NCBI GenBank assembly: GCA_031292195.1
Contig: JARLHP010000068.1
Coordinates: 1 to 54,068, forward strand
Direction: 5' to 3'
DNA length: 54,068 nt
DNA from: Syntrophobacteraceae bacterium
GTDB taxonomy: Bacteria; Desulfobacterota; Syntrophobacteria; Syntrophobacterales; Syntrophobacteraceae
Shown here in pieces: positions 1-54,068 of the stretch. The position numbers and the translations under genes were made by a program. The notes beneath the pieces are model-generated. The model saw only the letters and a list, made by a program, of their open reading frames with translations. It did no database searches and had not been told where the DNA came from. The number at the start of each line of letters is the position of its first letter. Positions within the stretch are counted from its first letter, which is position 1.

Positions 1-947
1 GCCTCGATAAGGCCCCAGTCGCCGATTTGCCTGAACCGGCGGAAGGCTTCCCGGATCTCCGGGAAAACCGTTCGCGAGATAGCGCGCTGAAAAGCCACGT
101 AGAACCCGAGAGAAGATTCGATCCGGTTTTGCACGATATGGCCGAGAAGCCCCCGGGGGTGAGTGTCCGCAAGAACGTCTTTCAGCACACGGACAAATAT
201 TTCAACCGGGCTGTTGGCATAGGCGGACACCAGTTCCCGAAAGAGCCGGCCATCGAAGCCGTCATCCAGCGCTTCGCCGATTTCATGATAGACCCAGGTT
301 TCCAGCTCCAGCCAGGCAATCCGCTCCAGCTGGTCTCCGAGACGGGCCGCATCGCGCCGGAACTCATCAAGACTCGCCCCGTGGCGGGCAAGAGCAAAAT
401 CCAGGGCTTCCCGGGCTGAGGGACGCGCCTCCAAGATTTGGTCCCACAGATAAAAGAGCATGCACGACCGCCTGGCAAATATTTGCTCGCCGCGCCGCAT
501 CGCTGGGCTCATGAATATATCGCGAACGAGCTCCCGGTTTACCACATCGACCCGCAACCCCTCCACGGTCCTCGATTCATCGCTTTCCGCCAGAAAGAAA
601 GTGGGTTTCATGCCGATGCCGTAGCCCGCCCCGTAGATCAAACCCAACGGACGCAGGAACCGGTTGAGACCGCCCATGTCGAAAGGATCGAAACTGGCGC
701 CGTTAAAAACAAGCGGCTGGATTTCCTCCTCCATGATCTTTTCCCAGTACTCCTCCCTTTCCTCCATCCACCCCATGAGTTCGGCAGGCTGGGGCTCCCG
801 CCAGGGGACTATCCCCTTCTCCCATTTGTACAGGTCCCGCAACCGCAGCAGAAGCCCGCAAAGCGAGTACACCCCGGCATGCCGGGCGTCCGAAATGTCG
901 CAGTTCCTTTGGACCTGACGCCGCAGGTCGGATATTTCCGGTTCCAA
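1..947 (-). CDS. Conserved protein of unknown function (Syntrophobacter Sfum_1244-like), 3' end outside window
   Basis: The minus strand is open from a TTG at 947 to the left edge, giving 315 residues with no stop. The TTG follows GGGGGAG at good spacing; a GTG at 974 is possible but has no clear ribosome binding site, and an in-frame TAA lies a little further upstream. The protein is soluble and charged, has many Trp and Tyr, and has no signal peptide or membrane segment. It resembles a family I know from Syntrophobacter fumaroxidans (Sfum_1244 type, an uncharacterised domain). I recognise no catalytic motif and cannot give a function. It is divergent from the dedA-like gene, with about 150 bp between the two starts. 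Confidence 0.6.
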   Translation of the reverse strand, partial: MEPEISDLRRQVQRNCDISDARHAGVYSLCGLLLRLRDLYKWEKGIVPWREPQPAELMGWMEEREEYWEKIMEEEIQPLVFNGASFDPFDMGGLNRFLRPLGLIYGAGYGIGMKPTFFLAESDESRTVEGLRVDVVNRELVRDIFMSPAMRRGEQIFARRSCMLFYLWDQILEARPSAREALDFALARHGASLDEFRRDAARLGDQLERIAWLELETWVYHEIGEALDDGFDGRLFRELVSAYANSPVEIFVRVLKDVLADTHPRGLLGHIVQNRIESSLGFYVAFQRAISRTVFPEIREAFRRFRQIGDWGLIE

Positions 948-1097
948 TGCAAACTCCCCCCGGTGCTCAACCACGCCCGCTTCTGGATTTTTGATACCTT
1001 ATGTATTCAATTGTTCCTGCCGATTATATCATGTATCATATGCGCCGCCGGAGTCATGATGATCATTTTCCGGCGACCCTTGTTAGAAATATAACTC

Positions 1098-1709
1098 GTG
1101 GAGACGGATGGTTTGGAAAAAATTATCCTGCACTGGGTTTCACAATACGGGTATGCAGGGATTTTCGGCCTTCTCATGCTGGGTATAGTCGGCGTGCCCG
1201 TGCCGGACGAAACGCTTCTTGCCCTTACCGGTTTTCTTATCTTCAAGGGCCGCCTCCAGTTGGTCCCGGCCCTCGCCTCGGCCTTTTCGGGCAGCATCTG
1301 CGGCATCACCCTTTCCTACCTGATCGGCCGAAGCGGTGGGTACTACCTGGTCCACAGGTACGGCTACAAGGTGCACCTCACCCCGGAAAAACTGGAACGA
1401 GCCCGCCTGTGGCTGGACCGCACCGGCAAATGGACCCTTACCCTGGGCTATTTCGTCCCCGGCGTAAGGCATCTCACCGCCCTGACCGCCGGAGCGGCCC
1501 GCATGGAATACCCTGTTTTCGCCGCCTTCGCCTATTCGGGGGCCGTGGTCTGGGTAACCAGTTTCATTATGGCGGGCTACTATTTCGAGAAAGGATGGAT
1601 GGGATCGTCCCAAGCGATTCACCGGGCAGCGTTGATCGCCGTCGGCGTGCTCGCCTGCTTTCTGCTTCTCTATTATCTTGCAACCAGAAAGCGCGGCAAG
1701 AGCGGATAA
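1098..1709 (+). CDS. DedA family inner-membrane protein
   Basis: This 203-residue protein belongs to the DedA/SNARE-associated family, now thought to include undecaprenyl-phosphate or phospholipid transporters of the inner membrane. Visible signs are the N-terminal GVPVPDETLL stretch (residues about 32-41), a central hydrophobic reentrant segment, and the conserved F-V-P-G-V-R-H motif near residue 117, which matches the family F-x-P-x-x-R signature, followed by two C-terminal membrane helices and a short basic tail. The given start is GTG; a TTG at 1113 has a better-spaced GGAG (1100-1103) and may be the real start. It stands alone, upstream of the ECF transporter operon, which appears to have its own promoter. 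Confidence 0.9.
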   Translation: METDGLEKIILHWVSQYGYAGIFGLLMLGIVGVPVPDETLLALTGFLIFKGRLQLVPALASAFSGSICGITLSYLIGRSGGYYLVHRYGYKVHLTPEKLERARLWLDRTGKWTLTLGYFVPGVRHLTALTAGAARMEYPVFAAFAYSGAVVWVTSFIMAGYYFEKGWMGSSQAIHRAALIAVGVLACFLLLYYLATRKRGKSG

Positions 1710-1767
1710 ACCTCCCGCGGACCTGTTCCCTCAACTTTGTCACGGCTCGGTTCGAACCCGAATTGGT

Positions 1768-1795
1768 TTGACAACCGACCTCGTTCTGATATTAG
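1768..1795 (+). promoter_or_regulatory. Putative sigma70 promoter for the ECF transporter operon
   Basis: TTGACA (1768-1773) and TATTAG (1790-1795) are separated by 16 bp, about 85 bp upstream of the S-component start. The -35 box is perfect and the -10 box matches four of six. The leader of about 80 bp shows no riboswitch that I recognise. Confidence 0.5.
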
Positions 1796-1881
1796 AGGAA
1801 TTCCGATTCGATGCGCGGCGCCGTCCGGTCCTGTCCACCTGCCCGGATGAGAGGCTGTCTATCCTTCATGAGGATGAAACA

Positions 1882-2463
1882 ATGAGGGGCGACCCTTTTA
1901 AAATCTCTTTCATCGCATTTTGCGCCGCCCTCAATGCTGGAGTTGGATTTCTTGTCCATTCTCTTAAGTTGCCGATCTATCTCGACTCCGTGGGGACCGT
2001 GCTTGCCGCGGTTTTGATTGGGCCCTTTCCAGGCGCTGTGGCAGGCGTGCTGGCCTTGCTGATCATAAGCATTACCACCGCGCCCACGGCCATAGCCTAT
2101 TCCGGCACGGCTATCCTCATAGCGGTGTGCAGTTCATTCTTTACCCGGTTTAAATTCCTGGCCAACATGCGGGCCACCATTTTCTGGGGGTTTTTGCTGG
2201 GAGTTATCGCCGCCCTGGCTTCGGTTCCTGTTACCGTATATGTCTTTCGCGGAGCGACCCTGGCTGGAGCGGACATATTCACGGTTTTATTCAAAGCTAC
2301 CGGAATGTCCCTGCATGTGAGTGTAACTTTGGGAGGTTTATTGACAGATACTGTTGATAAGCTGGCAACGGCCTTACTATGCTTTTGCCTGATAAAAGCC
2401 TTGCCTGCCAGGCTTACCAGCCACTTTACCGGCGCCAGGATACTGTCCATAAAACCTGAGTAG
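1882..2463 (+). CDS. ECF transporter substrate-binding S component
   Basis: This 193-residue, very hydrophobic protein has five or six predicted membrane segments and the layout of energy-coupling-factor S components, the integral-membrane proteins that bind the small-molecule substrate. The stretch LPIYLDSVGTVLAAVLIGP near the N-terminus is typical of one S-component subgroup. The ATG at 1882 follows AGGA at 1871-1874; the frame stays open further upstream but that part is not membrane-like. It is followed after 6 bp by an EcfT homologue and then by the ATPase gene, so this is a dedicated three-gene (group I) ECF system. The substrate is not evident; vitamins, vitamin precursors or modified bases are typical of the class. 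Confidence 0.8.
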   Translation: MRGDPFKISFIAFCAALNAGVGFLVHSLKLPIYLDSVGTVLAAVLIGPFPGAVAGVLALLIISITTAPTAIAYSGTAILIAVCSSFFTRFKFLANMRATIFWGFLLGVIAALASVPVTVYVFRGATLAGADIFTVLFKATGMSLHVSVTLGGLLTDTVDKLATALLCFCLIKALPARLTSHFTGARILSIKPE

Positions 2464-2469
2464 AATGTC

Positions 2470-3171
2470 ATGCACCCAGCCACCCGATTCATTATCGCCA
2501 TTTGTTTTGTCTTCGCGGCCTTGAAAACCGGGGTCCCACTGAATTTCGTCATTGTCCTCCTCGGACTTCTGTACGCCTTTTCGGTCAAGAGTCGCAGCGG
2601 TTTCAATCCCTCCAGTATTTTTGCCAGGATGCTCGTTTTTGCCCTGGTCGTGCTTTTTCTCATACACGGGGTCGATTTTCACACCCACGCAATCAGCCAG
2701 AAGGGACTTCGAACCGCGGGAAACGCCGGCGTGCGGTTTGCCTCCGTTTTCGCCGCCACTCTGTGGCTGGTCAAGCGCACCACCAAAGAAGAACTTTATG
2801 CCCTCATGCTGTCTCTAAAGTTGCCTATGGTGGCCACCCTCCTTATTTTCCGGGCGATCTGGTTTCTTCCCCACGTTTCCAAAAGGGTCCGCGATGTCCT
2901 CCTGGCGCACCAACTAAGGGGTGTCAAGTCCTCCAACGTTTTTAGACGCTCCCTGGCGCTGGCCCCGGCCCTGTATGCCATTTTCGCCTCCATGCTCCTG
3001 GAAATCTGTGACAGCTCGGTAACCCTGCTCTCAAAAGGAATCTGGATACACGGACCCAAGTCCTCTTTTTTGGTGTTGCGCTGGTCGTACAAAGACTGGA
3101 TGGCGGTGGGCGCGGCCGGCCTGATGATCGTCATGTTGCTGTTCAAGGGATGTTATTTTGCTCGAAGTTGA
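2470..3171 (+). CDS. ecfT: ECF transporter T component (EcfT/CbiQ family)
   Basis: This 233-residue membrane protein belongs to the EcfT/CbiQ family, the scaffold that couples the ATPases to the S component. It has N-terminal membrane helices, a cytoplasmic helical part containing RVRDVLLAHQLRGVK (about residues 140-155), which fits the family coupling helix with an Ala/Arg-Gly signature, and a C-terminal hydrophobic helix. It starts 6 bp after the S component and overlaps the start of the ATPase gene by 14 bp, which points to translational coupling. Only one A-R-G-like motif is evident; family members usually have two. Confidence 0.85.
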   Translation: MHPATRFIIAICFVFAALKTGVPLNFVIVLLGLLYAFSVKSRSGFNPSSIFARMLVFALVVLFLIHGVDFHTHAISQKGLRTAGNAGVRFASVFAATLWLVKRTTKEELYALMLSLKLPMVATLLIFRAIWFLPHVSKRVRDVLLAHQLRGVKSSNVFRRSLALAPALYAIFASMLLEICDSSVTLLSKGIWIHGPKSSFLVLRWSYKDWMAVGAAGLMIVMLLFKGCYFARS

Positions 3172-5452
3172 TAATCTCTGCCTGTCTTTTACATCCAATG
3201 AGGGACAAACACCCCTGTTTCGCGACCTCTCCTTCAGCGGCAAAGCAGGAGATCTCATCGGGGTGACGGGCGAGTCCGGCAGCGGAAAGACCGGCTTGTT
3301 GATGGCCCTGGGCGGCTATCTGCCTACCTGGTCTCCAGCCTGCCACCTGAGCGGATCCATATCCCTTTTCGGCCGGCCCGTAACACAAGGCGCGTCCAGG
3401 GATGACACCGCCATCGTCATTGAAAACCCGTACAATCAGAATACCGGCTTCAAATCCAGGGCTTTTGAAGAACTGCTCGTTCCGCTCGAAATGAGGGGAA
3501 TTGCGCACGACCTCATGACGGCCTCCCTGAATTGCCTGGCAAGCCGTTTCGGCTTGTCGCAAATTTCCGACTCAAAGCTCGAAAGCCTTTCCGGGGGAGA
3601 ACTGCAGCGTCTCCACATCGCCTCGGCCATGATTGCCCGGCCCGATCTGCTGCTGCTGGACCAAATCCTGGCGGAACTCGATCCCGCCTTCCAGCAAAGG
3701 ATTTTCAAGATACTCAAGGCTTACGCCCGGGACCGAAAGGCTGTCGCGCTGGTCTCCTTCAACCCGGGCGAAGTCGATCCGGACCTGTTCGACGCGGTCG
3801 TGACTTTGCCGGGTTCGGGTCAAGTCCGCTCAAAATCTTCGGCCGCGCCCCCCCCTTCCGTGGGGCGAAAAGAGTCCAAACCCGCCGGCCAACGGCCGGT
3901 GCTTACCATCCGCGACCTTTGTTTTCGGTATTCGCCGGATCGCCCGTGGCTCTTCGAGGGGTTCGATCTCGATGTTCTGGCGGCAGAGGGGTATCTTATT
4001 CTGGGGCCCAACGGGAGTGGAAAATCCACCCTCGGCAAACTCCTGCTCGGCCTCCTCAAGCCGGATCGCGGCACTATTGAGGTTTCGGGCCGGGATTTTA
4101 ACTCCCGACCTTCCTCAGGCGCCGGCAGCGCCCTGAACTGCGCCTTTCAGAACCCGGACCTCTATTTTTGCAAACGAACGGTCAAAGAAGAGCTGGAATT
4201 TGGCACGGATAAGAAACTGGCGGCCAAACTGGCCGACCTTACGGACCTGTCGCACTATTTCCATAAAAATCCGTACGACCTGCCAAGAGGCCTTCGAAAA
4301 AAGCTCTCCTTTGCCATCGCGGCAAGCTGCGGACCTCTGGTGCTCTTCCTGGACGAACCCTCCCAATACCAGGACGCAACCGGAGTGGCCGGTCTCATAA
4401 GCGCGATGCGTTTTCTGCTCGACCAAAAGACGGCACTGCTGTGTTGCACCCATGACCGCCGGATCATCGACGAATTTCCGGAATTCTCCCGGATCAGGCT
4501 GGGAGGTGAGCTTCTCGCCATGCCGGCGCCTCACGCCCGGCCGGCCGGCGGCGGCAACTTGGCCCCCGAGCGCGGCCCGGGGCTCTACAGCGACAAATCC
4601 GATAGGGGCGATACCCGGACGTGGTTTAAGAATACTCGGCGCGACGCCATACAGAGCTGGCTGGATTGCGACAGGCAACGCTTCAGCCCCGCGGAAAATA
4701 TCGTAGAACTCCTGCTTGAAAAAACTCCCGGGTCTTGCCTGCTCCATCGGGATTCCCGCATATTGGACATCGGCTGCGGCGCAGGGAAAGTACTCCTCGC
4801 ACTGAGGAAACGTCTGGATGAAAATGGCCTGCCAAACGTCCCTCTTCTGGGAATAGACGTGCAACCCGCACTCATCGACCATGCGCGCTGGGGATCTCTG
4901 GGGGCTTCAAACATCAACTTCGAAGCAGCCGACGCCGTAGACGGACGTCTGCTCTCCTCACTTTGCAAAAACAGACTGGGCGGCAAGGCAACGCTTGTAA
5001 CCTGCCTTTATGTTCTGCACGACGAACCTGAACTGTTCGCCATGCTGAAGGCCATCTCGGACAATATTGCCGATAACGGGATCCTGGCCTGCATCCTGGT
5101 TCACCCGGAATGGACCGAAGCTCTCGCCTCCAAAGGATTTGTCAAAATCGTTCAAAAAACCGCCAACCCTTCCGGCCGTTCGACACCGGACTGGCGATGG
5201 CTTGGCCTCTACCCCATCCTGGAAGATAACGGGCGGACCACCTATTTGCCGCATGCATTCAGGACACTGGGCGACTATGAAAAAGCGATCCTGGACGGCG
5301 GGTTCAAAATCTTGTCCATTACGCCAATCCCCCCGGCCGGAAAAGATGTGCGCGACAACCCCACCGAGTTGACTTCACCCCTGTATGCCGAACAGATCTC
5401 CACGGTTTATGGCGCCCCGCCCTCGGTTTTGATTGTGGCCGAAAAACTCTGA
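3158..5452 (+). CDS. Fused ECF ATPase: two ABC domains plus a C-terminal SAM-dependent methyltransferase
   Basis: This 764-residue protein has three domains. ABC domain 1 (about 1-230) has Walker A GESGSGKT (38-45) and signature LSGGE (144-148), but the catalytic Glu after Walker B is Gln169 and the H-loop His is absent. ABC domain 2 (about 245-460) has Walker A GPNGSGKST (283-291), a normal Asp-Glu (E400) and an H-loop His, but a degraded signature (LPRGL). In a head-to-tail dimer the defects fall in the same composite site, leaving one site intact. Residues about 480-764 form a class I methyltransferase with motif I ILDIGCGAG (535-543). The TTG start at 3158 follows AAGGGA, and the gene overlaps ecfT. 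It would energise import; the methyltransferase may act on the imported compound (inference). Two ATPases fused in one chain are known in ECF systems; I know of no case with a methyltransferase attached. Confidence 0.85.
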   Translation: MLEVDNLCLSFTSNEGQTPLFRDLSFSGKAGDLIGVTGESGSGKTGLLMALGGYLPTWSPACHLSGSISLFGRPVTQGASRDDTAIVIENPYNQNTGFKSRAFEELLVPLEMRGIAHDLMTASLNCLASRFGLSQISDSKLESLSGGELQRLHIASAMIARPDLLLLDQILAELDPAFQQRIFKILKAYARDRKAVALVSFNPGEVDPDLFDAVVTLPGSGQVRSKSSAAPPPSVGRKESKPAGQRPVLTIRDLCFRYSPDRPWLFEGFDLDVLAAEGYLILGPNGSGKSTLGKLLLGLLKPDRGTIEVSGRDFNSRPSSGAGSALNCAFQNPDLYFCKRTVKEELEFGTDKKLAAKLADLTDLSHYFHKNPYDLPRGLRKKLSFAIAASCGPLVLFLDEPSQYQDATGVAGLISAMRFLLDQKTALLCCTHDRRIIDEFPEFSRIRLGGELLAMPAPHARPAGGGNLAPERGPGLYSDKSDRGDTRTWFKNTRRDAIQSWLDCDRQRFSPAENIVELLLEKTPGSCLLHRDSRILDIGCGAGKVLLALRKRLDENGLPNVPLLGIDVQPALIDHARWGSLGASNINFEAADAVDGRLLSSLCKNRLGGKATLVTCLYVLHDEPELFAMLKAISDNIADNGILACILVHPEWTEALASKGFVKIVQKTANPSGRSTPDWRWLGLYPILEDNGRTTYLPHAFRTLGDYEKAILDGGFKILSITPIPPAGKDVRDNPTELTSPLYAEQISTVYGAPPSVLIVAEKL

Positions 5453-5455
5453 AAA

Positions 5456-6379
5456 TTAGAAGTTCACCTTGTCGATCCCCTTCAGTCCCAGGATTTGGCG
5501 GGCCTCCTCGGGGGTTGCCGGACTGATCCCCAGTTCCCCGGCGATGCGCACCATCTTGGCCACCTGCTCACCGTTGCTTTTGGCCTGCCGCCCTTTTTCC
5601 AGGTAGAGATTATCCTCCAGGCCCACACGCACGTTTCCCCCCAGGAGCAGCGCCTGGGTGCATATCGGAAACTGGGCCCGGCCCGCCACACACACCGAAA
5701 ACTCGAACTCTCCGATCTGCTTTTTGCTGTAGTCGACCAGGAACATCAGGTTCTCGCAGCTGGGCGTTATCCCGCCCAGCACTCCCATCACGAACTGGAG
5801 GTAGACCGGCTTGCGGACATGGCCTGCCTGTATCAGGTAGGCGACGTTATTGACCATTCCGGAGTCATAGACCTCGAACTCGGGCTTGGTGTCGTTTTCG
5901 GCGAATATGGCGCAATAGTCCCGCATAGACTTGAAGGTATTGGCAAAGATGAAATCTTCCGTAAAACCGAGATATTGCTTTTCCCAGTCGAACTTCCACT
6001 CCTTGTATTTCGAGATGACTGGAAAAAGCGCGAAGTTTATGGAGCCGGCGTTAAAGGAGGCCAATTCCGGCCGGCACAGGACCACCGGGGCCACCCTCTG
6101 CTCGGTGGTCATTCCCAGTCCTCCGCCTGTCGTTATGCAAACCACCATGTCGCACCGGCTCTTGATGGCCGTGACGATTTCCTGCATGACGCTCACATCC
6201 GCAACCGGCCTTCCCGTCCGCGGGTCGCGCGCGTGTATGTGGCAGACCGCCGCGCCCGCCTCGTAGGCCCTCACGGCCTCATCGACAATCTGCCCGGGTG
6301 TGATGGGAAGGTACTCGGACATGGTGGGGGTGTGGATACTGCCTGTTATTGCCGCCGTAATAACGACCTTTTCCTTCAT
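5456..6379 (-). CDS. 3-keto-5-aminohexanoate cleavage enzyme family (BKACE, DUF849)
   Basis: This 307-residue protein is a beta-keto acid cleavage enzyme: a zinc-dependent TIM barrel that condenses a beta-keto acid with acetyl-CoA and splits it into acetoacetate and a CoA ester. Visible motifs are the zinc-binding HIHARDP (about 47-53), T-T-G-G-G near residue 84, and GLEDN near residue 260 carrying a conserved Glu. Length is normal. The true substrate of BKACE enzymes varies and cannot be read from sequence; Kce of lysine fermentation is only one member. It is the last gene of a minus-strand cluster with a cyclase-type hydrolase, an isochorismatase-type hydrolase and a DUF169 protein, which suggests breakdown of an amide or ring compound. 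Its stop lies 3 bp from the convergent stop of the ECF gene. Confidence 0.88.
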   Translation of the reverse strand: MKEKVVITAAITGSIHTPTMSEYLPITPGQIVDEAVRAYEAGAAVCHIHARDPRTGRPVADVSVMQEIVTAIKSRCDMVVCITTGGGLGMTTEQRVAPVVLCRPELASFNAGSINFALFPVISKYKEWKFDWEKQYLGFTEDFIFANTFKSMRDYCAIFAENDTKPEFEVYDSGMVNNVAYLIQAGHVRKPVYLQFVMGVLGGITPSCENLMFLVDYSKKQIGEFEFSVCVAGRAQFPICTQALLLGGNVRVGLEDNLYLEKGRQAKSNGEQVAKMVRIAGELGISPATPEEARQILGLKGIDKVNF

Positions 6380-6398
6380 ACCGGCCTGTCCTCACTGT

Positions 6399-7187
6399 TC
6401 AGGGTTCGTCTTCCACTATAGCCACGGGCCGGCACCATGCCGCGCTGGCGTGCTTTATCTTGACTGGAAAGCAGCTTACCGTAAACCCCGTGGGTCTCCC
6501 TACCGAAGCTAAATTGGCCATCTTCTCCATGTGGCAGTAGCCGATATCGATACCCGCAAAATGGGCTTCCCAGATGACCTTCGGGTCTCCCCTCTCCTGG
6601 AATTCCCGCGCCAGAAACGGCAGAGGCCGGTCCCAGCTCCAGGCGTCAATCCCCACCACCTTCACCCCTTTTTCAGTCAGATAGAGCGTGCTCTCGCGGG
6701 TCATCCCCGGCCCTTTGACCAGGTACTCGGGCCGCCCCCACCAGGCGTCGGCCCCGGTGTGAATCAAAACGATGTCCAACGGCTTGATTTCATAGCCGAT
6801 GCGGTCCAGCTCGCCTCGCAGGTCCTCAACGGTTATGCGCTCCCCATCGGCCTTGTGGCGAAAATCGAGCAGCACTCCGTCGCCAAAGCACCAGTCGAGC
6901 GGGATAGCGTCTATGGTGAGCGCCGGCAGCCCCTTGTCCATGGTGGGATGATAATGGTATGGGGCGTCGAGGTGCGTGCCGCTGTGCGTTGTGAGGGTCA
7001 GAAATTCCAATGCCCACCCCAGCCCTCCGGGCAGATGCTCTTCGGTTACCCCCGGGAAGAATTCCTTCATCTGCCGGGCCCCCGCCGCATGGTCCACATA
7101 TTGAATCCCGGGGATCATCATGGGGGGATCGCTGGGAATATCGGCTTCGATGGTGATGCTCAGATCGACGAAACGTCTGCGGCCCAT
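6399..7187 (-). CDS. Cyclase / kynurenine formamidase-like metal-dependent hydrolase
   Basis: This 262-residue protein belongs to the cyclase family (Pfam Cyclase), metal-dependent hydrolases that act on amide or cyclic amide bonds, such as kynurenine formamidase and isatin hydrolase. The family motif H-S-G-T-H-L-D-A-P-Y-H is clear at about residues 68-78 and supplies metal ligands; a later E-A-H-F near residue 207 fits the second ligand region. The ATG at 7187 is preferred over a GTG at 7193 because AAGGAG lies 5 bp upstream of the ATG and directly abuts the GTG. It is 14-20 bp from its neighbours on each side, so it is cotranscribed with BKACE and the isochorismatase-like gene. The substrate is unknown. 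Confidence 0.88.
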   Translation of the reverse strand: MGRRRFVDLSITIEADIPSDPPMMIPGIQYVDHAAGARQMKEFFPGVTEEHLPGGLGWALEFLTLTTHSGTHLDAPYHYHPTMDKGLPALTIDAIPLDWCFGDGVLLDFRHKADGERITVEDLRGELDRIGYEIKPLDIVLIHTGADAWWGRPEYLVKGPGMTRESTLYLTEKGVKVVGIDAWSWDRPLPFLAREFQERGDPKVIWEAHFAGIDIGYCHMEKMANLASVGRPTGFTVSCFPVKIKHASAAWCRPVAIVEDEP

Positions 7188-7207
7188 AATCACTCCTTTT
7201 TCCGTAA

Positions 7208-7783
7208 CTAGGCGAAGGCGGCGACAACCTCATCGGCGCCGCGCACCCGTCCGATACGAGGGAAAATTCGCCCCACGGCGTCGGCGTGGCTCTCGGCGTT
7301 AAGCCCCGTCATGGCATCGGAGACCAGCACCAACTCGTAGCCCCGCTCAAAAGCGTCGCGCGCGGTACTCTCCACACCCAACTCGGTGGAGATCCCGCAC
7401 AGCACGACGGTCGCGACTTTCCGCCGGCGAAGCTGCAGGTCCAGGTCCGTGCCGTAGAAAGCGCCCCACTGGCGCTTGAGGATCACCAGGTCGCTATCCT
7501 GCCGGTCGAGATCGGGAATCAACTCCGACCAGTCCGGAGGCAAAGCCCCACGCACCATCGGCTGGTCGGCCGCCGGAAAGAGCCGGTCCGCCCCATCCGC
7601 GGCCCCGCCCACATGGACCAGGACGATAAGCGCCCCGGCCCTCCTCGCACCGCTAACGACCTTCACCGCTTTGGCGATCACCGCCGAAGAGGAGTAGGGA
7701 AGGCAATCGCGGCCGACGATGCCTTTCTGCAGATCGATAACCACTACGGCGGTCCGCTGCGGGTCGAGTTTCAGCTCACTCAC
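7208..7783 (-). CDS. Isochorismatase-family cysteine hydrolase
   Basis: This 191-residue protein is an isochorismatase-like hydrolase of the cysteine amidase type (nicotinamidase, carbamoylsarcosine amidase, peroxyureidoacrylate amidohydrolase). The catalytic triad is visible as Asp17 in VVVIDLQKG, Lys103 and Cys129 in VVLCGISTELGVESTARDA, with the expected cis-peptide region before the Cys. The GTG start at 7783 has AAGGAG 6 bp upstream. Its position between a DUF169 gene and a cyclase-type hydrolase in the same transcript suggests it removes an amide group in the same pathway. The exact substrate cannot be stated. Confidence 0.88.
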   Translation of the reverse strand: MSELKLDPQRTAVVVIDLQKGIVGRDCLPYSSSAVIAKAVKVVSGARRAGALIVLVHVGGAADGADRLFPAADQPMVRGALPPDWSELIPDLDRQDSDLVILKRQWGAFYGTDLDLQLRRRKVATVVLCGISTELGVESTARDAFERGYELVLVSDAMTGLNAESHADAVGRIFPRIGRVRGADEVVAAFA

Positions 7784-7842
7784 ACCAGTCTCCTTTTGCG
7801 CTTCGGTGCTCTTCCTACTCTCCTTGCCAAGGGATTGCCCTC

Positions 7843-8619
7843 TCAGATGACCCCGATCTCCTTGCCCAGCACTTTATAAGACTCGGGAAACTCCGGCTGA
7901 AAATTCTGATAGGGAGTAACCGGATATCTTGCCCCTATGGCCTTACCCACCTCTTTTAACCCCTTCGCCAACTCCGGGAGCATTCGAATGGGGGCGGCGA
8001 AAGTCACCTCGTCATCCTGGGTGCCGGCAAATATGCGCTCGCCGTTTCCCGGAATGACGATTCGAGCGGACTGGGTTTTGTAGGGAGCAATCAGGTATTC
8101 ATCGCATTCCACCTTGCCTCCGCAGGCGCTCTCGCTCCGCTCGCCCGTAACGAACGACCAGGCCTGGGCGAGCCTCATGACCTGGGCCGGGTTGGCGTAA
8201 ATGAGCACCGTGTCCGCCGAAAAACCGGCTCTTGCCACCGGCGCCATTACGATGCCCCCGATTTCGCCGTTTTCGAACCGGCTCATGGAAGATACTTCCT
8301 TTGCGGCAAGTTCTTCATTACTTGCGAAGGTGGCCCCGCAAAAGAGTTTCGACAGGGCCGCCGGCGGATCGGGTGCGTCGCTGAAGCCAAATACGATCGC
8401 CGCGGGAACGCAGTTTACATCCTCCCGGGAAAGCCCCACCGTCCAGCCGTAATTTCTGGCCATGGTCACCCCCTGACAGATGGTGACCTTCTTTTTCATG
8501 GCCACCGAGGGGCGTCTTACCTTTTCCGGGAACTCCTCCTTATCTTTTAAAAACTTCACGGCCACCGGAAAGGTCTTGAGTCTTAGATCGTCCCGGATAA
8601 ATTCAGCGGCATCTTTCAT
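7843..8619 (-). CDS. DUF169 family protein
   Basis: This 258-residue protein resembles the DUF169 family, common in methanogens and anaerobic deltaproteobacteria and of unknown function. Visible features are an N-terminal stretch with paired Lys/Phe (K-T-F-P-V-A-V-K-F), a C-Q-G-V-T-M-A-R segment near residue 50, several Cys, and an S-A-C-G-G-K-V-E-C-D-E segment near residue 170 that could bind a metal or cluster. The ATG at 8619 has AGGAG at correct spacing; an upstream in-frame extension of 51 residues looks non-coding. It heads the catabolic cluster. No reaction can be assigned. Confidence 0.8.
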   Translation of the reverse strand: MKDAAEFIRDDLRLKTFPVAVKFLKDKEEFPEKVRRPSVAMKKKVTICQGVTMARNYGWTVGLSREDVNCVPAAIVFGFSDAPDPPAALSKLFCGATFASNEELAAKEVSSMSRFENGEIGGIVMAPVARAGFSADTVLIYANPAQVMRLAQAWSFVTGERSESACGGKVECDEYLIAPYKTQSARIVIPGNGERIFAGTQDDEVTFAAPIRMLPELAKGLKEVGKAIGARYPVTPYQNFQPEFPESYKVLGKEIGVI

Positions 8620-8770
8620 CTTTTTGCTCCTTTGGCTGTTCGGGTAAGTAGCGCTCAGTGAGTAATAAACGGCCGAGGGTATAAAGGAAAAGTAAAAAGT
8701 TGATGCACAGGATATCCACTGCCGCGTGTTATACTCTGCGAGGTCACAAACCGCGGAAGAGAAGTCATTC

Positions 8771-8850
8771 ACGTCCCTTGGGGGACATCCGGAAACAATG
8801 ATAAGGCGTAGGTTGGGCTGTAGGTTGGGCTAAGCGTAGCGCAGCCCAAC
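8771..8850. repeat. Dispersed repeat pair: GTCCC-rich element followed by GTAGGTTGGGCT hairpin
   Basis: Positions 8771-8807 (GTCCCTTGGGGGAC then ATCCGGAAA...ATGATAAGG) closely match 29239-29275. Directly after, GTAGGTTGGGCT occurs twice in tandem (8808-8819 and 8820-8831) and the second copy forms an 8-bp hairpin with AGCCCAAC (8843-8850). This resembles the short REP-like elements scattered in proteobacterial intergenic regions. The rest of the 269-bp gap between the divergent DUF169 and flavoprotein genes holds no gene that I can support. Confidence 0.6.
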
Positions 8851-8888
8851 AAGAACCGCTGTAACTGGCGTCGCCGGGGGAGGAAAAC

Positions 8889-9563
8889 TTGAAGATCATC
8901 GCCATAATTGGAAGTCCTCACGCCGAATGGGGCAACACGGCCAAACTGACCCGCCTGGTCCTAAAAGGCGCCGAACAGCAGGGAGCTTCCACCCAAACTA
9001 TTTACCTGCGGAGCGATGCCGTCTTGCCGTGTCTTGGATGCGACTACTGCCACAAGAAAGGCGTGTGCGTCCAGAAGGATTCGTTCGAAGAAATTCGCCG
9101 CTCCGTATTGGAAGCGGACGGCCTGGTCTTGGCCAGCCCCAACTACATCTTCAATGTCAGCGCCCAGATGAAGGCGTTCATGGATCGTTGCGCGGGCATG
9201 GTCCACTGCCTTGGTTTCCAGGGAAAATACGGGGCTGCGGTGGTCACCTCGGGAGGCGGGGACGAGGCGCCGATCGCAGATTACATGAACCATTTTCTGA
9301 TGATTACCGGCATCCAGTCGGTCGGCTCGGTATGGGCCACGATGAGCCTGATCCCCGGAGACCAATTCCCGCAGGATATTGCGACCAAAGCGCTCGACCT
9401 CGGGAAACGGTTGGTCAGCGCATCGGAAAATAAGGAAATCTTCCCTGAAATCCGCCAGAAAATGGACGCCTTCGAGCAGCGCATGCGCGCTCTTATACAA
9501 TACCGCAAGGACGAATGGCCCTACGAGTATGAATACTGGAAGAAATTCAATGGTTTAAAGTAG
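8889..9563 (+). CDS. Flavodoxin-fold NAD(P)H-dependent reductase / iron-sulfur flavoprotein-like
   Basis: This 224-residue protein has the flavodoxin-like fold of NADPH-dependent FMN reductases. The N-terminus KIIAIIGSPHAEWGNTAKL (residues 2-20) is the FMN phosphate-binding loop, CLGCDYCHKKGVC (about 49-61) is the compact Cys motif of iron-sulfur flavoproteins and related reductases, and SPNYIFNVSAQMKAFMDR matches the second flavin loop. The TTG start follows GGGGGAGGAAAAC. It probably moves electrons between a nicotinamide or ferredoxin and an unknown acceptor in the cytoplasm. It is divergent from the DUF169 cluster and is followed after 49 bp by the NTPase gene. Confidence 0.85.
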   Translation: MKIIAIIGSPHAEWGNTAKLTRLVLKGAEQQGASTQTIYLRSDAVLPCLGCDYCHKKGVCVQKDSFEEIRRSVLEADGLVLASPNYIFNVSAQMKAFMDRCAGMVHCLGFQGKYGAAVVTSGGGDEAPIADYMNHFLMITGIQSVGSVWATMSLIPGDQFPQDIATKALDLGKRLVSASENKEIFPEIRQKMDAFEQRMRALIQYRKDEWPYEYEYWKKFNGLK

Positions 9564-9612
9564 GGGCACATAGCATATTCGGTATCGGACGGTAAATTTT
9601 AAGGAGCAGGAT

Positions 9613-10953
9613 GTGGCGCACCCGCCGGCAAAGACGATTTGGGAACTGGGCAGCCAGTTAAAATTTGACGAACCCCTGGAAGCCGACGACGAACGATTCG
9701 TCGATACCCGGAGCGCCAGGGGCGATTTCGGCTTCGACCCGCTCCTGAGGCCTTATGGCGTAGATACCAAAACCGACCGGATAAAGTTCGAGCCCAATGG
9801 GGTGTATAGCCTTTTCTGCGGCCACAGGGGCTGTGGAAAAAGCACGGAACTGCGCCGGCTTCGCCACCGCCTTAACCGCCCGGAACTCTTTTTCGTAGTC
9901 TTTCTCGACGTCCTGAAAGAACTGGACATAAACAACCTATCCTACGCCGACGTGCTCCTGGCGACAGCCAAAGAACTCATAACCAGGATCGGGGAAGCAG
10001 GGATCGATATTGACAGGGTCCATCTCAGAAACCTTGAAAACTGGTTCGCCGAGCGCATAGAGAGGCACGAGACAACGAAAGATCTCGCCGCCGAATTCAA
10101 GGCAGGCCTCAAAGGAGAACAAGGCATCCCGTTTCTGGCTAAGCTCTTTGCCCAGCTTACCTCATCCGTTACGGTCGGATCAATCCACAAGGAAGAGCTG
10201 CGCAAGGTCATAGGAAACTCCTTCACGCAATTTGCGCAGGCCTTTCAACAGTTGATCGACGCCGCCGACGATAAGGTGAAGGACAACGGCAAGGGAAGGT
10301 GCGTGCTTTTCATCATAGACGGAACCGACCGACTCCGAGGCGAGGACAGCGATAATTTCTTCATTCGAAATGCGTATCAACTCCGACAGTTGCGAGGAAA
10401 TTTCATTTATGGCGCGCCGATACATCTCATTTACGAAAAGAACCAGTTAGGGCAGGTTTTCGAGAATATCCCCAAGTTGCCGATGATCAAGATAGAGGAG
10501 AAGGGGTCGGACGCCCTTTACCCCGAAGGGGTCTCCGCGATGAAGGAGATAGTGTATAAACGCGCTGACAGGAGCCTGTTTGACAGCGAGGAAACCGCGG
10601 ATTATCTGATTAAATATTCGGGAGGTAATCCGCGTGACCTTCTGCACCTGCTGATGTATGCCTTTAAATTGACGGATACCGAGCAGATCGACCGCAGGTC
10701 CGCCGAAGCGGCGGTGAAAGAACTGGCGACCGACTATCGCAGGACACTCAATAAAGATGACTACCGGTTTCTTTGCGAGGTCGATTCGGCCCCCGACGAT
10801 ACGCACGATCGGGATAAGGCGGAAGGACTGCTGTATAGTCTGGCTCTGCTGGAGTATAATTCTTACTGGTGGCGCTCTCATCCGGTGGTGAGGACGCTTC
10901 CCGGGTACATCGAGTGCATGTCGGGAAAGAGGCAAGAGGATGAGACCTCATGA
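9613..10953 (+). CDS. P-loop NTPase (AAA/STAND-like), partner of a TPR protein
   Basis: This 446-residue protein has a Walker A GHRGCGKST (70-78), a Walker B CVLFIIDGTDR (about 230-240) and a later SGGNPRDLLHLL, a sensor-2-like motif typical of AAA/STAND and ORC-like ATPases. The N-terminal 60 residues and the C-terminal third (after about 340) are not recognisable; the C-terminus is probably a winged-helix-like region (inference). The GTG start at 9613 has AAGGAG 7 bp upstream. The next gene overlaps its end by 14 bp, so the pair is translationally coupled. Such NTPase/TPR pairs occur in bacterial signalling and conflict systems, but the function here is unknown. Confidence 0.75.
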   Translation: MAHPPAKTIWELGSQLKFDEPLEADDERFVDTRSARGDFGFDPLLRPYGVDTKTDRIKFEPNGVYSLFCGHRGCGKSTELRRLRHRLNRPELFFVVFLDVLKELDINNLSYADVLLATAKELITRIGEAGIDIDRVHLRNLENWFAERIERHETTKDLAAEFKAGLKGEQGIPFLAKLFAQLTSSVTVGSIHKEELRKVIGNSFTQFAQAFQQLIDAADDKVKDNGKGRCVLFIIDGTDRLRGEDSDNFFIRNAYQLRQLRGNFIYGAPIHLIYEKNQLGQVFENIPKLPMIKIEEKGSDALYPEGVSAMKEIVYKRADRSLFDSEETADYLIKYSGGNPRDLLHLLMYAFKLTDTEQIDRRSAEAAVKELATDYRRTLNKDDYRFLCEVDSAPDDTHDRDKAEGLLYSLALLEYNSYWWRSHPVVRTLPGYIECMSGKRQEDETS

Positions 10954-12346
10954 ATTGAGCGGAAACGAAGCGCCCACGCATGACGGCCCCATTGACTGGG
11001 GGCTGGAAGGAGAGCATTCGGGAGAAATTCTGGCCTTCAGACGCCTTGTAACCGGCCGTGGCGGTTTTCCCCTGCTCGTGCTCCAATATAACGATCCCGT
11101 TTATCGCGACAAGGTTATACCTTACCTCAATCTTCATGCCAAAAATCCGGCCGTTTTTCGCCCCGACCCGCAAAGCGGGTACGCCGATTTCGAGAAGCGG
11201 CTTCCCGAACTTGCCGCCGGTCACGATCTGATCCAGATCGTGGGCCTGAGCGAATGGCTGACCGGAGCGTCTCGAACCGAAAAATTCCGGGGTCTAAACT
11301 ATCACCGCGAATATTTGGCCGAAAAAGCCCCGGTCGCCATTGCCCTGTGGATGACCGAAAATTACATTCGCGATTTCGCGCTGCAAGCCCCGGACATGTG
11401 GGCCTGGCGGACGGCTGTCATTGATTTCGCCGTATCCTCGCGCAAGCCGGTAGAGTTGGAACTTAGTCACCTCGATTTGGGCGCAGCCAAACTGCCCGAA
11501 CGCAGGCTGCGAATTAAAGAAATAGAGGACTATCTTGCCGCACATCCCCGGGAGTCGATCTCCAAGGCCAATCTTTTGCGAGAGCTGGGCCTGATTTACC
11601 AGGGCATAGGGCAGATAGACGACGCCCTGCGTGCATTGCCCGAAGCAGCGATCATTTATCGAAACCATCGTTTCAAGCGAGAACACACTTTCATCCTCGG
11701 CGACATCGCCAGGATTTATATAGACAAAGGTGACGTTGACGAGGCGCTGAAGCTCCTTCATGAGGTTCTGGCGGTCTTCGAGCAACTCGGCGACAGGCGT
11801 TCGCGAGCCGTCACCCTCGGCGACATCGCGAGAATCTATGTTTCCAGGGGTAATATCGACGGGGCACTAAAGCTCCTTAAGGAACAGTTCGAGATCTTCG
11901 AACAGCTCGGCGACAGGCGCGAGTGCGCCTTGGCTTTCGGCGAGATCGCCAGGGTTTATGCTTCCAGGGGCGACCTCGACGAGGCGCTAAAGCTCCACAA
12001 AGGAAGTCTGGCAGTCTACGAGCAACTGGGCGATCTCGATGGGAAGGCCAATTCATTATGGTCCATCGGGCGGATTGAGTCTGCCAATGGAGACCTCGAA
12101 GGCGCTCGGCAGCACCTTTCCGCCGCTTACGATATTTTGTTGAAAATCGGCCGACTCGACGGAGTTTGCACGGTCGGCTTGGATCTCGGCAGGCTTCTTC
12201 TCTCACTGAATGAAACCGAAAGAGGCGCAGAGATACTCCAACCTTGCGAGGATGGGTTCCGAAAGCTTGACCGCGACGACATGGCTCGGGCTGCCGGGGA
12301 CCTGCTCGCTAAAGCCGGCAAATTCCCCAGCCCGACTAAGAAATAG
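10940..12346 (+). CDS. TPR-repeat protein with an N-terminal domain carrying an APDMWAWR motif
   Basis: This 468-residue protein has two parts. Residues 1-170 form an alpha/beta domain containing A-L-W-M-T-E and A-P-D-M-W-A-W-R-T; similar motifs occur in TPR proteins encoded beside P-loop ATPases in cyanobacteria and other bacteria (from memory). Residues about 205-440 are tetratricopeptide repeats with an unusually regular 40-residue period; the stretch G-D/E-I-A-R-I/V-Y recurs at 254, 294 and 334, with a fourth weaker copy at 374. There is no signal peptide or membrane segment. It overlaps the NTPase gene by 14 bp. It probably senses or scaffolds for the NTPase; no enzymatic motif is seen. 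Confidence 0.75.
   Translation: MRPHELSGNEAPTHDGPIDWGLEGEHSGEILAFRRLVTGRGGFPLLVLQYNDPVYRDKVIPYLNLHAKNPAVFRPDPQSGYADFEKRLPELAAGHDLIQIVGLSEWLTGASRTEKFRGLNYHREYLAEKAPVAIALWMTENYIRDFALQAPDMWAWRTAVIDFAVSSRKPVELELSHLDLGAAKLPERRLRIKEIEDYLAAHPRESISKANLLRELGLIYQGIGQIDDALRALPEAAIIYRNHRFKREHTFILGDIARIYIDKGDVDEALKLLHEVLAVFEQLGDRRSRAVTLGDIARIYVSRGNIDGALKLLKEQFEIFEQLGDRRECALAFGEIARVYASRGDLDEALKLHKGSLAVYEQLGDLDGKANSLWSIGRIESANGDLEGARQHLSAAYDILLKIGRLDGVCTVGLDLGRLLLSLNETERGAEILQPCEDGFRKLDRDDMARAAGDLLAKAGKFPSPTKK
11699..12058 (+). repeat. Three tandem 120-bp units within the TPR gene
   Basis: Units begin at 11699, 11819 and 11939, each starting GGCGA(C/G)ATCGC(C/G)AG and each 120 bp long. They encode the near-identical 40-residue TPR units, with strong similarity at the nucleotide level, which suggests recent unit duplication. 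Confidence 0.8.
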
Positions 12347-12430
12347 AAGTGGAGAAAGAAGCGCCTCAAAATGACTGGAACAAGCAGCTTTCAGCCCAAG
12401 AAAGCCCGGACAGGCCCCAAGGAGGGAAAA

Positions 12431-12793
12431 TTGAAAACCAAAAGAGACCCAAACGCCCCCGGCCCCCACTCGGCAAAGAGTTGCCGGGAATTGCTCCAGA
12501 TGATGCCAAAAGGATTCAGTCCGTTGGCGGCAAACGGGCTTACCGCCGTCTACCAGTTCGAGGTGTCGGGAAGCGAGGATTTTACGGCGCACCTGAGTAT
12601 CGATGGCCAGACCTGCACCTACGTGGACGGCCCGGCGGACCGCCCCGACGTGATCATTAAAACGCCCGCCGATGTCTGGCTGGCGATCTCCAAAGGCGAA
12701 ATGAACGGCCAACTGGCCTTCATGACCCGCAAGTTCAAGGTAGAGGGAAACCCGGGCCTTGTTCTCAAGCTCCCCGATCTGTTTCCCCGATAG
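12431..12793 (+). CDS. SCP2 sterol-binding domain protein
   Basis: This protein of 120 residues is a single SCP2-like lipid-binding domain: a five-stranded sheet carrying F-T-A-H-L-S-I-D-G-Q-T-C-T-Y, then D-V-I-I-K-T-P-A-D-V-W-L-A-I-S-K-G and a closing amphipathic helix (K-F-K-V-E-G-N-P-G-L). Bacterial members bind hydrophobic ligands, and in some genomes sit near acyl-CoA or lipid genes. I chose the TTG at 12431 because AAGGAGG lies 5 bp upstream; an ATG at 12371 in the same frame would add 20 lysine-rich residues but has no good ribosome binding site. It lies about 85 bp after the TPR gene and may be in the same transcript. Confidence 0.8.
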   Translation: MKTKRDPNAPGPHSAKSCRELLQMMPKGFSPLAANGLTAVYQFEVSGSEDFTAHLSIDGQTCTYVDGPADRPDVIIKTPADVWLAISKGEMNGQLAFMTRKFKVEGNPGLVLKLPDLFPR

Positions 12794-12849
12794 AACATTG
12801 TCGACTGGACAGAAAACTTCCTGGTGGGCGCCAAAGAACTTGTGCCACC

Positions 12850-15174
12850 CTACCCGAATTTTTCCTCAGCGCTCTCTGCGTCTCCGCGTCTCTGCGGTGG
12901 ATTTAATCCCGCCACACGACTATCCGCTCCCTCCCCGATCCCCCTCCGGCATCGTCTTTTCTCCCTTCGAGTCAAAAAAGCCGGGGCCCACCAGTTCCAG
13001 GCGCCAAGCAGCCGCATGGCTGCCGGAACAAGCAGGCAGCGCACTATCGTTGCATCCACCACAACGGCTATGCCCATTCCGACTCCCATTTCCTTGACGG
13101 CCGTAAGATCGGCAAACCCGAAGGCGAAGAGCACCACGGCCATGATCGCCGCGGCCCCGGTAATCGTTCGACCGGTGTGTTCCAAACCCAGGGCCACCGC
13201 ACGGGTGTTGTCGCGGACACACAGGTATTCCTCGCGCACCCGGCTGAGCAGCAACATCTCGTAGTCCATCGACAAGCCAAATAGGACGCAAAACATGATG
13301 ATCGGCGTCATGGCCCCGATGGGACCCGGCGTAAAGCCGAGAAGCGAGGCCAGGTGACCGTCCTGAAAAATCCAGACAAGCGCCCCGTAGGAGGCGCTAA
13401 GCGACAGTATGTTCATCAGTACGGCCTTTAGCGGCAAAACGACGGACCTCAGCAGAACCAGGAGCATAAAGTAGGTTGCAAGCACGATGAACCCTACCAC
13501 CCGGGGCGAGTTCTTCTTTACCGCCTCGATAAAATCCAGGTGAAACGCGCTTGCCCCCGTTACCAGCAATTCCCCGCCAACCGGGGGATGCGATTCGCGG
13601 ATGGTCCGAACCAGGGAGAGGGCCCTTGGACCGGCCTCGCTCAATGAGGTCTGGGCGACAAGCATGACGATATTTCTGCCGACCATCTCCTTTATAATGC
13701 GTTGCACGCCTGCGGGAAGCGGAGGAGTGGGGGGCGCGTACATTTGAACGTATAGCTTGCGGCTAATGGAAGGATCGAGGTCCACGATACTCTTCACCTC
13801 GTTTACACCGGGCAGCTTCGCCAGCCAGCGGCTAACTGTATAGATGCGCTCGATGTGGTCCACGCTAAGCGGAGAGTAGCTCTTCGGGTACGCAATAACC
13901 ACTAGGAACGGGTTGGTGTCGACTTTCCTGAATTGACTGCTCACCAATTCCATCCCTCGACGGGATTCGGCCGTTTTCGGCAGTCCGGAGGCCGCCTCGG
14001 AACCAAGCTGGATATGCCGCAAAGGCGCGCCGAGCAGGATGAGGCAAAGCGTAGCCGACAGCAGCACTTTCCAGGGGTGAGCCATGACCAGGATCGCCAG
14101 TCGGCGCCAGAACCTGGAGTGGCGACCGGTCTCTCCACCATTTAGGAACGGCAGCCTCAGAGAATCCACACGCGGCCCCAAAACGGCCAGTAAACCCGCT
14201 GTCAGAGTCATGGCGTAAACAACCGAGAGCATTACCACGAACGCGCCCGCAAGGCCCATCGAACCAACATGACTCAGCCCCAGGAACAACATGCCCAGCA
14301 TGCCCACCGCCACTGCGGTCCCGGAGAAAAGAACAGCCCGCCCGGTGGTGGCCATGGTGGAGGCCAGCGCCTCTTGGACGGAGCCGGACCGCACCTGCCT
14401 GCGAAATCGGCTCAGGATGAAAAGCGAGTAGTCGATGGCAACACCCAGCCCCACCATCATCAGAACATTTTTGGCAAATGCCAATACGGGAGTAACCCTG
14501 GCCAGCAAAAACATGGCCGCCAGGCCGGAGGTTACCGCCAGCAGTCCGGCGGCAAGCGGCAGGACTGCTCCCGGCACGGACCCGAACACCAGAAGGAGAA
14601 GCAGCCCGATAAGAGGTAGGACCCTCATTTCAGCCTGCCTGGCGCCCTTTTCCGCCAAAACGGTGAGATCAAAGCTGCTCGGCAGATCTCCGAAAGCCGC
14701 CACCTCCAGTCTATTGGAATGCACCTCGGCCCGTAGCGCGGGATAGATTTTCATCGCCAGCGTGGTCTCACTGGCGCTGTGGTCCCGGATTTCCACCTTG
14801 ACGATCGTACTGTGCCCGTCCAGGGAAATATCACCAGGCTTCACCACGCCCCCGTGGTAGGCGGTGCGCACCGCTTCGACCCGCGGATCGGCCCGTAGGG
14901 CCGCGACCGCCCGCTCGACCTCGGCCTTGAAAGCCGGCTCGGTGGCGGCGAGATTCGGGCTTCGAAAGATCAGGCCAAAGGAAGGAAAGGCGGGAGGCAG
15001 TTCCTTTTTTATGAGATCCAGCGCCCGCTCGGACTCGCTGTTGACCGGCGATATCACCGATACCAGATGCCCCCCTTCACTTGCCAGCCAAGCGGCGGGA
15101 ACCAGGGAAAGCACCGAAATGATCACCACCCACCAGCGGAAACGGTAAACCCACCGTCCCCAAGAGGCCAACAT
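12850..15174 (-). CDS. MMPL/RND-family membrane transporter
   Basis: This 774-residue protein has the two-fold layout of MMPL/RND exporters: a membrane helix at residues 10-30, a large periplasmic loop, five helices (about 180-340), a second helix and loop, then a final cluster of helices. Conserved stretches include GVAIDYSLFILSR in the first half and FGLSMDYEMLLLSR in the second, each with the family Asp-Tyr. MMPL proteins export lipids or lipid-linked compounds; an MlaC-like partner upstream (35 bp) supports lipid transport, and HpnN/HpnM of hopanoid transport is a comparable pair. The ATG at 15174 is favoured over GTG 15180 by spacing from GAGGGG. The last 20 or so residues are read from a dispersed intergenic repeat, so the original stop seems lost. 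Confidence 0.88.
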   Translation of the reverse strand: MLASWGRWVYRFRWWVVIISVLSLVPAAWLASEGGHLVSVISPVNSESERALDLIKKELPPAFPSFGLIFRSPNLAATEPAFKAEVERAVAALRADPRVEAVRTAYHGGVVKPGDISLDGHSTIVKVEIRDHSASETTLAMKIYPALRAEVHSNRLEVAAFGDLPSSFDLTVLAEKGARQAEMRVLPLIGLLLLLVFGSVPGAVLPLAAGLLAVTSGLAAMFLLARVTPVLAFAKNVLMMVGLGVAIDYSLFILSRFRRQVRSGSVQEALASTMATTGRAVLFSGTAVAVGMLGMLFLGLSHVGSMGLAGAFVVMLSVVYAMTLTAGLLAVLGPRVDSLRLPFLNGGETGRHSRFWRRLAILVMAHPWKVLLSATLCLILLGAPLRHIQLGSEAASGLPKTAESRRGMELVSSQFRKVDTNPFLVVIAYPKSYSPLSVDHIERIYTVSRWLAKLPGVNEVKSIVDLDPSISRKLYVQMYAPPTPPLPAGVQRIIKEMVGRNIVMLVAQTSLSEAGPRALSLVRTIRESHPPVGGELLVTGASAFHLDFIEAVKKNSPRVVGFIVLATYFMLLVLLRSVVLPLKAVLMNILSLSASYGALVWIFQDGHLASLLGFTPGPIGAMTPIIMFCVLFGLSMDYEMLLLSRVREEYLCVRDNTRAVALGLEHTGRTITGAAAIMAVVLFAFGFADLTAVKEMGVGMGIAVVVDATIVRCLLVPAAMRLLGAWNWWAPAFLTRREKRRCRRGIGEGADSRVAGLNPPQRRGDAESAEEKFG
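12866..12905. repeat. CTCTGCGTCTCCGCGTCTCTGCGG-type intergenic repeat
   Basis: This low-complexity block of CTCTGCG/CTCCGCG units is of a kind commonly scattered between genes in deltaproteobacteria and cyanobacteria (general knowledge). Here it overlaps the 3' end of the MMPL reading frame and supplies its last codons (N-P-P-Q-R-R-G-D-A-E-S-A). A related CTTCGCGTCTTCGCGTG block occurs at about 47695-47711. Confidence 0.6.
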
Positions 15175-15208
15175 GGACACCCCCTCTTTATCCCGTCAAC
15201 TTGGCTGG

Positions 15209-15829
15209 TTAGCTGTCACGTCCGACTTTGGCGCGAAGCATTCCCAGCAGGGTGTCAAAGGAATTATTGGCCAGGATCGACGAGATCTGGGCCCGGTAGT
15301 TATCGTCGTAGCTTATTCCCTCTACCACCACGTCGTAAACTTTCCACTGTTGCCCCTCCAGGCGTAATCGATAGTCAATCGCCATATTTTCGCCGTTGGA
15401 GAGAAAGTGGGTCTTTACAACGGCCAGGTTAGCGTTGATTGTCTGGGAATCGTAGACGATCTTCTCGTTGTGGTAGCGCTCCATTCGGTCGACATAGGTG
15501 TTGAATAGCAGCTTTTTGAAAAGATCGGAGAATTCCTGACGCTTTTCGGGGGATTGTTGTTTCCAGGGATACCCCAGGGCCATTTTCGACATTTGCTCAA
15601 AGTCGAAATACTTGCTGACGATCTGGAGGACTTCCCCTTCTCTTTGCCGTAAAGAAGGCGCCTGGCCCCTTTCAGACTGGCGCAAAATGGTGAGCACCTT
15701 TTCGCTCCCGCTCCGGATAACACTCATCGGGCTCTCTACCGCAGCCCACGTCCCCTGCGGAATGACGAGCAAAATGACCAGGAGAAACGATTCTACGAAA
15801 AACCTGCTTCCTTTCAGTCTCAGCCGCAC
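15209..15829 (-). CDS. mlaC: MlaC/Ttg2D-family periplasmic phospholipid-binding protein
   Basis: This 206-residue protein has a signal peptide (residues about 1-29, ending T-W-A-A) and the MlaC/toluene-tolerance Ttg2D domain. Typical signs are F-D-F-E-Q-M-S-K-M-A-L-G near residue 73, S-P-E-K-R-Q-E-F-S-D-L-F-K, and a C-terminal Y-D-V-V-V-E-G-I-S-Y-D-D-N-Y-R-A-Q-I. MlaC proteins carry phospholipids across the periplasm; the hopanoid variant HpnM pairs with an RND transporter. The GTG start has GGAGG nearby. The gene precedes the MMPL gene by 35 bp in the same direction, so the two should form one lipid-transport unit. No MlaD, MlaE or MlaF is present in this window. Confidence 0.85.
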   Translation of the reverse strand: MRLRLKGSRFFVESFLLVILLVIPQGTWAAVESPMSVIRSGSEKVLTILRQSERGQAPSLRQREGEVLQIVSKYFDFEQMSKMALGYPWKQQSPEKRQEFSDLFKKLLFNTYVDRMERYHNEKIVYDSQTINANLAVVKTHFLSNGENMAIDYRLRLEGQQWKVYDVVVEGISYDDNYRAQISSILANNSFDTLLGMLRAKVGRDS

Positions 15830-16347
15830 GGTAATTTCCTCCGGAGTTTATCGAAGTTCAAATGCTCCCCCGCCAGATGTCGCATCTATGGTTTTCTGCA
15901 AACAGACTGCGCACTCTTTGCTTTCCGTATGCCACCACTGCCTAAGATAACTACAAAGAGCGGATAATCACCGGGGCGAGCATGGTTTTTTCAACCGGAC
16001 AGTGGCACATGACGAATAACCCGGAAAATACTCGATCATGAAAAATGTATGGACATAGCGCGCGGCCGCCCGCCCCCCCCCCTCGATGCCCCCCCATGGG
16101 TTGCGCTCCCCTGTAACGGTGCTTACAAAAATGACCATCGAAAAGGTCTTTTATCCGTTGATTCGCCCGCGCGGACAGCCCGGCGCCTTTTCAACCCAAC
16201 TGTAAACCCCGGGGCAAAAGTTGGATCGTCTCCAATCAGTCAGGAAATCCTCTCGCTTCATGGTTTCACCCGTATCGATTCCACTGGAGGCCGGACTCCG
16301 CCGGGGCGCGTGCCGGGAGATGGACCACCCAAACAGGAGGAAGAGTT
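15830..16347. other. Intergenic region with a poly-C tract
   Basis: This 518-bp gap separates the divergent mlaC-like and secreted-protein genes. It has a C-rich tract at about 16068-16095 and no reading frame, RNA or hairpin that I can support. Promoters of both flanking genes should lie here, but none stands out. Confidence 0.4.
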
Positions 16348-17238
16348 ATGAAACGATTCGGCTCGAAACTGGGCGGTTTTCTCTTGGTCTTTCTGGCGCT
16401 CGCCGCGGCTTCCCCTGCCTGGGCTGAAGACCCCGCCACACCCGCCCAGCTTCTTCTTACGGGCTTTACGGCCATCGCCCCCGGGCAGAGCGCCCGGCTC
16501 ACGGTGATAAACGTTTCGGGCGAGGACGGCCATTCCTCGGAGCCTCTCTTTGTGGAACTGGCCATCTACGACGCCGAGGGCGCCGTGCTGGAGCGTCTGC
16601 AGCCTGCCGATCCGTGTCTGCCCGGCCAGTCCTATAATGTCCTGTGGATCGGCCCCGATTCGGGCAACACCCCCCGGTATATACGGGCGGAGATAAAAGT
16701 CCGGCCCGCCGCCGAGAGTTGGTCCTTTCAGTCGGTCTTCGTCAAGGGAAGCCTGGAAACCATAGATACCGACGGAACGACCAGGATATGGTATCAGCCC
16801 GCTCCCTTTTTACCGGCCCTCTCCATCCTCTTCCCGCCCCGCCCGGTTTACCCGCTCCTGCCGGGCCTGGTCTATGTTTCCCCCGGCCAGTCGCTGGTCT
16901 ACACCCTGTTTCCTCCCGAGCCGGCAGATGTGTCCTGCCTGCCCACCGTGACATGGGTCGACGCTCGCGGTAACCCGGTCTCTTCCACCCAGCCGCCTAC
17001 CCCCATAGTCCCTGCAACCCCCCTTGATTCAACCAAATCCCGCACGCCGCTCTTCTTTTCTTTCACACCCGCCACTCCCGGCCAGTACCGCCCCATCGTA
17101 TCGTTTGCCGCTTGTTCCAACACTCCGGCCTCGCTGAGTTTTATTCCCTCCGAAATGTTGCTGGACGATTCCACCGGGAAAGTTTCAACCCAGTGGCCGA
17201 TGGCCCCCTGCTTTCCGCCCTCGCCCCTTTTCCAGTAG
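16348..17238 (+). CDS. Secreted proline-rich protein of unknown function
   Basis: This 296-residue protein has a clear signal peptide (residues about 1-26, cut after A-W-A) and no further membrane segment. The mature part begins with a beta-rich domain (about 30-140) that could be an immunoglobulin-like fold, then turns proline-rich (P-P-R-P-V-Y-P-L-L-P and P-P-T-P-I-V-P-A-T-P), with five Cys in the mature part. GGAGGAAGAGTT precedes the ATG. It does not resemble a family I know. It is probably exported to the periplasm or cell surface. It is not obviously linked to its neighbours; the AOR gene downstream has its own promoter. Confidence 0.6.
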   Translation: MKRFGSKLGGFLLVFLALAAASPAWAEDPATPAQLLLTGFTAIAPGQSARLTVINVSGEDGHSSEPLFVELAIYDAEGAVLERLQPADPCLPGQSYNVLWIGPDSGNTPRYIRAEIKVRPAAESWSFQSVFVKGSLETIDTDGTTRIWYQPAPFLPALSILFPPRPVYPLLPGLVYVSPGQSLVYTLFPPEPADVSCLPTVTWVDARGNPVSSTQPPTPIVPATPLDSTKSRTPLFFSFTPATPGQYRPIVSFAACSNTPASLSFIPSEMLLDDSTGKVSTQWPMAPCFPPSPLFQ

Positions 17239-17264
17239 GGGGCTCGCCGCCTCTCGATTTTGAC

Positions 17265-17316
17265 TTGACTAAAAATATGGCTGCGATATGATCACGTTAA
17301 AGCTATATTGTAGCTT
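17265..17316 (+). promoter_or_regulatory. Promoter and inverted repeat upstream of the AOR operon
   Basis: TTGACT (17265-17270) and TATGAT (17287-17292) are 16 bp apart and make a plausible sigma70 promoter. Just downstream, AAGCTA-TATTG-TAGCTT (17300-17316) is a perfect 6-bp inverted repeat at about the transcription start, positioned as an operator would be. Confidence 0.5.
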
Positions 17317-17355
17317 GCCGGTTTTTTTCTGGCGTGACCGAAGGAGATGGAGAGT

Positions 17356-19353
17356 ATGAGATACGCCGAGACGGGATATAACCTGGAAATCGATTTAACC
17401 ACCGGAAGCATTGAGCGCGTGGAAACCGACCCTAAAATGATGGAACTCTACCTGGGAGGTCTGGGCACCAGTGTCAAGATTCACTGGGACAGGGTGGGCC
17501 CCGAAGTCAAGGCATTCGATCCGGAAAACCTGCTGATTTTCAGCGGCGGCCTGCTGTGCGGCACACCCGCTTTCAGTGCCAACCGCACTCTTGTCAGCTT
17601 CATTTCCCCACAGACCGACCTTCTGGCCTATCCGATGATGGGAGGATTCTGGTCGACGGAATTGAAGTATGCGGGCTACGACAAAGTGGTCATTCGCGGC
17701 AAGTCCCCCAAGCTTGTCTATATATCGATTAACAACGACAAAGTGGAAATACGCGACGCCTCTCATCTGAAAGGCAAAGGGGCGCTTGAGACCCAGGAGC
17801 TTATCAGAGAGGAGCTAAAAGATCCCAAAGTGCAGGTGGCGGCTATCGGCCTGGCGGGTGAGAACCGGGTTTTCGTAGCTTCCATCGAGCAGTCGCGGTC
17901 GAGTTCGGCGAGGGGGGGCGGCGGCGCGGTTATGGGCGACAAAGGGATCAAAGCCATAGCAGTTCGCGGGACCAAGGACGTAAATGTTGCCCGGGGCGCC
18001 GAATTCATGCACCACGTTCAGGATTTGGCCAAATTTATAAGCCATCGCAACGAAAATCCCATCAAGGAAGTGATGCCCATCATGTCAGGCGTCGGTTCCC
18101 CGCAGATGATGAAACACATCGATGAAAAGTGGCATACGGAAAGTTTTGCGTGGGGAAACGCCCGGGTGCGCAGAAAAGACTTTTGGACCGAGGAAATCGA
18201 TAAGAGTTGGACCAAGAGCCAGACAAACGCCATAAAGCGCTTCATAAGCTGCTTTAACTGTCCGCAGCAGTGCGGGGCCCTGATTTGCCACGAAGACGTC
18301 CCTCCCTACATGATGAAATGCTTCTCCAAGCTGACGTATGCAATGGCCGCTTTTGTAGACGACCTGGATTTTACCTGGAGAATCTGCAAGAAAGCATTTG
18401 AATACGGACTGGACTCTTTTTCGACCCCGCAGATATTGGCCTTCGCCGTTGAACTCTATGAAGCGGGCATTCTTACCGACGCGGACTTCGAGGGGTGCCC
18501 AACCGATAAGGAAGGGAGGTTCTTCTGGCTTTTGGACAGGCTCTCCCGGCGCGAGGGGATTGGAGACTACCTGGCCGACGGCACCTACTGGGCGGCCCGA
18601 AGAATCGGCAAGGGCGCGGAAGCCTTCGATCACAACACCACCAAGAAACACGAACAGATGAACATTAAACTCGGGATGTTTGACCCGCTTTATTTCCTGA
18701 TGTTTGCCACAAACGAGAAAATCAGCATAACTCAAATTGAGGGGAACTGGCCCCAGGCGCCTTTCCCGTCAAAAGAGGCCAGAGAGTCGTTTGTAGCGGA
18801 CTGGCCGCAGCTGCCCAATGAAAAGTTCAAGAAATATTTTCTCGACTGGGAACCGCGTGGAGAATTCGCCAATCCCTATTACCCCACTCCCGAAATTGCC
18901 AGTGAAATCGTGGACTGGATGGAGACGCTGCACAATATCGACGACGCCTTGGGGTTATGCGCCGGAATGGGATCGTTCTGCTTCAAGCCGGCCTATCATA
19001 TACACAACTATCCGAAATTCATCTCCGCTGCCACCGGCATGGATATGGATGAAGAGAGCCTCAAGAAGATTGTCAACAGAAGCCGGAACCTGCACCGGGC
19101 CTTCAACAACAGAAGAGGAATGTCCAGAGCTGATGAGAAGCCGCCTCAAGACCACTGGAAACACAGATTTCCGGAACTCGAGGAAAAACTTCTCACGACC
19201 TATTACCAGTTCAAGGGATGGAATTACGACGGCATCCCCACCAGGGAAAGACTCCATGAACTCGATCTGGATGACGTTGCCGATGACCTGGAACAAAGAG
19301 GGATTCTAAAAGGTGGCCAGGATGAAAAAGACGATCAAAACAATCAAGGTTGA
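17356..19353 (+). CDS. Aldehyde ferredoxin oxidoreductase family (tungsten-type) catalytic subunit
   Basis: This 665-residue protein belongs to the AOR family: tungstopterin and [4Fe-4S] enzymes that interconvert acids and aldehydes with ferredoxin, also including the BamB subunit of benzoyl-CoA reductase. Visible features are the N-terminal G-G-L-G-T-S/K domain, the F-S-G-G-L-L-C-G-T region, and the cluster ligands C299-x2-C302-x3-C306 with a distant Cys535 in G-L-C. The ATG at 17356 is chosen since AAGGAG lies 9 bp upstream; the ATG at 17347 directly abuts it. It is followed by a ferredoxin-like protein (32-bp overlap) and a radical SAM protein, a set associated with tungsten oxidoreductases. 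The substrate is unknown; simple aldehydes or aromatic acyl-CoA are the alternatives. Confidence 0.88.
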   Translation: MRYAETGYNLEIDLTTGSIERVETDPKMMELYLGGLGTSVKIHWDRVGPEVKAFDPENLLIFSGGLLCGTPAFSANRTLVSFISPQTDLLAYPMMGGFWSTELKYAGYDKVVIRGKSPKLVYISINNDKVEIRDASHLKGKGALETQELIREELKDPKVQVAAIGLAGENRVFVASIEQSRSSSARGGGGAVMGDKGIKAIAVRGTKDVNVARGAEFMHHVQDLAKFISHRNENPIKEVMPIMSGVGSPQMMKHIDEKWHTESFAWGNARVRRKDFWTEEIDKSWTKSQTNAIKRFISCFNCPQQCGALICHEDVPPYMMKCFSKLTYAMAAFVDDLDFTWRICKKAFEYGLDSFSTPQILAFAVELYEAGILTDADFEGCPTDKEGRFFWLLDRLSRREGIGDYLADGTYWAARRIGKGAEAFDHNTTKKHEQMNIKLGMFDPLYFLMFATNEKISITQIEGNWPQAPFPSKEARESFVADWPQLPNEKFKKYFLDWEPRGEFANPYYPTPEIASEIVDWMETLHNIDDALGLCAGMGSFCFKPAYHIHNYPKFISAATGMDMDEESLKKIVNRSRNLHRAFNNRRGMSRADEKPPQDHWKHRFPELEEKLLTTYYQFKGWNYDGIPTRERLHELDLDDVADDLEQRGILKGGQDEKDDQNNQG

Positions 19354-19852
19354 CGCGGACAAGTGCAACGGCTGCAGGGCGTGCGAGGTGATTTGCTCCG
19401 CCTACCACGCCGAGCCCAGGTACAGCAGTGTCAATCCGGCAAAGTCCCGCATCCAGGTGATCACGCACCGGCTGCAGGACATCTGGCTTCCGGTGTTCGC
19501 CGGCGAATACACTCCGGCCGAATGCATGGGCAGGGACAAATATATTATCGACGGCAAGGAATACGACGAGTGCAGCTTCTGCAGGGCGGCCTTTCCGTCG
19601 AGGGGCATGTTCAAAGACCCCGATTCCGGTCTTCCCCTCAAGTGCGACATGTGCGAAACCGACCCGCCGCTCTCCCAGCCAAAGTGTGTCGAGGCCTGCC
19701 TCAATAATGTCCTCATCTACCAGGAAAGAGAAGAGGAAGTCGAGGAAGAGGTCGCCCAGGACGAGATACAGACAGGACTCGAAGCCCTGGTGGACAAACA
19801 TGGCTTCCAGAAGGTGATCGACGCCTTCGCCCTCATGGCCAACAGAAGCTGA
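19322..19852 (+). CDS. Ferredoxin-like [4Fe-4S] electron-transfer subunit of the AOR
   Basis: This protein of 176 residues has C15-x2-C18-x2-C21-x3-C25 near the N-terminus and further Cys groups (E-C-S-F-C, K-C-D-M-C, K-C-V-E-A-C), enough for three or four [4Fe-4S] clusters, in the layout of dicluster ferredoxin subunits (BamC- or HybA-like). A Glu-rich stretch near residue 140 precedes a helical tail. I prefer the ATG at 19322, but a GTG at 19313 is possible. It overlaps the AOR gene and is followed after 74 bp by the radical SAM gene. It probably carries electrons between the AOR and a partner in the cytoplasm. Confidence 0.85.
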   Translation: MKKTIKTIKVDADKCNGCRACEVICSAYHAEPRYSSVNPAKSRIQVITHRLQDIWLPVFAGEYTPAECMGRDKYIIDGKEYDECSFCRAAFPSRGMFKDPDSGLPLKCDMCETDPPLSQPKCVEACLNNVLIYQEREEEVEEEVAQDEIQTGLEALVDKHGFQKVIDAFALMANRS

Positions 19853-19878
19853 CCGGCCGGCAGGATTGAGGGGCTTAG

Positions 19879-19914
19879 TAGGTCCTATAGGTCGTATAAG
19901 ACCCATAGGACCTA
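19879..19914. repeat. 15-bp near-perfect inverted repeat (TAGGTCCTAT-type)
   Basis: The left arm (19879-19893) and right arm (19900-19914) match at 14 of 15 positions around a 6-nt loop. It sits between the ferredoxin and radical SAM genes, 13 bp upstream of the latter's start. TAGGTCCTATAGG-type repeats are known dispersed elements in deltaproteobacterial genomes (general knowledge). Confidence 0.65.
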
Positions 19915-19926
19915 TAAAAGGCATTT

Positions 19927-21066
19927 ATGAGAAGACAAACAGAGCATGTCAAGCAACTCAAGGCCATGTACGCCCTGGAAGATGGGAGGTTGCAGGGGCC
20001 TCCCGGCTGGGAAAAATTCCCTCTTTTCTGGTTCCTTCTCTTTCTATCCTACCAGTGCACCAGGCGGTGCAAATTTTGTTACAGCTTCAACCAGATCGGC
20101 GACGGGAATCCGACCGAAATGGATGACGACACGTTCAGCCGCTTACTCGACTGGATTCCGGAAGTATGGAAGGTCAATAACGTCAAGGTGAATTCCATCG
20201 GTTTTCTGGGCGGAGAACCACTGCTTAGAACGGACCGCATCCGAAAGGTGATGGATTCGGTCTATAAAAACACCCGGGGCATGCAGGGTTATCTCTACAC
20301 CAACGGAGATCTGGTCGATTCGGTGAACTGGGACGACCTGGAAGACATTCAGTGGATCTCCACAAATGTCACCGATATCGGCATTGACGAGCTGGCGCGT
20401 CGTATGGACATCGTGCGCGCGAGGTCCAATGTTATCAATCAAACGGTTGTGGCCACCCTGGACGATTTCAACCTGGATAGAATTCTCGACCTTTCCGGGT
20501 TCGGCCTGGAAAACGGCTATCGCCTTCGCTATTACCGGGATTTGTTCAGGGGAACCGATGAGCGATATCATGAGAAGCTGCGGACCCAATATCACCGCCT
20601 TTGCGATTTATTCGAACACTATATCGACAAAGGCTATGAGGTCCACACCACTTTCCTGCTCGATACGCTCGTGCCCTCATGGAACCACGAATCTTCTCCC
20701 TATCCCTGCGGAAGAAGGATCGCCAAGGTAAATCCCGACGGCACCATCGGGCCGTGCATAAGAAACCAGAAATTTAAAACCGGGACCATATTCGACCCGA
20801 ATCCATTGGAAAAAATCGATTGCGGCGCCTTTCATTACGACTTCACAAGTCCCAACTCTCCCGCCGAATGCAAAAACTGCGCGGTGAAAACGGTCTGCCA
20901 GGGAGGGTGTCCAAACGACAGGCTGCTTCTGACCGGGACCGTATCGGGCAAATCCCTTATGTGCGATATACACAGGGAAATCATTCCAAGGCTCACTAGC
21001 CTGGATAAACTGCAGGCCGGCCGGCGTTTAACCCGGAGCGCGGCCGTTTCTTTCCCCCCCATGTAA
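19927..21066 (+). CDS. Radical SAM/SPASM protein, probable tungsten-oxidoreductase maturase
   Basis: This 379-residue protein has the radical SAM motif C44-x3-C48-x2-C51 in Q-C-T-R-R-C-K-F-C-Y, followed by L-G-G-E-P (S-adenosylmethionine site) and a C-terminal SPASM-like auxiliary cluster region with C-K-N-C-A-V-K-T-V-C-Q-G-G-C-P. Radical SAM proteins of this layout are encoded beside AOR genes and are thought to mature the tungsten cofactor or the enzyme (the family of tungsten-cofactor oxidoreductase maturases). A peptide-modifying role is the alternative, but no small precursor peptide gene is seen nearby. It is the third gene after AOR and ferredoxin. Its ATG at 19927 follows an inverted repeat. 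Confidence 0.82.
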   Translation: MRRQTEHVKQLKAMYALEDGRLQGPPGWEKFPLFWFLLFLSYQCTRRCKFCYSFNQIGDGNPTEMDDDTFSRLLDWIPEVWKVNNVKVNSIGFLGGEPLLRTDRIRKVMDSVYKNTRGMQGYLYTNGDLVDSVNWDDLEDIQWISTNVTDIGIDELARRMDIVRARSNVINQTVVATLDDFNLDRILDLSGFGLENGYRLRYYRDLFRGTDERYHEKLRTQYHRLCDLFEHYIDKGYEVHTTFLLDTLVPSWNHESSPYPCGRRIAKVNPDGTIGPCIRNQKFKTGTIFDPNPLEKIDCGAFHYDFTSPNSPAECKNCAVKTVCQGGCPNDRLLLTGTVSGKSLMCDIHREIIPRLTSLDKLQAGRRLTRSAAVSFPPM

Positions 21067-21197
21067 AAAAAAGTGGGAGGTAGAAGAGAACCGTTTCACC
21101 GTTTCTCTCCCCCCTCCCCCCTAAGACCTTGGACTGTTGCTTAGTGCACCTTCGTGATCCCTTAGTGTACTTCGTGGATCCGCTTTTCCGCCCTATC

Positions 21198-22139
21198 TTA
21201 CAGCTGCGGCCGGGGAAGAAGACCAGCCCGTTGGGTGATCTCCTGTACCCGTTCCTCCCACTCGATAGCCATAATGTGGACGCCGGCGACACCCGGGATT
21301 TCGCGCACTTCCTCTATTTGCTCCAGGAGCAGCCGGATTCCCTCCTCGGCCTGTTCGGTCTTTTGAACGGACCGGATGCGCTTTATGATCTCCTCGGGGA
21401 TGGTTATCCCCGAAACGTTTTTGTTCATGTATGCCGCCATACCGGCGGACTTTAGCGGCGTAAGGCCCGCAAGTATGTAACACTTCTTATCCAGTCCCAT
21501 ATCGCACGCCATCCGCATGAACTCGCGGAATCGCGGCATGTCGTAGATACACTGGGTTTGAATAAAATCGGCGCCGGCATCGATTTTTTTGGCCAGCCGG
21601 ATGACCCGAAACTCGAAAGGGTCTGCGAACGGGTTGGCCGCCGCGCCCAAAAACATCTTGATCCCACCCTGCACCGGATCTCCGCTGTTCACCACGCCCT
21701 GGTCCCTGATGGTGCGCACCACGTCCAGGAGCTGTAAGGAATCCAGGTCGAAAACATTTTTAGACTTGGGGTGATTTCCGAAGGTCTGATGATCGCCGGT
21801 AAGGCAGAGCATATTCCGGATCCCCAGCGCGTAGGCGCCGAAAATATCGCTTTGGGCCGCAATCCGGTTGCGGTCCCGGGTGACCATCTGCATCACCGGC
21901 TCGACGCCGTTTTTCACCAGAAACGAACTGGCGGCGATGCTGGACATGCGCACCACCGCGGTCTGGTTATCCGTTACGTTGGCCGCGTCCACGTAGCCCT
22001 TGACCAGCGCTATCTTTTTTTCGAGATGTTCGACATCCGCGCCCTTGGGAGGGCCACACTCGCATGTTACGGCAAAATGACCGGCACTGAGCACCCGCTC
22101 CAGATTACTTCCCGATTTGACAACACCCTTCTCGCTCAT
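21198..22139 (-). CDS. metF: 5,10-methylenetetrahydrofolate reductase (MetF)
   Basis: This 313-residue TIM barrel reduces methylene-H4folate to methyl-H4folate (or the reverse) in the Wood-Ljungdahl pathway. Visible family stretches are F-A-V-T-C-E-C-G-P-P-K-G (substrate strand), N-V-T-D-N-Q-T-A, L-C-L-T-G-D-H and A-G-A-D-F-I-Q-T-Q, the last being the flavin/folate-binding strand. Length is normal for the short catalytic form. GGAG lies 8 bp upstream of the ATG. It follows metV by 68 bp in a minus-strand operon, so it should act as the MetF half of a MetFV complex rather than the NADH-linked E. coli type (inference from context). Confidence 0.92.
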   Translation of the reverse strand: MSEKGVVKSGSNLERVLSAGHFAVTCECGPPKGADVEHLEKKIALVKGYVDAANVTDNQTAVVRMSSIAASSFLVKNGVEPVMQMVTRDRNRIAAQSDIFGAYALGIRNMLCLTGDHQTFGNHPKSKNVFDLDSLQLLDVVRTIRDQGVVNSGDPVQGGIKMFLGAAANPFADPFEFRVIRLAKKIDAGADFIQTQCIYDMPRFREFMRMACDMGLDKKCYILAGLTPLKSAGMAAYMNKNVSGITIPEEIIKRIRSVQKTEQAEEGIRLLLEQIEEVREIPGVAGVHIMAIEWEERVQEITQRAGLLPRPQL

Positions 22140-22207
22140 ACATCGTTCTCCTTACGGACGCCGAAAAGTCGGGGCGTATTAACCCGATATGAAGTTTCCG
22201 ATACCTG

Positions 22208-22891
22208 CTATTTAACATCGTAGAGTTGCTCCCGGGCAGAGCGACGAACCCCGCCGTCCGAAGCGGTCGACCAATCTTTGGGGGGCAGAAGATTCCTCAG
22301 ATCGTCGAGCCTTCCGAGCCTCTTTAGCCTGTCATAGATGAGTTGCCACACGCACTCGATGTTTTTGGGATCGACTTCACACTTGCCCTTTTCAGACCCG
22401 CCGCACGGGCCGTTCAAAAGGTGCTTGGAGCAGCGCGCCACAGGGCAGATTCCGCCGGTGTGGGCGACAATGCACGATCCACAGCCGGCGCACATCTCCG
22501 TCCAAAGCCCCTGTTGCGCGTTGGCCCCGTAGAAAGTGGTGTTCAGTCCCGGGTATATGGGCACATTCCCCAGCCGGTCGGCCAGAAAATTGACTCCCAC
22601 CCCGCAGGCCAGCGACACCACCGCATCCACCCCTTCGGCTTCCACACGGCTCAAGATCGGCGTAACAAATTCCAGGTCGCAATGCCGCTGGATACAGTCT
22701 TCCAGTATGGTCTTTTGCCGGCCTTCTTTGCCAAAAGCGATCCTCAAGCCCGATGCCAAGATCTGGACCTCGGCTTCTCCTCCCGAAAGGCAGACCGTCG
22801 TGCACGTACCGCAGCCTACAACCAGGATTTTTCCGAAATCCTCCAGATAGCCCTTAACCTGCAGGAACGGTTTAGGGTCCGCAACAATCAT
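22208..22891 (-). CDS. metV: MetV, zinc/iron-sulfur partner of MetF
   Basis: This 227-residue protein is the MetV family (methylenetetrahydrofolate reductase C-terminal-type domain). Visible Cys groups are G-C-G-T-C-T-T-V-C near residue 27, C-A-G-C-G-S-C near 134, and G-I-C-P-V-A-R-C-S-K-H-L-L-N-G-P-C-G-G-S, the hallmark of the family, which binds iron-sulfur clusters. In acetogens MetV is needed for MetF activity and transfers electrons to it. GAGGAGATT precedes the ATG. It sits between the GltD-MvhD fusion (33 bp upstream) and metF, giving a plausible electron path MvhD to MetV to MetF. Confidence 0.92.
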   Translation of the reverse strand: MIVADPKPFLQVKGYLEDFGKILVVGCGTCTTVCLSGGEAEVQILASGLRIAFGKEGRQKTILEDCIQRHCDLEFVTPILSRVEAEGVDAVVSLACGVGVNFLADRLGNVPIYPGLNTTFYGANAQQGLWTEMCAGCGSCIVAHTGGICPVARCSKHLLNGPCGGSEKGKCEVDPKNIECVWQLIYDRLKRLGRLDDLRNLLPPKDWSTASDGGVRRSAREQLYDVK

Positions 22892-22924
22892 CGCGAATCT
22901 CCTCGTTTTATCCGCGGTTATCTC

Positions 22925-25018
22925 TTACTTGCCAACCGCGGTCTCAATGTTGACTGCTCGAAATCCTGCCCATATCCGGGCCCAGGATTCATCGCCGCTT
23001 CCTTCCATTCTGAAAAGTTGCAGCTTGTCTTTCCCCACTCCTATTTCGTCTAGATACTTCTGGGTGCGATTGATTCGCCTGGAAAGCCAGTCTTCCACCC
23101 TCGGGTAAAAACAGCCGTCTTCCGGGCAGGAAACCACGGCCACCTTGTCCGCTCCCAGTTCGAACGGGCTCACCAGGTCCGCCACACTGAGCCGCCCCAC
23201 GCAGGGCACCAGAACGCGAAGAACACCCGATTCCATGATTTCCTCCGCACTCTGATCCTTGAGATACTTCCTGCTGGTCGTTCCGTTGACACAGCAATAG
23301 GAAATCAAAAAGGGCCTGGCCACCTTCTCCAGATCCAGCCCGGCGACACTGTCCACCATGGCCTTTTTCATGGCCCCGGTTGGAAACCGCAGCACATCGA
23401 TGGCGAAGGCCGGACATTCCGCAGCGCACAACCCGCAGGTCTGGCACTGCTGTACAGGCATGAAGGCCGTCCTTCTCACCTGCGCCACCCCGAAGGGGCA
23501 GATGCGCATGCAGGTAAGACACCCGGCGCAGTGGTTGGGAAACTGCAGATGGGCGCCGGTGGCGCATGCCAGGCAACGCCTGGATTCGGAGAGCGCTTCC
23601 TCTTCGGTGTATACGGGCTCGATGGGTGAAAAATCCTTGACGCGTTCGGCAGGAGCGGTCAAATCCACACACACCCGGTCAAATCGCCTGGCCTCGGCGG
23701 CGGTGGCCGCCGGTAGCTCCCCTATGTCAATGACTTTTTTGTTGGCCAGCTTGAGGATTTTACCCGTTTCCAGGTAGTGTGCTATCACCCTGGCGGCCTC
23801 GTGCCCCGTCCCTACCGCCTGAATGGCCGAACCCGGACCGGTCATGACCTCCCCGCACGCAAAGACGCCCGGCTCGGAGGTGGCCATCGATTCCCGGTCG
23901 CATGTCAGCCGTGCGCCGTTAACACTGACTGGCGAGCCGATCAGGAAATCCAGGTTTGCTTTCTGGCCGATTCCAACAATGACACTGTCGACTTCCACCG
24001 TGTTAGTCACCGACTCGTCATAGGTGGGACTGAATCTGCGCTGAGCGTCGAAAACGCTGCCGCACCGCCTGAATTCGATGCCCGCGACCGCACCCTCCTT
24101 TTCCAGGATGGCCTTCGGTCCCCAGGAATTGAGGATTTCGATTCCTTCCTCTTCGGCTTCGGCTATTTCCCATTTCCAGGCGGGCATTTCTTCGCGACTT
24201 TCCAGGCAAGCCAGGTAGACCTTCTCGGGACCAAGCCGTTTTGCCGCCCTGGCAATGTCGATCGCCACGTTGCCGCCCCCGATCACCAGCGTGCGCTTTC
24301 CCAGCTGCGGGCACAAACCGTTTGCCACGTCCCACAGAAAAGTTACGCCCAAAAAGACTCCCTGGCTCCCCGTCCCCGGGATCGGCAACGAGTGGCTTTC
24401 AGCCAGACCTACCGCTATCAGGATGGCGTCGTTTTCCTTCTTCAACTGCTCGAAAGATATATCCACACCCACGCTGCATCCCATATGGACCTCGATGCCC
24501 GTTGCCAGGATGTCTTCGATGTCCTGGGCCAGCGCATCGGGGGGAAGCCGGTATCGGGGGATGGCATGGGCCAGCATGCCCCCAAGCTTGGTGTCCTTTT
24601 CGTAGACCTTTACCCGGTAGCCGCGAAGCGCCAGGTCCATGGCGGCGGTAAGTCCCGAGGGACCCGCGCCGATAATGGCCGCCGCCTTGTCGCTTTTTAC
24701 CCGCATGGCCTTCTTGCGGCGGGCAATACGGTAGGCTCTGGTATTTTCAACTATGAAGCGTTTGATCATCCTGAGGCTTACCGCCTCATCGATTCCCGTT
24801 CTACGGCATCGGGATTCACACGGATGATGACAGATACGACCGCATACGGAGGGAAACGGGTTTACTTCCAGCAAAATGTCCAGCGCTCCCTCATAATCGC
24901 CCCGGCTCACACGCGCCACATATTCCCGGGTGTCGGTATGAACAGGACAAGCGGCCGAACATGTGGCCAGCGCCTCGCCTGCCATAACTTTGAAGGAACC
25001 CGACGAACTCTTCTCCAT
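22925..25018 (-). CDS. GltD-type FAD oxidoreductase fused to ferredoxin and MvhD-like domain
   Basis: This 697-residue protein has several modules. Residues 1-90: Cys-rich GltD-like N-terminus (C-S-A-A-C-P-V-H, C-G-R-I-C-H-H-P-C). About 110-470: FAD/NAD(P)-binding part with A-I-I-G-A-G-P-S-G and V-I-G-G-G-N-V-A. About 495-545: two [4Fe-4S] motifs (C-A-G-C-L-T-C-M-R-I-C-P and C-Q-T-C-G-L-C-A-A-E-C-P). From about 560: an MvhD-type domain with C-C, V-P-C-V-G-R and C-P-E-D-G-C, which binds a [2Fe-2S] cluster in hydrogenase/heterodisulfide reductase systems. It heads the operon before metV and metF. It probably feeds electrons from NAD(P)H or ferredoxin to MetFV (inference). A separate HdrABC is not present. 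Confidence 0.85.
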   Translation of the reverse strand: MEKSSSGSFKVMAGEALATCSAACPVHTDTREYVARVSRGDYEGALDILLEVNPFPSVCGRICHHPCESRCRRTGIDEAVSLRMIKRFIVENTRAYRIARRKKAMRVKSDKAAAIIGAGPSGLTAAMDLALRGYRVKVYEKDTKLGGMLAHAIPRYRLPPDALAQDIEDILATGIEVHMGCSVGVDISFEQLKKENDAILIAVGLAESHSLPIPGTGSQGVFLGVTFLWDVANGLCPQLGKRTLVIGGGNVAIDIARAAKRLGPEKVYLACLESREEMPAWKWEIAEAEEEGIEILNSWGPKAILEKEGAVAGIEFRRCGSVFDAQRRFSPTYDESVTNTVEVDSVIVGIGQKANLDFLIGSPVSVNGARLTCDRESMATSEPGVFACGEVMTGPGSAIQAVGTGHEAARVIAHYLETGKILKLANKKVIDIGELPAATAAEARRFDRVCVDLTAPAERVKDFSPIEPVYTEEEALSESRRCLACATGAHLQFPNHCAGCLTCMRICPFGVAQVRRTAFMPVQQCQTCGLCAAECPAFAIDVLRFPTGAMKKAMVDSVAGLDLEKVARPFLISYCCVNGTTSRKYLKDQSAEEIMESGVLRVLVPCVGRLSVADLVSPFELGADKVAVVSCPEDGCFYPRVEDWLSRRINRTQKYLDEIGVGKDKLQLFRMEGSGDESWARIWAGFRAVNIETAVGK

Positions 25019-25185
25019 CGAACTTCAGCTCTCTTTCGATCCACGGAATCAGAACCGATGCATTTTTTGAGAAAAACGGTTCAAGTGGGTATTGGTGAAA
25101 ATGGCGTCCCAAATAGCACAAATCCCTTAGAAGTATAACTCTTTTACCCGGATGGCCACCAGAATTATTTTTGAGAAAATTTGAG

Positions 25186-25215
25186 TTGAGAGTTGGGAGT
25201 TATTTTTGTTATACT
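25186..25215 (+). promoter_or_regulatory. Putative sigma70 promoter for nfnAB
   Basis: TTGAGA (25186-25191) and TATACT (25210-25215) are 18 bp apart, about 190 bp before the nfnA start. The surrounding A/T-rich stretch stands out in this GC-rich region. The 387-bp gap (25019-25405) must also carry the promoter of the divergent GltD-MvhD gene, which I cannot place. Confidence 0.55.
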
Positions 25216-25217
25216 AG

Positions 25218-25438
25218 TATGATTTAACTCATAAAGTCCCCTTAGCCAAAATAGCCGCCAAATGCGGGTGGAGTTATCTACTGACCGGGGAAAGGGGCGC
25301 TTTTCTGCTCGACTCACCGCATGAATCAACTCTGCCTGCCTCACAGTTGGAGTTCATCGCGAAAGCGGGCGCCAAACAATCAATATTATCAAGAGGAAAC
25401 CGGCAATGTACAGAATTCTTGAAAAACAGGTTTTGAGC
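25218..25438 (+). other. Open frame without a start codon, repressor-like remnant
   Basis: Between the promoter and nfnA one frame is open after a TAG (25215-25217) to a TGA near 25438 but has no ATG, GTG or TTG in the plausible coding part. Its translation contains K-I-A-A-K-C-G-W-S-Y-L-L-T-G-E-R-G-A-F-L, which resembles the region after the helix-turn-helix in phage-type XRE repressors (C-G-x-S-x-x-W-L-L-T-G-E-G). It may be a decayed fragment of a regulator; the match is short and could be chance. Confidence 0.25.
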
Positions 25439-26275
25439 GACGTGACCAAACTGATGGTGGTCGAAGCGCCGCAGGTTGCCCGTAAAGCCAGGGCGGGGCA
25501 GTTCATCATTGTGCTCATGCACGACCAGGGCGAGCGTATTCCTCTAACCATTGCCGACTATGACAGGACAGCGGGCACGATCACACTCATTTTCCAGGAA
25601 GTGGGCAAATCGACCAAAGAGATGGGGACCATGAATGTCGGGGACTCCTTCACCCATGTGGTCGGCCCCCTCGGACACCACACCGACATAGAAAATTACG
25701 GCGAGATCATCTGCGTGGGTGGCGGCGTGGGGATCGCTCCCATCTATCCCATCGCCCGGGAACTAAAAGAGGCCGGCAATCGGGTCACCTCCATCATCGG
25801 CGCCAGGACCAAGGAACTCCTCCTGTGGGAAGACAAGATGCGCGCGGTCTCCGATGAACTCATCGTCACCACCGACGACGGCTCCTACGGCCGAAAAGAT
25901 CTGGTGACCACACCCCTTAAAGAAATCCTCGACGGCCGCCCCGGGCAGATAAAAAAGATTTGGGCCATCGGACCGGCCATCATGATGAAGTTCGTCGCCA
26001 TGACCACACAACCCTACAAGGTTCCCACCATCGTCAGTTTGAACACCATAATGATCGACGGCACGGGGATGTGCGGCGGCTGCAGGGTCGTTTTGGACGA
26101 TGGCGCCCAGTTCGTGTGCGTCGACGGCCCCGAGTTCGATGGTCACAAGGTGGACTGGAACAATCTCTTGTCTCGCCTCGCCTTCTACCGCCCCGAGGAA
26201 CAGGCGGCGGTGCAACGCTTCGAAAAGGACCACGAGTGCAAACTCGATCGCGCAATCGCTAATGGAGTGAAATAA
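25406..26275 (+). CDS. nfnA: NfnA/SudB-type FAD-, NAD- and [2Fe-2S]-binding subunit
   Basis: This 289-residue protein is the small subunit of NADH-dependent ferredoxin:NADP oxidoreductase (Nfn), also called sulfide dehydrogenase beta subunit. It has a ferredoxin-reductase-like FAD domain (R-I-P-L-T-I near residue 44), an NAD-binding part (G-G-G-V-G-I-A-P near 100) and a C-terminal [2Fe-2S] motif, G-T-G-M-C-G-G-C-R-V, with a further Cys in F-V-C-V-D-G-P. AGAGGA precedes the ATG. The stop TAA and the nfnB ATG are adjacent, with no gap. In Nfn the two subunits bifurcate electrons between NADPH, NAD and ferredoxin in the cytoplasm. Confidence 0.88.
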   Translation: MYRILEKQVLSDVTKLMVVEAPQVARKARAGQFIIVLMHDQGERIPLTIADYDRTAGTITLIFQEVGKSTKEMGTMNVGDSFTHVVGPLGHHTDIENYGEIICVGGGVGIAPIYPIARELKEAGNRVTSIIGARTKELLLWEDKMRAVSDELIVTTDDGSYGRKDLVTTPLKEILDGRPGQIKKIWAIGPAIMMKFVAMTTQPYKVPTIVSLNTIMIDGTGMCGGCRVVLDDGAQFVCVDGPEFDGHKVDWNNLLSRLAFYRPEEQAAVQRFEKDHECKLDRAIANGVK

Positions 26276-27733
26276 ATGGCAACATTGACTCAAAAAGAAC
26301 GCATGAAGATTCCCCGCCAGGATATGCCCGTACAGACGCCTGAAGACAGGGTACGGAACTTTTCGGAAGTCGCGCTGGGCTACACCCTCGAGATGGCAAA
26401 AATGGAAGCCGAACGCTGCCTGCAGTGCAAGGACCCCCATTGCATGGAAGGTTGCCCGGTCGAGGTCCGCATCCCCGAGTTCATCCAGGCCGTACGTGAC
26501 GGCGATATGGCCGAAGCGGTCAAGATCATGAAGAGCAAAAACAACCTGCCCGCCATCTGCGGCCGGGTCTGTCCGCAGGAAGTGCAGTGCGAAGCGCGCT
26601 GCATTCTGGGCAAAAAAGGCGAACCGGTGGCCATAGGCCGCATCGAGCGGTTCGTGGGCGACTACGAACTGGCCAACAAGACCCTGGAGATGACCAAGGA
26701 GGCGCCCACGGGCAAAAAAGTGGCCATCTGCGGCTCCGGCCCCGCGGGCATTACCTGCGCGGTGGACCTTGCCCGCCTGGGCCATGAAGTCACCATCTTC
26801 GAGTCCCTCCACACTCCCGGCGGCGTGCTGGTCTACGGCATTCCCGAGTTCAGACTTCCCAAGGAAAGCGTTATCAAGGCGGAAATTGAAACCGCGGCAA
26901 AAGCCCTCTCCATTCGCATACTGACCGACTATATCATAGGCCGCACTCTTACCATCGACGAACTCCAGGCCGAATACGACGCCATTTTCCTGGGCACCGG
27001 CGCGGGTCTTCCCATGTTCATGCGCATTCCCGGCATCAATTTTAACGGGGTCATGTCCGCCAACGAATTCCTCACCCGCTGCAATCTGATGAAGGGCTAC
27101 CGGTTCCCCGAATTCGACACTCCGGTCAAGGTGGGCAAGAAAGTAGCGGTAATCGGCGCGGGCAACGTGGCCATGGACGCCGCGCGCTCCTCCAAGCGGT
27201 TGCAGTCCCTTACGGCCGGGGCAAACGGCCAATCCGGCGCCGAAGTCCACATCGTCTATCGCCGCTCTTCGGCGGAAGTGCCCGCCAGGCTGGAAGAAGT
27301 CCATCACGCCAAGGAAGAGGGGGTCATTTTCGACTTCTTGACCAATCCGGTGGAAATTCTGAGCGATGAGAAGAACGCGGTACGAGCCATGCGCTGCATT
27401 CGCATGGAGCTGGGCGAACCCGACCAGTCCGGCCGCCGCAGCCCGGTTCCCATCAAGGGCTCCGAATTCGACATGGAGGTCGACCAGGTCATCTTCGCCC
27501 TGGGGACCAGCCCCAACCCGCTGGTTTTCACCAATGCCGCCGGGCTCGAGCGCTCCAAGTGGGGAACGGTTGTGGCGAACACGGACAACGGTCGCACCAC
27601 CCTCAAGGGCATCTGGGCCGGAGGCGACGTCGTTACCGGCGCCGCGACCGTCATCAGCGCCATGGGAGCGGGAAAGCGCGCCGCTGCCGATATCGACCGG
27701 TTCCTCAAAGGCGAATTCGACTGGCAGTCTTAA
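26276..27733 (+). CDS. nfnB: NfnB/GltA-type NADPH-dependent large subunit
   Basis: This 485-residue protein is the GltD-like large subunit of Nfn, often annotated as glutamate synthase (NADPH) homotetrameric (GltA). Visible motifs are the N-terminal cluster ligands C-L-Q-C-K-D-P-H-C-M-E-G-C-P and C-G-R-V-C-P-Q-E-V-Q-C-E-A-R-C, the FAD site A-I-C-G-S-G-P-A-G-I-T-C-A, the NADPH site V-I-G-A-G-N-V-A-M-D-A-A-R, and a closing W-A-G-G-D-V-V-T-G-A-A. A glutamine amidotransferase partner is absent, which favours Nfn over glutamate synthase. It follows nfnA directly and is followed by a strong terminator at 27833. Confidence 0.88.
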   Translation: MATLTQKERMKIPRQDMPVQTPEDRVRNFSEVALGYTLEMAKMEAERCLQCKDPHCMEGCPVEVRIPEFIQAVRDGDMAEAVKIMKSKNNLPAICGRVCPQEVQCEARCILGKKGEPVAIGRIERFVGDYELANKTLEMTKEAPTGKKVAICGSGPAGITCAVDLARLGHEVTIFESLHTPGGVLVYGIPEFRLPKESVIKAEIETAAKALSIRILTDYIIGRTLTIDELQAEYDAIFLGTGAGLPMFMRIPGINFNGVMSANEFLTRCNLMKGYRFPEFDTPVKVGKKVAVIGAGNVAMDAARSSKRLQSLTAGANGQSGAEVHIVYRRSSAEVPARLEEVHHAKEEGVIFDFLTNPVEILSDEKNAVRAMRCIRMELGEPDQSGRRSPVPIKGSEFDMEVDQVIFALGTSPNPLVFTNAAGLERSKWGTVVANTDNGRTTLKGIWAGGDVVTGAATVISAMGAGKRAAADIDRFLKGEFDWQS

Positions 27734-27801
27734 CTCCGGCGCCGGCCTGCGCCCGGAGGCCCGATCGAATAATGGCCTTCGCGGGGCCCATCGAATCATG
27801 G

Positions 27802-27876
27802 TCTTCGTAGGAGCGGCTTCCAGCCGCGAAAGAAAAAGCCGGGGGGTTTGCCCCCGGCTTTTTCTTTTCTAATGAT
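27802..27876. repeat. Dispersed ~75-bp repeat, copy A (left of the defence island)
   Basis: The element reads TCTTCGTAGGAGCGGCTTCC, then AGCCGCGAAAG, an AAAGCC/CCCCGG hairpin, a TTTTCTT tail and ATGAT. Copy B at 41323-41395 has the same order and orientation, with mostly single-base differences. GGAGCGGCTTCCAGCCGC is itself a hairpin. Confidence 0.7.
27833..27870 (+). terminator. Strong intrinsic terminator after nfnB
   Basis: A 13-bp perfect stem (27833-27845 and 27851-27863: AAAAAGCCGGGGG with CCCCCGGCTTTTT) with a 5-nt loop is followed by CTTTTCT. It works on paper in both directions and lies 100 bp after the nfnB stop. It also forms the right half of a dispersed repeat that recurs at 41323. 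Confidence 0.85.
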
Positions 27877-27907
27877 GCAGGCTGATCATATTTTTGACAC
27901 ACGGACA

Positions 27908-28144
27908 CTAACCGGCATTCGGGGAAGGGTAACAGGGCTTGCTTTTTTGCAGAGCTCTTATCACCTGGTCGAGGGTCGAGTTGATCCCTCCGGCTTCCTG
28001 TACGAGCTTTCCGCCGGCCTCCTTCGTGGCCACAAGCACGGCCTGTGCTTTTTCTCCGGAGTTCTCGGAAGGCCCACCGCATGAGAGTGTGATCCGCAAT
28101 TTGACGGTTGCGTTTTCATCCCGTTGTGGGAAATAGGGTATCAT
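27908..28144 (-). CDS. Possible small hypothetical protein (78 residues)
   Basis: The frame starts with ATG at 28144 and encodes a soluble, charged protein whose second half (L-V-Q-E-A-G-G-I-N-S-T-L-D-Q-V-I-R-A-L) would form a helix. I see no ribosome binding site, and the higBA promoter region lies directly upstream on the other strand. It resembles no family I know. It is listed because the gap 27734-28200 otherwise holds only the terminator and repeat; it may be spurious. Confidence 0.25.
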   Translation of the reverse strand: MIPYFPQRDENATVKLRITLSCGGPSENSGEKAQAVLVATKEAGGKLVQEAGGINSTLDQVIRALQKSKPCYPSPNAG

Positions 28145-28154
28145 TGAAAAGCTG

Positions 28155-28183
28155 TTGACAAATTGTCTACAGATGCCGATAAT
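28155..28183 (+). promoter_or_regulatory. Promoter and small palindrome before higBA
   Basis: TTGACA (28155-28160) and GATAAT (28178-28183) are 17 bp apart, a near-consensus promoter. GACAA-A-TTGTC (28157-28167) overlaps the -35 box and could be the operator for the HigA-type antitoxin. Confidence 0.65.
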
Positions 28184-28200
28184 ATTCGGGTGGCCTTTAT

Positions 28201-28509
28201 ATGAGAATAATTAGCAAAAGCCGGCTTAAGAGCTTTTGGGAGGACCACGGGCAAGCCGAGTGGATACTACAAGAATGGTACTCCATTGTGGGCAAAGCTA
28301 AATGGAAAAGTTTCGACGAGCTGCGCAAAATCTATCCGAGTGCCGACCAGGTATCGGTTAAGAGCGGGAAAACGACAACTGTTTTTAATATTGGCGGCAA
28401 TAAATACAGACTCATTGCGGCTGTCCATTACAACAAACAGACAGTTTACATTCTCGATGTAATGACTCACGCCGAGTATGACAAGAATGCATGGAAGAAC
28501 AAATTCTGA
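28201..28509 (+). CDS. higB: HigB-type toxin (mRNA interferase family)
   Basis: This 102-residue protein matches the HigB toxin family (RelE superfamily): an N-terminal helix with W-E-D-H-G-Q-A-E, a central strand (D-Q-V-S-V-K-S-G-K-T), F-N-I-G-G-N-K-Y-R-L-I-A-A-V-H-Y and a C-terminal V-Y-I-L-D-V-M-T-H-A-E-Y-D, where the HAEYD ending is characteristic. Family members cut mRNA on the ribosome and are held inactive by the antitoxin encoded just after. It is complete and in frame. The ribosome binding site is weak. It precedes its antitoxin, the usual order for higBA. Confidence 0.85.
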   Translation: MRIISKSRLKSFWEDHGQAEWILQEWYSIVGKAKWKSFDELRKIYPSADQVSVKSGKTTTVFNIGGNKYRLIAAVHYNKQTVYILDVMTHAEYDKNAWKNKF

Positions 28510-28533
28510 GGGCAGGAAGGGAGGTGTACATCG

Positions 28534-28974
28534 ATGCCGACTTTAATTTCATTCTTATCCCGTAAATCCTCCGAATCCGGTCAAGGCGCAGTTACGGCAA
28601 AGGAATGCCCACCTCAAGTATGGCCGCTAAGAACCGAGGAACACTACCTTGAAGCCAGAAATATCGTCGATAAATTGGCCATCAAGGGCGAGGAGGAACT
28701 TACGGACGCAGAGTGCGACCAATTGGAAGTTTTCAGTGTTTTAATGGAAAAATATGAAGAGGAGCACTATTCCATCGGTCAACTCAATCTATCGCCGATT
28801 GAATTCCTTAAAATCCTGATGCGAGAGAGCGGCATGAGCCCGTCGGATCTGGGCAGGCTACTTGGAGACAGGTCTTTAGGTCATAAGATACTGGCGGAGG
28901 AGCGCAACCTGAGCAAAACTCACATCAAGATTCTGAGTGAACATTTCAAAGTGGATGCGGGCGCCTTTCTCTAA
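28534..28974 (+). CDS. higA: HigA-type antitoxin with helix-turn-helix
   Basis: This 146-residue protein has an acidic middle segment (E-E-L-T-D-A-E-C-D-Q-L-E) typical of HigA-like antitoxins and a C-terminal XRE-type helix-turn-helix (L-M-R-E-S-G-M-S-P-S-D-L-G-R-L-L-G, then L-S-K-T-H-I-K-I-L-S-E-H-F). It starts 24 bp after higB, with AAGGGAGG about 8 bp upstream of the ATG. It should bind and neutralise the toxin and repress the operon through the upstream palindrome. The first 35 residues are poorly conserved in such proteins, so a later start is possible. Confidence 0.82.
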   Translation: MPTLISFLSRKSSESGQGAVTAKECPPQVWPLRTEEHYLEARNIVDKLAIKGEEELTDAECDQLEVFSVLMEKYEEEHYSIGQLNLSPIEFLKILMRESGMSPSDLGRLLGDRSLGHKILAEERNLSKTHIKILSEHFKVDAGAFL

Positions 28975-29484
28975 TCCCCCGGGTATGCACGCCGCCAAGA
29001 ACCTACAGCGGCCAACGAGAAGCAAGTACCCGTGGAGCCGCGGGCACGCCGGTTACTTTTATTCCCGCAATGGGCACATAACCGGCGTGCTACCCCCTGC
29101 GCGGTTTTCCGGTCTGCGCTGTTCCCTGCCCCAAAACGGCAAAAGCGCCCCTTTCTCAAAGAGCAGCCGAGCTCCGCCGTTGCCGATCCTTTGCTTTTAA
29201 TGCCAGACTTTCAAAATAACGATGGTCTCCAGTTCCTCATGTCACTTGGGGACACCCGGAAATCACGATAAGTTGCGGTGCTCCGGGGTGGCCCGGACAC
29301 ACCGTGTCCGGGGCTCGAAGCGCCAAGAGGGGGACGGTGGAAAATTTTCGAAGAACGAAAGGTCTACCCTTACCTCGCCCGCATATAAAAGCCGGCCGGG
29401 AAGGCGCGGACAACGTGCCGCAATCGCTCGACGTCATGCGGCGAATGCTTTACAAAGCCTTAGCGCTCCGTGCCTGACGGCTTT
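28975..29484. other. Intergenic region with a 12-bp inverted repeat and two dispersed repeats
   Basis: This 510-bp stretch has no supportable gene. It holds a perfect 12-bp inverted repeat GCACGCCGGTTA/TAACCGGCGTGC (29044-29055 and 29079-29090), a copy of the GTC-CTTGGGGAC repeat (29239-29275, compare 8771) and a GGGGTGGCCCGGACAC repeat (29285-29325, compare 41457). Confidence 0.55.
29285..29325. repeat. Dispersed repeat GGGGTGGCCCGGACAC, copy C
   Basis: The 40-bp block GGGGTGGCCCGGACACACCG then TGTCCGGGGCTCGAAGCGCC recurs at 41457-41497 in the same orientation. GCCCCGGACAC-type arms within it make a hairpin (CCCGGACAC with GTGTCCGGG). Confidence 0.65.
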
Positions 29485-29898
29485 CTATGTGACACCGACG
29501 GAGCGAGGTTTTTTCTTTGGCCGTCCACTCTGCTTGCCGCCTGCCCGTGAGGAGGGGGTTTTTCTGTCCCGTCCGGCGTGAGTATCGAGGCTCTTGAGGT
29601 CGGAAAGAATAACGGGTTTACGATCTGGAAATTCAGCGATGAGGCGTAGCTTGCCGCCCATTGCCCCGACATAGGAACGCAGAGTTGAAAGCAGAAAATC
29701 ACTGCGCTTTTCTATCCTCGAAACCCCGTCTTGTGAAATGCCTAGCGTTTCGGCCAGCGTCTCCTGCGTAAGTTCGTGCGCCTTTCGCAAATCACGCAAC
29801 GTCATTTCCTCTTCAATAAGGCGCGTAGCTTGCGCTTCAATCTCCTGTTGTTGATCGAGAGGAAGCCCCTTGATGACTTCGTTCAATGTTCTCGTCAT
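29485..29898 (-). CDS. XRE-family antitoxin
   Basis: This protein of 137 residues has a helix-turn-helix (D-L-R-K-A-H-E-L-T-Q-E-T-L-A-E-T-L-G-I-S-Q-D-G-V-S-R-I-E-K-R) at about residues 36-65 and the follow-on L-R-S-Y-V-G-A-M-G-G-K-L-R-L-I-A-E-F typical of antitoxins paired with RelE/HigB-type toxins. The ATG at 29898 has GGGAGA at good spacing. The tail is rich in basic residues (G-R-P-K-K-K-P-R). Its toxin gene directly upstream is frameshifted, so this looks like an orphan antitoxin that may still repress its promoter. Confidence 0.8.
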   Translation of the reverse strand: MTRTLNEVIKGLPLDQQQEIEAQATRLIEEEMTLRDLRKAHELTQETLAETLGISQDGVSRIEKRSDFLLSTLRSYVGAMGGKLRLIAEFPDRKPVILSDLKSLDTHAGRDRKTPSSRAGGKQSGRPKKKPRSVGVT

Positions 29899-29899
29899 G

Positions 29900-30194
29900 T
29901 CAGTCTCCCTTCTTTTGCTGCGCCAAATGCTCGTCAAACCGCTTGTCCGCTGTTGCGGTCAATGAACGGTAAAACCGCTTTTCACTCCCACCGGACTTGT
30001 CTCCGGCAACCAGAAGGACGGCTTGCCTGTGAGTGTCGAAGGCAAAGGCCACGCGCCAAACGCCGTCAGCGGCCTCAAAGCGCAATTCTTTCATGTTGGC
30101 GTGTTTGGAAGTCCTTCAGTGTGTCCACACGAGGCCGCCCAAGCTGCGGACCGAAGGATTCTAGTAGCCGCGCCTTGGCGAGCAGAGCCGTTTG
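29900..30194 (-). pseudogene. Frameshifted RelE/HigB-type toxin gene
   Basis: The minus strand encodes A-K-A-R-L-L-E-S-F-G-P-Q-L-G-R-P-R-V-D-T-L-K-D in one frame and S-K-H-A-N-M-K-E-L-R-F-E-A...W-R-V-A-F-A-F-D in the next. Together they are the conserved body of a RelE-type toxin of about 115 residues. Dropping one T at about 30110 joins the two parts. Upstream of the first part the frame hits two stops, so the N-terminus is also damaged. The remaining ATG at 30094 would give only the last 64 residues. The stop is 2 bp from the antitoxin ATG, as in an intact pair. A sequencing error could explain one defect but hardly both. Confidence 0.7.
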
Positions 30195-30429
30195 TCAACG
30201 ACATATTTTTCAAGGGACCGGTTCTTTCCACCCATGCGCCTTTTTTCAGTAATCACCCTTCGTGATCCCGCGCAAACCCGCCAGGATGCTATCTAACTTT
30301 GCCTCTTGCCAAAACGTACCACGAATGATACTTTTTTTCTGGGAGTGATCCGTAACCGGTCAATATCTAAAAGAAATACCCGTTGTTCTCTATCGCACAG
30401 CAACCGGCATTGAGCCGGTCTGGGACTGG

Positions 30430-30705
30430 TTGCGGGGCATACCGCAGGACGACCGGCAAACCATCGGTTTCGACCTTGCCACGGTTCAAGTCGGGTGGCC
30501 GGTCGGAATGCCGTTGTGCCGCTCGATTGGCGGCGGACTATGGGAACTGCGTAGCCGCCTTCCAGGCCGCCGCACAGCGCGGCTAGTGTTTTTCGTCCGC
30601 GAGGGGCAAATTGGCATTGTGCACGGGTTTATCAAGAAGACACAAAAAACGTTACGGGAAGAAATCGACTTGGCGCGGAAAAGAATGATAGAGATGACAT
30701 CATGA
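30430..30705 (+). CDS. RelE/Gp49-type toxin with no canonical start for its conserved N-terminus
   Basis: The conserved protein extends upstream of the TTG at 30430: codons from about 30364 encode K-E-I-P-V-V-L-Y-R-T-A-T-G-I-E-P-V-W-D-W, a typical N-terminus of phage-derived Gp49-like HigB toxins, but between the in-frame TGA (30346-30348) and 30430 no ATG, GTG or TTG occurs. The C-terminal part (L-W-E-L-R-S-R-L-P, F-V-R-E-G-Q-I-G-I-V-H-G-F-I-K-K-T-Q-K) is intact. Translation from 30430 would give 91 residues without the first strand, so the toxin is probably inactive. Its stop overlaps the start of the next gene (ATGA). Confidence 0.6.
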   Translation: MRGIPQDDRQTIGFDLATVQVGWPVGMPLCRSIGGGLWELRSRLPGRRTARLVFFVREGQIGIVHGFIKKTQKTLREEIDLARKRMIEMTS

Positions 30706-30899
30706 GCGGAAAAAATCAACATTGGGGATCGACGCTCGATGACTTTCCGCATGAGGAAGATATTTACGAGGCGGCCAGGACCGAGGCGGTTACGCGGGTG
30801 ATATCGTGGCAGATTGCCGAGGAAATGCGAAAGAAGGGCATCACGAAAACGCAAATGGCCGAGCGTTGTTTAGCGCCTCGGGCGTGGGGCAACTCTTAG
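30702..30899 (+). pseudogene. Truncated XRE antitoxin
   Basis: The 65-residue product begins like antitoxins paired with Gp49-type toxins (M-S-G-K-N-Q-H-W-G-S-T-L-D-D-F) and runs into the first half of the helix-turn-helix (I-A-E-E-M-R-K-K-G-I-T-K-T-Q-M-A-E-R), then switches to unrelated residues and stops. The rest of the DNA-binding domain and C-terminus is missing. The break coincides with the 3' end of the IetS gene (stop at 30870 on the other strand), so the defence block seems to have been joined here. Confidence 0.65.
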
Positions 30900-33464
30900 A
30901 CGTTGAGCAATTTGATCATACACGTGTATGGCATTTTCCGCTTCGATGGTGACAGCGATGCCGTAACGTATGGTGTCCTCGATGCCTCCCGCATCTTCTT
31001 TGCACCACACGCGCAGATTAAGGTAGCCGTCATCAACAAACGGAACCGCCTTGGCGCCATGAAAATGCTCGTGGAAAATTGTGCCACGCTTCACCACGGG
31101 ATCCGCTGGTTGCTGTTTAAGCCGATCTACCCCTAACACCTCGACTGGCGTTGACATCGGGGCGGCTTCCAGTCGAAAGCACCGGTAATTTTGATGACCT
31201 GCTTTGATTGGCGAGAACCAGGCAATAGTTACGGTTAAGGATCGGGGGTCCGTTACGCGCTCAAGACAATCGGGGAGGGGAATTCGATAGCTGTGGGCGT
31301 GATCCGCTGGTAGCAACCCGTAACCGACCAAGGTTGCTCGATTGGGGGTGCACTCCATCACTTCGTTAGGGTTGGGCGCCCCGAAGCCAACGAATCGGCA
31401 GGCATTCTCCGATCGTGCGACGTGCTGCCTTCTATCTTCCGGGCCGCAGATGTCTTTCAGCAAATCGCCTTTCTCGTTCCAACGAGCACGATGAACAAGG
31501 AGGGTCTTGAGAACGACCGCATAGAATTCGGGGGCCATGTCGGCGAGCATAGAACCACCGTCCCGATCCATTATGGCGTCAAAAATCCGGTGAGCTGCGC
31601 GTGTCGCAAGTGCCGTTGCCGAGCTGGTCCCATCGATAAGCGCAACATAATCTGGTCTTCGGCCTGACGGATCGGGTGTGGCGGCGCGCAATCCGTAGAG
31701 CTGCTGAGGGGGGCTGATTCTGATCTCCAAGACGTCCCCGGTGCTCTTCATGCGGACATACTCGCGTCCACCCGGGAAGTAAATTTCAGGTTTTACCGCG
31801 CGCCGATGTCCAAGTCCAAGGCAGGAACTTATATTCGGCAGAAAATGATCATCAAAGGGATCGACCGCTTGAATCGCGTTGCCCCGCGTCAAGACCTGAT
31901 CGTGATGGTGTGCTCCAATTGTGAGCGCGTTAATGGATTCCGCCGGTGAAAGGATTGATCGTTCATGCTTTGAGGCATTCAAAGCCTCAAGGACCGCCTT
32001 TTCTCGAATGTCTGGCGAAGCGTTCGAAAAGTCCGTCCAATTTGAAAAACTGTCGATTCTTAAAGGCGCCGAAACATTGCCTGCGCTCACTAGGAACAAG
32101 ATTCCGTAGCGTTCTGAAAGGAAGTCGAGGAGTCGAGCCAAGGGGCTTATCATTCGGGTGAAGGGGCGACGGGGGTCTCCCATCGACAGGTTTACTATAA
32201 ACACGCTTGGGGCAGCGGCTTCTTCTCCAGCGCTTCCTTTCATGCGCAGTACCGCGCGGTGAATGGTATCAATTAACAGCCGGTTTCTATCCGTCTCCTC
32301 CCCGCCGTTTTCTGAAGCAATCATTAAGGGCCTGACATAAAGCGGGCGGCTGAGTGCCGGCTCCCGTCCATTGAGGTCTCCGTGCAAAATGAGAGAGGAC
32401 ATGGCCGTACCATGAAGACGGCGCGACACTAAAGCTCGACTCTGCAAGTCGTCCGGGTCATCGAGAACGAGACGGCCGCTCAATAGCGTATGTGCTTGAA
32501 CGGGTACCCCATCCAAAAGAGCGGCGATTGGTTGCTCAGCGGAAGGAACGCCCCATCGACCCTGCAACGAAGCGTCCTCGATCGGTTCTGCTTCATCAGG
32601 ACTCACCAACAGACTCTGTGGCCTGAGAAACATTACATCGTCGGCTAAAGCCAGACGCACATCGCGACGTTCGGTCAGTCCCGGTATGTCCCTCGCCGGA
32701 ATATCGATCAAAGCGCCATGATATGCAATTTCAGGGATAACCACCTCATCAACGACGGATCCGCCTGCTGAGATGACCAAAGAGGCAAGATTTCCCGAGG
32801 CTTGTCGGCGGCGAGTCTCGCGCTGGTGAAACCACAGCTCTACTTCTGTACGCACAGGTCGATCAGGATTATGCTCACGTTCTTCCAGCCAATACTCTAC
32901 TGTTTCTTCAGGGATACGGTCCTGTGCTCCCCAAGGGCGTAAATCGTGTAATTGTGCAAACAGATGTGCGAAGGGGGCAAACCCCGTTTCAAAAGGCAGA
33001 TTCCTTTCCCATCTATCCCATAGACTTAATAATTGCCTGAACGCTTCAATATTGGGCATTGCCAGATAAAAGCGTCCAATGACAGGCTTATCAGTCCTAT
33101 CCTCACCCTCTTTTCCTTTACGAGTGTCCTTAACAGCAAAATATTCATCAGCTTCAAAATCGGCCTCGTATTCAGCCATGAATTCCAGTCCGTCAATCCG
33201 TGCCACGGCTTTAAAGAAATCGGCAATAGCGCCGGCGATTTCGAAGACAATTACCCGATCTGGCGACAGGCTGCCTGGATCGTCTCGCAGTTCCATAGCC
33301 CCTGTTGTTCTGCCCAGAGCCTGCCGAAGACGGTTGAACACCGGACCAAAGCTGGAGACCTGGCGCTGTTTTGTGGGAAAACGTATATTCCCTCCCCCTC
33401 CTCCGCCTTTTGGAGGGGTAATATGCTCAGGAGCGGGAAGAATTAGCAGGGGGCGGCTCGCCAT
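30870..33464 (-). CDS. ietS: Subtilisin-like serine protease, IetS-type
   Basis: This 864-residue S8-family protease has its triad at D318 (A-A-L-L-D-G), H351 (L-H-G-T-A) and S614 (D-G-T-S-S-A-T-A), with the oxyanion Asn463 in S-A-G-N. A Gly-rich N-terminus (R-P-L-L-I-L-P-A-P-E then six Gly) and a long pre-catalytic region match the IetS-type proteases encoded with an AAA ATPase. No signal peptide is seen, so it acts in the cytoplasm. It overlaps ietA by 38 bp. The IetAS pair was first described as a plasmid incompatibility/toxin-antitoxin pair and later shown to give phage defence (general knowledge). Here it ends the defence operon. The target is unknown. Confidence 0.85.
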   Translation of the reverse strand: MASRPLLILPAPEHITPPKGGGGGGNIRFPTKQRQVSSFGPVFNRLRQALGRTTGAMELRDDPGSLSPDRVIVFEIAGAIADFFKAVARIDGLEFMAEYEADFEADEYFAVKDTRKGKEGEDRTDKPVIGRFYLAMPNIEAFRQLLSLWDRWERNLPFETGFAPFAHLFAQLHDLRPWGAQDRIPEETVEYWLEEREHNPDRPVRTEVELWFHQRETRRRQASGNLASLVISAGGSVVDEVVIPEIAYHGALIDIPARDIPGLTERRDVRLALADDVMFLRPQSLLVSPDEAEPIEDASLQGRWGVPSAEQPIAALLDGVPVQAHTLLSGRLVLDDPDDLQSRALVSRRLHGTAMSSLILHGDLNGREPALSRPLYVRPLMIASENGGEETDRNRLLIDTIHRAVLRMKGSAGEEAAAPSVFIVNLSMGDPRRPFTRMISPLARLLDFLSERYGILFLVSAGNVSAPLRIDSFSNWTDFSNASPDIREKAVLEALNASKHERSILSPAESINALTIGAHHHDQVLTRGNAIQAVDPFDDHFLPNISSCLGLGHRRAVKPEIYFPGGREYVRMKSTGDVLEIRISPPQQLYGLRAATPDPSGRRPDYVALIDGTSSATALATRAAHRIFDAIMDRDGGSMLADMAPEFYAVVLKTLLVHRARWNEKGDLLKDICGPEDRRQHVARSENACRFVGFGAPNPNEVMECTPNRATLVGYGLLPADHAHSYRIPLPDCLERVTDPRSLTVTIAWFSPIKAGHQNYRCFRLEAAPMSTPVEVLGVDRLKQQPADPVVKRGTIFHEHFHGAKAVPFVDDGYLNLRVWCKEDAGGIEDTIRYGIAVTIEAENAIHVYDQIAQRLRVAPRPRR

Positions 33465-34458
33465 CGTTTTCCCCTTCCTTGGGCTCTTTGGAACTGTGAG
33501 CTCGTAATGTCCAAATTTCGAGCTGCTCGCCTACGATTGTTTTCAAGCTTTTTCCCCCGGATGACAACACATGACGCCGGCGAATATCAAGGCAAAACTC
33601 CTCGGCGTCAGCGTAGCTTACCCGACCCAGACGTTTAGCTATACCCTGTGGCGAATGGCCAAGAGGCTCATTTAAGAGCTTCGCGAAGGCATCGATATAC
33701 GCTGAGAGTCCTCTTTGCGTCGGGAGCGGTAACATCAGGCGTAACTGAAACCGACGCCAAGCGGCACGATCAAGCAATTCAGGATGGTTCGTCGCGGCAG
33801 CCACAATTGTATAACTGGGAAGCTCATCCACTTGCATCAACAGCGAAGTCACGACACGTTTGATCTCGCCTGTTTCGTGAATATCTCCTCGCTCTTTTCC
33901 TATGGCATCGAACTCATCAAAAAACAGGACACAGGGTGTGGTGCGCGCATAATCAAACACCCTTTTTAACCGGGCTGCGGTTTCTCCAAGATAGCTGCCA
34001 ATCATTGATTCATATCGAACAACGAAGAAAGGAACTGCAACAGCCTCTGCGATTGCCTCCGCGAGTGTTGTTTTGCCGGTCCCGGGCGGCCCGACCAACA
34101 AGACGCGATGACGAGGTTCCAGACCATGGGCACGCAAAAGATCGGCGCGCTGTTGCTCCTCTATAAGCTGTTCAACGCCGCGCTTACTGGCATCTGGGAG
34201 GATAATATCTTCCAACCGCCGACGGGGCATGATTTCAGCAATGAAATCCCGTCCACGCCCGGATAAATCCGAAGCGGGCGAAACGGTGTGAGTTCCCTGG
34301 CCGTTTGTTTGAATCGCTTTGGTTAATCGGTCAGCCAGCACTTTATGCTGCTTCGCGTGTTCTTCAGCAATTATGGCCTCCGCCGCCGCGCGCACACCTC
34401 GCTTGTCGCCGGCGCTGCCGGCTTTTACCAAAGCAATAAGAAGGTCACTCCGTGCCAT
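33427..34458 (-). CDS. ietA: AAA ATPase, IetA-type partner of the subtilase
   Basis: This 343-residue AAA+ protein has Walker A GPPGTGKTT (123-131), Walker B V-L-F-F-D-E-F-D (about 177-184), and an arginine-finger-like A-A-W-R-R-F with a C-terminal helical lid. An N-terminal 110-residue helical region precedes it. The ATG at 34458 (M-A-R-S-D-L-L) is chosen because upstream in-frame codons read into the 3' end of hsdS; the real overlap with hsdS is then 14 bp. The frame overlaps ietS by 38 bp. In the known pair the ATPase restrains or activates the protease. Encoding it directly after hsdS is the unusual point. Confidence 0.88.
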   Translation of the reverse strand: MARSDLLIALVKAGSAGDKRGVRAAAEAIIAEEHAKQHKVLADRLTKAIQTNGQGTHTVSPASDLSGRGRDFIAEIMPRRRLEDIILPDASKRGVEQLIEEQQRADLLRAHGLEPRHRVLLVGPPGTGKTTLAEAIAEAVAVPFFVVRYESMIGSYLGETAARLKRVFDYARTTPCVLFFDEFDAIGKERGDIHETGEIKRVVTSLLMQVDELPSYTIVAAATNHPELLDRAAWRRFQLRLMLPLPTQRGLSAYIDAFAKLLNEPLGHSPQGIAKRLGRVSYADAEEFCLDIRRRHVLSSGGKSLKTIVGEQLEIWTLRAHSSKEPKEGENDGEPPPANSSRS

Positions 34459-35662
34459 GGGTTCCCCCACACGTCTCGTTAAATGTTCTTGCCAGCAGTG
34501 TGTCGAAGACGGCCTCGCTTTTCTCCGTACCATTGACTTGCTGGGCTTGGATAGAGAAGACATCTCGACAGTGGTGCTCATAAATGTCTTGTCGGTCAAT
34601 CGGAGGTATTATAATCGGAAACGCTCGCAATTCACGTGCGTTAATATTTGATTGCCCGATGGCGCCACGGGCCGTTTCGAACAACGTACGCTTCATGTGT
34701 GCCGAATTCATGAATGCCCAGAAGAAGAACGGATTAACTTTATTCCTTGCGACCCGCACTCGGATGAAATATGACGCGGCAACCGCCTCGCGCGAACCAT
34801 CCCATATGCCCGTCTTTCCAACCAAATCTTTGCTGTTCGTGCGGTTAAAGAGAATGTCACCCTCAACCAGACCGAAGTGTTCTGCGTCTTCTCGAGACAA
34901 CTCCACGTACTTTAAGTCGTCGAGTTTAAGATAGCCGGCGAAATCGACATTTCCCATCCGGATCATGGGAACCCCCGCCACGTTATCTGACGCCTTTTTA
35001 CTGCTTCCGTAGTCGGCCGCAACAATAACATCGCCAGCCGTTGCCATCGGCCACCCTTTCGGATTCGTCGCAGAATCGCCAAACATATCGAGGAACAGGG
35101 CCGGAATTATCTCCGCAGCTTTCTTTTGCGCTTCCCGCCGCAGGCGGACAATCCCTTCTGCACGGGAGAGAATATCGACGACGCGGTGTTGTTCTTCGAG
35201 CGGAGGAAGCGACATTTCCATCCGCCGAAGCTCGGATGACTTGAATGCGGCCTGGCTCACCCAGCGCGTTGCTTGCGCAGAGAAATACCCAATGTCCCGC
35301 GTCCTGTGAAACCAATAAGCCATGAACTGTGGCATGACCCTGGTTTGGTCAACCCGAATGCGCGTCAAGTGATTGGAAAATCCAGCTTTTATTGGCTGTT
35401 CAATCAGAGCGGCCTTGCCCACCAACTCAGCACTGTTTGTGTTGTTGAAGAGAATGTCACCCTCCTCTAGCATTTCCTTGCCATTCGGAGCCTCCTCCGG
35501 GGGGACTTTATAGATTTGGTCCAAAGAAAGCTGGCCGCTATTCGTAAGGTTGAAGGGGCGAAGATGAATCAGACCATTCTCCACCAGCTTGGTTTTGCTA
35601 CATGCGAAACCGGATTCATCTGAAACGATGATATCATTGAGCAACACGCGGGGAGTTTTCAT
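34445..35662 (-). CDS. hsdS: Type I restriction-modification specificity subunit HsdS
   Basis: This 405-residue protein has the duplicated design of HsdS: two target-recognition domains (about 1-160 and 200-370), each starting with a W/D-rich strand and including N-N-T-N-S-A or N-R-T-N-S-K-D-L-V-G-K-T-G, separated and followed by conserved helices (L-P-P-L-E-E-Q-H-R-V-V-D-I-L-S-R-A-E and I-I-P-P-I-D-R-Q-D-I-Y). It reads DNA sequence for methylation and restriction. The sequence recognised cannot be read from it. It starts within the ATGA that closes hsdM and overlaps ietA by 14 bp. Confidence 0.92.
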   Translation of the reverse strand: MKTPRVLLNDIIVSDESGFACSKTKLVENGLIHLRPFNLTNSGQLSLDQIYKVPPEEAPNGKEMLEEGDILFNNTNSAELVGKAALIEQPIKAGFSNHLTRIRVDQTRVMPQFMAYWFHRTRDIGYFSAQATRWVSQAAFKSSELRRMEMSLPPLEEQHRVVDILSRAEGIVRLRREAQKKAAEIIPALFLDMFGDSATNPKGWPMATAGDVIVAADYGSSKKASDNVAGVPMIRMGNVDFAGYLKLDDLKYVELSREDAEHFGLVEGDILFNRTNSKDLVGKTGIWDGSREAVAASYFIRVRVARNKVNPFFFWAFMNSAHMKRTLFETARGAIGQSNINARELRAFPIIIPPIDRQDIYEHHCRDVFSIQAQQVNGTEKSEAVFDTLLARTFNETCGGTHGTE

Positions 35663-37281
35663 TCTGTCTCCGCCAGCACGGTCCGCAAAGCTTCCACCTC
35701 TTCCATAATCTCCGCCTCAATCGCCGCCAGTTCTTCCAGCAGTTCGCGGGGGTCCCGGTGCTCAACCGCCGTACGGTTCATAGGCCGGTAGCGTCCGGCC
35801 GAGAGGTTGAAGTCATTGGCGCGGAGCGTGGCCGCGTCTGCAAACCACCAGTTATTGGTCCATTCCTTGGACTTGTCGCGGTTTTCCCACTCGGCCAGGC
35901 GTTCGCCCTTCCCTTGATATGTCGCCACCAGCCCGGGCAGGTCGTCTAGTTCAATGGGCGTGTCGTGATTGGCATCGAGCTTATAGCCGTCATCATCGGC
36001 GTGCAGGAACAGCACGCGCTCCGTGGTCCCTCCCCTCCTGAAGAACAGCACCGAGGTTTTGACGCCCGAATAGGGCTGAAAAACGCCACCCGGGAGCGAC
36101 AACACGGCCTCGACTCGGTTGTTTTCGATCAGTTGCCGGCGCAGTTCCTTATGGGCCGTTGTGGAGCCGAACAGGACGCCTTCGGGCACGATGACACCAC
36201 ACCGTCCGCCGGGGCGAAGGCTGTCCATCATGTATTTCACGAAAAGAAGCTCGGTTGCGGTCGAGGTCCCGACCTTCACGTCATCGACGATGCGGTCCTT
36301 GTCCACGCGCCCCGAAAACGGCGGATTGGCGAGCACCACGTTATAGCCGTCAGGCGGCAGTCCATACTCGGCCTTTTTCTCGGCATCGAGCGTCGTGGTA
36401 AGAACGTTGCGCAACAGGATGTGCACGTTCGGAAGCCCGCGCAGAGTCAGGTTCATCGTGGCCAGGCGGACCATTTTGGGGTCCACGTCGCTTCCGAAGA
36501 ACGTGGCCGTCTGCAGGGCCGAGACTTGCTTGGCGGAAAGCTTGTCTCCCCATCCGCGCCGCTGCGCTTTCCCGTCCACCTCGACTTCCTGGATGGCGCC
36601 GGCCGATGAATGGACAAGCCGGATATGGTTGTAGGCGGCGACAAGAAAGCCGGCCGTTCCGGCCGCTGGATCGAAGATCGTCTCGCCGATCTTCGGGTCG
36701 ATGATCTCTACGATTGTCCGGATGATGTGGCGCGGCGTCCGGAACTGGCCAAGCTCGCCCGCCTGTTTGATTTGCTTGAGCACATGCTCGAAGAGATCTC
36801 CCTTGCTGTCAGCATCCTCCTGGTCGAGCCGGAGCCCGTCCACCAGGTTGATGACCTGGGTTAAAACGGTCGGCTCGTCAATCGTGAGGCGCGCGCCGCG
36901 CATGAAATTATGCGTGCCGTTTTCGGCGAATTCGGCAAAGAACGAAAACACTTCATCACGCACAAAACGCACCAGTGGCTCGCCTGAAAGCCCTTTTGCC
37001 CACACCGACCAGCGGAAGCGCTCCCGCGGGACGCTCGCAACGCCTTTTTTCGGGGCGTTGAGCGGGTTTTTGAGCGTCCAGTCGCCCTCGAACATGCTGG
37101 TGTAGGGCCGTTTCAGGACCTTGGCTTTCATGATGTTGTCGCGGTCGATGCCCTCGATCAGGTAAAAGAAAAATAAAAACGAGAGCTGTTCGGCATTCGT
37201 GACCGGATCGGGGTATCCGCCGCCATAGAGATAGTCTCGGATTTGCTCGATGGAGCGGCGCATGTCGGGAGTTAAAGGCAT
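35659..37281 (-). CDS. hsdM: Type I restriction-modification methyltransferase HsdM
   Basis: This 540-residue N6-adenine methyltransferase has the HsdM N-terminal helical domain (residues about 1-150), the SAM-binding F-D-P-A-A-G-T-A-G-F (about 205-214) and the catalytic N-P-P-F (in V-V-L-A-N-P-P-F-S-G, near residue 312). Length is normal. It overlaps hsdS by 4 bp and follows hsdR after 19 bp. It methylates the host sites and, with HsdS, forms the core enzyme. No damage is seen. Confidence 0.93.
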   Translation of the reverse strand: MPLTPDMRRSIEQIRDYLYGGGYPDPVTNAEQLSFLFFFYLIEGIDRDNIMKAKVLKRPYTSMFEGDWTLKNPLNAPKKGVASVPRERFRWSVWAKGLSGEPLVRFVRDEVFSFFAEFAENGTHNFMRGARLTIDEPTVLTQVINLVDGLRLDQEDADSKGDLFEHVLKQIKQAGELGQFRTPRHIIRTIVEIIDPKIGETIFDPAAGTAGFLVAAYNHIRLVHSSAGAIQEVEVDGKAQRRGWGDKLSAKQVSALQTATFFGSDVDPKMVRLATMNLTLRGLPNVHILLRNVLTTTLDAEKKAEYGLPPDGYNVVLANPPFSGRVDKDRIVDDVKVGTSTATELLFVKYMMDSLRPGGRCGVIVPEGVLFGSTTAHKELRRQLIENNRVEAVLSLPGGVFQPYSGVKTSVLFFRRGGTTERVLFLHADDDGYKLDANHDTPIELDDLPGLVATYQGKGERLAEWENRDKSKEWTNNWWFADAATLRANDFNLSAGRYRPMNRTAVEHRDPRELLEELAAIEAEIMEEVEALRTVLAETE

Positions 37282-37300
37282 ATCTTCTTTTTCCTGTTGC

Positions 37301-39445
37301 CTAATGAAACGGAAGCAACTGTTGCTCTTCCGCCGCGAGAGAGAGTTCTGTTGGGTATTTACTGAACACGGCCGCTGTCAGCCCGCTCAGCAGACTTTCC
37401 AGCCGCTCTTCACCGCCAAAGACGCGCGTTGCTTGCATAACCCCGCCCATAAGAGTGAAGGGCGGGAAAGCGAGATGTGCAAGGCTGAACTCATCCAGGG
37501 TGTCGGCATTGGCGCGGAGCTGGTTCCCGATCACGCGCAGCCAGCTTTCTTCGGTTGGCGTCAGACCCTCCTGGCCCAGGAGCCAGGCCTCGAAATTCGC
37601 GCCAACCTCCACCGCCTTCTGTTCCGAAGCTTCCGGGAAGATCATTTTGCCGTTTTCGTCGATCGTGACCCACTCCCGGGTCATCGGGTCGATATGGTCG
37701 TCGATATCCAGAGCCAGCAACTTGCGCGGCTCGTATTTCTTTTTCTTCTTCCGCTCCGTTATGATCCCGCCCTTGATGATCTCCTCGTCGTCGCCATGGT
37801 AGTCGCAGACGCCCACGAAATCAAACATGGTGAAAACCGGTTTTGTGGGCAGCTTGCGCGTTCCGCGACCTCGCATCTGCTGGTAGAGAATGGCCGATTT
37901 GGTGAAGCGCGCAAACACCAGGTTGACCACCTCGGGACAGTCGAAGCCGGTGTCGAGCATGTTGACCGACACCAGGATTTTCGGGAAATTCTCTTTTTTA
38001 AACCGCTTGATCTTGCTCATACCGTCAACCGTGTCATCTTTCCCCGTGCCCGAGACCACATAATCGGCATAGCGGATTTCCGGGGAAGGTTTTTGATCCT
38101 TGAATTGCTCGTCGAGCATTTCGGCCAGGGTTTCCGCATGGCGTTTGGTGACAGCGAAGACGATGCTCTTGCCAATGAGCGGCTTGCGCAACCTGCCCTT
38201 ATCGTCCCGGTAGCCGTTATCGTACACGTCGCGGAACTCCCGCACGATTGCACGGTTGCGTTCCGGGATCGTGAAACGTCGCTCCAGGGCCGCCGGGTCG
38301 ATCATGATGCTTTGCTCGTCCCCAAACAGCTTTTCGAATTCGCCGCGGGTGATCGCATCCATAGCCGACCAGTCAAGCTCATTGCGTTTGACCTCGAAGC
38401 CGCCATCGGCGGCCGTTTTCACGGTTTTGGCCTTGTAAATCTGGTAAGGGACCAGGTAACCCTCGCGGATGGCATCCTTCAGCTTGTAGGTAAACGTCGG
38501 CTTGTCCACTTCGAAAAAGCGCAGCGTGTCGCGCACGAAAAGCCTGTCCTCTTCGTCGTCTCCGGCGTTTTCCCCCGCCACACAGGGCGTTGCCGTGAGG
38601 CCGACCTGGATACCGTCGAAGTGTTTTAAAACGCCGCTCCATTTGCCGTAAATGCTGCGGTGACATTCGTCGCTGATAATCAGATCGAAATACCCCGAGG
38701 AATAATCGCCGTAGATATTGATCATGCTTTGCAGGGTGGTGATCGTGACTTGTTTTTCGTCCTGGAAGCGCCGGCCCGCCCGCAGCACGTAACAGGGATA
38801 ATCCGGCAGATGCTCCGCAAAGACGTCTTCGGTTTGCTTGGCGAGTGGTATGCGATCCACGAGGAACAAAACGCGCGTGATGGCGTTCGCTTGAAACAGC
38901 CGCTTGATGAAAGCCGCCGCCATGCGGGTTTTGCCCGTCCCGGTCGCCATCTCCACGAGCAGCTTACGCCTGCCCTGCCTTATTTCCTGGCAAAGGGTGT
39001 CAATGCATTCCATCTGATAATCCCGGCCGGCGATGTGTTTGTCGATAGGCACCCCAAGCGGGTCTTGTTTCACCTGGCGGGTGGCAAAACGCTTTTCAAG
39101 GTCTGTCTGTTTGAAGAACGTTTTAACCGCGCGCGGAAAGGCTTGGCTTTCCCATTCCCAGAAACGGATTTCCTGTCCGTTGGCCAGAAACACATAAGGG
39201 ACGCCGAGCTGTTTTGCATAGGCTTTGGCCTGCTCAGCCGCCTCCCCCGGACTGATAGAGAACCGCTTCGCCTCGATCACAGCCAGGGAACGCCCGTAGC
39301 GGTCGCAGAGCACATAGTCCGCCCGCGTGTTATCCGGTAACACGTATTCGTAACGGACACTGTTTGGGTCTTGTGTTTTCCATCCCAGATCGGCCAACTG
39401 GGAGTCGATTAGCACCCGCGAGAAAGCTTCATTGCTGTTTGTCAT
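37301..39445 (-). CDS. hsdR: Type I restriction enzyme subunit HsdR
   Basis: This 714-residue protein has an N-terminal nuclease domain (D43...E58-A-K60, the Glu-x-Lys motif), a superfamily 2 helicase with Walker A M-A-T-G-T-G-K-T near residue 166 and D-E-C-H near 260, helicase motif VI-like Q-Q-M-R-G-R-G-T-R, and a short C-terminal domain. It is of the EcoEI-like class, which is shorter than EcoKI HsdR of over 1000 residues. It cuts unmodified DNA with translocation. It starts in the ATGA overlap of the 75-residue gene. The order R-M-S in one operon is unbroken. Confidence 0.9.
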   Translation of the reverse strand: MTNSNEAFSRVLIDSQLADLGWKTQDPNSVRYEYVLPDNTRADYVLCDRYGRSLAVIEAKRFSISPGEAAEQAKAYAKQLGVPYVFLANGQEIRFWEWESQAFPRAVKTFFKQTDLEKRFATRQVKQDPLGVPIDKHIAGRDYQMECIDTLCQEIRQGRRKLLVEMATGTGKTRMAAAFIKRLFQANAITRVLFLVDRIPLAKQTEDVFAEHLPDYPCYVLRAGRRFQDEKQVTITTLQSMINIYGDYSSGYFDLIISDECHRSIYGKWSGVLKHFDGIQVGLTATPCVAGENAGDDEEDRLFVRDTLRFFEVDKPTFTYKLKDAIREGYLVPYQIYKAKTVKTAADGGFEVKRNELDWSAMDAITRGEFEKLFGDEQSIMIDPAALERRFTIPERNRAIVREFRDVYDNGYRDDKGRLRKPLIGKSIVFAVTKRHAETLAEMLDEQFKDQKPSPEIRYADYVVSGTGKDDTVDGMSKIKRFKKENFPKILVSVNMLDTGFDCPEVVNLVFARFTKSAILYQQMRGRGTRKLPTKPVFTMFDFVGVCDYHGDDEEIIKGGIITERKKKKKYEPRKLLALDIDDHIDPMTREWVTIDENGKMIFPEASEQKAVEVGANFEAWLLGQEGLTPTEESWLRVIGNQLRANADTLDEFSLAHLAFPPFTLMGGVMQATRVFGGEERLESLLSGLTAAVFSKYPTELSLAAEEQQLLPFH

Positions 39446-39669
39446 GCGCTCTCTTCTGCCGCCGGGATGGTAAGTTCGGCTTCAACCGTGTCTTCGTCTG
39501 CCTCAACGTCCTCCCCTTCTTCCGGAACATCGCCAACGTAGGGCGCCTCCCCCGTCACCACCTCTATCAGCCTCATAAGTTGCTTTTGTCGGTCCGCCAT
39601 AAAAGCTTCAAAAGCATCGGTGCGCAGTAGCGATTTGGAATACAGGGTTTGTTTTAAAGATAGACTCAA
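39442..39669 (-). CDS. Small acidic protein between abiEii and hsdR
   Basis: This 75-residue frame starts with TTG (39669) and overlaps hsdR by 4 bp. The first 40 residues would form a basic/amphipathic helix (F-E-A-F-M-A-D-R-Q-K-Q-L-M-R-L-I-E), and the last 35 are acidic (E-E-G-E-D-V-E-A-D-E-D-T). The ribosome binding site is weak. I do not recognise it. Small genes at the head of type I operons sometimes encode regulators or DNA-mimic-like accessory proteins; that is only a guess. Overlap and direction argue for a real gene. Confidence 0.6.
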   Translation of the reverse strand: MSLSLKQTLYSKSLLRTDAFEAFMADRQKQLMRLIEVVTGEAPYVGDVPEEGEDVEADEDTVEAELTIPAAEESA

Positions 39670-39696
39670 GCACTCTGTGCAGTCTCCTTTGTGGTC

Positions 39697-40626
39697 CTAC
39701 GAACGCGAAACCAGTATCACAAGCCGCCTTGTGGCCGAGAAGGCCTCGGCAAAACTGATCCGCTCATCTTCTTTTGCAAACGATACCTGCAGGACGAAAG
39801 TTTCATACTCCGAAGCCCACAGCTTGTCATTGTGCAGAAGATCGAGCATGGCTTCAAACCTTTCCTTGGGGCTTGAAGGCACTCCCTCCCCTCCCCGACC
39901 TGTGTCGCCTTCGACCGTCTTGCGCGCCAGGGCCGGAAAACAGGACGCCTTGGCCGCGACCCCTTCGAGCGCCGCCAAGTCATGAAGATGCCGGATGATC
40001 GCAGGATCGTCGTCAGCGCTTCCTCTTTTGCGCGTTTTGCGCGCGCACACGCGCCAGGCCAATGTGCTCAACTTGTCGGCGGCTGTTTCTATGGGATCGA
40101 TACAGGGGAAAGCTGCAACTTCGGGCGGCTGCTTTTGCGCCTGTGCGATCAGCGACTGAACCGGCCGGTTGATCGGCTTGAGCGCCGGCGCATGGAAAGA
40201 CATCTCGATGCGAAGGTGGGGCCGGAGGCCCCCTGGTGTCGCGAAATGGCTTGGATAGGCAAGGTCGGCCGCGAAAAACTGGCTTTGATTGCCGATCAGG
40301 GGCGTGCCCGTAAGCTCGAATTCATTCGCCGAGAGGGCCGAGAGAATCCGCTCACGGAAGGTCCGCCGGTTATTGCGGGCCACCGCGCCGCTCGCGGCTT
40401 GCGGCATCGCAACCTTGAAGTCGATATCTTCAGAAAAGCGCTTGATAAGGCTCCATCCCTTCGACAGCGACGTGCCGCCGGAAAAGACCGGCTTCGCGTC
40501 GGCATGATCGAGCGATGCAAGGATGCCAAGGGCGCGGACGACATGCCAGTCCTTCTCGACCAAACCGGGGTTTGTTCCGAGCGCAGTGGCGAGTTGTTCA
40601 ACGAGGTCCCGGGCGAGCACGTTCAA
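39697..40626 (-). CDS. abiEii: AbiEii/AbiGii-type nucleotidyltransferase toxin
   Basis: This 309-residue protein belongs to the AbiEii/AbiGii toxin family (nucleotidyltransferase fold). Visible motifs are G-G-T-S-L-S-K-G (about 49-56), F-S-E-D-I-D-F (about 64-70, with the metal-binding Asp), an E-T-A-A-D-K-L region (about 180) and H-D-L near 211. These match the family motifs I to IV. AbiEii-type toxins modify tRNA or nucleotides to halt growth upon phage attack. The TTG start overlaps abiEi by 29 bp. It is followed after 27 bp by the small acidic gene. Confidence 0.87.
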   Translation of the reverse strand: MNVLARDLVEQLATALGTNPGLVEKDWHVVRALGILASLDHADAKPVFSGGTSLSKGWSLIKRFSEDIDFKVAMPQAASGAVARNNRRTFRERILSALSANEFELTGTPLIGNQSQFFAADLAYPSHFATPGGLRPHLRIEMSFHAPALKPINRPVQSLIAQAQKQPPEVAAFPCIDPIETAADKLSTLAWRVCARKTRKRGSADDDPAIIRHLHDLAALEGVAAKASCFPALARKTVEGDTGRGGEGVPSSPKERFEAMLDLLHNDKLWASEYETFVLQVSFAKEDERISFAEAFSATRRLVILVSRS

Positions 40627-41017
40627 AACTCAAAAAAACCCCGTCATAGCCGAGCTTACGGCTGATACGCCCACGAACGCCCACCACGCGCCCCGTGGGT
40701 ACCTGGGTTGTCCGGCCGGCATTGTAGTCTTGCTCAAGCTGGCTGGCTGTAATCTCGACCCCGAGCCGCATGAGCGCTTCCGTCAGTGTGGCCAGGCCCT
40801 TGGGCGGTACGGGTTTATCCGTGAATGGCGATTTTACGGCGCGGGTGTAAATCCCGTAACCGACCTTGAGCAGTCGGCCGTTGCGGACCAAGCCGCGAAG
40901 AACGCGCCCCACCTGGTCATAGCCGCCGAGGTCGCGGAAATCCGAGCGCAAAAACACGTCGCCGCGTTTACGGGCGATCCGTTTCATGACGCGCGTTTCC
41001 AAGTTTTCGGCTCTCAT
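40598..41017 (-). CDS. abiEi: AbiEi-type antitoxin (winged-helix, DUF6088-like)
   Basis: This protein of 139 residues is the antitoxin-like partner of AbiEii. Its N-terminal part (M-K-R-I-A-R-K-R-G-D-V-F-L-R-S-D-F-R-D-L) is a winged-helix DNA-binding region, as in AbiEi/DUF6088 proteins, and the remainder (G-R-L-L-K-V-G-Y-G-I-Y) is the conserved antitoxin core. The ATG at 41017 with GAGGGG upstream is preferred to the open ATG at 41080, which would include non-conserved residues. AbiEi normally represses its own promoter; a 13-bp inverted repeat lies upstream at 41119. Confidence 0.82.
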   Translation of the reverse strand: MRAENLETRVMKRIARKRGDVFLRSDFRDLGGYDQVGRVLRGLVRNGRLLKVGYGIYTRAVKSPFTDKPVPPKGLATLTEALMRLGVEITASQLEQDYNAGRTTQVPTGRVVGVRGRISRKLGYDGVFLSFERARPGPR

Positions 41018-41039
41018 ATCACACCCCTCATACCTTACA

Positions 41040-41068
41040 AAAATACGACATTTCAGGGCGCGTTTCAA
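41040..41068 (-). promoter_or_regulatory. Putative promoter of the abiE/hsd/iet operon
   Basis: On the minus strand TTGAAA (41068-41063) and TATTTT (41045-41040) are 17 bp apart, about 23 bp before the abiEi ATG. The leader would be short. Confidence 0.5.
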
Positions 41069-41118
41069 TAGAAGAATCAAGGCTAAACGGCCAAGCCTGT
41101 GATCATGATATTATGAAA

Positions 41119-41148
41119 TCATGCGCTCATGCCGCCATGAGCGCATGA
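41119..41148. promoter_or_regulatory. Perfect 13-bp inverted repeat upstream of abiEi
   Basis: TCATGCGCTCATG (41119-41131) and CATGAGCGCATGA (41136-41148) are exact reverse complements with a 4-nt CCGC spacer. It is located about 50 bp upstream of the -35 box of abiEi. An operator role for AbiEi is plausible (inference); a cruciform or mobile-element end is the alternative. Confidence 0.65.
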
Positions 41149-41322
41149 GACCTTCTTGCGCAATGACCGGTTGCACTTTTCCGGCATGAGGGAGGGACAA
41201 TCCAATTTCTTCCGCCAATGGCGGTGGTTTTGTGGAGATCGCCCCCCCTTCCCTACGTTCCACATCGCCTCTGTCACGGCAAAACGCCTGTCATCCGGAT
41301 GTGGAACTCTGCTTTGGAATGT

Positions 41323-41395
41323 TCTTCGTACGAGCGGCTTCCAGCCGCGAAAGCCAAAGCCCGGGCAAACCCCGGTTGTTTCTTCTCGAATGATA
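41323..41395. repeat. Dispersed ~75-bp repeat, copy B (right of the defence operon)
   Basis: This copy matches 27802-27876 in order and orientation (TCTTCGTA(C/G)GAGCGGCTTCC, then AGCCGCGAAAG, a GCCCGGG/CCCCGG segment, TTTCTT and ATGAT). The hairpin is imperfect here. Confidence 0.7.
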
Positions 41396-41456
41396 CTTCT
41401 AAGGATTGTCGCGCCTGTTTTCCGGCGCCTTTACATACGGGAAGACTTTCCAAGAC

Positions 41457-41497
41457 GGGGTGGCCCGGACACAAGGAGTCCGGGGCGCGAATCGCCG
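41457..41497. repeat. Dispersed repeat GGGGTGGCCCGGACAC, copy D
   Basis: This copy matches 29285-29325 in the same orientation. It sits 61 bp after copy B. The rest of the 596-bp gap 41018-41613 has no supportable gene. Confidence 0.65.
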
Positions 41498-41613
41498 GGA
41501 GGGGGTTGGAAATCCTGCTGTCGATCGAGGTAAAATTCAGGTAAAAATCATCGCTTACCGCGTCCGCGGTTCTTCCGTAATCTCCCATGGCCGCGGCCAT
41601 ACCGACAAATCCG

Positions 41614-42411
41614 TCACTGTCGTTGAGCGGGCAGAGGAAGCGTTCCCGCCACGGTTATTCCCAGCCAGCCAATGCTTGCCCTTTCGGCCTGGACCTCTCC
41701 CAGCAGGCAAAGCTCTTCCACGGGATGGTCGAGCACCGTAATTGTCGCCTCCGCGTCATGAAGATCCGAGCACACCTTGCCCTGGATATCGGGTAAAACC
41801 CACGTCAACTCGGGATAGAGATTTGGCTTCAGAAGGTCCGGCCATGCAACCGTTCCGATTGTGCGATTGGCCATAAAGCCGTACGGTTTTCCGGGTTCGC
41901 CGGAAAGCGTGACCGCAGCCTCTATCAGGCGTCTATCCTTAACGCAAAGCGTGGCTCCAAGCCTGCTCCCCTTTTTGAGCGGTGCGGCGGCCAAATGTTC
42001 CAGGGGCAGGGAGCGCGTGATATAGGTCGAACCGGTCTTTTTCGGCCAGCCCTGGAGCAGTCCGCGAATCAAGGCGACATCCTGATCCACCCAGATAAAA
42101 GGACAGAAGTTGAAGCGATCTCCGTTTGGTCGTTCAATTTCAGTGATAACGATCGTTTCCCGGTACTGGGCGTAAACCGGATCGATCAGTTCCCGCCCGT
42201 CAGTGGTTGCCTGCCAGTCGGCGAAGTGGATACAGCCGTTTCCGGTAAGACGGCCGAGCGCCGGCGGAACGAGAGCCGCACTGTTTGAGATATCGAAATG
42301 TATGGCCACGTTTATCAGCCATCCGGCGTAATGCCATGGCGGTTCAGGCACGATCGACGAACGTCCGCTTGCCGTAAACGGTGCGGTGAAGCTTCTGAAT
42401 TTGATGTCCAC
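41614..42411 (-). CDS. Acetoacetate decarboxylase (ADC) family protein
   Basis: This 265-residue protein has the ADC fold signature. The W-P-K-K near residue 122 (in G-W-P-K-K-T-G) provides the catalytic Lys that forms a Schiff base in true decarboxylases; A-N-R-T-I-G and E-L-T-W-V-L-P are further family stretches. Many ADC-like proteins have other or no known substrates, so decarboxylation of acetoacetate is only one possibility. No solvent-producing genes are nearby. It stands alone between the repeats and a ParE/CopG pair, with about 50 bp to the toxin stop. Confidence 0.8.
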   Translation of the reverse strand: MDIKFRSFTAPFTASGRSSIVPEPPWHYAGWLINVAIHFDISNSAALVPPALGRLTGNGCIHFADWQATTDGRELIDPVYAQYRETIVITEIERPNGDRFNFCPFIWVDQDVALIRGLLQGWPKKTGSTYITRSLPLEHLAAAPLKKGSRLGATLCVKDRRLIEAAVTLSGEPGKPYGFMANRTIGTVAWPDLLKPNLYPELTWVLPDIQGKVCSDLHDAEATITVLDHPVEELCLLGEVQAERASIGWLGITVAGTLPLPAQRQ

Positions 42412-42462
42412 GGAGAGCTCCTCTTCAAAATTACCAGCTGCCTTTGCGTTCGTATAAGACGA

Positions 42463-42747
42463 TTAAGGTTTATCTTCAAGAGCATGCCAAACTCTCAAAA
42501 TCACGACAGCCTCGCCGTCCAACCGGTAGCGTATTATGTAACCGTGCTTTCCAAAAGGCACAAACAGTTCTCGGTCTTGCCGTCCTTCGAGCCTTTTACC
42601 AACACCGGGATGCACGAGTAAAAGGTTTGTCGCTTTCTTCAGACGCTCTGCGGCGCGTCTGGCCGCCTCCGGATTATCCGGCTCGATGAACCGACGCAAG
42701 CGTAGAATGTCATCACGGGCTGCGGGCAACCATATCAGCGTCGGCAT
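42463..42747 (-). CDS. ParE/RelE-type toxin
   Basis: This protein of 94 residues matches the ParE/RelE toxin family: N-terminal W-L-P-A-A-R-D-D-I-L-R-L-R-R-F-I, helix with A-A-R-R-A-A-E-R-L, H-P-G-V-G-K-R-L-E-G-R, then R-E-L-F-V-P-F-G-K-H-G-Y-I-I-R-Y-R and V-V-I-L-R-V-W-H-A-L-E. The ATG at 42747 is used (an open frame continues to 42786 but is not conserved). ParE poisons DNA gyrase and RelE cuts mRNA; which applies cannot be seen. It overlaps the upstream antitoxin gene by 13 bp. Confidence 0.85.
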   Translation of the reverse strand: MPTLIWLPAARDDILRLRRFIEPDNPEAARRAAERLKKATNLLLVHPGVGKRLEGRQDRELFVPFGKHGYIIRYRLDGEAVVILRVWHALEDKP

Positions 42748-43019
42748 TCGGTCTCCGGCTCCGGGCCTTCCTCGCTTGTTCCCCATGTATCAAACCACGC
42801 TGTCATGGCCTCATTGGTGACAAATTCGCCTGTGCGCTGGTAGGTCTCCCAAGCTTCATCAGCTTCGCGGTTCCTGGCCTCGGCTGCTTCTTCTTTGTTG
42901 AGATATTCTCGAATGGCCTCTCGCATGAGCCAGTGTGTGGATCGTCGTTTTAGCATACCGAGAGATTTCAACCGCTCACAGGTCTCTTCATCAAGCTTTA
43001 CTCCCATTGTTGTCGCCAT
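42735..43019 (-). CDS. CopG/ParD-type ribbon-helix-helix antitoxin
   Basis: This 94-residue protein begins with the ribbon-helix-helix pattern M-G-V-K-L-D-E-E-T-C-E-R-L-K-S-L (strand plus helix), then R-R-S-T-H-W-L-M-R-E-A-I-R-E-Y-L, typical of CopG/ParD antitoxins. The C-terminal half is acidic and would wrap the toxin. It precedes the toxin by an overlap, the usual order. Upstream, AAAGTATAC/ACTTT motifs on the minus strand could be an operator. Confidence 0.85.
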   Translation of the reverse strand: MATTMGVKLDEETCERLKSLGMLKRRSTHWLMREAIREYLNKEEAAEARNREADEAWETYQRTGEFVTNEAMTAWFDTWGTSEEGPEPETECRR

Positions 43020-43369
43020 AAACCTGCCTCGTCAAAGTGTTTCTAAAGTTTCAACTTACGTATACTTTAAACAACCCGATGCCGTAACGTCAATCCTTCG
43101 AGCGAGAGGGGCAGGGCCCCTGTTCAATGTTGCTGGAGCCTGTCAGAATAAATTCTTGCGGCTTTAAGTGGCGCAACTCGTGATCCCGCTTTTACCTCGC
43201 GCCAAAAGGCGCGATGCATCAGGCCGGCGCACGGAACGTGCGCCGGCCTGAAATGGCGGGTGCAGGGCGGACGCAGCCCTGCGCTTTTGGTTCTTTGCAT
43301 CTTGGCATTCAAGCAACAGCATTGGAGGCACACGCCCCCCCCCCGCGCTTTTGACCTTGAACTGCCCTG
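43020..43369. other. Intergenic region with strong hairpins
   Basis: The gap between copG and the end of the zinc operon holds a perfect 15-bp stem (43219-43233 and 43237-43251) with a GAA loop and a smaller CGCGCC-AAAA-GGCGCG hairpin (43198-43213). Neither has a clear T-tract, but they are placed where the minus-strand operon should terminate. There is no gene that I can support. Confidence 0.5.
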
Positions 43370-43882
43370 CTATTTCCCCCCGGATTTCAAGCAGCGGCTG
43401 CAGGTTCCATACACGGTCAATTTGTGATCGTTGACGGTGAAACCATGCTGCCGACCGATCTCCTCGAATTTTTGGGCGGAAAGACACTCCCGAAAGTCCA
43501 CTACACAGTTGCACAGGGTGCATACCAGGTGGTGATGGTGAGAGCCTCCGCATACCCGGTACTTATGCGAACCGTCCGATAGTTCCACACGGTCGAGCAC
43601 CTTGCTTTCGACCAGTTGCTCAATCGAGCGGTAAACCGTGGCGCGGCCGATCCTGCCATTGGCGGCCCGAAGGTCCTGCCACAGGTCGTCGGTGGAAAAC
43701 GCCTCCCCGCTGCGCGCCAGCTCGGCCAGTTTTTCCACCAGCATCCGCCTCGGCGCGGTGTTTGGACGGCTGAGATCGAAAAAGGCGTTCTCGATCCGAC
43801 GAACAGTATCGAGCGAGTCATTATCGCCTTCGGCGCAAACCTGCCGTGGCGACCGGCAATGTGAACGGGATTCATTTTTCAT
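43370..43882 (-). CDS. Fur-family metal-dependent repressor (Zur-like)
   Basis: This 170-residue protein has the winged-helix Fur domain (T-A-P-R-R-M-L-V-E-K-L to G-R-A-T-V-Y-R-S-I-E-Q-L-V) followed by the dimer domain with H-H-H-H-L-V-C-T-L-C-N and a closing Y-G-T-C-S-R-C. These two C-x2-C pairs bind structural zinc. As the last gene of a zinc-type ABC importer operon it is likely Zur-like, but Fur or Mur cannot be excluded. It probably binds the palindrome at 47500. It starts 36 bp after the permease stop. Confidence 0.85.
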   Translation of the reverse strand: MKNESRSHCRSPRQVCAEGDNDSLDTVRRIENAFFDLSRPNTAPRRMLVEKLAELARSGEAFSTDDLWQDLRAANGRIGRATVYRSIEQLVESKVLDRVELSDGSHKYRVCGGSHHHHLVCTLCNCVVDFRECLSAQKFEEIGRQHGFTVNDHKLTVYGTCSRCLKSGGK

Positions 43883-43918
43883 ACACCAGCCTTTTAATTA
43901 CCAACCTGACCAACAATT

Positions 43919-44788
43919 TTATCCGGTCTCCCGGTCCCCGTGAGGGTATTCGAAGACCCGCACCCGGCGAAGACGCTTCCGGAGGACAAGTGAGGCGCCG
44001 TAGACCAGCGCTGCCAGCGCCGAAATATAAAAGCCGGCCGGAAGATGGCGGATGGTCCCGGTGAACGTCAGGACCAGCCCGCACCAGGTGACGCCCACCG
44101 CCGTTGCCATCGAAAGGGCGATGGCCTGCCCCGGACGGTTGGTAAGGTTCACCGCCGCCGCTGCCGGAGCAATGAGCAGGGAAGCCGCCAGAAGAACGCC
44201 CACCAGGAGCACGCAACCGGCCGTCGTGAGAGCGACGATGGCCAAAAAGGCGGCCGAGATGGCGCGTACGGGCACTCCGCGTGCTTCGGCGCCTGCCGGG
44301 TCAACCGAGGCGAATAGCAACGGCCGGTGCAGGAGGGCCAGGGCCGCGAGGGCGGTCGCGCAACTTCCCAGCGCCAGCAGTATGTCATTGGAACTTATGG
44401 TTAAAATCGACCCGAACAGGATGTTGATGCCGCTCATGGCGTGCGAAGCGCTGGTGCGCGAATAGATGCTCAGGAAAAGCACCCCGAGCCCCAGGGCAAA
44501 AGAGAGCACCATGCCGATCTCGACGTCTCGTCCCCGCGCCCGGTTTCCTATGATCCCCAGTCCTGCCGCCGCCAGAAGAGAAAAAACGATCATTCCGGCA
44601 AAAGAAGCCACTCCCAGCAGCGCCGCGCCCGTCGCCCCGGCAAACCCTATGTCGGTAAACGCTTCCGCGGCGAATGCCTGCGCCCTCAGCACCACAAAAT
44701 AGCCCACCGCTCCGGCTACAACCGCCACGATGGCGCCGCCGGTAAAGGCGTGGACCATAATGTCCGAACTGAAGAGCTCCCTTAGCAT
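43919..44788 (-). CDS. Metal ABC transporter permease 2 (ZnuB/MntB-like)
   Basis: This 289-residue membrane protein has eight or nine hydrophobic segments and the ZnuB/ABC-3 layout, with D-I-G-F-A-G-A-T-G-A-A near residue 47 and E-A-R-G-V-P-V-R. The ATG at 44788 overlaps the preceding permease stop by 7 bp (ATGCTAA). It is a paralogue of the permease just upstream (shared G-F-A-G-A-x-G-A and F-A-L-G-L-G), so the importer probably uses a heterodimer. Confidence 0.87.
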   Translation of the reverse strand: MLRELFSSDIMVHAFTGGAIVAVVAGAVGYFVVLRAQAFAAEAFTDIGFAGATGAALLGVASFAGMIVFSLLAAAGLGIIGNRARGRDVEIGMVLSFALGLGVLFLSIYSRTSASHAMSGINILFGSILTISSNDILLALGSCATALAALALLHRPLLFASVDPAGAEARGVPVRAISAAFLAIVALTTAGCVLLVGVLLAASLLIAPAAAAVNLTNRPGQAIALSMATAVGVTWCGLVLTFTGTIRHLPAGFYISALAALVYGASLVLRKRLRRVRVFEYPHGDRETG

Positions 44789-45693
44789 TGCGCCGCCCTT
44801 TTCTTGCATTCCTCGCGGCTGTTCAGAAAGCACCTTTGCATGTGTCCCTGGATGTCCCGACATGAGACCGGCGCACGCCCTGCTTTTCCCCGGAAAAATA
44901 TCCTCACCGGCATGTACACAAGAAAAGAAATCGTGGCGATAAAGAAACTTACCGGCCAGTCCCCGCTAAGACCCGCCAGGGTAATCCCGGCAAACATGTA
45001 GGCCACCCCGAGAAGCGCGGCAAGCAGTATAGCCCGGCAAGGCCTGTGGGTGAGGCGACTGGCGGTCGCCCCCGGCCCGACCAGCATGGTGAACACCAGC
45101 AGCGCTCCCACCACCTGGACCGCCAGAGAAACGGTCACCGCCACGACCACCAGGAAGACCATGGTGAGCAGCCCCACCGGAACCCCTTTGGCCTCGGCCG
45201 CAATGGGATCGAACATGACGAACAGGAGAGGTCGAAACAGGAAGAGCACCAGGCAAACAGCTCCCAGACCCATAAAACCCGTAAATATCACATTATTTCG
45301 GGTTATGCCCAAAACGGTCCCGAACAGGATACTGTAGACCCGCTCGCCATATCCGCCGTAGAGCGAAAGGAACATAAGCCCCAGGCCCAGGGCGAAAGAC
45401 ATGACCACGCCGATGGAGACGTCCCTTTCGCGAACCTCCCGCCCCCCCGCGCTCATGGCCGCACCGGCAAGAATGGTCATGGCGAAAAGGCCGTAGACCG
45501 GTTTGATCCCCAGGAGCACCGCGCCGGCCGCGCCCGCAAAGCCAATGTTGGGAAGAGCATGGCCTGCGAACGTGTAGCCTCCCCCGATCAGAAAATACCC
45601 GACGACCGCGCAGGCCACGGCAATGAATATCCCGCTCAGCAGCGCGTTCTGGATAAATTGAAAATGGTACAATCCCATAATAGAATGAAACAT
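44782..45693 (-). CDS. znuB: Metal ABC transporter permease 1 (ZnuB/MntB-like)
   Basis: This 303-residue membrane protein has about nine helices and the ABC-3 motifs L-P-N-I-G-F-A-G-A-A-G-A near residue 48 and D-P-I-A-A-E-A-K-G-V-P-V-G. The ATG (45693) overlaps the ATPase stop. It carries a long C-terminal tail (C-R-D-I-Q-G-H-M-Q-R-C) not seen in its paralogue. It forms the membrane channel of a zinc or manganese importer. Confidence 0.88.
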   Translation of the reverse strand: MFHSIMGLYHFQFIQNALLSGIFIAVACAVVGYFLIGGGYTFAGHALPNIGFAGAAGAVLLGIKPVYGLFAMTILAGAAMSAGGREVRERDVSIGVVMSFALGLGLMFLSLYGGYGERVYSILFGTVLGITRNNVIFTGFMGLGAVCLVLFLFRPLLFVMFDPIAAEAKGVPVGLLTMVFLVVVAVTVSLAVQVVGALLVFTMLVGPGATASRLTHRPCRAILLAALLGVAYMFAGITLAGLSGDWPVSFFIATISFLVYMPVRIFFRGKAGRAPVSCRDIQGHMQRCFLNSREECKKRAAQC

Positions 45694-46481
45694 CAGGTTT
45701 CGACCCCCAGGACGAACTTTTTCCCCATCGCTTCGACCACCTCCACCGGATGGTTGTAGAGAACACTGAGTGTTTCCCTGGTTATCACGGTCTGCGGCGG
45801 CCCTATGGCGCAGCGGCCGTTGGCCAGGTAAAGGACCCGGTCCACATGAGGCAAAAGCGGGTTTATGTCGTGGGTGACCAGCATCACAGCCACCTTGCGG
45901 GAAGCACAGAGCCGGCTGACAAGGGTTATGATCTCCTGGGCGCCGGCGATGTCAAGATTTGTCAGCGGCTCATCGAGCAAAACCAGCCCGGGGTTTGCGA
46001 TCAGGACCTGCGCCAGCGAAAGCCTCTGCCTTTCCCCTCCGGAGAGCTCTCCCACCGACGCCTCTGCGTACTCGGTGGCATGCACCTCCTCGAGCACTTC
46101 GTCTATCAGCTTTCTGCGCTTCCGGCTCGGAAAACCCGGCCCGAAGCGGTGCCCGTCCAGGCCAAAGCCCACCAGGTCGCGGGCCCGCACCGCAAAATTG
46201 GCATCGAGCGTTCTGAATTGCGGGGCATAGCCGATCCCGGAGTTGCCGCGGCGAGGTTTTCGGCCAAAAACCATCACTTCTCCCGCCTCGCACCGAATCA
46301 GCCCCAGAAGCAGCTTCAAAAGAGTCGTTTTCCCGGCCCCGTTTGGCCCAAGGACCGCTACGAATTCACCGTCCTCTATCGTAAACGTCATCTCGTCCTG
46401 GATTACCCTGCCCCCGAAACCGAAGCGGACGTTGCGCAAAAAGACGGGCTGAGTCCTCTGGCTGACCGGTTCCAAACTCAT
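45693..46481 (-). CDS. znuC: Metal ABC transporter ATPase (ZnuC-like)
   Basis: This protein of 262 residues has Walker A G-P-N-G-A-G-K-T-T, signature L-S-G-G-E-R-Q-R, Walker B V-L-L-D-E-P-L-T-N-L-D and an H-loop His in T-H-D-I. The ATG at 46481 shares an ATGA with the substrate-binding gene. It ends with an acidic, hydrophobic tail typical of ZnuC/MntA-class ATPases. Confidence 0.92.
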   Translation of the reverse strand: MSLEPVSQRTQPVFLRNVRFGFGGRVIQDEMTFTIEDGEFVAVLGPNGAGKTTLLKLLLGLIRCEAGEVMVFGRKPRRGNSGIGYAPQFRTLDANFAVRARDLVGFGLDGHRFGPGFPSRKRRKLIDEVLEEVHATEYAEASVGELSGGERQRLSLAQVLIANPGLVLLDEPLTNLDIAGAQEIITLVSRLCASRKVAVMLVTHDINPLLPHVDRVLYLANGRCAIGPPQTVITRETLSVLYNHPVEVVEAMGKKFVLGVET

Positions 46482-47473
46482 CGCGCGCCGCCCCCCGCCC
46501 CGGTCTTCGATCTGCCAAGAGCGGATTCGAGTGCTGCGATCTGGTCCAGCATCCATGTCTGGTAATTTTTACCGGGAGGCATCGTTTCGGTCACCGCCAC
46601 AACCTCCACCCCGGAAGTCTTGGCCAGCTCCTCCAGCTTTTGGGTGAACCGGTCGGTGGTCTGCCGGTTTAACACCAGTACGCGCACCAGCTTCTTTCTC
46701 ACCTGCTCCTGCGCTGTCAGCATCGTATCGGCGGGCGGGTCGATCCCTTCGGCCACCGCCTTTTGAAATTCGAACGGGGTCAATACCTTCAGACCCATGG
46801 GGTTGGATTGATACAGGAATATAGGTTCGGTAAGTGCGATCGGGGTTCCGGAAAACCGCTTCGAAATCCGGCCGATTTTGGCGCCGATCCCGCTCAGGCT
46901 GGCGGTGAAAGTTTTCAGGTTCCGGTCAAATTCCGCCGCCTGTTCCGGACGCAGCTTCTTGAGATCTGCCGCCATGGCCCCCGCCATGGCCTTGACATCT
47001 TCCAGGCTGTACCAGACGTGTTCATTTTCGGGGATCCTTACAGGCGAAATATCCCAGACATTTAGGACCAGCCGGCCCGAGTTTGGCGAGGCGGACAGCA
47101 GCTTATTCATCCAGTCGTCATAGCCCCCCCCGTTTTCGATCACCAGGTCCGCGCCCGCCACCGCCTGTGCGTCCTTCACGGTCGGTTCGTATTCGTGCGG
47201 ATCGACATTCGGATCGGAGAGCAACCCCTTTACCTCGGCGCAGGCGCCACCAATCTGGCCGGCAATGTCCTGGTAGAAATTCTCGGCGGCAACTATCTTC
47301 AGCCTGTTCGAATCGGTGCACGGAGCAACCGCTTGCGCCAGGGCCCCGAAAAAAAACATCGGAACGGCCTGAACCAGGACGATCGCCGCCACCGCCGCCA
47401 CCGCCGCCCCCCAAAAGCTCCCCCACCCCACGCGCCGTAAGCCGGGAGCTGGAAGTCTCCCTCTTTTGACCAT
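46478..47473 (-). CDS. znuA: Metal ABC transporter substrate-binding protein (ZnuA/TroA-like)
   Basis: This 331-residue protein has an N-terminal membrane/signal segment (about 15-45) and the TroA fold. Metal ligands are visible in D-P-H-E-Y-E-P-T (His near 93) and E-N-E-H-V-W-Y (His near 153), followed by A-L-T-E-P. The short acidic/His-rich loop of some zinc-specific ZnuA is absent, so manganese cannot be excluded. GAGGAG lies upstream of the ATG. It heads a five-gene operon with the ATPase, two permeases and the Fur-family regulator. Confidence 0.88.
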   Translation of the reverse strand: MVKRGRLPAPGLRRVGWGSFWGAAVAAVAAIVLVQAVPMFFFGALAQAVAPCTDSNRLKIVAAENFYQDIAGQIGGACAEVKGLLSDPNVDPHEYEPTVKDAQAVAGADLVIENGGGYDDWMNKLLSASPNSGRLVLNVWDISPVRIPENEHVWYSLEDVKAMAGAMAADLKKLRPEQAAEFDRNLKTFTASLSGIGAKIGRISKRFSGTPIALTEPIFLYQSNPMGLKVLTPFEFQKAVAEGIDPPADTMLTAQEQVRKKLVRVLVLNRQTTDRFTQKLEELAKTSGVEVVAVTETMPPGKNYQTWMLDQIAALESALGRSKTGAGGGAR

Positions 47474-47499
47474 TGCACACTCCTCGCACGGTTCCCGTC

Positions 47500-47522
47500 T
47501 TAATGATACTCGATATCATTAA
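47500..47522. promoter_or_regulatory. Fur/Zur-type operator palindrome
   Basis: TTAATGATA-CTCGA-TATCATTAA is a perfect inverted repeat with 9-bp arms, close to Fur/Zur boxes. It lies 27-49 bp before the znuA ATG. Confidence 0.8.
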
Positions 47523-47531
47523 CTTGATCCG

Positions 47532-47560
47532 ATAATAACTACCCTTGCCGGAATCGTCAA
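47532..47560 (-). promoter_or_regulatory. Promoter of the metal importer operon
   Basis: On the minus strand TTGACG (47560-47555) and TATTAT (47537-47532) are 17 bp apart. The start point would be near 47525, so the palindrome 47500-47522 overlaps the first transcribed bases. Confidence 0.7.
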
Positions 47561-47765
47561 TTGGAATGAGCAGATAAACGATGAGGAAGGATTTGTCGGG
47601 AAAAAGGTTGCCTTGGCCCTGGAACTGGTCTTGGAGCGGAAAATCCAAGCCATGGGCGGCTCAAATCCGGATATGTCTAGCCCGGCCTTTCTTTCTTCGC
47701 GTCTTCGCGTGAGCTTATAGTCAACAGGATTGCCGGTTTCCCTGCCCCGGAGGTCCTTTGGGGGA

Positions 47766-49847
47766 TTACCTTTGGTCGAGCGCCTGACGCACGGCTTTGG
47801 CCAGCGAGGCGATGGAATAGGGTTTGGTGACGATTTGGCAATTAGCCTTTTTGCAGTAATCCTTTACGACTCTATCCTCGCTGAATCCGGTGCACAGGAT
47901 AATCGGAATGTCCGGCCGAACCTCCCGGATCTTAGCTGCAAGCTCTATCCCGGTGATATGAGGCATTGTCATGTCGGTTATAACCAGGTCGAAGGCCCGG
48001 GGGTCGGCATGGAAAATCTTGAAGGCGTCGGGACTGCTCAGTTCGGTTCTCACTGTGTAGCCAAGCGATTCGAGCGTCGCCCGGCCCAATTCGGTCAAGG
48101 GTTTCTCGTCATCGACAAACAGAATCCTCTCGTTTCCCGAGGGAAGCCTCTCCAGGGCCTCGACCGCCGGCGCGCTATCTTCTTCGAGCCCGGGAAACCA
48201 TATGTGGAAAATGGTTCCATGCCCCGGCCTGCTTTCCACCTCGATCGTCCCGCCGCTTGCCCTGACGATGTTTTGGGCCACGGAAAGCCCAAGCCCCGTC
48301 CCTTCCCCCACCTCCTTGGTGGTGAAGTAGGGATCGAATATCCTGTCGAGTATCCCGGCATCGATGCCGCGGCCGGTATCTCCCACCTCCAGGCACACGT
48401 AGGGCCCCGGCCTCAAATCCGGGTGCTCCGCCATAGTACTGGCCTCGACCTGCACTTTGCGCAGCCCGAGGCTCAAAACGCCGCCCTTGTCGCGCATGGC
48501 GTGGGCCGCGTTGACGCCAAGATTCATCACCACCTGGTGAATTTGCGTCGGGTCGGAAAGAATCACGGCATGGGCGGCGTCCCTGGAGACTTCCCGGCGA
48601 ATCTCGATGGTCGAGGGCAGCGAGGCGCGAAGCAGCTTCATGGCCTCACTCACGATCAGGGCGAGTTGCACGGGCCTTCGCTCCTGTTCACTCCGGCGGC
48701 TGAAGGTCAGGATCTGGCGCACCAACTCCTTGGCGCGCAGGCCCGCCGCAAAAATTTGTCCCAGGCTGTTTTTCAGTGCCTGATTCTCGGAAGGCAGGGC
48801 CAGCGCGATCTCGGCGTAGCCCATGATGGCCATGAGAATGTTGTTGAAATCATGGGCGATGCCACCCGCCAGAGTGCCGATGCACTCCATCTTTTCAGCC
48901 TGGCGAAGGCTCTTTTCCAGGTTTACCTCGTGGGTGACGTCCCGGATTACGCTCACGTAATTAACGATTGCCTCCGAAGCGTCCCGAACGGAAGAAATGG
49001 TGACTTCGGCGTGGAAAAGCGCGCCATTTTTCTTCCTGGCCAACATGCGCCCCGACCACACTCCGACTCTGCCCAGAGCTTCCAGCACACTCTCGCCCGG
49101 GCTCTCCTCCGAGTCCTTGACCAAAACGGCGTTGTGTCTGCCTGAGAGTTCACTCCGGTCATAACCCGTGATGCGCTCCAGACCCGAGTTCACATACTGA
49201 ATGATCCAGTTCACATCGCTAATGACGATGCCTTCCGCAACATGCTCCATGGCCGTGGCCAGGCGCGCGCGCTCCGCCTCGACGCGCTCGCGCGCCGCGA
49301 TGTCGCGCTCCAGCTCGGACCGGGCCCGCTCCAGTTGCTCCATCTTGGCTTCGAGCTTCCGGATGAGCACTTCGTTATATTGTTTCAGGCTGCCGGCCTC
49401 CCGCTCTTGCGGCCAGGCGGGTCCAGGCAGGAATGACTCGCCGGGCGGGATATGGACGGGCGCGCTCGACCCCACCTGTTCGAGCGTTTCCCGAACGACG
49501 GCCATAAAGACGGCGGGGGCTTCGGGCTTGACGATAAACTTCTCGGCGCCCAGGCTCAGGGCGAACTCCCGGTCCCGTTCGTCGGTGTAGGTCGCCGTGT
49601 AGAAGATAAACGGAATCGGCCGCAACCGCTGGTCCTTCTTCCAGTGGCGGCACAGGGTAAACCCGTCCATCACCGGCATCAGGATATCGGCGATGATCAG
49701 GTCGGGAGGGGCCTCCAGCGCCAGTTCTAACGCCTCGGCGCCCTGCGAGGCGGTCTCCACCTCGTAGCCGAATCCTTGAAGCAGGGCACACAGTAAGTAC
49801 CTACCCTCCTCCTTATCGTCCACGACCAGGATTTTCCGCATCTTCAT
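47766..49847 (-). CDS. Hybrid sensor kinase: REC-PAS-HisKA-HATPase-REC
   Basis: This 693-residue protein has an N-terminal receiver (D54 in I-I-A-D-I-L-M-P), a coiled segment (about 155-195), a PAS domain (about 195-315), a HisKA with H332 in G-G-I-A-H-D-F-N-N, an HATPase domain (N-A-A-H-A-M near 440; D-T-G-R-G-I; G-T-G-L-G-L), and a C-terminal receiver (D625 in I-T-D-M-T-M-P). It is soluble with no membrane helix. It starts within the ATGA closing the response regulator gene. It could pass phosphate in a relay with the membrane kinase upstream. No output domain is present. Confidence 0.9.
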   Translation of the reverse strand: MKMRKILVVDDKEEGRYLLCALLQGFGYEVETASQGAEALELALEAPPDLIIADILMPVMDGFTLCRHWKKDQRLRPIPFIFYTATYTDERDREFALSLGAEKFIVKPEAPAVFMAVVRETLEQVGSSAPVHIPPGESFLPGPAWPQEREAGSLKQYNEVLIRKLEAKMEQLERARSELERDIAARERVEAERARLATAMEHVAEGIVISDVNWIIQYVNSGLERITGYDRSELSGRHNAVLVKDSEESPGESVLEALGRVGVWSGRMLARKKNGALFHAEVTISSVRDASEAIVNYVSVIRDVTHEVNLEKSLRQAEKMECIGTLAGGIAHDFNNILMAIMGYAEIALALPSENQALKNSLGQIFAAGLRAKELVRQILTFSRRSEQERRPVQLALIVSEAMKLLRASLPSTIEIRREVSRDAAHAVILSDPTQIHQVVMNLGVNAAHAMRDKGGVLSLGLRKVQVEASTMAEHPDLRPGPYVCLEVGDTGRGIDAGILDRIFDPYFTTKEVGEGTGLGLSVAQNIVRASGGTIEVESRPGHGTIFHIWFPGLEEDSAPAVEALERLPSGNERILFVDDEKPLTELGRATLESLGYTVRTELSSPDAFKIFHADPRAFDLVITDMTMPHITGIELAAKIREVRPDIPIILCTGFSEDRVVKDYCKKANCQIVTKPYSIASLAKAVRQALDQR

Positions 49848-50233
49848 GGGCTGCTCTCCGTGGGGGGATTATCCAGATACCGCTCTATCCGGGCCATAAA
49901 GGTGGCCGGATTGATCGGTTTTTCTATATAGCCGGTACAGCCCGCCGCCAGCGCCTTCTCCCGATCTCCGGCCATGGCGTAGGAAGTGACCGCGATGATC
50001 GGGATATTTTCCAGAGCCGGATTTGCGCGCAGCGCCCGGGCCACCGCGTACCCGTCCATGGTGGGGAGCTGTATATCCAGAAGGATCAACCGGGGGAGCT
50101 CCTCTGCCGCCAGCTTGACGCCCTGCGGTCCATCGAAAGCCTCAACGACCGCGTATCCGTGTTTATCGAGCAGAAAGTTCATGAGGTAGCGGTTCTGCTC
50201 GTTGTCCTCGATGAGAAGGACCTTTGCCTTCAT
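49844..50233 (-). CDS. Single-domain response regulator (CheY/DivK-like)
   Basis: This protein of 129 residues is a bare receiver domain with D53 (L-L-D-I-Q-L-P-T-M-D-G), the N-terminal acidic pair E9-D10, and Lys in E-K-P-I-N-P. AAGGGGGAAA precedes the ATG at 50233; the frame continues further upstream without conservation. It has no DNA-binding or enzymatic domain, so it acts as a relay or DivK-like partner. It lies between the two kinases with a 14-bp gap and a 4-bp overlap. Confidence 0.9.
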   Translation of the reverse strand: MKAKVLLIEDNEQNRYLMNFLLDKHGYAVVEAFDGPQGVKLAAEELPRLILLDIQLPTMDGYAVARALRANPALENIPIIAVTSYAMAGDREKALAAGCTGYIEKPINPATFMARIERYLDNPPTESSP

Positions 50234-50247
50234 GATTTCCCCCTTTC

Positions 50248-52701
50248 TCAGGCCGGCAGGGAGAAGGTGAATACGCTTCCTTCCCCCCATTTGCTCTCGA
50301 CCTCGATTCTGCCGCCCAGCAGTTCGGCGAGCTTGCGGCAAATCGCCAGGCCCAGGCCGGTGCCTTCGTGCTGGCGGGACAGCCCCGTATCGATTTGCCG
50401 GAACGGCTGAAACAAGGTGCCGAAATCTTCTGGCTTTATCCCTATGCCCGTGTCTGCTATCGACACGCGGATTTCCGGGTGCGAACCACCCGGCGAAGGG
50501 GGAGCGAGCCACGCGGTGAGCCGGACTCCGCCCCGCTCCGTGAATTTGACGGCGTTATTTAGCAGGTTCAACAGCACCTGTTCGAACCGGCGCGAATCGC
50601 TCGCCAGCATGTCGATCTCGGGGGCGATTTCCACACCCAGGCGCAGCCCTTTTTTTTCCGCCATTGGTCTGGCGATGCCCGCCACTTTGTCGATGGAACT
50701 CCTCACATCGAAAAGTTTGCAGCCGACATCCAACTGCCCCGCCTCGATCTTGGAAATATCCAGGACGTCGTTGATCAGGCTGAGCAGATGGTTGGCGCTT
50801 TTCTCCACCATCCGCAGCTGCTTGCTCTGCTCTTCGTTCAAGGGACCCGCCAGCCCCATGAGAATGATGCCGGTAAAGCCGATAATCGAATTTAGCGGCG
50901 TGCGCAACTCGTGGGACATCGTGGCCAGAAAGGCCGATTTGAGCCGGTCGGCGGCCTCCGCGCGCTCTTTTGCCACCGCCAGCTCGGCGGTTCGCTCCGC
51001 CACCCGCCGCTCCAGTCCGGCAGTGAGTTCCCGCACGGCCTCCTCCGCCTTCTTGCGCTCCGAGATGTCCTCGATCACCACCAGCAGCCGCTTGAAGCCA
51101 TCAAGAGGAATCAGCTTGCTGCAAAGATTGACCGGGATGTGCGCGCCGCCCTTGCGCCGCAGTATCAGCTCCCGGCGATATTCCCCCGTGCCCGAAAGCC
51201 CCCGGATCATCGCATCGCGATCCTCCGGGCGGCGCCAAACGTCGAGTTCCCGGGAGGTATGACCGATCATCTCCGCGTTGGCGTAACCGACAATACCGCC
51301 AAAGGAGGAATTCACATGGAGAAAGACCCCGTCCTCGGGCCGGGTGATGCACACGCCCAGGGGAAGCATCTCGAAGATGGCCGCAAACCGTTCGCTCGAT
51401 TCGCGCAACTCGGCCTCCAACCGCTTCATCTCGGTCACGTCCGTGAGCACCGCTATGCGCGCCTCGGTGCTCCAGAAGGATATGTCATGCGAGCGCGCCA
51501 CGATGGTGATCACCGAGCCGTCGGCTCTCACGTGGTGCCACTCCCCCACATAGGCGCGTCCCTTGAGACCCATGGCCACCTTCGCGATTCTCTCTTTTTC
51601 CTCCTCGGGGTAGAGGTCGGTTAGAACGAAAGAGAGGGCCTGCTCGCGGCTGTACCCGTAGTGGTGGACGAAGGCGTCGTTTACCGCCAGCATCTTGAAG
51701 GTCACGCGCTGGTATATCAGCATCGGAACGGGATTATTTTCGAAGAGCATGCGGTATCTGCGCTCCTCCTCCCGCAGATTTTCGTTGATCCGATCCAGCT
51801 CCCGAGTCCGCTCGCGCACCTTTCGCTTAAAGACCGCCGCGGCCGCCAGGCTCCCAAGCAACGAAAAGCCCATCACAAGCCCCGCCATCCGCAACCACAC
51901 CGGGATCTCGAACCGGACCTTTTCCCCGGTCCAACGTCTCAAGCTGGCGTAATAGGCCGATTGCGGATCGACCTTCATAGCGGCCAGCTCTCGATCTATG
52001 GCCTCCAGCACCTCGCGGGACCCCTTCTTGGGCGCGGCGAAAAAATAGGGCGCCGGATCGAAGATGACCGGGGTGCTCTGAAGCCCGAACTCCCGTGCCT
52101 TCATCAATCCGAAGAACCGGTTGGTGACCCCGGCGTCCACCTTCCCCTCGGCGATCATCCGGAATTCGGTTTCGTAGTCGGTAACGGGAATCAAGGTGAG
52201 ATGTAAATCAAAGCCGCCGGCCAGGGTCTGCAAGGTCTGGAGCTGAATGGACTGTTCTAAAACGGCCACCCGTTTGCCCTTGAGATCCAGGATCGTCCGG
52301 ATTTGACTGCTTTTGCGGGCATAGACCTGGGACCACACGGAGAGTACCGGAACCGTGTTGAAGGAGTAGGTCACGTCGCGGCGGGCAGTGTAGGCCACAT
52401 CCGGCATCAGATCGATTTGCCCCCGCGCCAGCCGTTCGAGCCCCTGCTGCCACGTCCCGTGCCGGTAAGAAATCTCCCAGCCCCGATCTTCCGCGATCCG
52501 CTTTAGGATATCGATAAAGATGCCCGCCGGCCGACCCGATGTGTCCGTAAACACCTTGGGCGGATCTTCGTAAACCCCGACCCTTATGGTCCGGATGTCT
52601 GCGGCCGGGCTCGATGCGGTTATGAAGGCAAGAGTCCCCAGGACCGCGAGCAATATCGAAACGGTCTTGTAGACCCACGCCGCCTCATTGGTTTTCTTCA
52701 T
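50248..52701 (-). CDS. Membrane sensor kinase with periplasmic SBP_bac_3 domain, two PAS domains
   Basis: This 817-residue kinase has a signal/anchor (about 10-33), a solute-binding domain of family 3 (about 37-260, G-V-Y-E-D-P-P-K; BvgS/EvgS-like), a membrane helix at about 268-290, PAS domains at about 313-428 and 435-548, a HisKA with H597 (S-H-E-L-R-T-P-L-N), and an HATPase domain (N-N-A-V-K-F; D-T-G-I-G-I; G-T-G-L-G-L). It probably senses a small periplasmic ligand such as an amino acid or organic acid (inference) and phosphorylates the adjacent receiver. Confidence 0.9.
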   Translation of the reverse strand: MKKTNEAAWVYKTVSILLAVLGTLAFITASSPAADIRTIRVGVYEDPPKVFTDTSGRPAGIFIDILKRIAEDRGWEISYRHGTWQQGLERLARGQIDLMPDVAYTARRDVTYSFNTVPVLSVWSQVYARKSSQIRTILDLKGKRVAVLEQSIQLQTLQTLAGGFDLHLTLIPVTDYETEFRMIAEGKVDAGVTNRFFGLMKAREFGLQSTPVIFDPAPYFFAAPKKGSREVLEAIDRELAAMKVDPQSAYYASLRRWTGEKVRFEIPVWLRMAGLVMGFSLLGSLAAAAVFKRKVRERTRELDRINENLREEERRYRMLFENNPVPMLIYQRVTFKMLAVNDAFVHHYGYSREQALSFVLTDLYPEEEKERIAKVAMGLKGRAYVGEWHHVRADGSVITIVARSHDISFWSTEARIAVLTDVTEMKRLEAELRESSERFAAIFEMLPLGVCITRPEDGVFLHVNSSFGGIVGYANAEMIGHTSRELDVWRRPEDRDAMIRGLSGTGEYRRELILRRKGGAHIPVNLCSKLIPLDGFKRLLVVIEDISERKKAEEAVRELTAGLERRVAERTAELAVAKERAEAADRLKSAFLATMSHELRTPLNSIIGFTGIILMGLAGPLNEEQSKQLRMVEKSANHLLSLINDVLDISKIEAGQLDVGCKLFDVRSSIDKVAGIARPMAEKKGLRLGVEIAPEIDMLASDSRRFEQVLLNLLNNAVKFTERGGVRLTAWLAPPSPGGSHPEIRVSIADTGIGIKPEDFGTLFQPFRQIDTGLSRQHEGTGLGLAICRKLAELLGGRIEVESKWGEGSVFTFSLPA

Positions 52702-53155
52702 CCTGGATTCTCCTTCGTCATGAACATCCCCCGGGGTGGGAGAGCCCGTCGCCTGTCGGCCAAAGAGACGACAAAAGGTCCAGAAGCCCGCGTTTGTGCA
52801 ACTCTGTTATGTTGGTTCAAGATGGAATCTACTGTTGCATGAATTCGGACGCAAGCAAAATCCGATTATCCTTCGCGGGTATTGAGTATGGGCGAATACA
52901 AGGCGCCCCGGTCAATGGCCTGAAGTGAACATTCCCCTGATGTTTGGCCAACGTGCGCCAGGCGGCACGAAATTTTTTGCAAACCGTTTTTTTAAGGTCA
53001 CGAAAAACATTTGAAGTTATAATGACTAAATTGAGGCGATAGAAAGGCAGGCTGCCACTCAATAAGCCGCAGTTAGCGAGTTGGTCTTCGTTGTGACAAA
53101 AGCCGGCCACAATCAATTTGCTGCTTCACATATGGAATGCCAATGGAGGCTTGTG
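52702..53155. other. Divergent intergenic region
   Basis: This 454-bp gap lies between the kinase and BFN genes. It contains a TATAAT at 53017-53022 (weak -35) that may serve the BFN gene. I see no gene or RNA. Confidence 0.35.
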
Positions 53156-53611
53156 ATGGAGTCTAACGATTTTGTCGAAATCGGGACAGTCTTTGTAAAA
53201 ACAGACAGGACCCAGGGGAATATGGTCATCCTCAAGCGGTCCGAAGAAGACACCCACTATTTTCTGATGTTCGTAGGCGACGCGGAAATCACTGCGATAG
53301 CCAAGGAAAAAGGCCTTGTCGAACCAAAGCGCCCCCTCACCCATGACATCTACCTCACCATTCTCGAGCGCAGCGGCGTGAAGTTTGAGAAGATCGAAAT
53401 ATTCGAAATGCGCGACAACACCTTCTACGCCAAGATTTACGCCGCCATCAACGGAGAAACCTCTGTCTTCGATGCGCGCCCGAGTGACGCGGTCGCTTTG
53501 GCCCTGCACGAAAATTGCCCCATTCTGGTCAGCAGGAAGCTTCTGCGAGTCGAACTCACGGCCGAGGAAGTCCAGGAATTCGAGATGATCGTAAAGACCG
53601 TAAAGTTTTGA
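53156..53611 (+). CDS. Bifunctional nuclease (BFN/DUF151) family protein
   Basis: This protein of 151 residues matches the BFN/DUF151 family (mixed DNA/RNA nucleases or regulators, best known from plants and Mycobacterium). Signs are V-I-L-K-R-S-E-E-D, a G-D-A-E-I-T-A-I-A strand, R-P-L-T-H-D-I-Y-L-T-I-L and the family-typical F-D-A-R-P-S-D-A-V-A-L-A-L. The ATG at 53156 has GGAGG at 53143-53147. It stands alone; a terminator follows at 53726. Confidence 0.85.
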   Translation: MESNDFVEIGTVFVKTDRTQGNMVILKRSEEDTHYFLMFVGDAEITAIAKEKGLVEPKRPLTHDIYLTILERSGVKFEKIEIFEMRDNTFYAKIYAAINGETSVFDARPSDAVALALHENCPILVSRKLLRVELTAEEVQEFEMIVKTVKF

Positions 53612-53725
53612 TTTCCCTGGCTCATTAATCTTTGTCAAACTATCCGTTTGACTTGCGGACTCGTTTTGGATAGAGAACCAAGCTTCTACTCGGGTCCTGC
53701 CCTGAGGTTGTCGCGGAAACGATCC

Positions 53726-53753
53726 AAGCCGGCGCGGGCCGGCTTTGTTGTTT
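53726..53753 (+). terminator. Intrinsic terminator after the BFN gene
   Basis: AAGCCGGC (53726-53733) and GCCGGCTT (53738-53745) form an 8-bp stem with a 4-nt loop, followed by TGTTGTTT. It lies 115 bp after the stop. The rest of the gap 53612-53907 holds nothing that I can support. Confidence 0.65.
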
Positions 53754-53907
53754 CAGACCCGCCAGGGACCGGGCAGGCAGAAAGGGGCGCCAAGCGCTCT
53801 TTTCGCTCTGAGCTGTATTATCCATTACGGAAATTGCTCCCGGGCAGGGTTGCGGCTCTTGCCGCCCCGCGCCGACAGAGGGATTTTCCACCTTACGAGG
53901 ACAATTT

Positions 53908-54068
53908 ATGGCCATTTCTTCTTCCTCAGCCACCTTTACCCGTTTTTTCGTTCCGGAACTCGAAGTCGGCGATTTCTGGAGCTTTGTGGATGAAAAGCTG
54001 CGCGCGGGCGCCTTCGCAGAACCCGACGATTCCCAGACCGAGGCCGCCGGGTTTACCTCCTGGGAGGA
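53908..54068 (+). CDS. rdgC: RdgC-like recombination-associated protein, 5' end only
   Basis: The window ends inside this gene. The 54 visible codons begin M-A-I-S-S-S-S-A-T-F-T-R-F and continue with D-F-W-S-F-V-D-E-K-L-R and G-F-T-S-W-E, a layout typical of RdgC N-termini (S-A-S-F-T-R-F then a W-x-x-F region). GAGG precedes the ATG. RdgC is a ring-shaped DNA-binding protein that modulates RecA. Only the start is seen, so the assignment is moderate. Confidence 0.55.
   Translation, partial: MAISSSSATFTRFFVPELEVGDFWSFVDEKLRAGAFAEPDDSQTEAAGFTSWE

Follow-up and report, generated by a model that had tools for sequence, protein, structure and literature searches.

In a contig of a Syntrophobacteraceae bacterium (GCA_031292195.1, JARLHP010000068.1; the whole 54,068-nucleotide stretch analysed here is called the window), the type I restriction-modification (R-M) gene set hsdR-hsdM-hsdS is a chassis with two cargo positions. 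AbiE occupies the 5′ position beside the fossil of a DUF262 gene, and the ATPase–protease pair IetAS occupies the 3′ position, where it is joined to hsdS. The IetAS subfamily is an exchangeable two-gene module that recurs, in separate tree branches, within methylation-based self-recognition systems. The best overall explanation, to which we give about an even chance of being right, is an R-M chassis on which exchangeable IetAS serves as a recurrently recruited second, proteolytic layer.

All eight open reading frames of the initial annotation are present on the minus strand (30870–41017), in the 5′ to 3′ order abiEi, abiEii, ORF75, hsdR, hsdM, hsdS, ietA, ietS, and, as it had stated, every junction is an overlap or a gap of at most 27 bp (Table 1). 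The distances are −29 bp for abiEi/abiEii, +27 for abiEii/ORF75, −4 for ORF75/hsdR, +19 for hsdR/hsdM, −4 for hsdM/hsdS, −14 for hsdS/ietA and −38 bp for ietA/ietS. The R, M and S subunits of a type I system are encoded together (Pfam, PADLOC), with N6_Mtase, HSDR_N, ResIII and Helicase_C domains (Pfam) in the window; ANPPF and D...EAK in its proteins are presumably the type I methyltransferase and nuclease motifs. The AbiEi and AbiEii genes are adjacent, in that order (Pfam, PADLOC), and the match of AbiEi to Pfam DUF6088 lies below the family cut-off. Order and models are those of the AbiE type IV toxin-antitoxin system, which here heads an R-M gene run. A tRNA called by ARAGORN inside abiEi (40782–40865) was rejected, being of undetermined type with a two-base anticodon.

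Table 1. Features of the gene run and its borders, in window positions
Feature	Position	Strand	Description	Evidence
Promoter candidate before abiEi	41040..41068	-	sigma70-like, TTGAAA-17-TATTTT (41068–41040)	9/12 matches
abiEi	40598..41017	-	139 aa from ATG 41017; AbiE-type antitoxin/regulator	PADLOC AbiEi PDLC02258 1.7e-46
abiEii	39697..40626	-	309 aa from TTG 40626; predicted nucleotidyltransferase toxin	Pfam AbiEii 2.6e-27; PADLOC PDLC02297 9.2e-88
ORF75	39442..39669	-	most likely remnant of DUF262 gene 3′ end	
hsdR	37301..39445	-	714 aa; type I restriction translocase/nuclease subunit	ResIII 2.2e-37; HSDR_N 2.4e-6; PADLOC REase_I 5.7e-76
hsdM	35659..37281	-	540 aa; N6-adenine methyltransferase; ANPPF in sequence	N6_Mtase 1.7e-51; PADLOC MTase_I 3.8e-130
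hsdS	34445..35662	-	405 aa; two target-recognition domains	Methylase_S, two stretches; PADLOC Specificity_I 8.4e-87
ietA	33427..34458	-	343 aa; AAA unfoldase-type ATPase	Pfam AAA 9.9e-32; PADLOC IetA PDLC04232 1.8e-146
ietS	30870..33464	-	864 aa; subtilase (S8) protease	Peptidase_S8 3.2e-12; PADLOC IetS PDLC04233 4.8e-294
Short ORF after Gp49-like gene	30702-30899	+	end overlaps ietS end; far border of run	no Pfam match
Gp49-like toxin gene	30430-30705	+	convergent with ietS; far border of run	PF05973 2.5e-18

One clear promoter had been proposed ahead of abiEi, a claim that the scan does not bear out, as such sites occur at chance number across the region (6 versus 5.4±2.1 in shuffles). Terminator-like sites are likewise at chance level (16 versus 14.3±4.2), so the scan shows no single promoter and excludes no internal ones. 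With 27 bp as the widest spacing from one module to the next, there is little space for a terminator, and this junction geometry makes co-transcription of the run likely.

The reported 14-bp overlap of hsdS and ietA (34445..34458) is confirmed and ties ietA to hsdS: hsdS ends at a TGA that falls, in another frame, within ietA codons 4–5 (ATGGCACGGAGTGA), the last HsdS residues are encoded by the start of ietA, and the ietA ATG at 34458 is position 1 of the PDLC04232 profile. The junction is identical in kind in a relative of the R-M core, G007, where the hsdS tail together with IetA residues 1–40 differs from the window by 0/40 amino-acid and 16/120 base changes. In G005, of the same genus as the window, a separate TAA ends hsdS, and IetAS was not detected. 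A survey for ietAS directly behind hsdS, as the initial annotation had suggested, identified five further loci (6/92 in total), so the adjacency is not peculiar to the window.

Catalogues list IetAS as a free-standing pair of defence genes, and no established trigger is known to us. Both window proteins match the PADLOC models over nearly full length (IetA PDLC04232, 485.7 bits; IetS PDLC04233, 975.7 bits). Because they score far under the NCBIfam equivalog cut-offs (IteA 228.2/510 bits, IteS 51.7/900 bits), the pair is, as judged from sequence, a divergent subfamily and not the founding equivalog. It has in common with known IetAS the two-gene order, AAA ATPase then subtilase, and differs in its divergence and in being joined to hsdS. 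The AF2 model of IetA (pLDDT 84.6) places helices 3-16, 19-35 and 39-53 ahead of the AAA core, giving a predicted N-terminal three-helix bundle, and Foldseek matches it to proteasome Rpt, p97 and FtsH; the Walker motifs GPPGTGKT and FFDEFD are intact, with no variation across 42 rows at most of their positions. Searching PDB sequences with the IetS profile gave no match at 1e-3, and fold comparison of the IetS model (pLDDT 87.1) gave Foldseek matches to pro-Tk-SP, PCSK9 and Kex2. Residues D318, H351 and S614, which we take to be the S8 triad, are conserved in 92/92, 92/92 and 91/92 loci, respectively, and are retained in IetS copies embedded in methylation systems. IetA, as a p97/proteasome-like unfoldase, would unfold proteins and pass them on to the pro-domain-bearing subtilase IetS.

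At the 5′ end, the 75-residue protein had been counted as an eighth component. Instead, ORF75 resembles the C-terminus of a DUF262 protein (635 aa) of a Sphingopyxis plasmid, with 64% identity over 67 aa (E 8.5e-27), and its reading as a new small component was rejected on that match. Because it also has no match in Pfam, PADLOC or NCBIfam, ORF75 is most likely a fossil and not a functional component.

The initial annotation had treated AbiE, R-M and IetAS as one system, and the unbroken run, in which no gap exceeds 27 bp, would fit an integrated three-layer system with shared control. We consider this highly improbable: AbiE and hsdR are separated by the DUF262 fossil, and the gene set is not conserved as a unit, with no second case found. 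An HsdR search of 395 phylum genomes at 1e-100 returned the window's own copy alone, and the search was therefore moved to plasmids and the family. No other hsdR relative from the same genus or from plasmids had a locus with all three modules; AbiE, IetAS or both are absent, or other genes stand at the ends. G005 consists of R-M-S only; in G007 IetAS follows R-M-S but AbiE is missing; and G009 has AbiEi–Fic–broken hsdR, with the AbiEi homologue ahead of the broken gene. Two plasmid relatives carry other genes at both end positions and no IetAS, which, together with G005, counts against the recruited proteolytic layer. Likewise, an AbiEii profile that recovered 40/40 control loci found none in the other 91 IetAS loci, examined over at most about 22.6 kb and often less. 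AbiE would be an independent passenger, a defence or addiction cargo.

For the census of IetAS contexts IetS was used as the probe, since the AAA model for IetA matches every genome (97/97, and 14/14 control genomes). Five duplicate loci (L073, L082, L089, L099, L109) were left out, giving 92. A methylation-based defence gene lies in the contiguous same-strand run of 37/92, to be read with an 80-locus set picked by similarity to an alignment already containing embedded copies, and with a 150-bp rule that leaves as negatives L085 (HsdM 254 bp past ietS) and L088 (HmaC 248 bp before ietA). These 37 comprise type I R-M (17), BREX3-like (9), HMA (6) and MmeI-like R-M (2) systems, and one each of type III R-M, BrxL-type and PglW/PglX. 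Representatives were confirmed with PADLOC or Pfam for BrxC, PglXI, BrxHI, PglZ, BrxL, PglW, PglX, HmaB, HmaC, type III Mod and Res, HsdM, HsdS, HsdR and MmeI. IetAS often comes straight after a gene for a methyltransferase, a specificity subunit or PglX: a methylation-system gene is the immediate upstream neighbour within 150 bp in 26/92 loci and within 20 bp in 19/92. The class 'S' profile was seeded partly with a 398-aa protein of L039 that is a YhcG/DUF1016 nuclease, so the upstream neighbour in L043 is YhcG and not hsdS.

These contexts bear on whether IetAS is passive cargo, type I R-M loci being insertion hotspots in which IetAS and AbiE are co-expressed and act independently. The unrelated genes at both R-M core ends in relatives (WGR protein, methylase-like protein, Fic, DUF262 and a 444-aa protein) point that way, as do DarTG2, PrrC and others, which PMC12255303 and PMC12629846 describe within type I R-M loci. 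The 55/92 runs that lack a methylation gene, 9 of which reach a contig end, also favour passive cargo and count against a recruited proteolytic layer. We nevertheless regard passive cargo as rather unlikely, because IetAS exceeds both controls: Septu reached 0/8 and AbiEii at most 4/40 (Fisher p 4e-4), the 40 AbiEii loci being hand-picked from listed matches by contig position, not random. Although the tests were run with four AbiEii positives, three of these stand: L168 is false, its match being a TOTE-system protein that had also taken the place of the AbiEii ORF among the called genes, and the HsdS gene of L161 is genuine. In the 395-genome phylum sample 11/16 IetAS loci are positive, 10/15 without the window (p 3e-5 and 7e-5 against AbiEii). 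As the host-system labels come from home-made profiles seeded in IetAS loci, which could favour IetAS over controls, ten unlabelled control-run genes were scanned with PADLOC, and no modification gene was found among them except the DndA/SspA gene of DNA phosphorothioation in L184. With a worst-case control of 5/40 the p values are 1.8e-4 against 10/15 and 0.002 against 36/91. In addition, IetAS often lies between core genes of its host systems, with methylation-system neighbours on both sides in 16/92 loci, a count that misses the downstream neighbour in L040, where Mod and a ResIII protein flank IetAS, because of a spurious 51-aa ORF.

The IetS tree further weighs against passive cargo, since type I and BREX contexts cluster on it. 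The tree has 91 rows, as the L114 protein is short, and L057 and L067 are labelled 'alone' in it, their MmeI-like neighbours having been recognised afterwards. The type I label requires 11 changes versus 15.8 in shuffles (0/500 as low), at least 9 of them forced by supported branches, and the BREX label 7 versus 10.6 (0/500 as low). The methylation context of IetAS is thus partly inherited and has been gained or lost multiple times. Two observations count against the recruited layer: HMA contexts show no clustering (6 changes versus 5.9), and most members of the IetS clade to which the window belongs stand outside methylation runs. In that clade L059 is free-standing, L060 is cut by a contig end, L058 has type III-like Res/Mod only on the opposite strand, 79 bp past ietS, and L057 has its MmeI-like gene behind ietS.

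Despite the common R-M core, IetS of the window and of G007 belong to different clades (41% identity); a match between IetS and its R-M partner is therefore not required, which also counts against the recruited layer. The exchange of IetS while the hsdS tail and IetA 1–40 are shared fits a more specific reading, in which IetAS would serve methylation-based immunity as its general proteolytic arm: the IetA N-terminal bundle would dock on the methyltransferase/specificity complex, with HsdMS, PglX, Mod and HmaB/C as candidate partners, and proteolysis would be triggered at unmethylated DNA or on inhibition of the complex, so that proteolysis as well as cleavage would be guided by methylation. 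The occurrence of IetAS across six or more kinds of methylation system, of which three are so far represented by one or two loci each, fits as well, and we put this forward tentatively, as a doubtful proposal.

It is also conceivable that IetAS provides built-in restriction alleviation, removing, in a ClpXP-like manner, stalled or over-active HsdR (or a BrxH/Res/HmaA motor) from unmethylated host DNA and easing entry into naive hosts. An HsdR-, Res- or helicase-labelled gene in 20/37 positive runs and the p97/Rpt-like unfoldase fold of IetA (Foldseek) would suit this role. It is improbable in our judgement, given that 17/37 positive runs hold no motor, though some have one just outside (G007, L098, L111), that same-family R-M loci lack IetAS, that IetAS also occurs free-standing, and that the founding IetAS was, as Gao et al. 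are said to have found in 2020, antiviral. The precedent is restriction alleviation by ClpXP, which degrades EcoKI HsdR while it translocates (PMC4231737); there an AAA unfoldase with its serine protease targets a type I system, as IetAS might. Unlike the locus-encoded IetAS, ClpXP is a host protease, and action of IetAS on HsdR is hypothetical.

Returning to the recruited proteolytic layer, IetAS would be made together with the recognition subunits and would fire on an encounter of the methylation-based complex with foreign DNA or its proteins, or when these block the complex. The back-up logic of the initial annotation, in which the protease or AbiEii kills the cell if restriction fails, is possible by analogy with DarTG2 in type I R-M (excerpts of PMC12255303) and PARIS-like modules in BREX. 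In the same excerpts, the RptR island of E. coli holds a second defence module in a type I R-M set, with the island promoter under one repressor. The window shares with it the extra module within the gene set; module and position differ, and IetAS recurs over several kinds of methylation system. BREX and HMA loci carry extra effector genes inside the core, a proposed back-up (PMC12839542, in part); like IetAS these are genes added to core loci, and the account given there concerns nucleases, the terms 'ietas', 'subtilisin' and 'subtilase' being absent from the main text. A literature search on MADS gave no relevant paper among the matches listed. The parts are already known, and the breadth of IetAS–methylation coupling was not found described in the literature searched, to the extent covered by these partial sources.

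An ATPase–protease can now be added to the modules inside restriction operons, for which the literature passages spoke of nucleases and toxins. Natural locus pairs are available for testing, with G005 lacking IetAS, and G007 and the window carrying different IetS on closely related R-M cores. IetAS repeatedly follows the recognition genes in type I, BREX3-like and HMA systems, with one or two cases each in type III, MmeI-like and Pgl-like systems, a recurrence that offers a concrete hypothesis on what IetAS may sense or control.

Profile searches of the eight ORFs that fill the minus-strand run named them, in order, AbiEi, AbiEii, an unknown 75-codon ORF, HsdR, HsdM, HsdS, IetA and IetS, and the ORF calls bore out the tight linkage proposed in the initial annotation, neighbouring genes either overlapping or lying no more than 27 bp apart. 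The one clear promoter that had been placed before abiEi is not supported, as promoter and terminator scans of the run gave counts at chance level. Judged by its geometry alone, the run is likely to be transcribed as a single operon. NCBIfam IteA/IteS models match the window's IetA (an AAA unfoldase-type ATPase) and IetS (an S8 subtilase protease) only far below their cut-offs, therefore the pair represents a divergent IetAS subfamily, for which PADLOC already holds models. The run is closely flanked on its two sides by HigB-like, Gp49-like and ribbon-helix-helix genes, an arrangement that resembles a defence or addiction island.

Relatives of hsdR were found in 4 of the 26 genomes of the family, the window included, and two plasmids carry further ones that are 76–79% identical. 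As judged from these sequences, the R-M core is a chassis whose loci differ at both ends; in one of them (G009) AbiEi may be paired with another toxin. The 75-codon ORF matches the C-terminal end of plasmid DUF262 proteins (64% identity over 67 residues to a Sphingopyxis protein, E 8.5e-27) and most likely represents the surviving end of a DUF262 gene formerly before hsdR, so that one earlier cargo gene would have been displaced. IetAS itself could be pure cargo, a reading that we consider possible, if doubtful.

Antiphage activity was reportedly established for the founding IetAS by Gao et al. in 2020. We compiled 92 IetAS loci, comprising 16 found at 1e-40 or better by a PADLOC IetS search of 395 phylum genomes, 80 contig loci (the best 80 of 312 relatives retrieved with an alignment of 11 IetS sequences) and the relative genome G007, minus five duplicates. 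ORFs were labelled with home-made profiles whose seeds were identified by PADLOC or Pfam, some being named only by similarity, and same-strand genes with gaps of ≤150 bp were counted as a run. A methylation-system gene was present in the run in 37/92 loci (type I 17, BREX3-like 9, HMA 6, MmeI-like 2, type III 1, BrxL-type 1, PglW/PglX 1); 46 closed runs had none and nine runs reached a contig end. In L057 and L067, the weakest two of the positives, the neighbours were identified as MmeI-like R-M proteins. In the phylum sample 11/16 loci were positive (10/15 without the window), against at most 4/40 AbiEii control loci from the same 395 genomes (three after checking; with four, Fisher p = 4e-4 versus the 92 loci and 2.6e-5 versus the 16) and 0/8 Septu PtuA loci, three of these eight being cut by contig ends. 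AbiE embedding also occurs outside the window, two AbiEii control loci being located within or next to R-M genes.

The immediate upstream neighbour of IetAS belonged to a methylation-based system within 150 bp in 26/92 loci and within 20 bp in 19/92 (PglX 9, HsdS 6, HsdM 5, HmaC 2, BrxL 1, Mod 1, HsdR 1 and a YhcG nuclease 1, the last inside an R-M gene set), and qualifying neighbours lay on both sides in 16/92 when downstream SNF2-type helicases were counted. Several gene names in the locus examples (Table) rest on similarity to scanned representatives.

Table. Coordinates and gene orders in the window and in compared loci
Locus	Position	Strand	Content
Window	30870–41017	-	Eight-gene run
Window	34458	-	ATG, IetA start; position 1 of PADLOC profile
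Window	28201-28509	+	HigB-like toxin gene
Window	30430–30899	+	Far border of run: convergent toxin-like gene (Gp49-like, 30430-30705), then short ORF without match
Window	41614-42411	-	Just upstream of run: acetoacetate decarboxylase family protein (PF06314), related to MppR below cut-off (TIGR04460, 103/380 bits)
Window	42735-43019	-	Ribbon-helix-helix gene
G005			R-M-S only
G007			R-M-S-IetAS, without AbiE
L148 (G009)	8943-11306		AbiEi homologue, Fic-domain gene, broken same-family hsdR; HipA gene beyond
Methylococcus plasmid			WGR protein, R-M-S, 444-aa protein
Aromatoleum plasmid			Methylase-like protein, R-M-S, DUF262
L125			BrxC-(141 aa)-PglXI-IetAS-BrxHI-PglZ
L086			HsdM-HsdS-IetAS-HsdR
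L108			HsdM-HsdS-IetAS-HsdR, 219-aa ORF before HsdR
L039	8829-10025		HsdM-HsdS-IetAS-HsdR; YhcG/DUF1016 PD-(D/E)XK nuclease gene (position given) between M and S
L043	5990-7009		YhcG/DUF1016 nuclease gene inside IetAS-carrying type I set
L083	10693-11850		As L043
L107			HsdM-IetAS-HsdS-HsdR
L040			Mod-IetAS-ResIII protein
L133			PglW-IetAS-PglX
L132			Helicase-IetAS-HmaB
L095			HmaB-HmaC-IetAS
L058	12669-15674 and beyond		Res (RE_endonuc domain) and Mod-like gene converging on IetAS
L066, L080		opposite	Mod-like genes beyond IetAS
L176 (phylum)	5602-11460		AbiEii control locus with R-M genes
L166 (phylum)	6977-9897		AbiEii control locus with R-M genes
L189 (Sphingopyxis macrogoltabida plasmid)	7972-14120		N-6 methylase, Eco57I-type methylase, DEAD helicase; 88 bp on, IetA-like ATPase (42% identity, 219 aa) overlapping S8 peptidase; another methylation system on a plasmid with an IetAS-like pair, not among the 92 loci
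L131 (Prevotellaceae contig)	4305-11821		IetAS directly after MgsA-type AAA ATPase and M3 peptidase genes; unlike other IetAS loci

Defence genes are known to be embedded in other systems, the portions of the literature consulted describing DarTG2 in type I R-M (PMC12255303), PrrC and others in R-M (PMC12629846) and nuclease effectors in BREX and HMA (PMC12839542). In the portions of the literature consulted, IetAS was not described as lying within R-M, BREX, Pgl or HMA operons, and the main text of the BREX survey (PMC12839542) lacks the words 'ietas' and 'subtilisin'; such a search is not proof that this embedding is new.

The initial annotation would have been refuted had ietAS and hsdS been adjacent only here, but ietA also lies directly behind hsdS in five other loci (L039, L047, L081, L086 and L108; with the window 6/92, gaps −14 to +5). 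HsdS was confirmed by Pfam Methylase_S in all of these but L047, where it is named by similarity to the window's HsdS. In G005, from the same genus as the window, hsdS closes at its own stop, and tblastn found no IetA/IetS remnant (best E 0.19). In both the window and G007, hsdS reads on into ietA and meets an out-of-frame TGA stop in ietA codons 4–5. The two share 89% identity in HsdR, 88% in HsdM, 35% in HsdS, 71% in IetA and 41% in IetS, and their IetA residues 1–40 are identical despite 16/120 base changes. From residue 81, IetA of the window resembles L057 and L058 more than G007 in 7/7 segments compared, and IetA of G007 resembles L072 or L077 more than our sequence in 5/7 and equally or less in 2/7; the breakpoint was placed visually, using segments of 40 residues, and DNA similarity remains at 73% as far as about IetA codon 246. 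The IetS proteins of the pair belong to separate supported clades. The simplest history would be one ietA-hsdS joining, after which the rest of the module was replaced in one lineage.

On a quick IQ-TREE phylogeny of IetS (91 rows), where changes may be gains or losses, the type I label required 11 changes, at least nine of them forced by supported branches (15.8 in shuffles, 0/500 as low), and the BREX label 7 (10.6 in shuffles, 0/500 as low); the HMA label showed no clustering on this tree (6 changes versus 5.9 shuffled). The window's own IetAS coupling looks recent, because its nearest IetS relatives (L057-L060) lie outside methylation-system runs: L059 is free-standing, L060 is cut by a contig end, L057 has an MmeI-like gene after IetAS, and L058 has, 79 bp past the end of ietS, type III-like Res and Mod genes in the opposite orientation.

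The predicted structure of IetA consists of a three-helix bundle followed by an AAA core resembling those of proteasome Rpt subunits, p97 and FtsH, in which L157-G158-E159-T160, invariant in 42 rows, is presumably the substrate pore loop. IetS is predicted to be a subtilase with pro-Tk-SP, PCSK9 and Kex2 as nearest folds, these folds pointing to a pro-domain and a C-terminal region rich in β-structure, and the IetS catalytic residues are conserved in 92, 92 and 91 of the 92 loci. Given these predicted folds and kept residues, the pairing of a putative unfoldase with a protease is well grounded. Such a pair might serve ClpXP-like restriction alleviation, which we regard as improbable. Over cargo and restriction alleviation we favour, with roughly an even chance of being right, the reading that IetAS may supply a layer of proteolysis that cooperates with recognition based on methylation.
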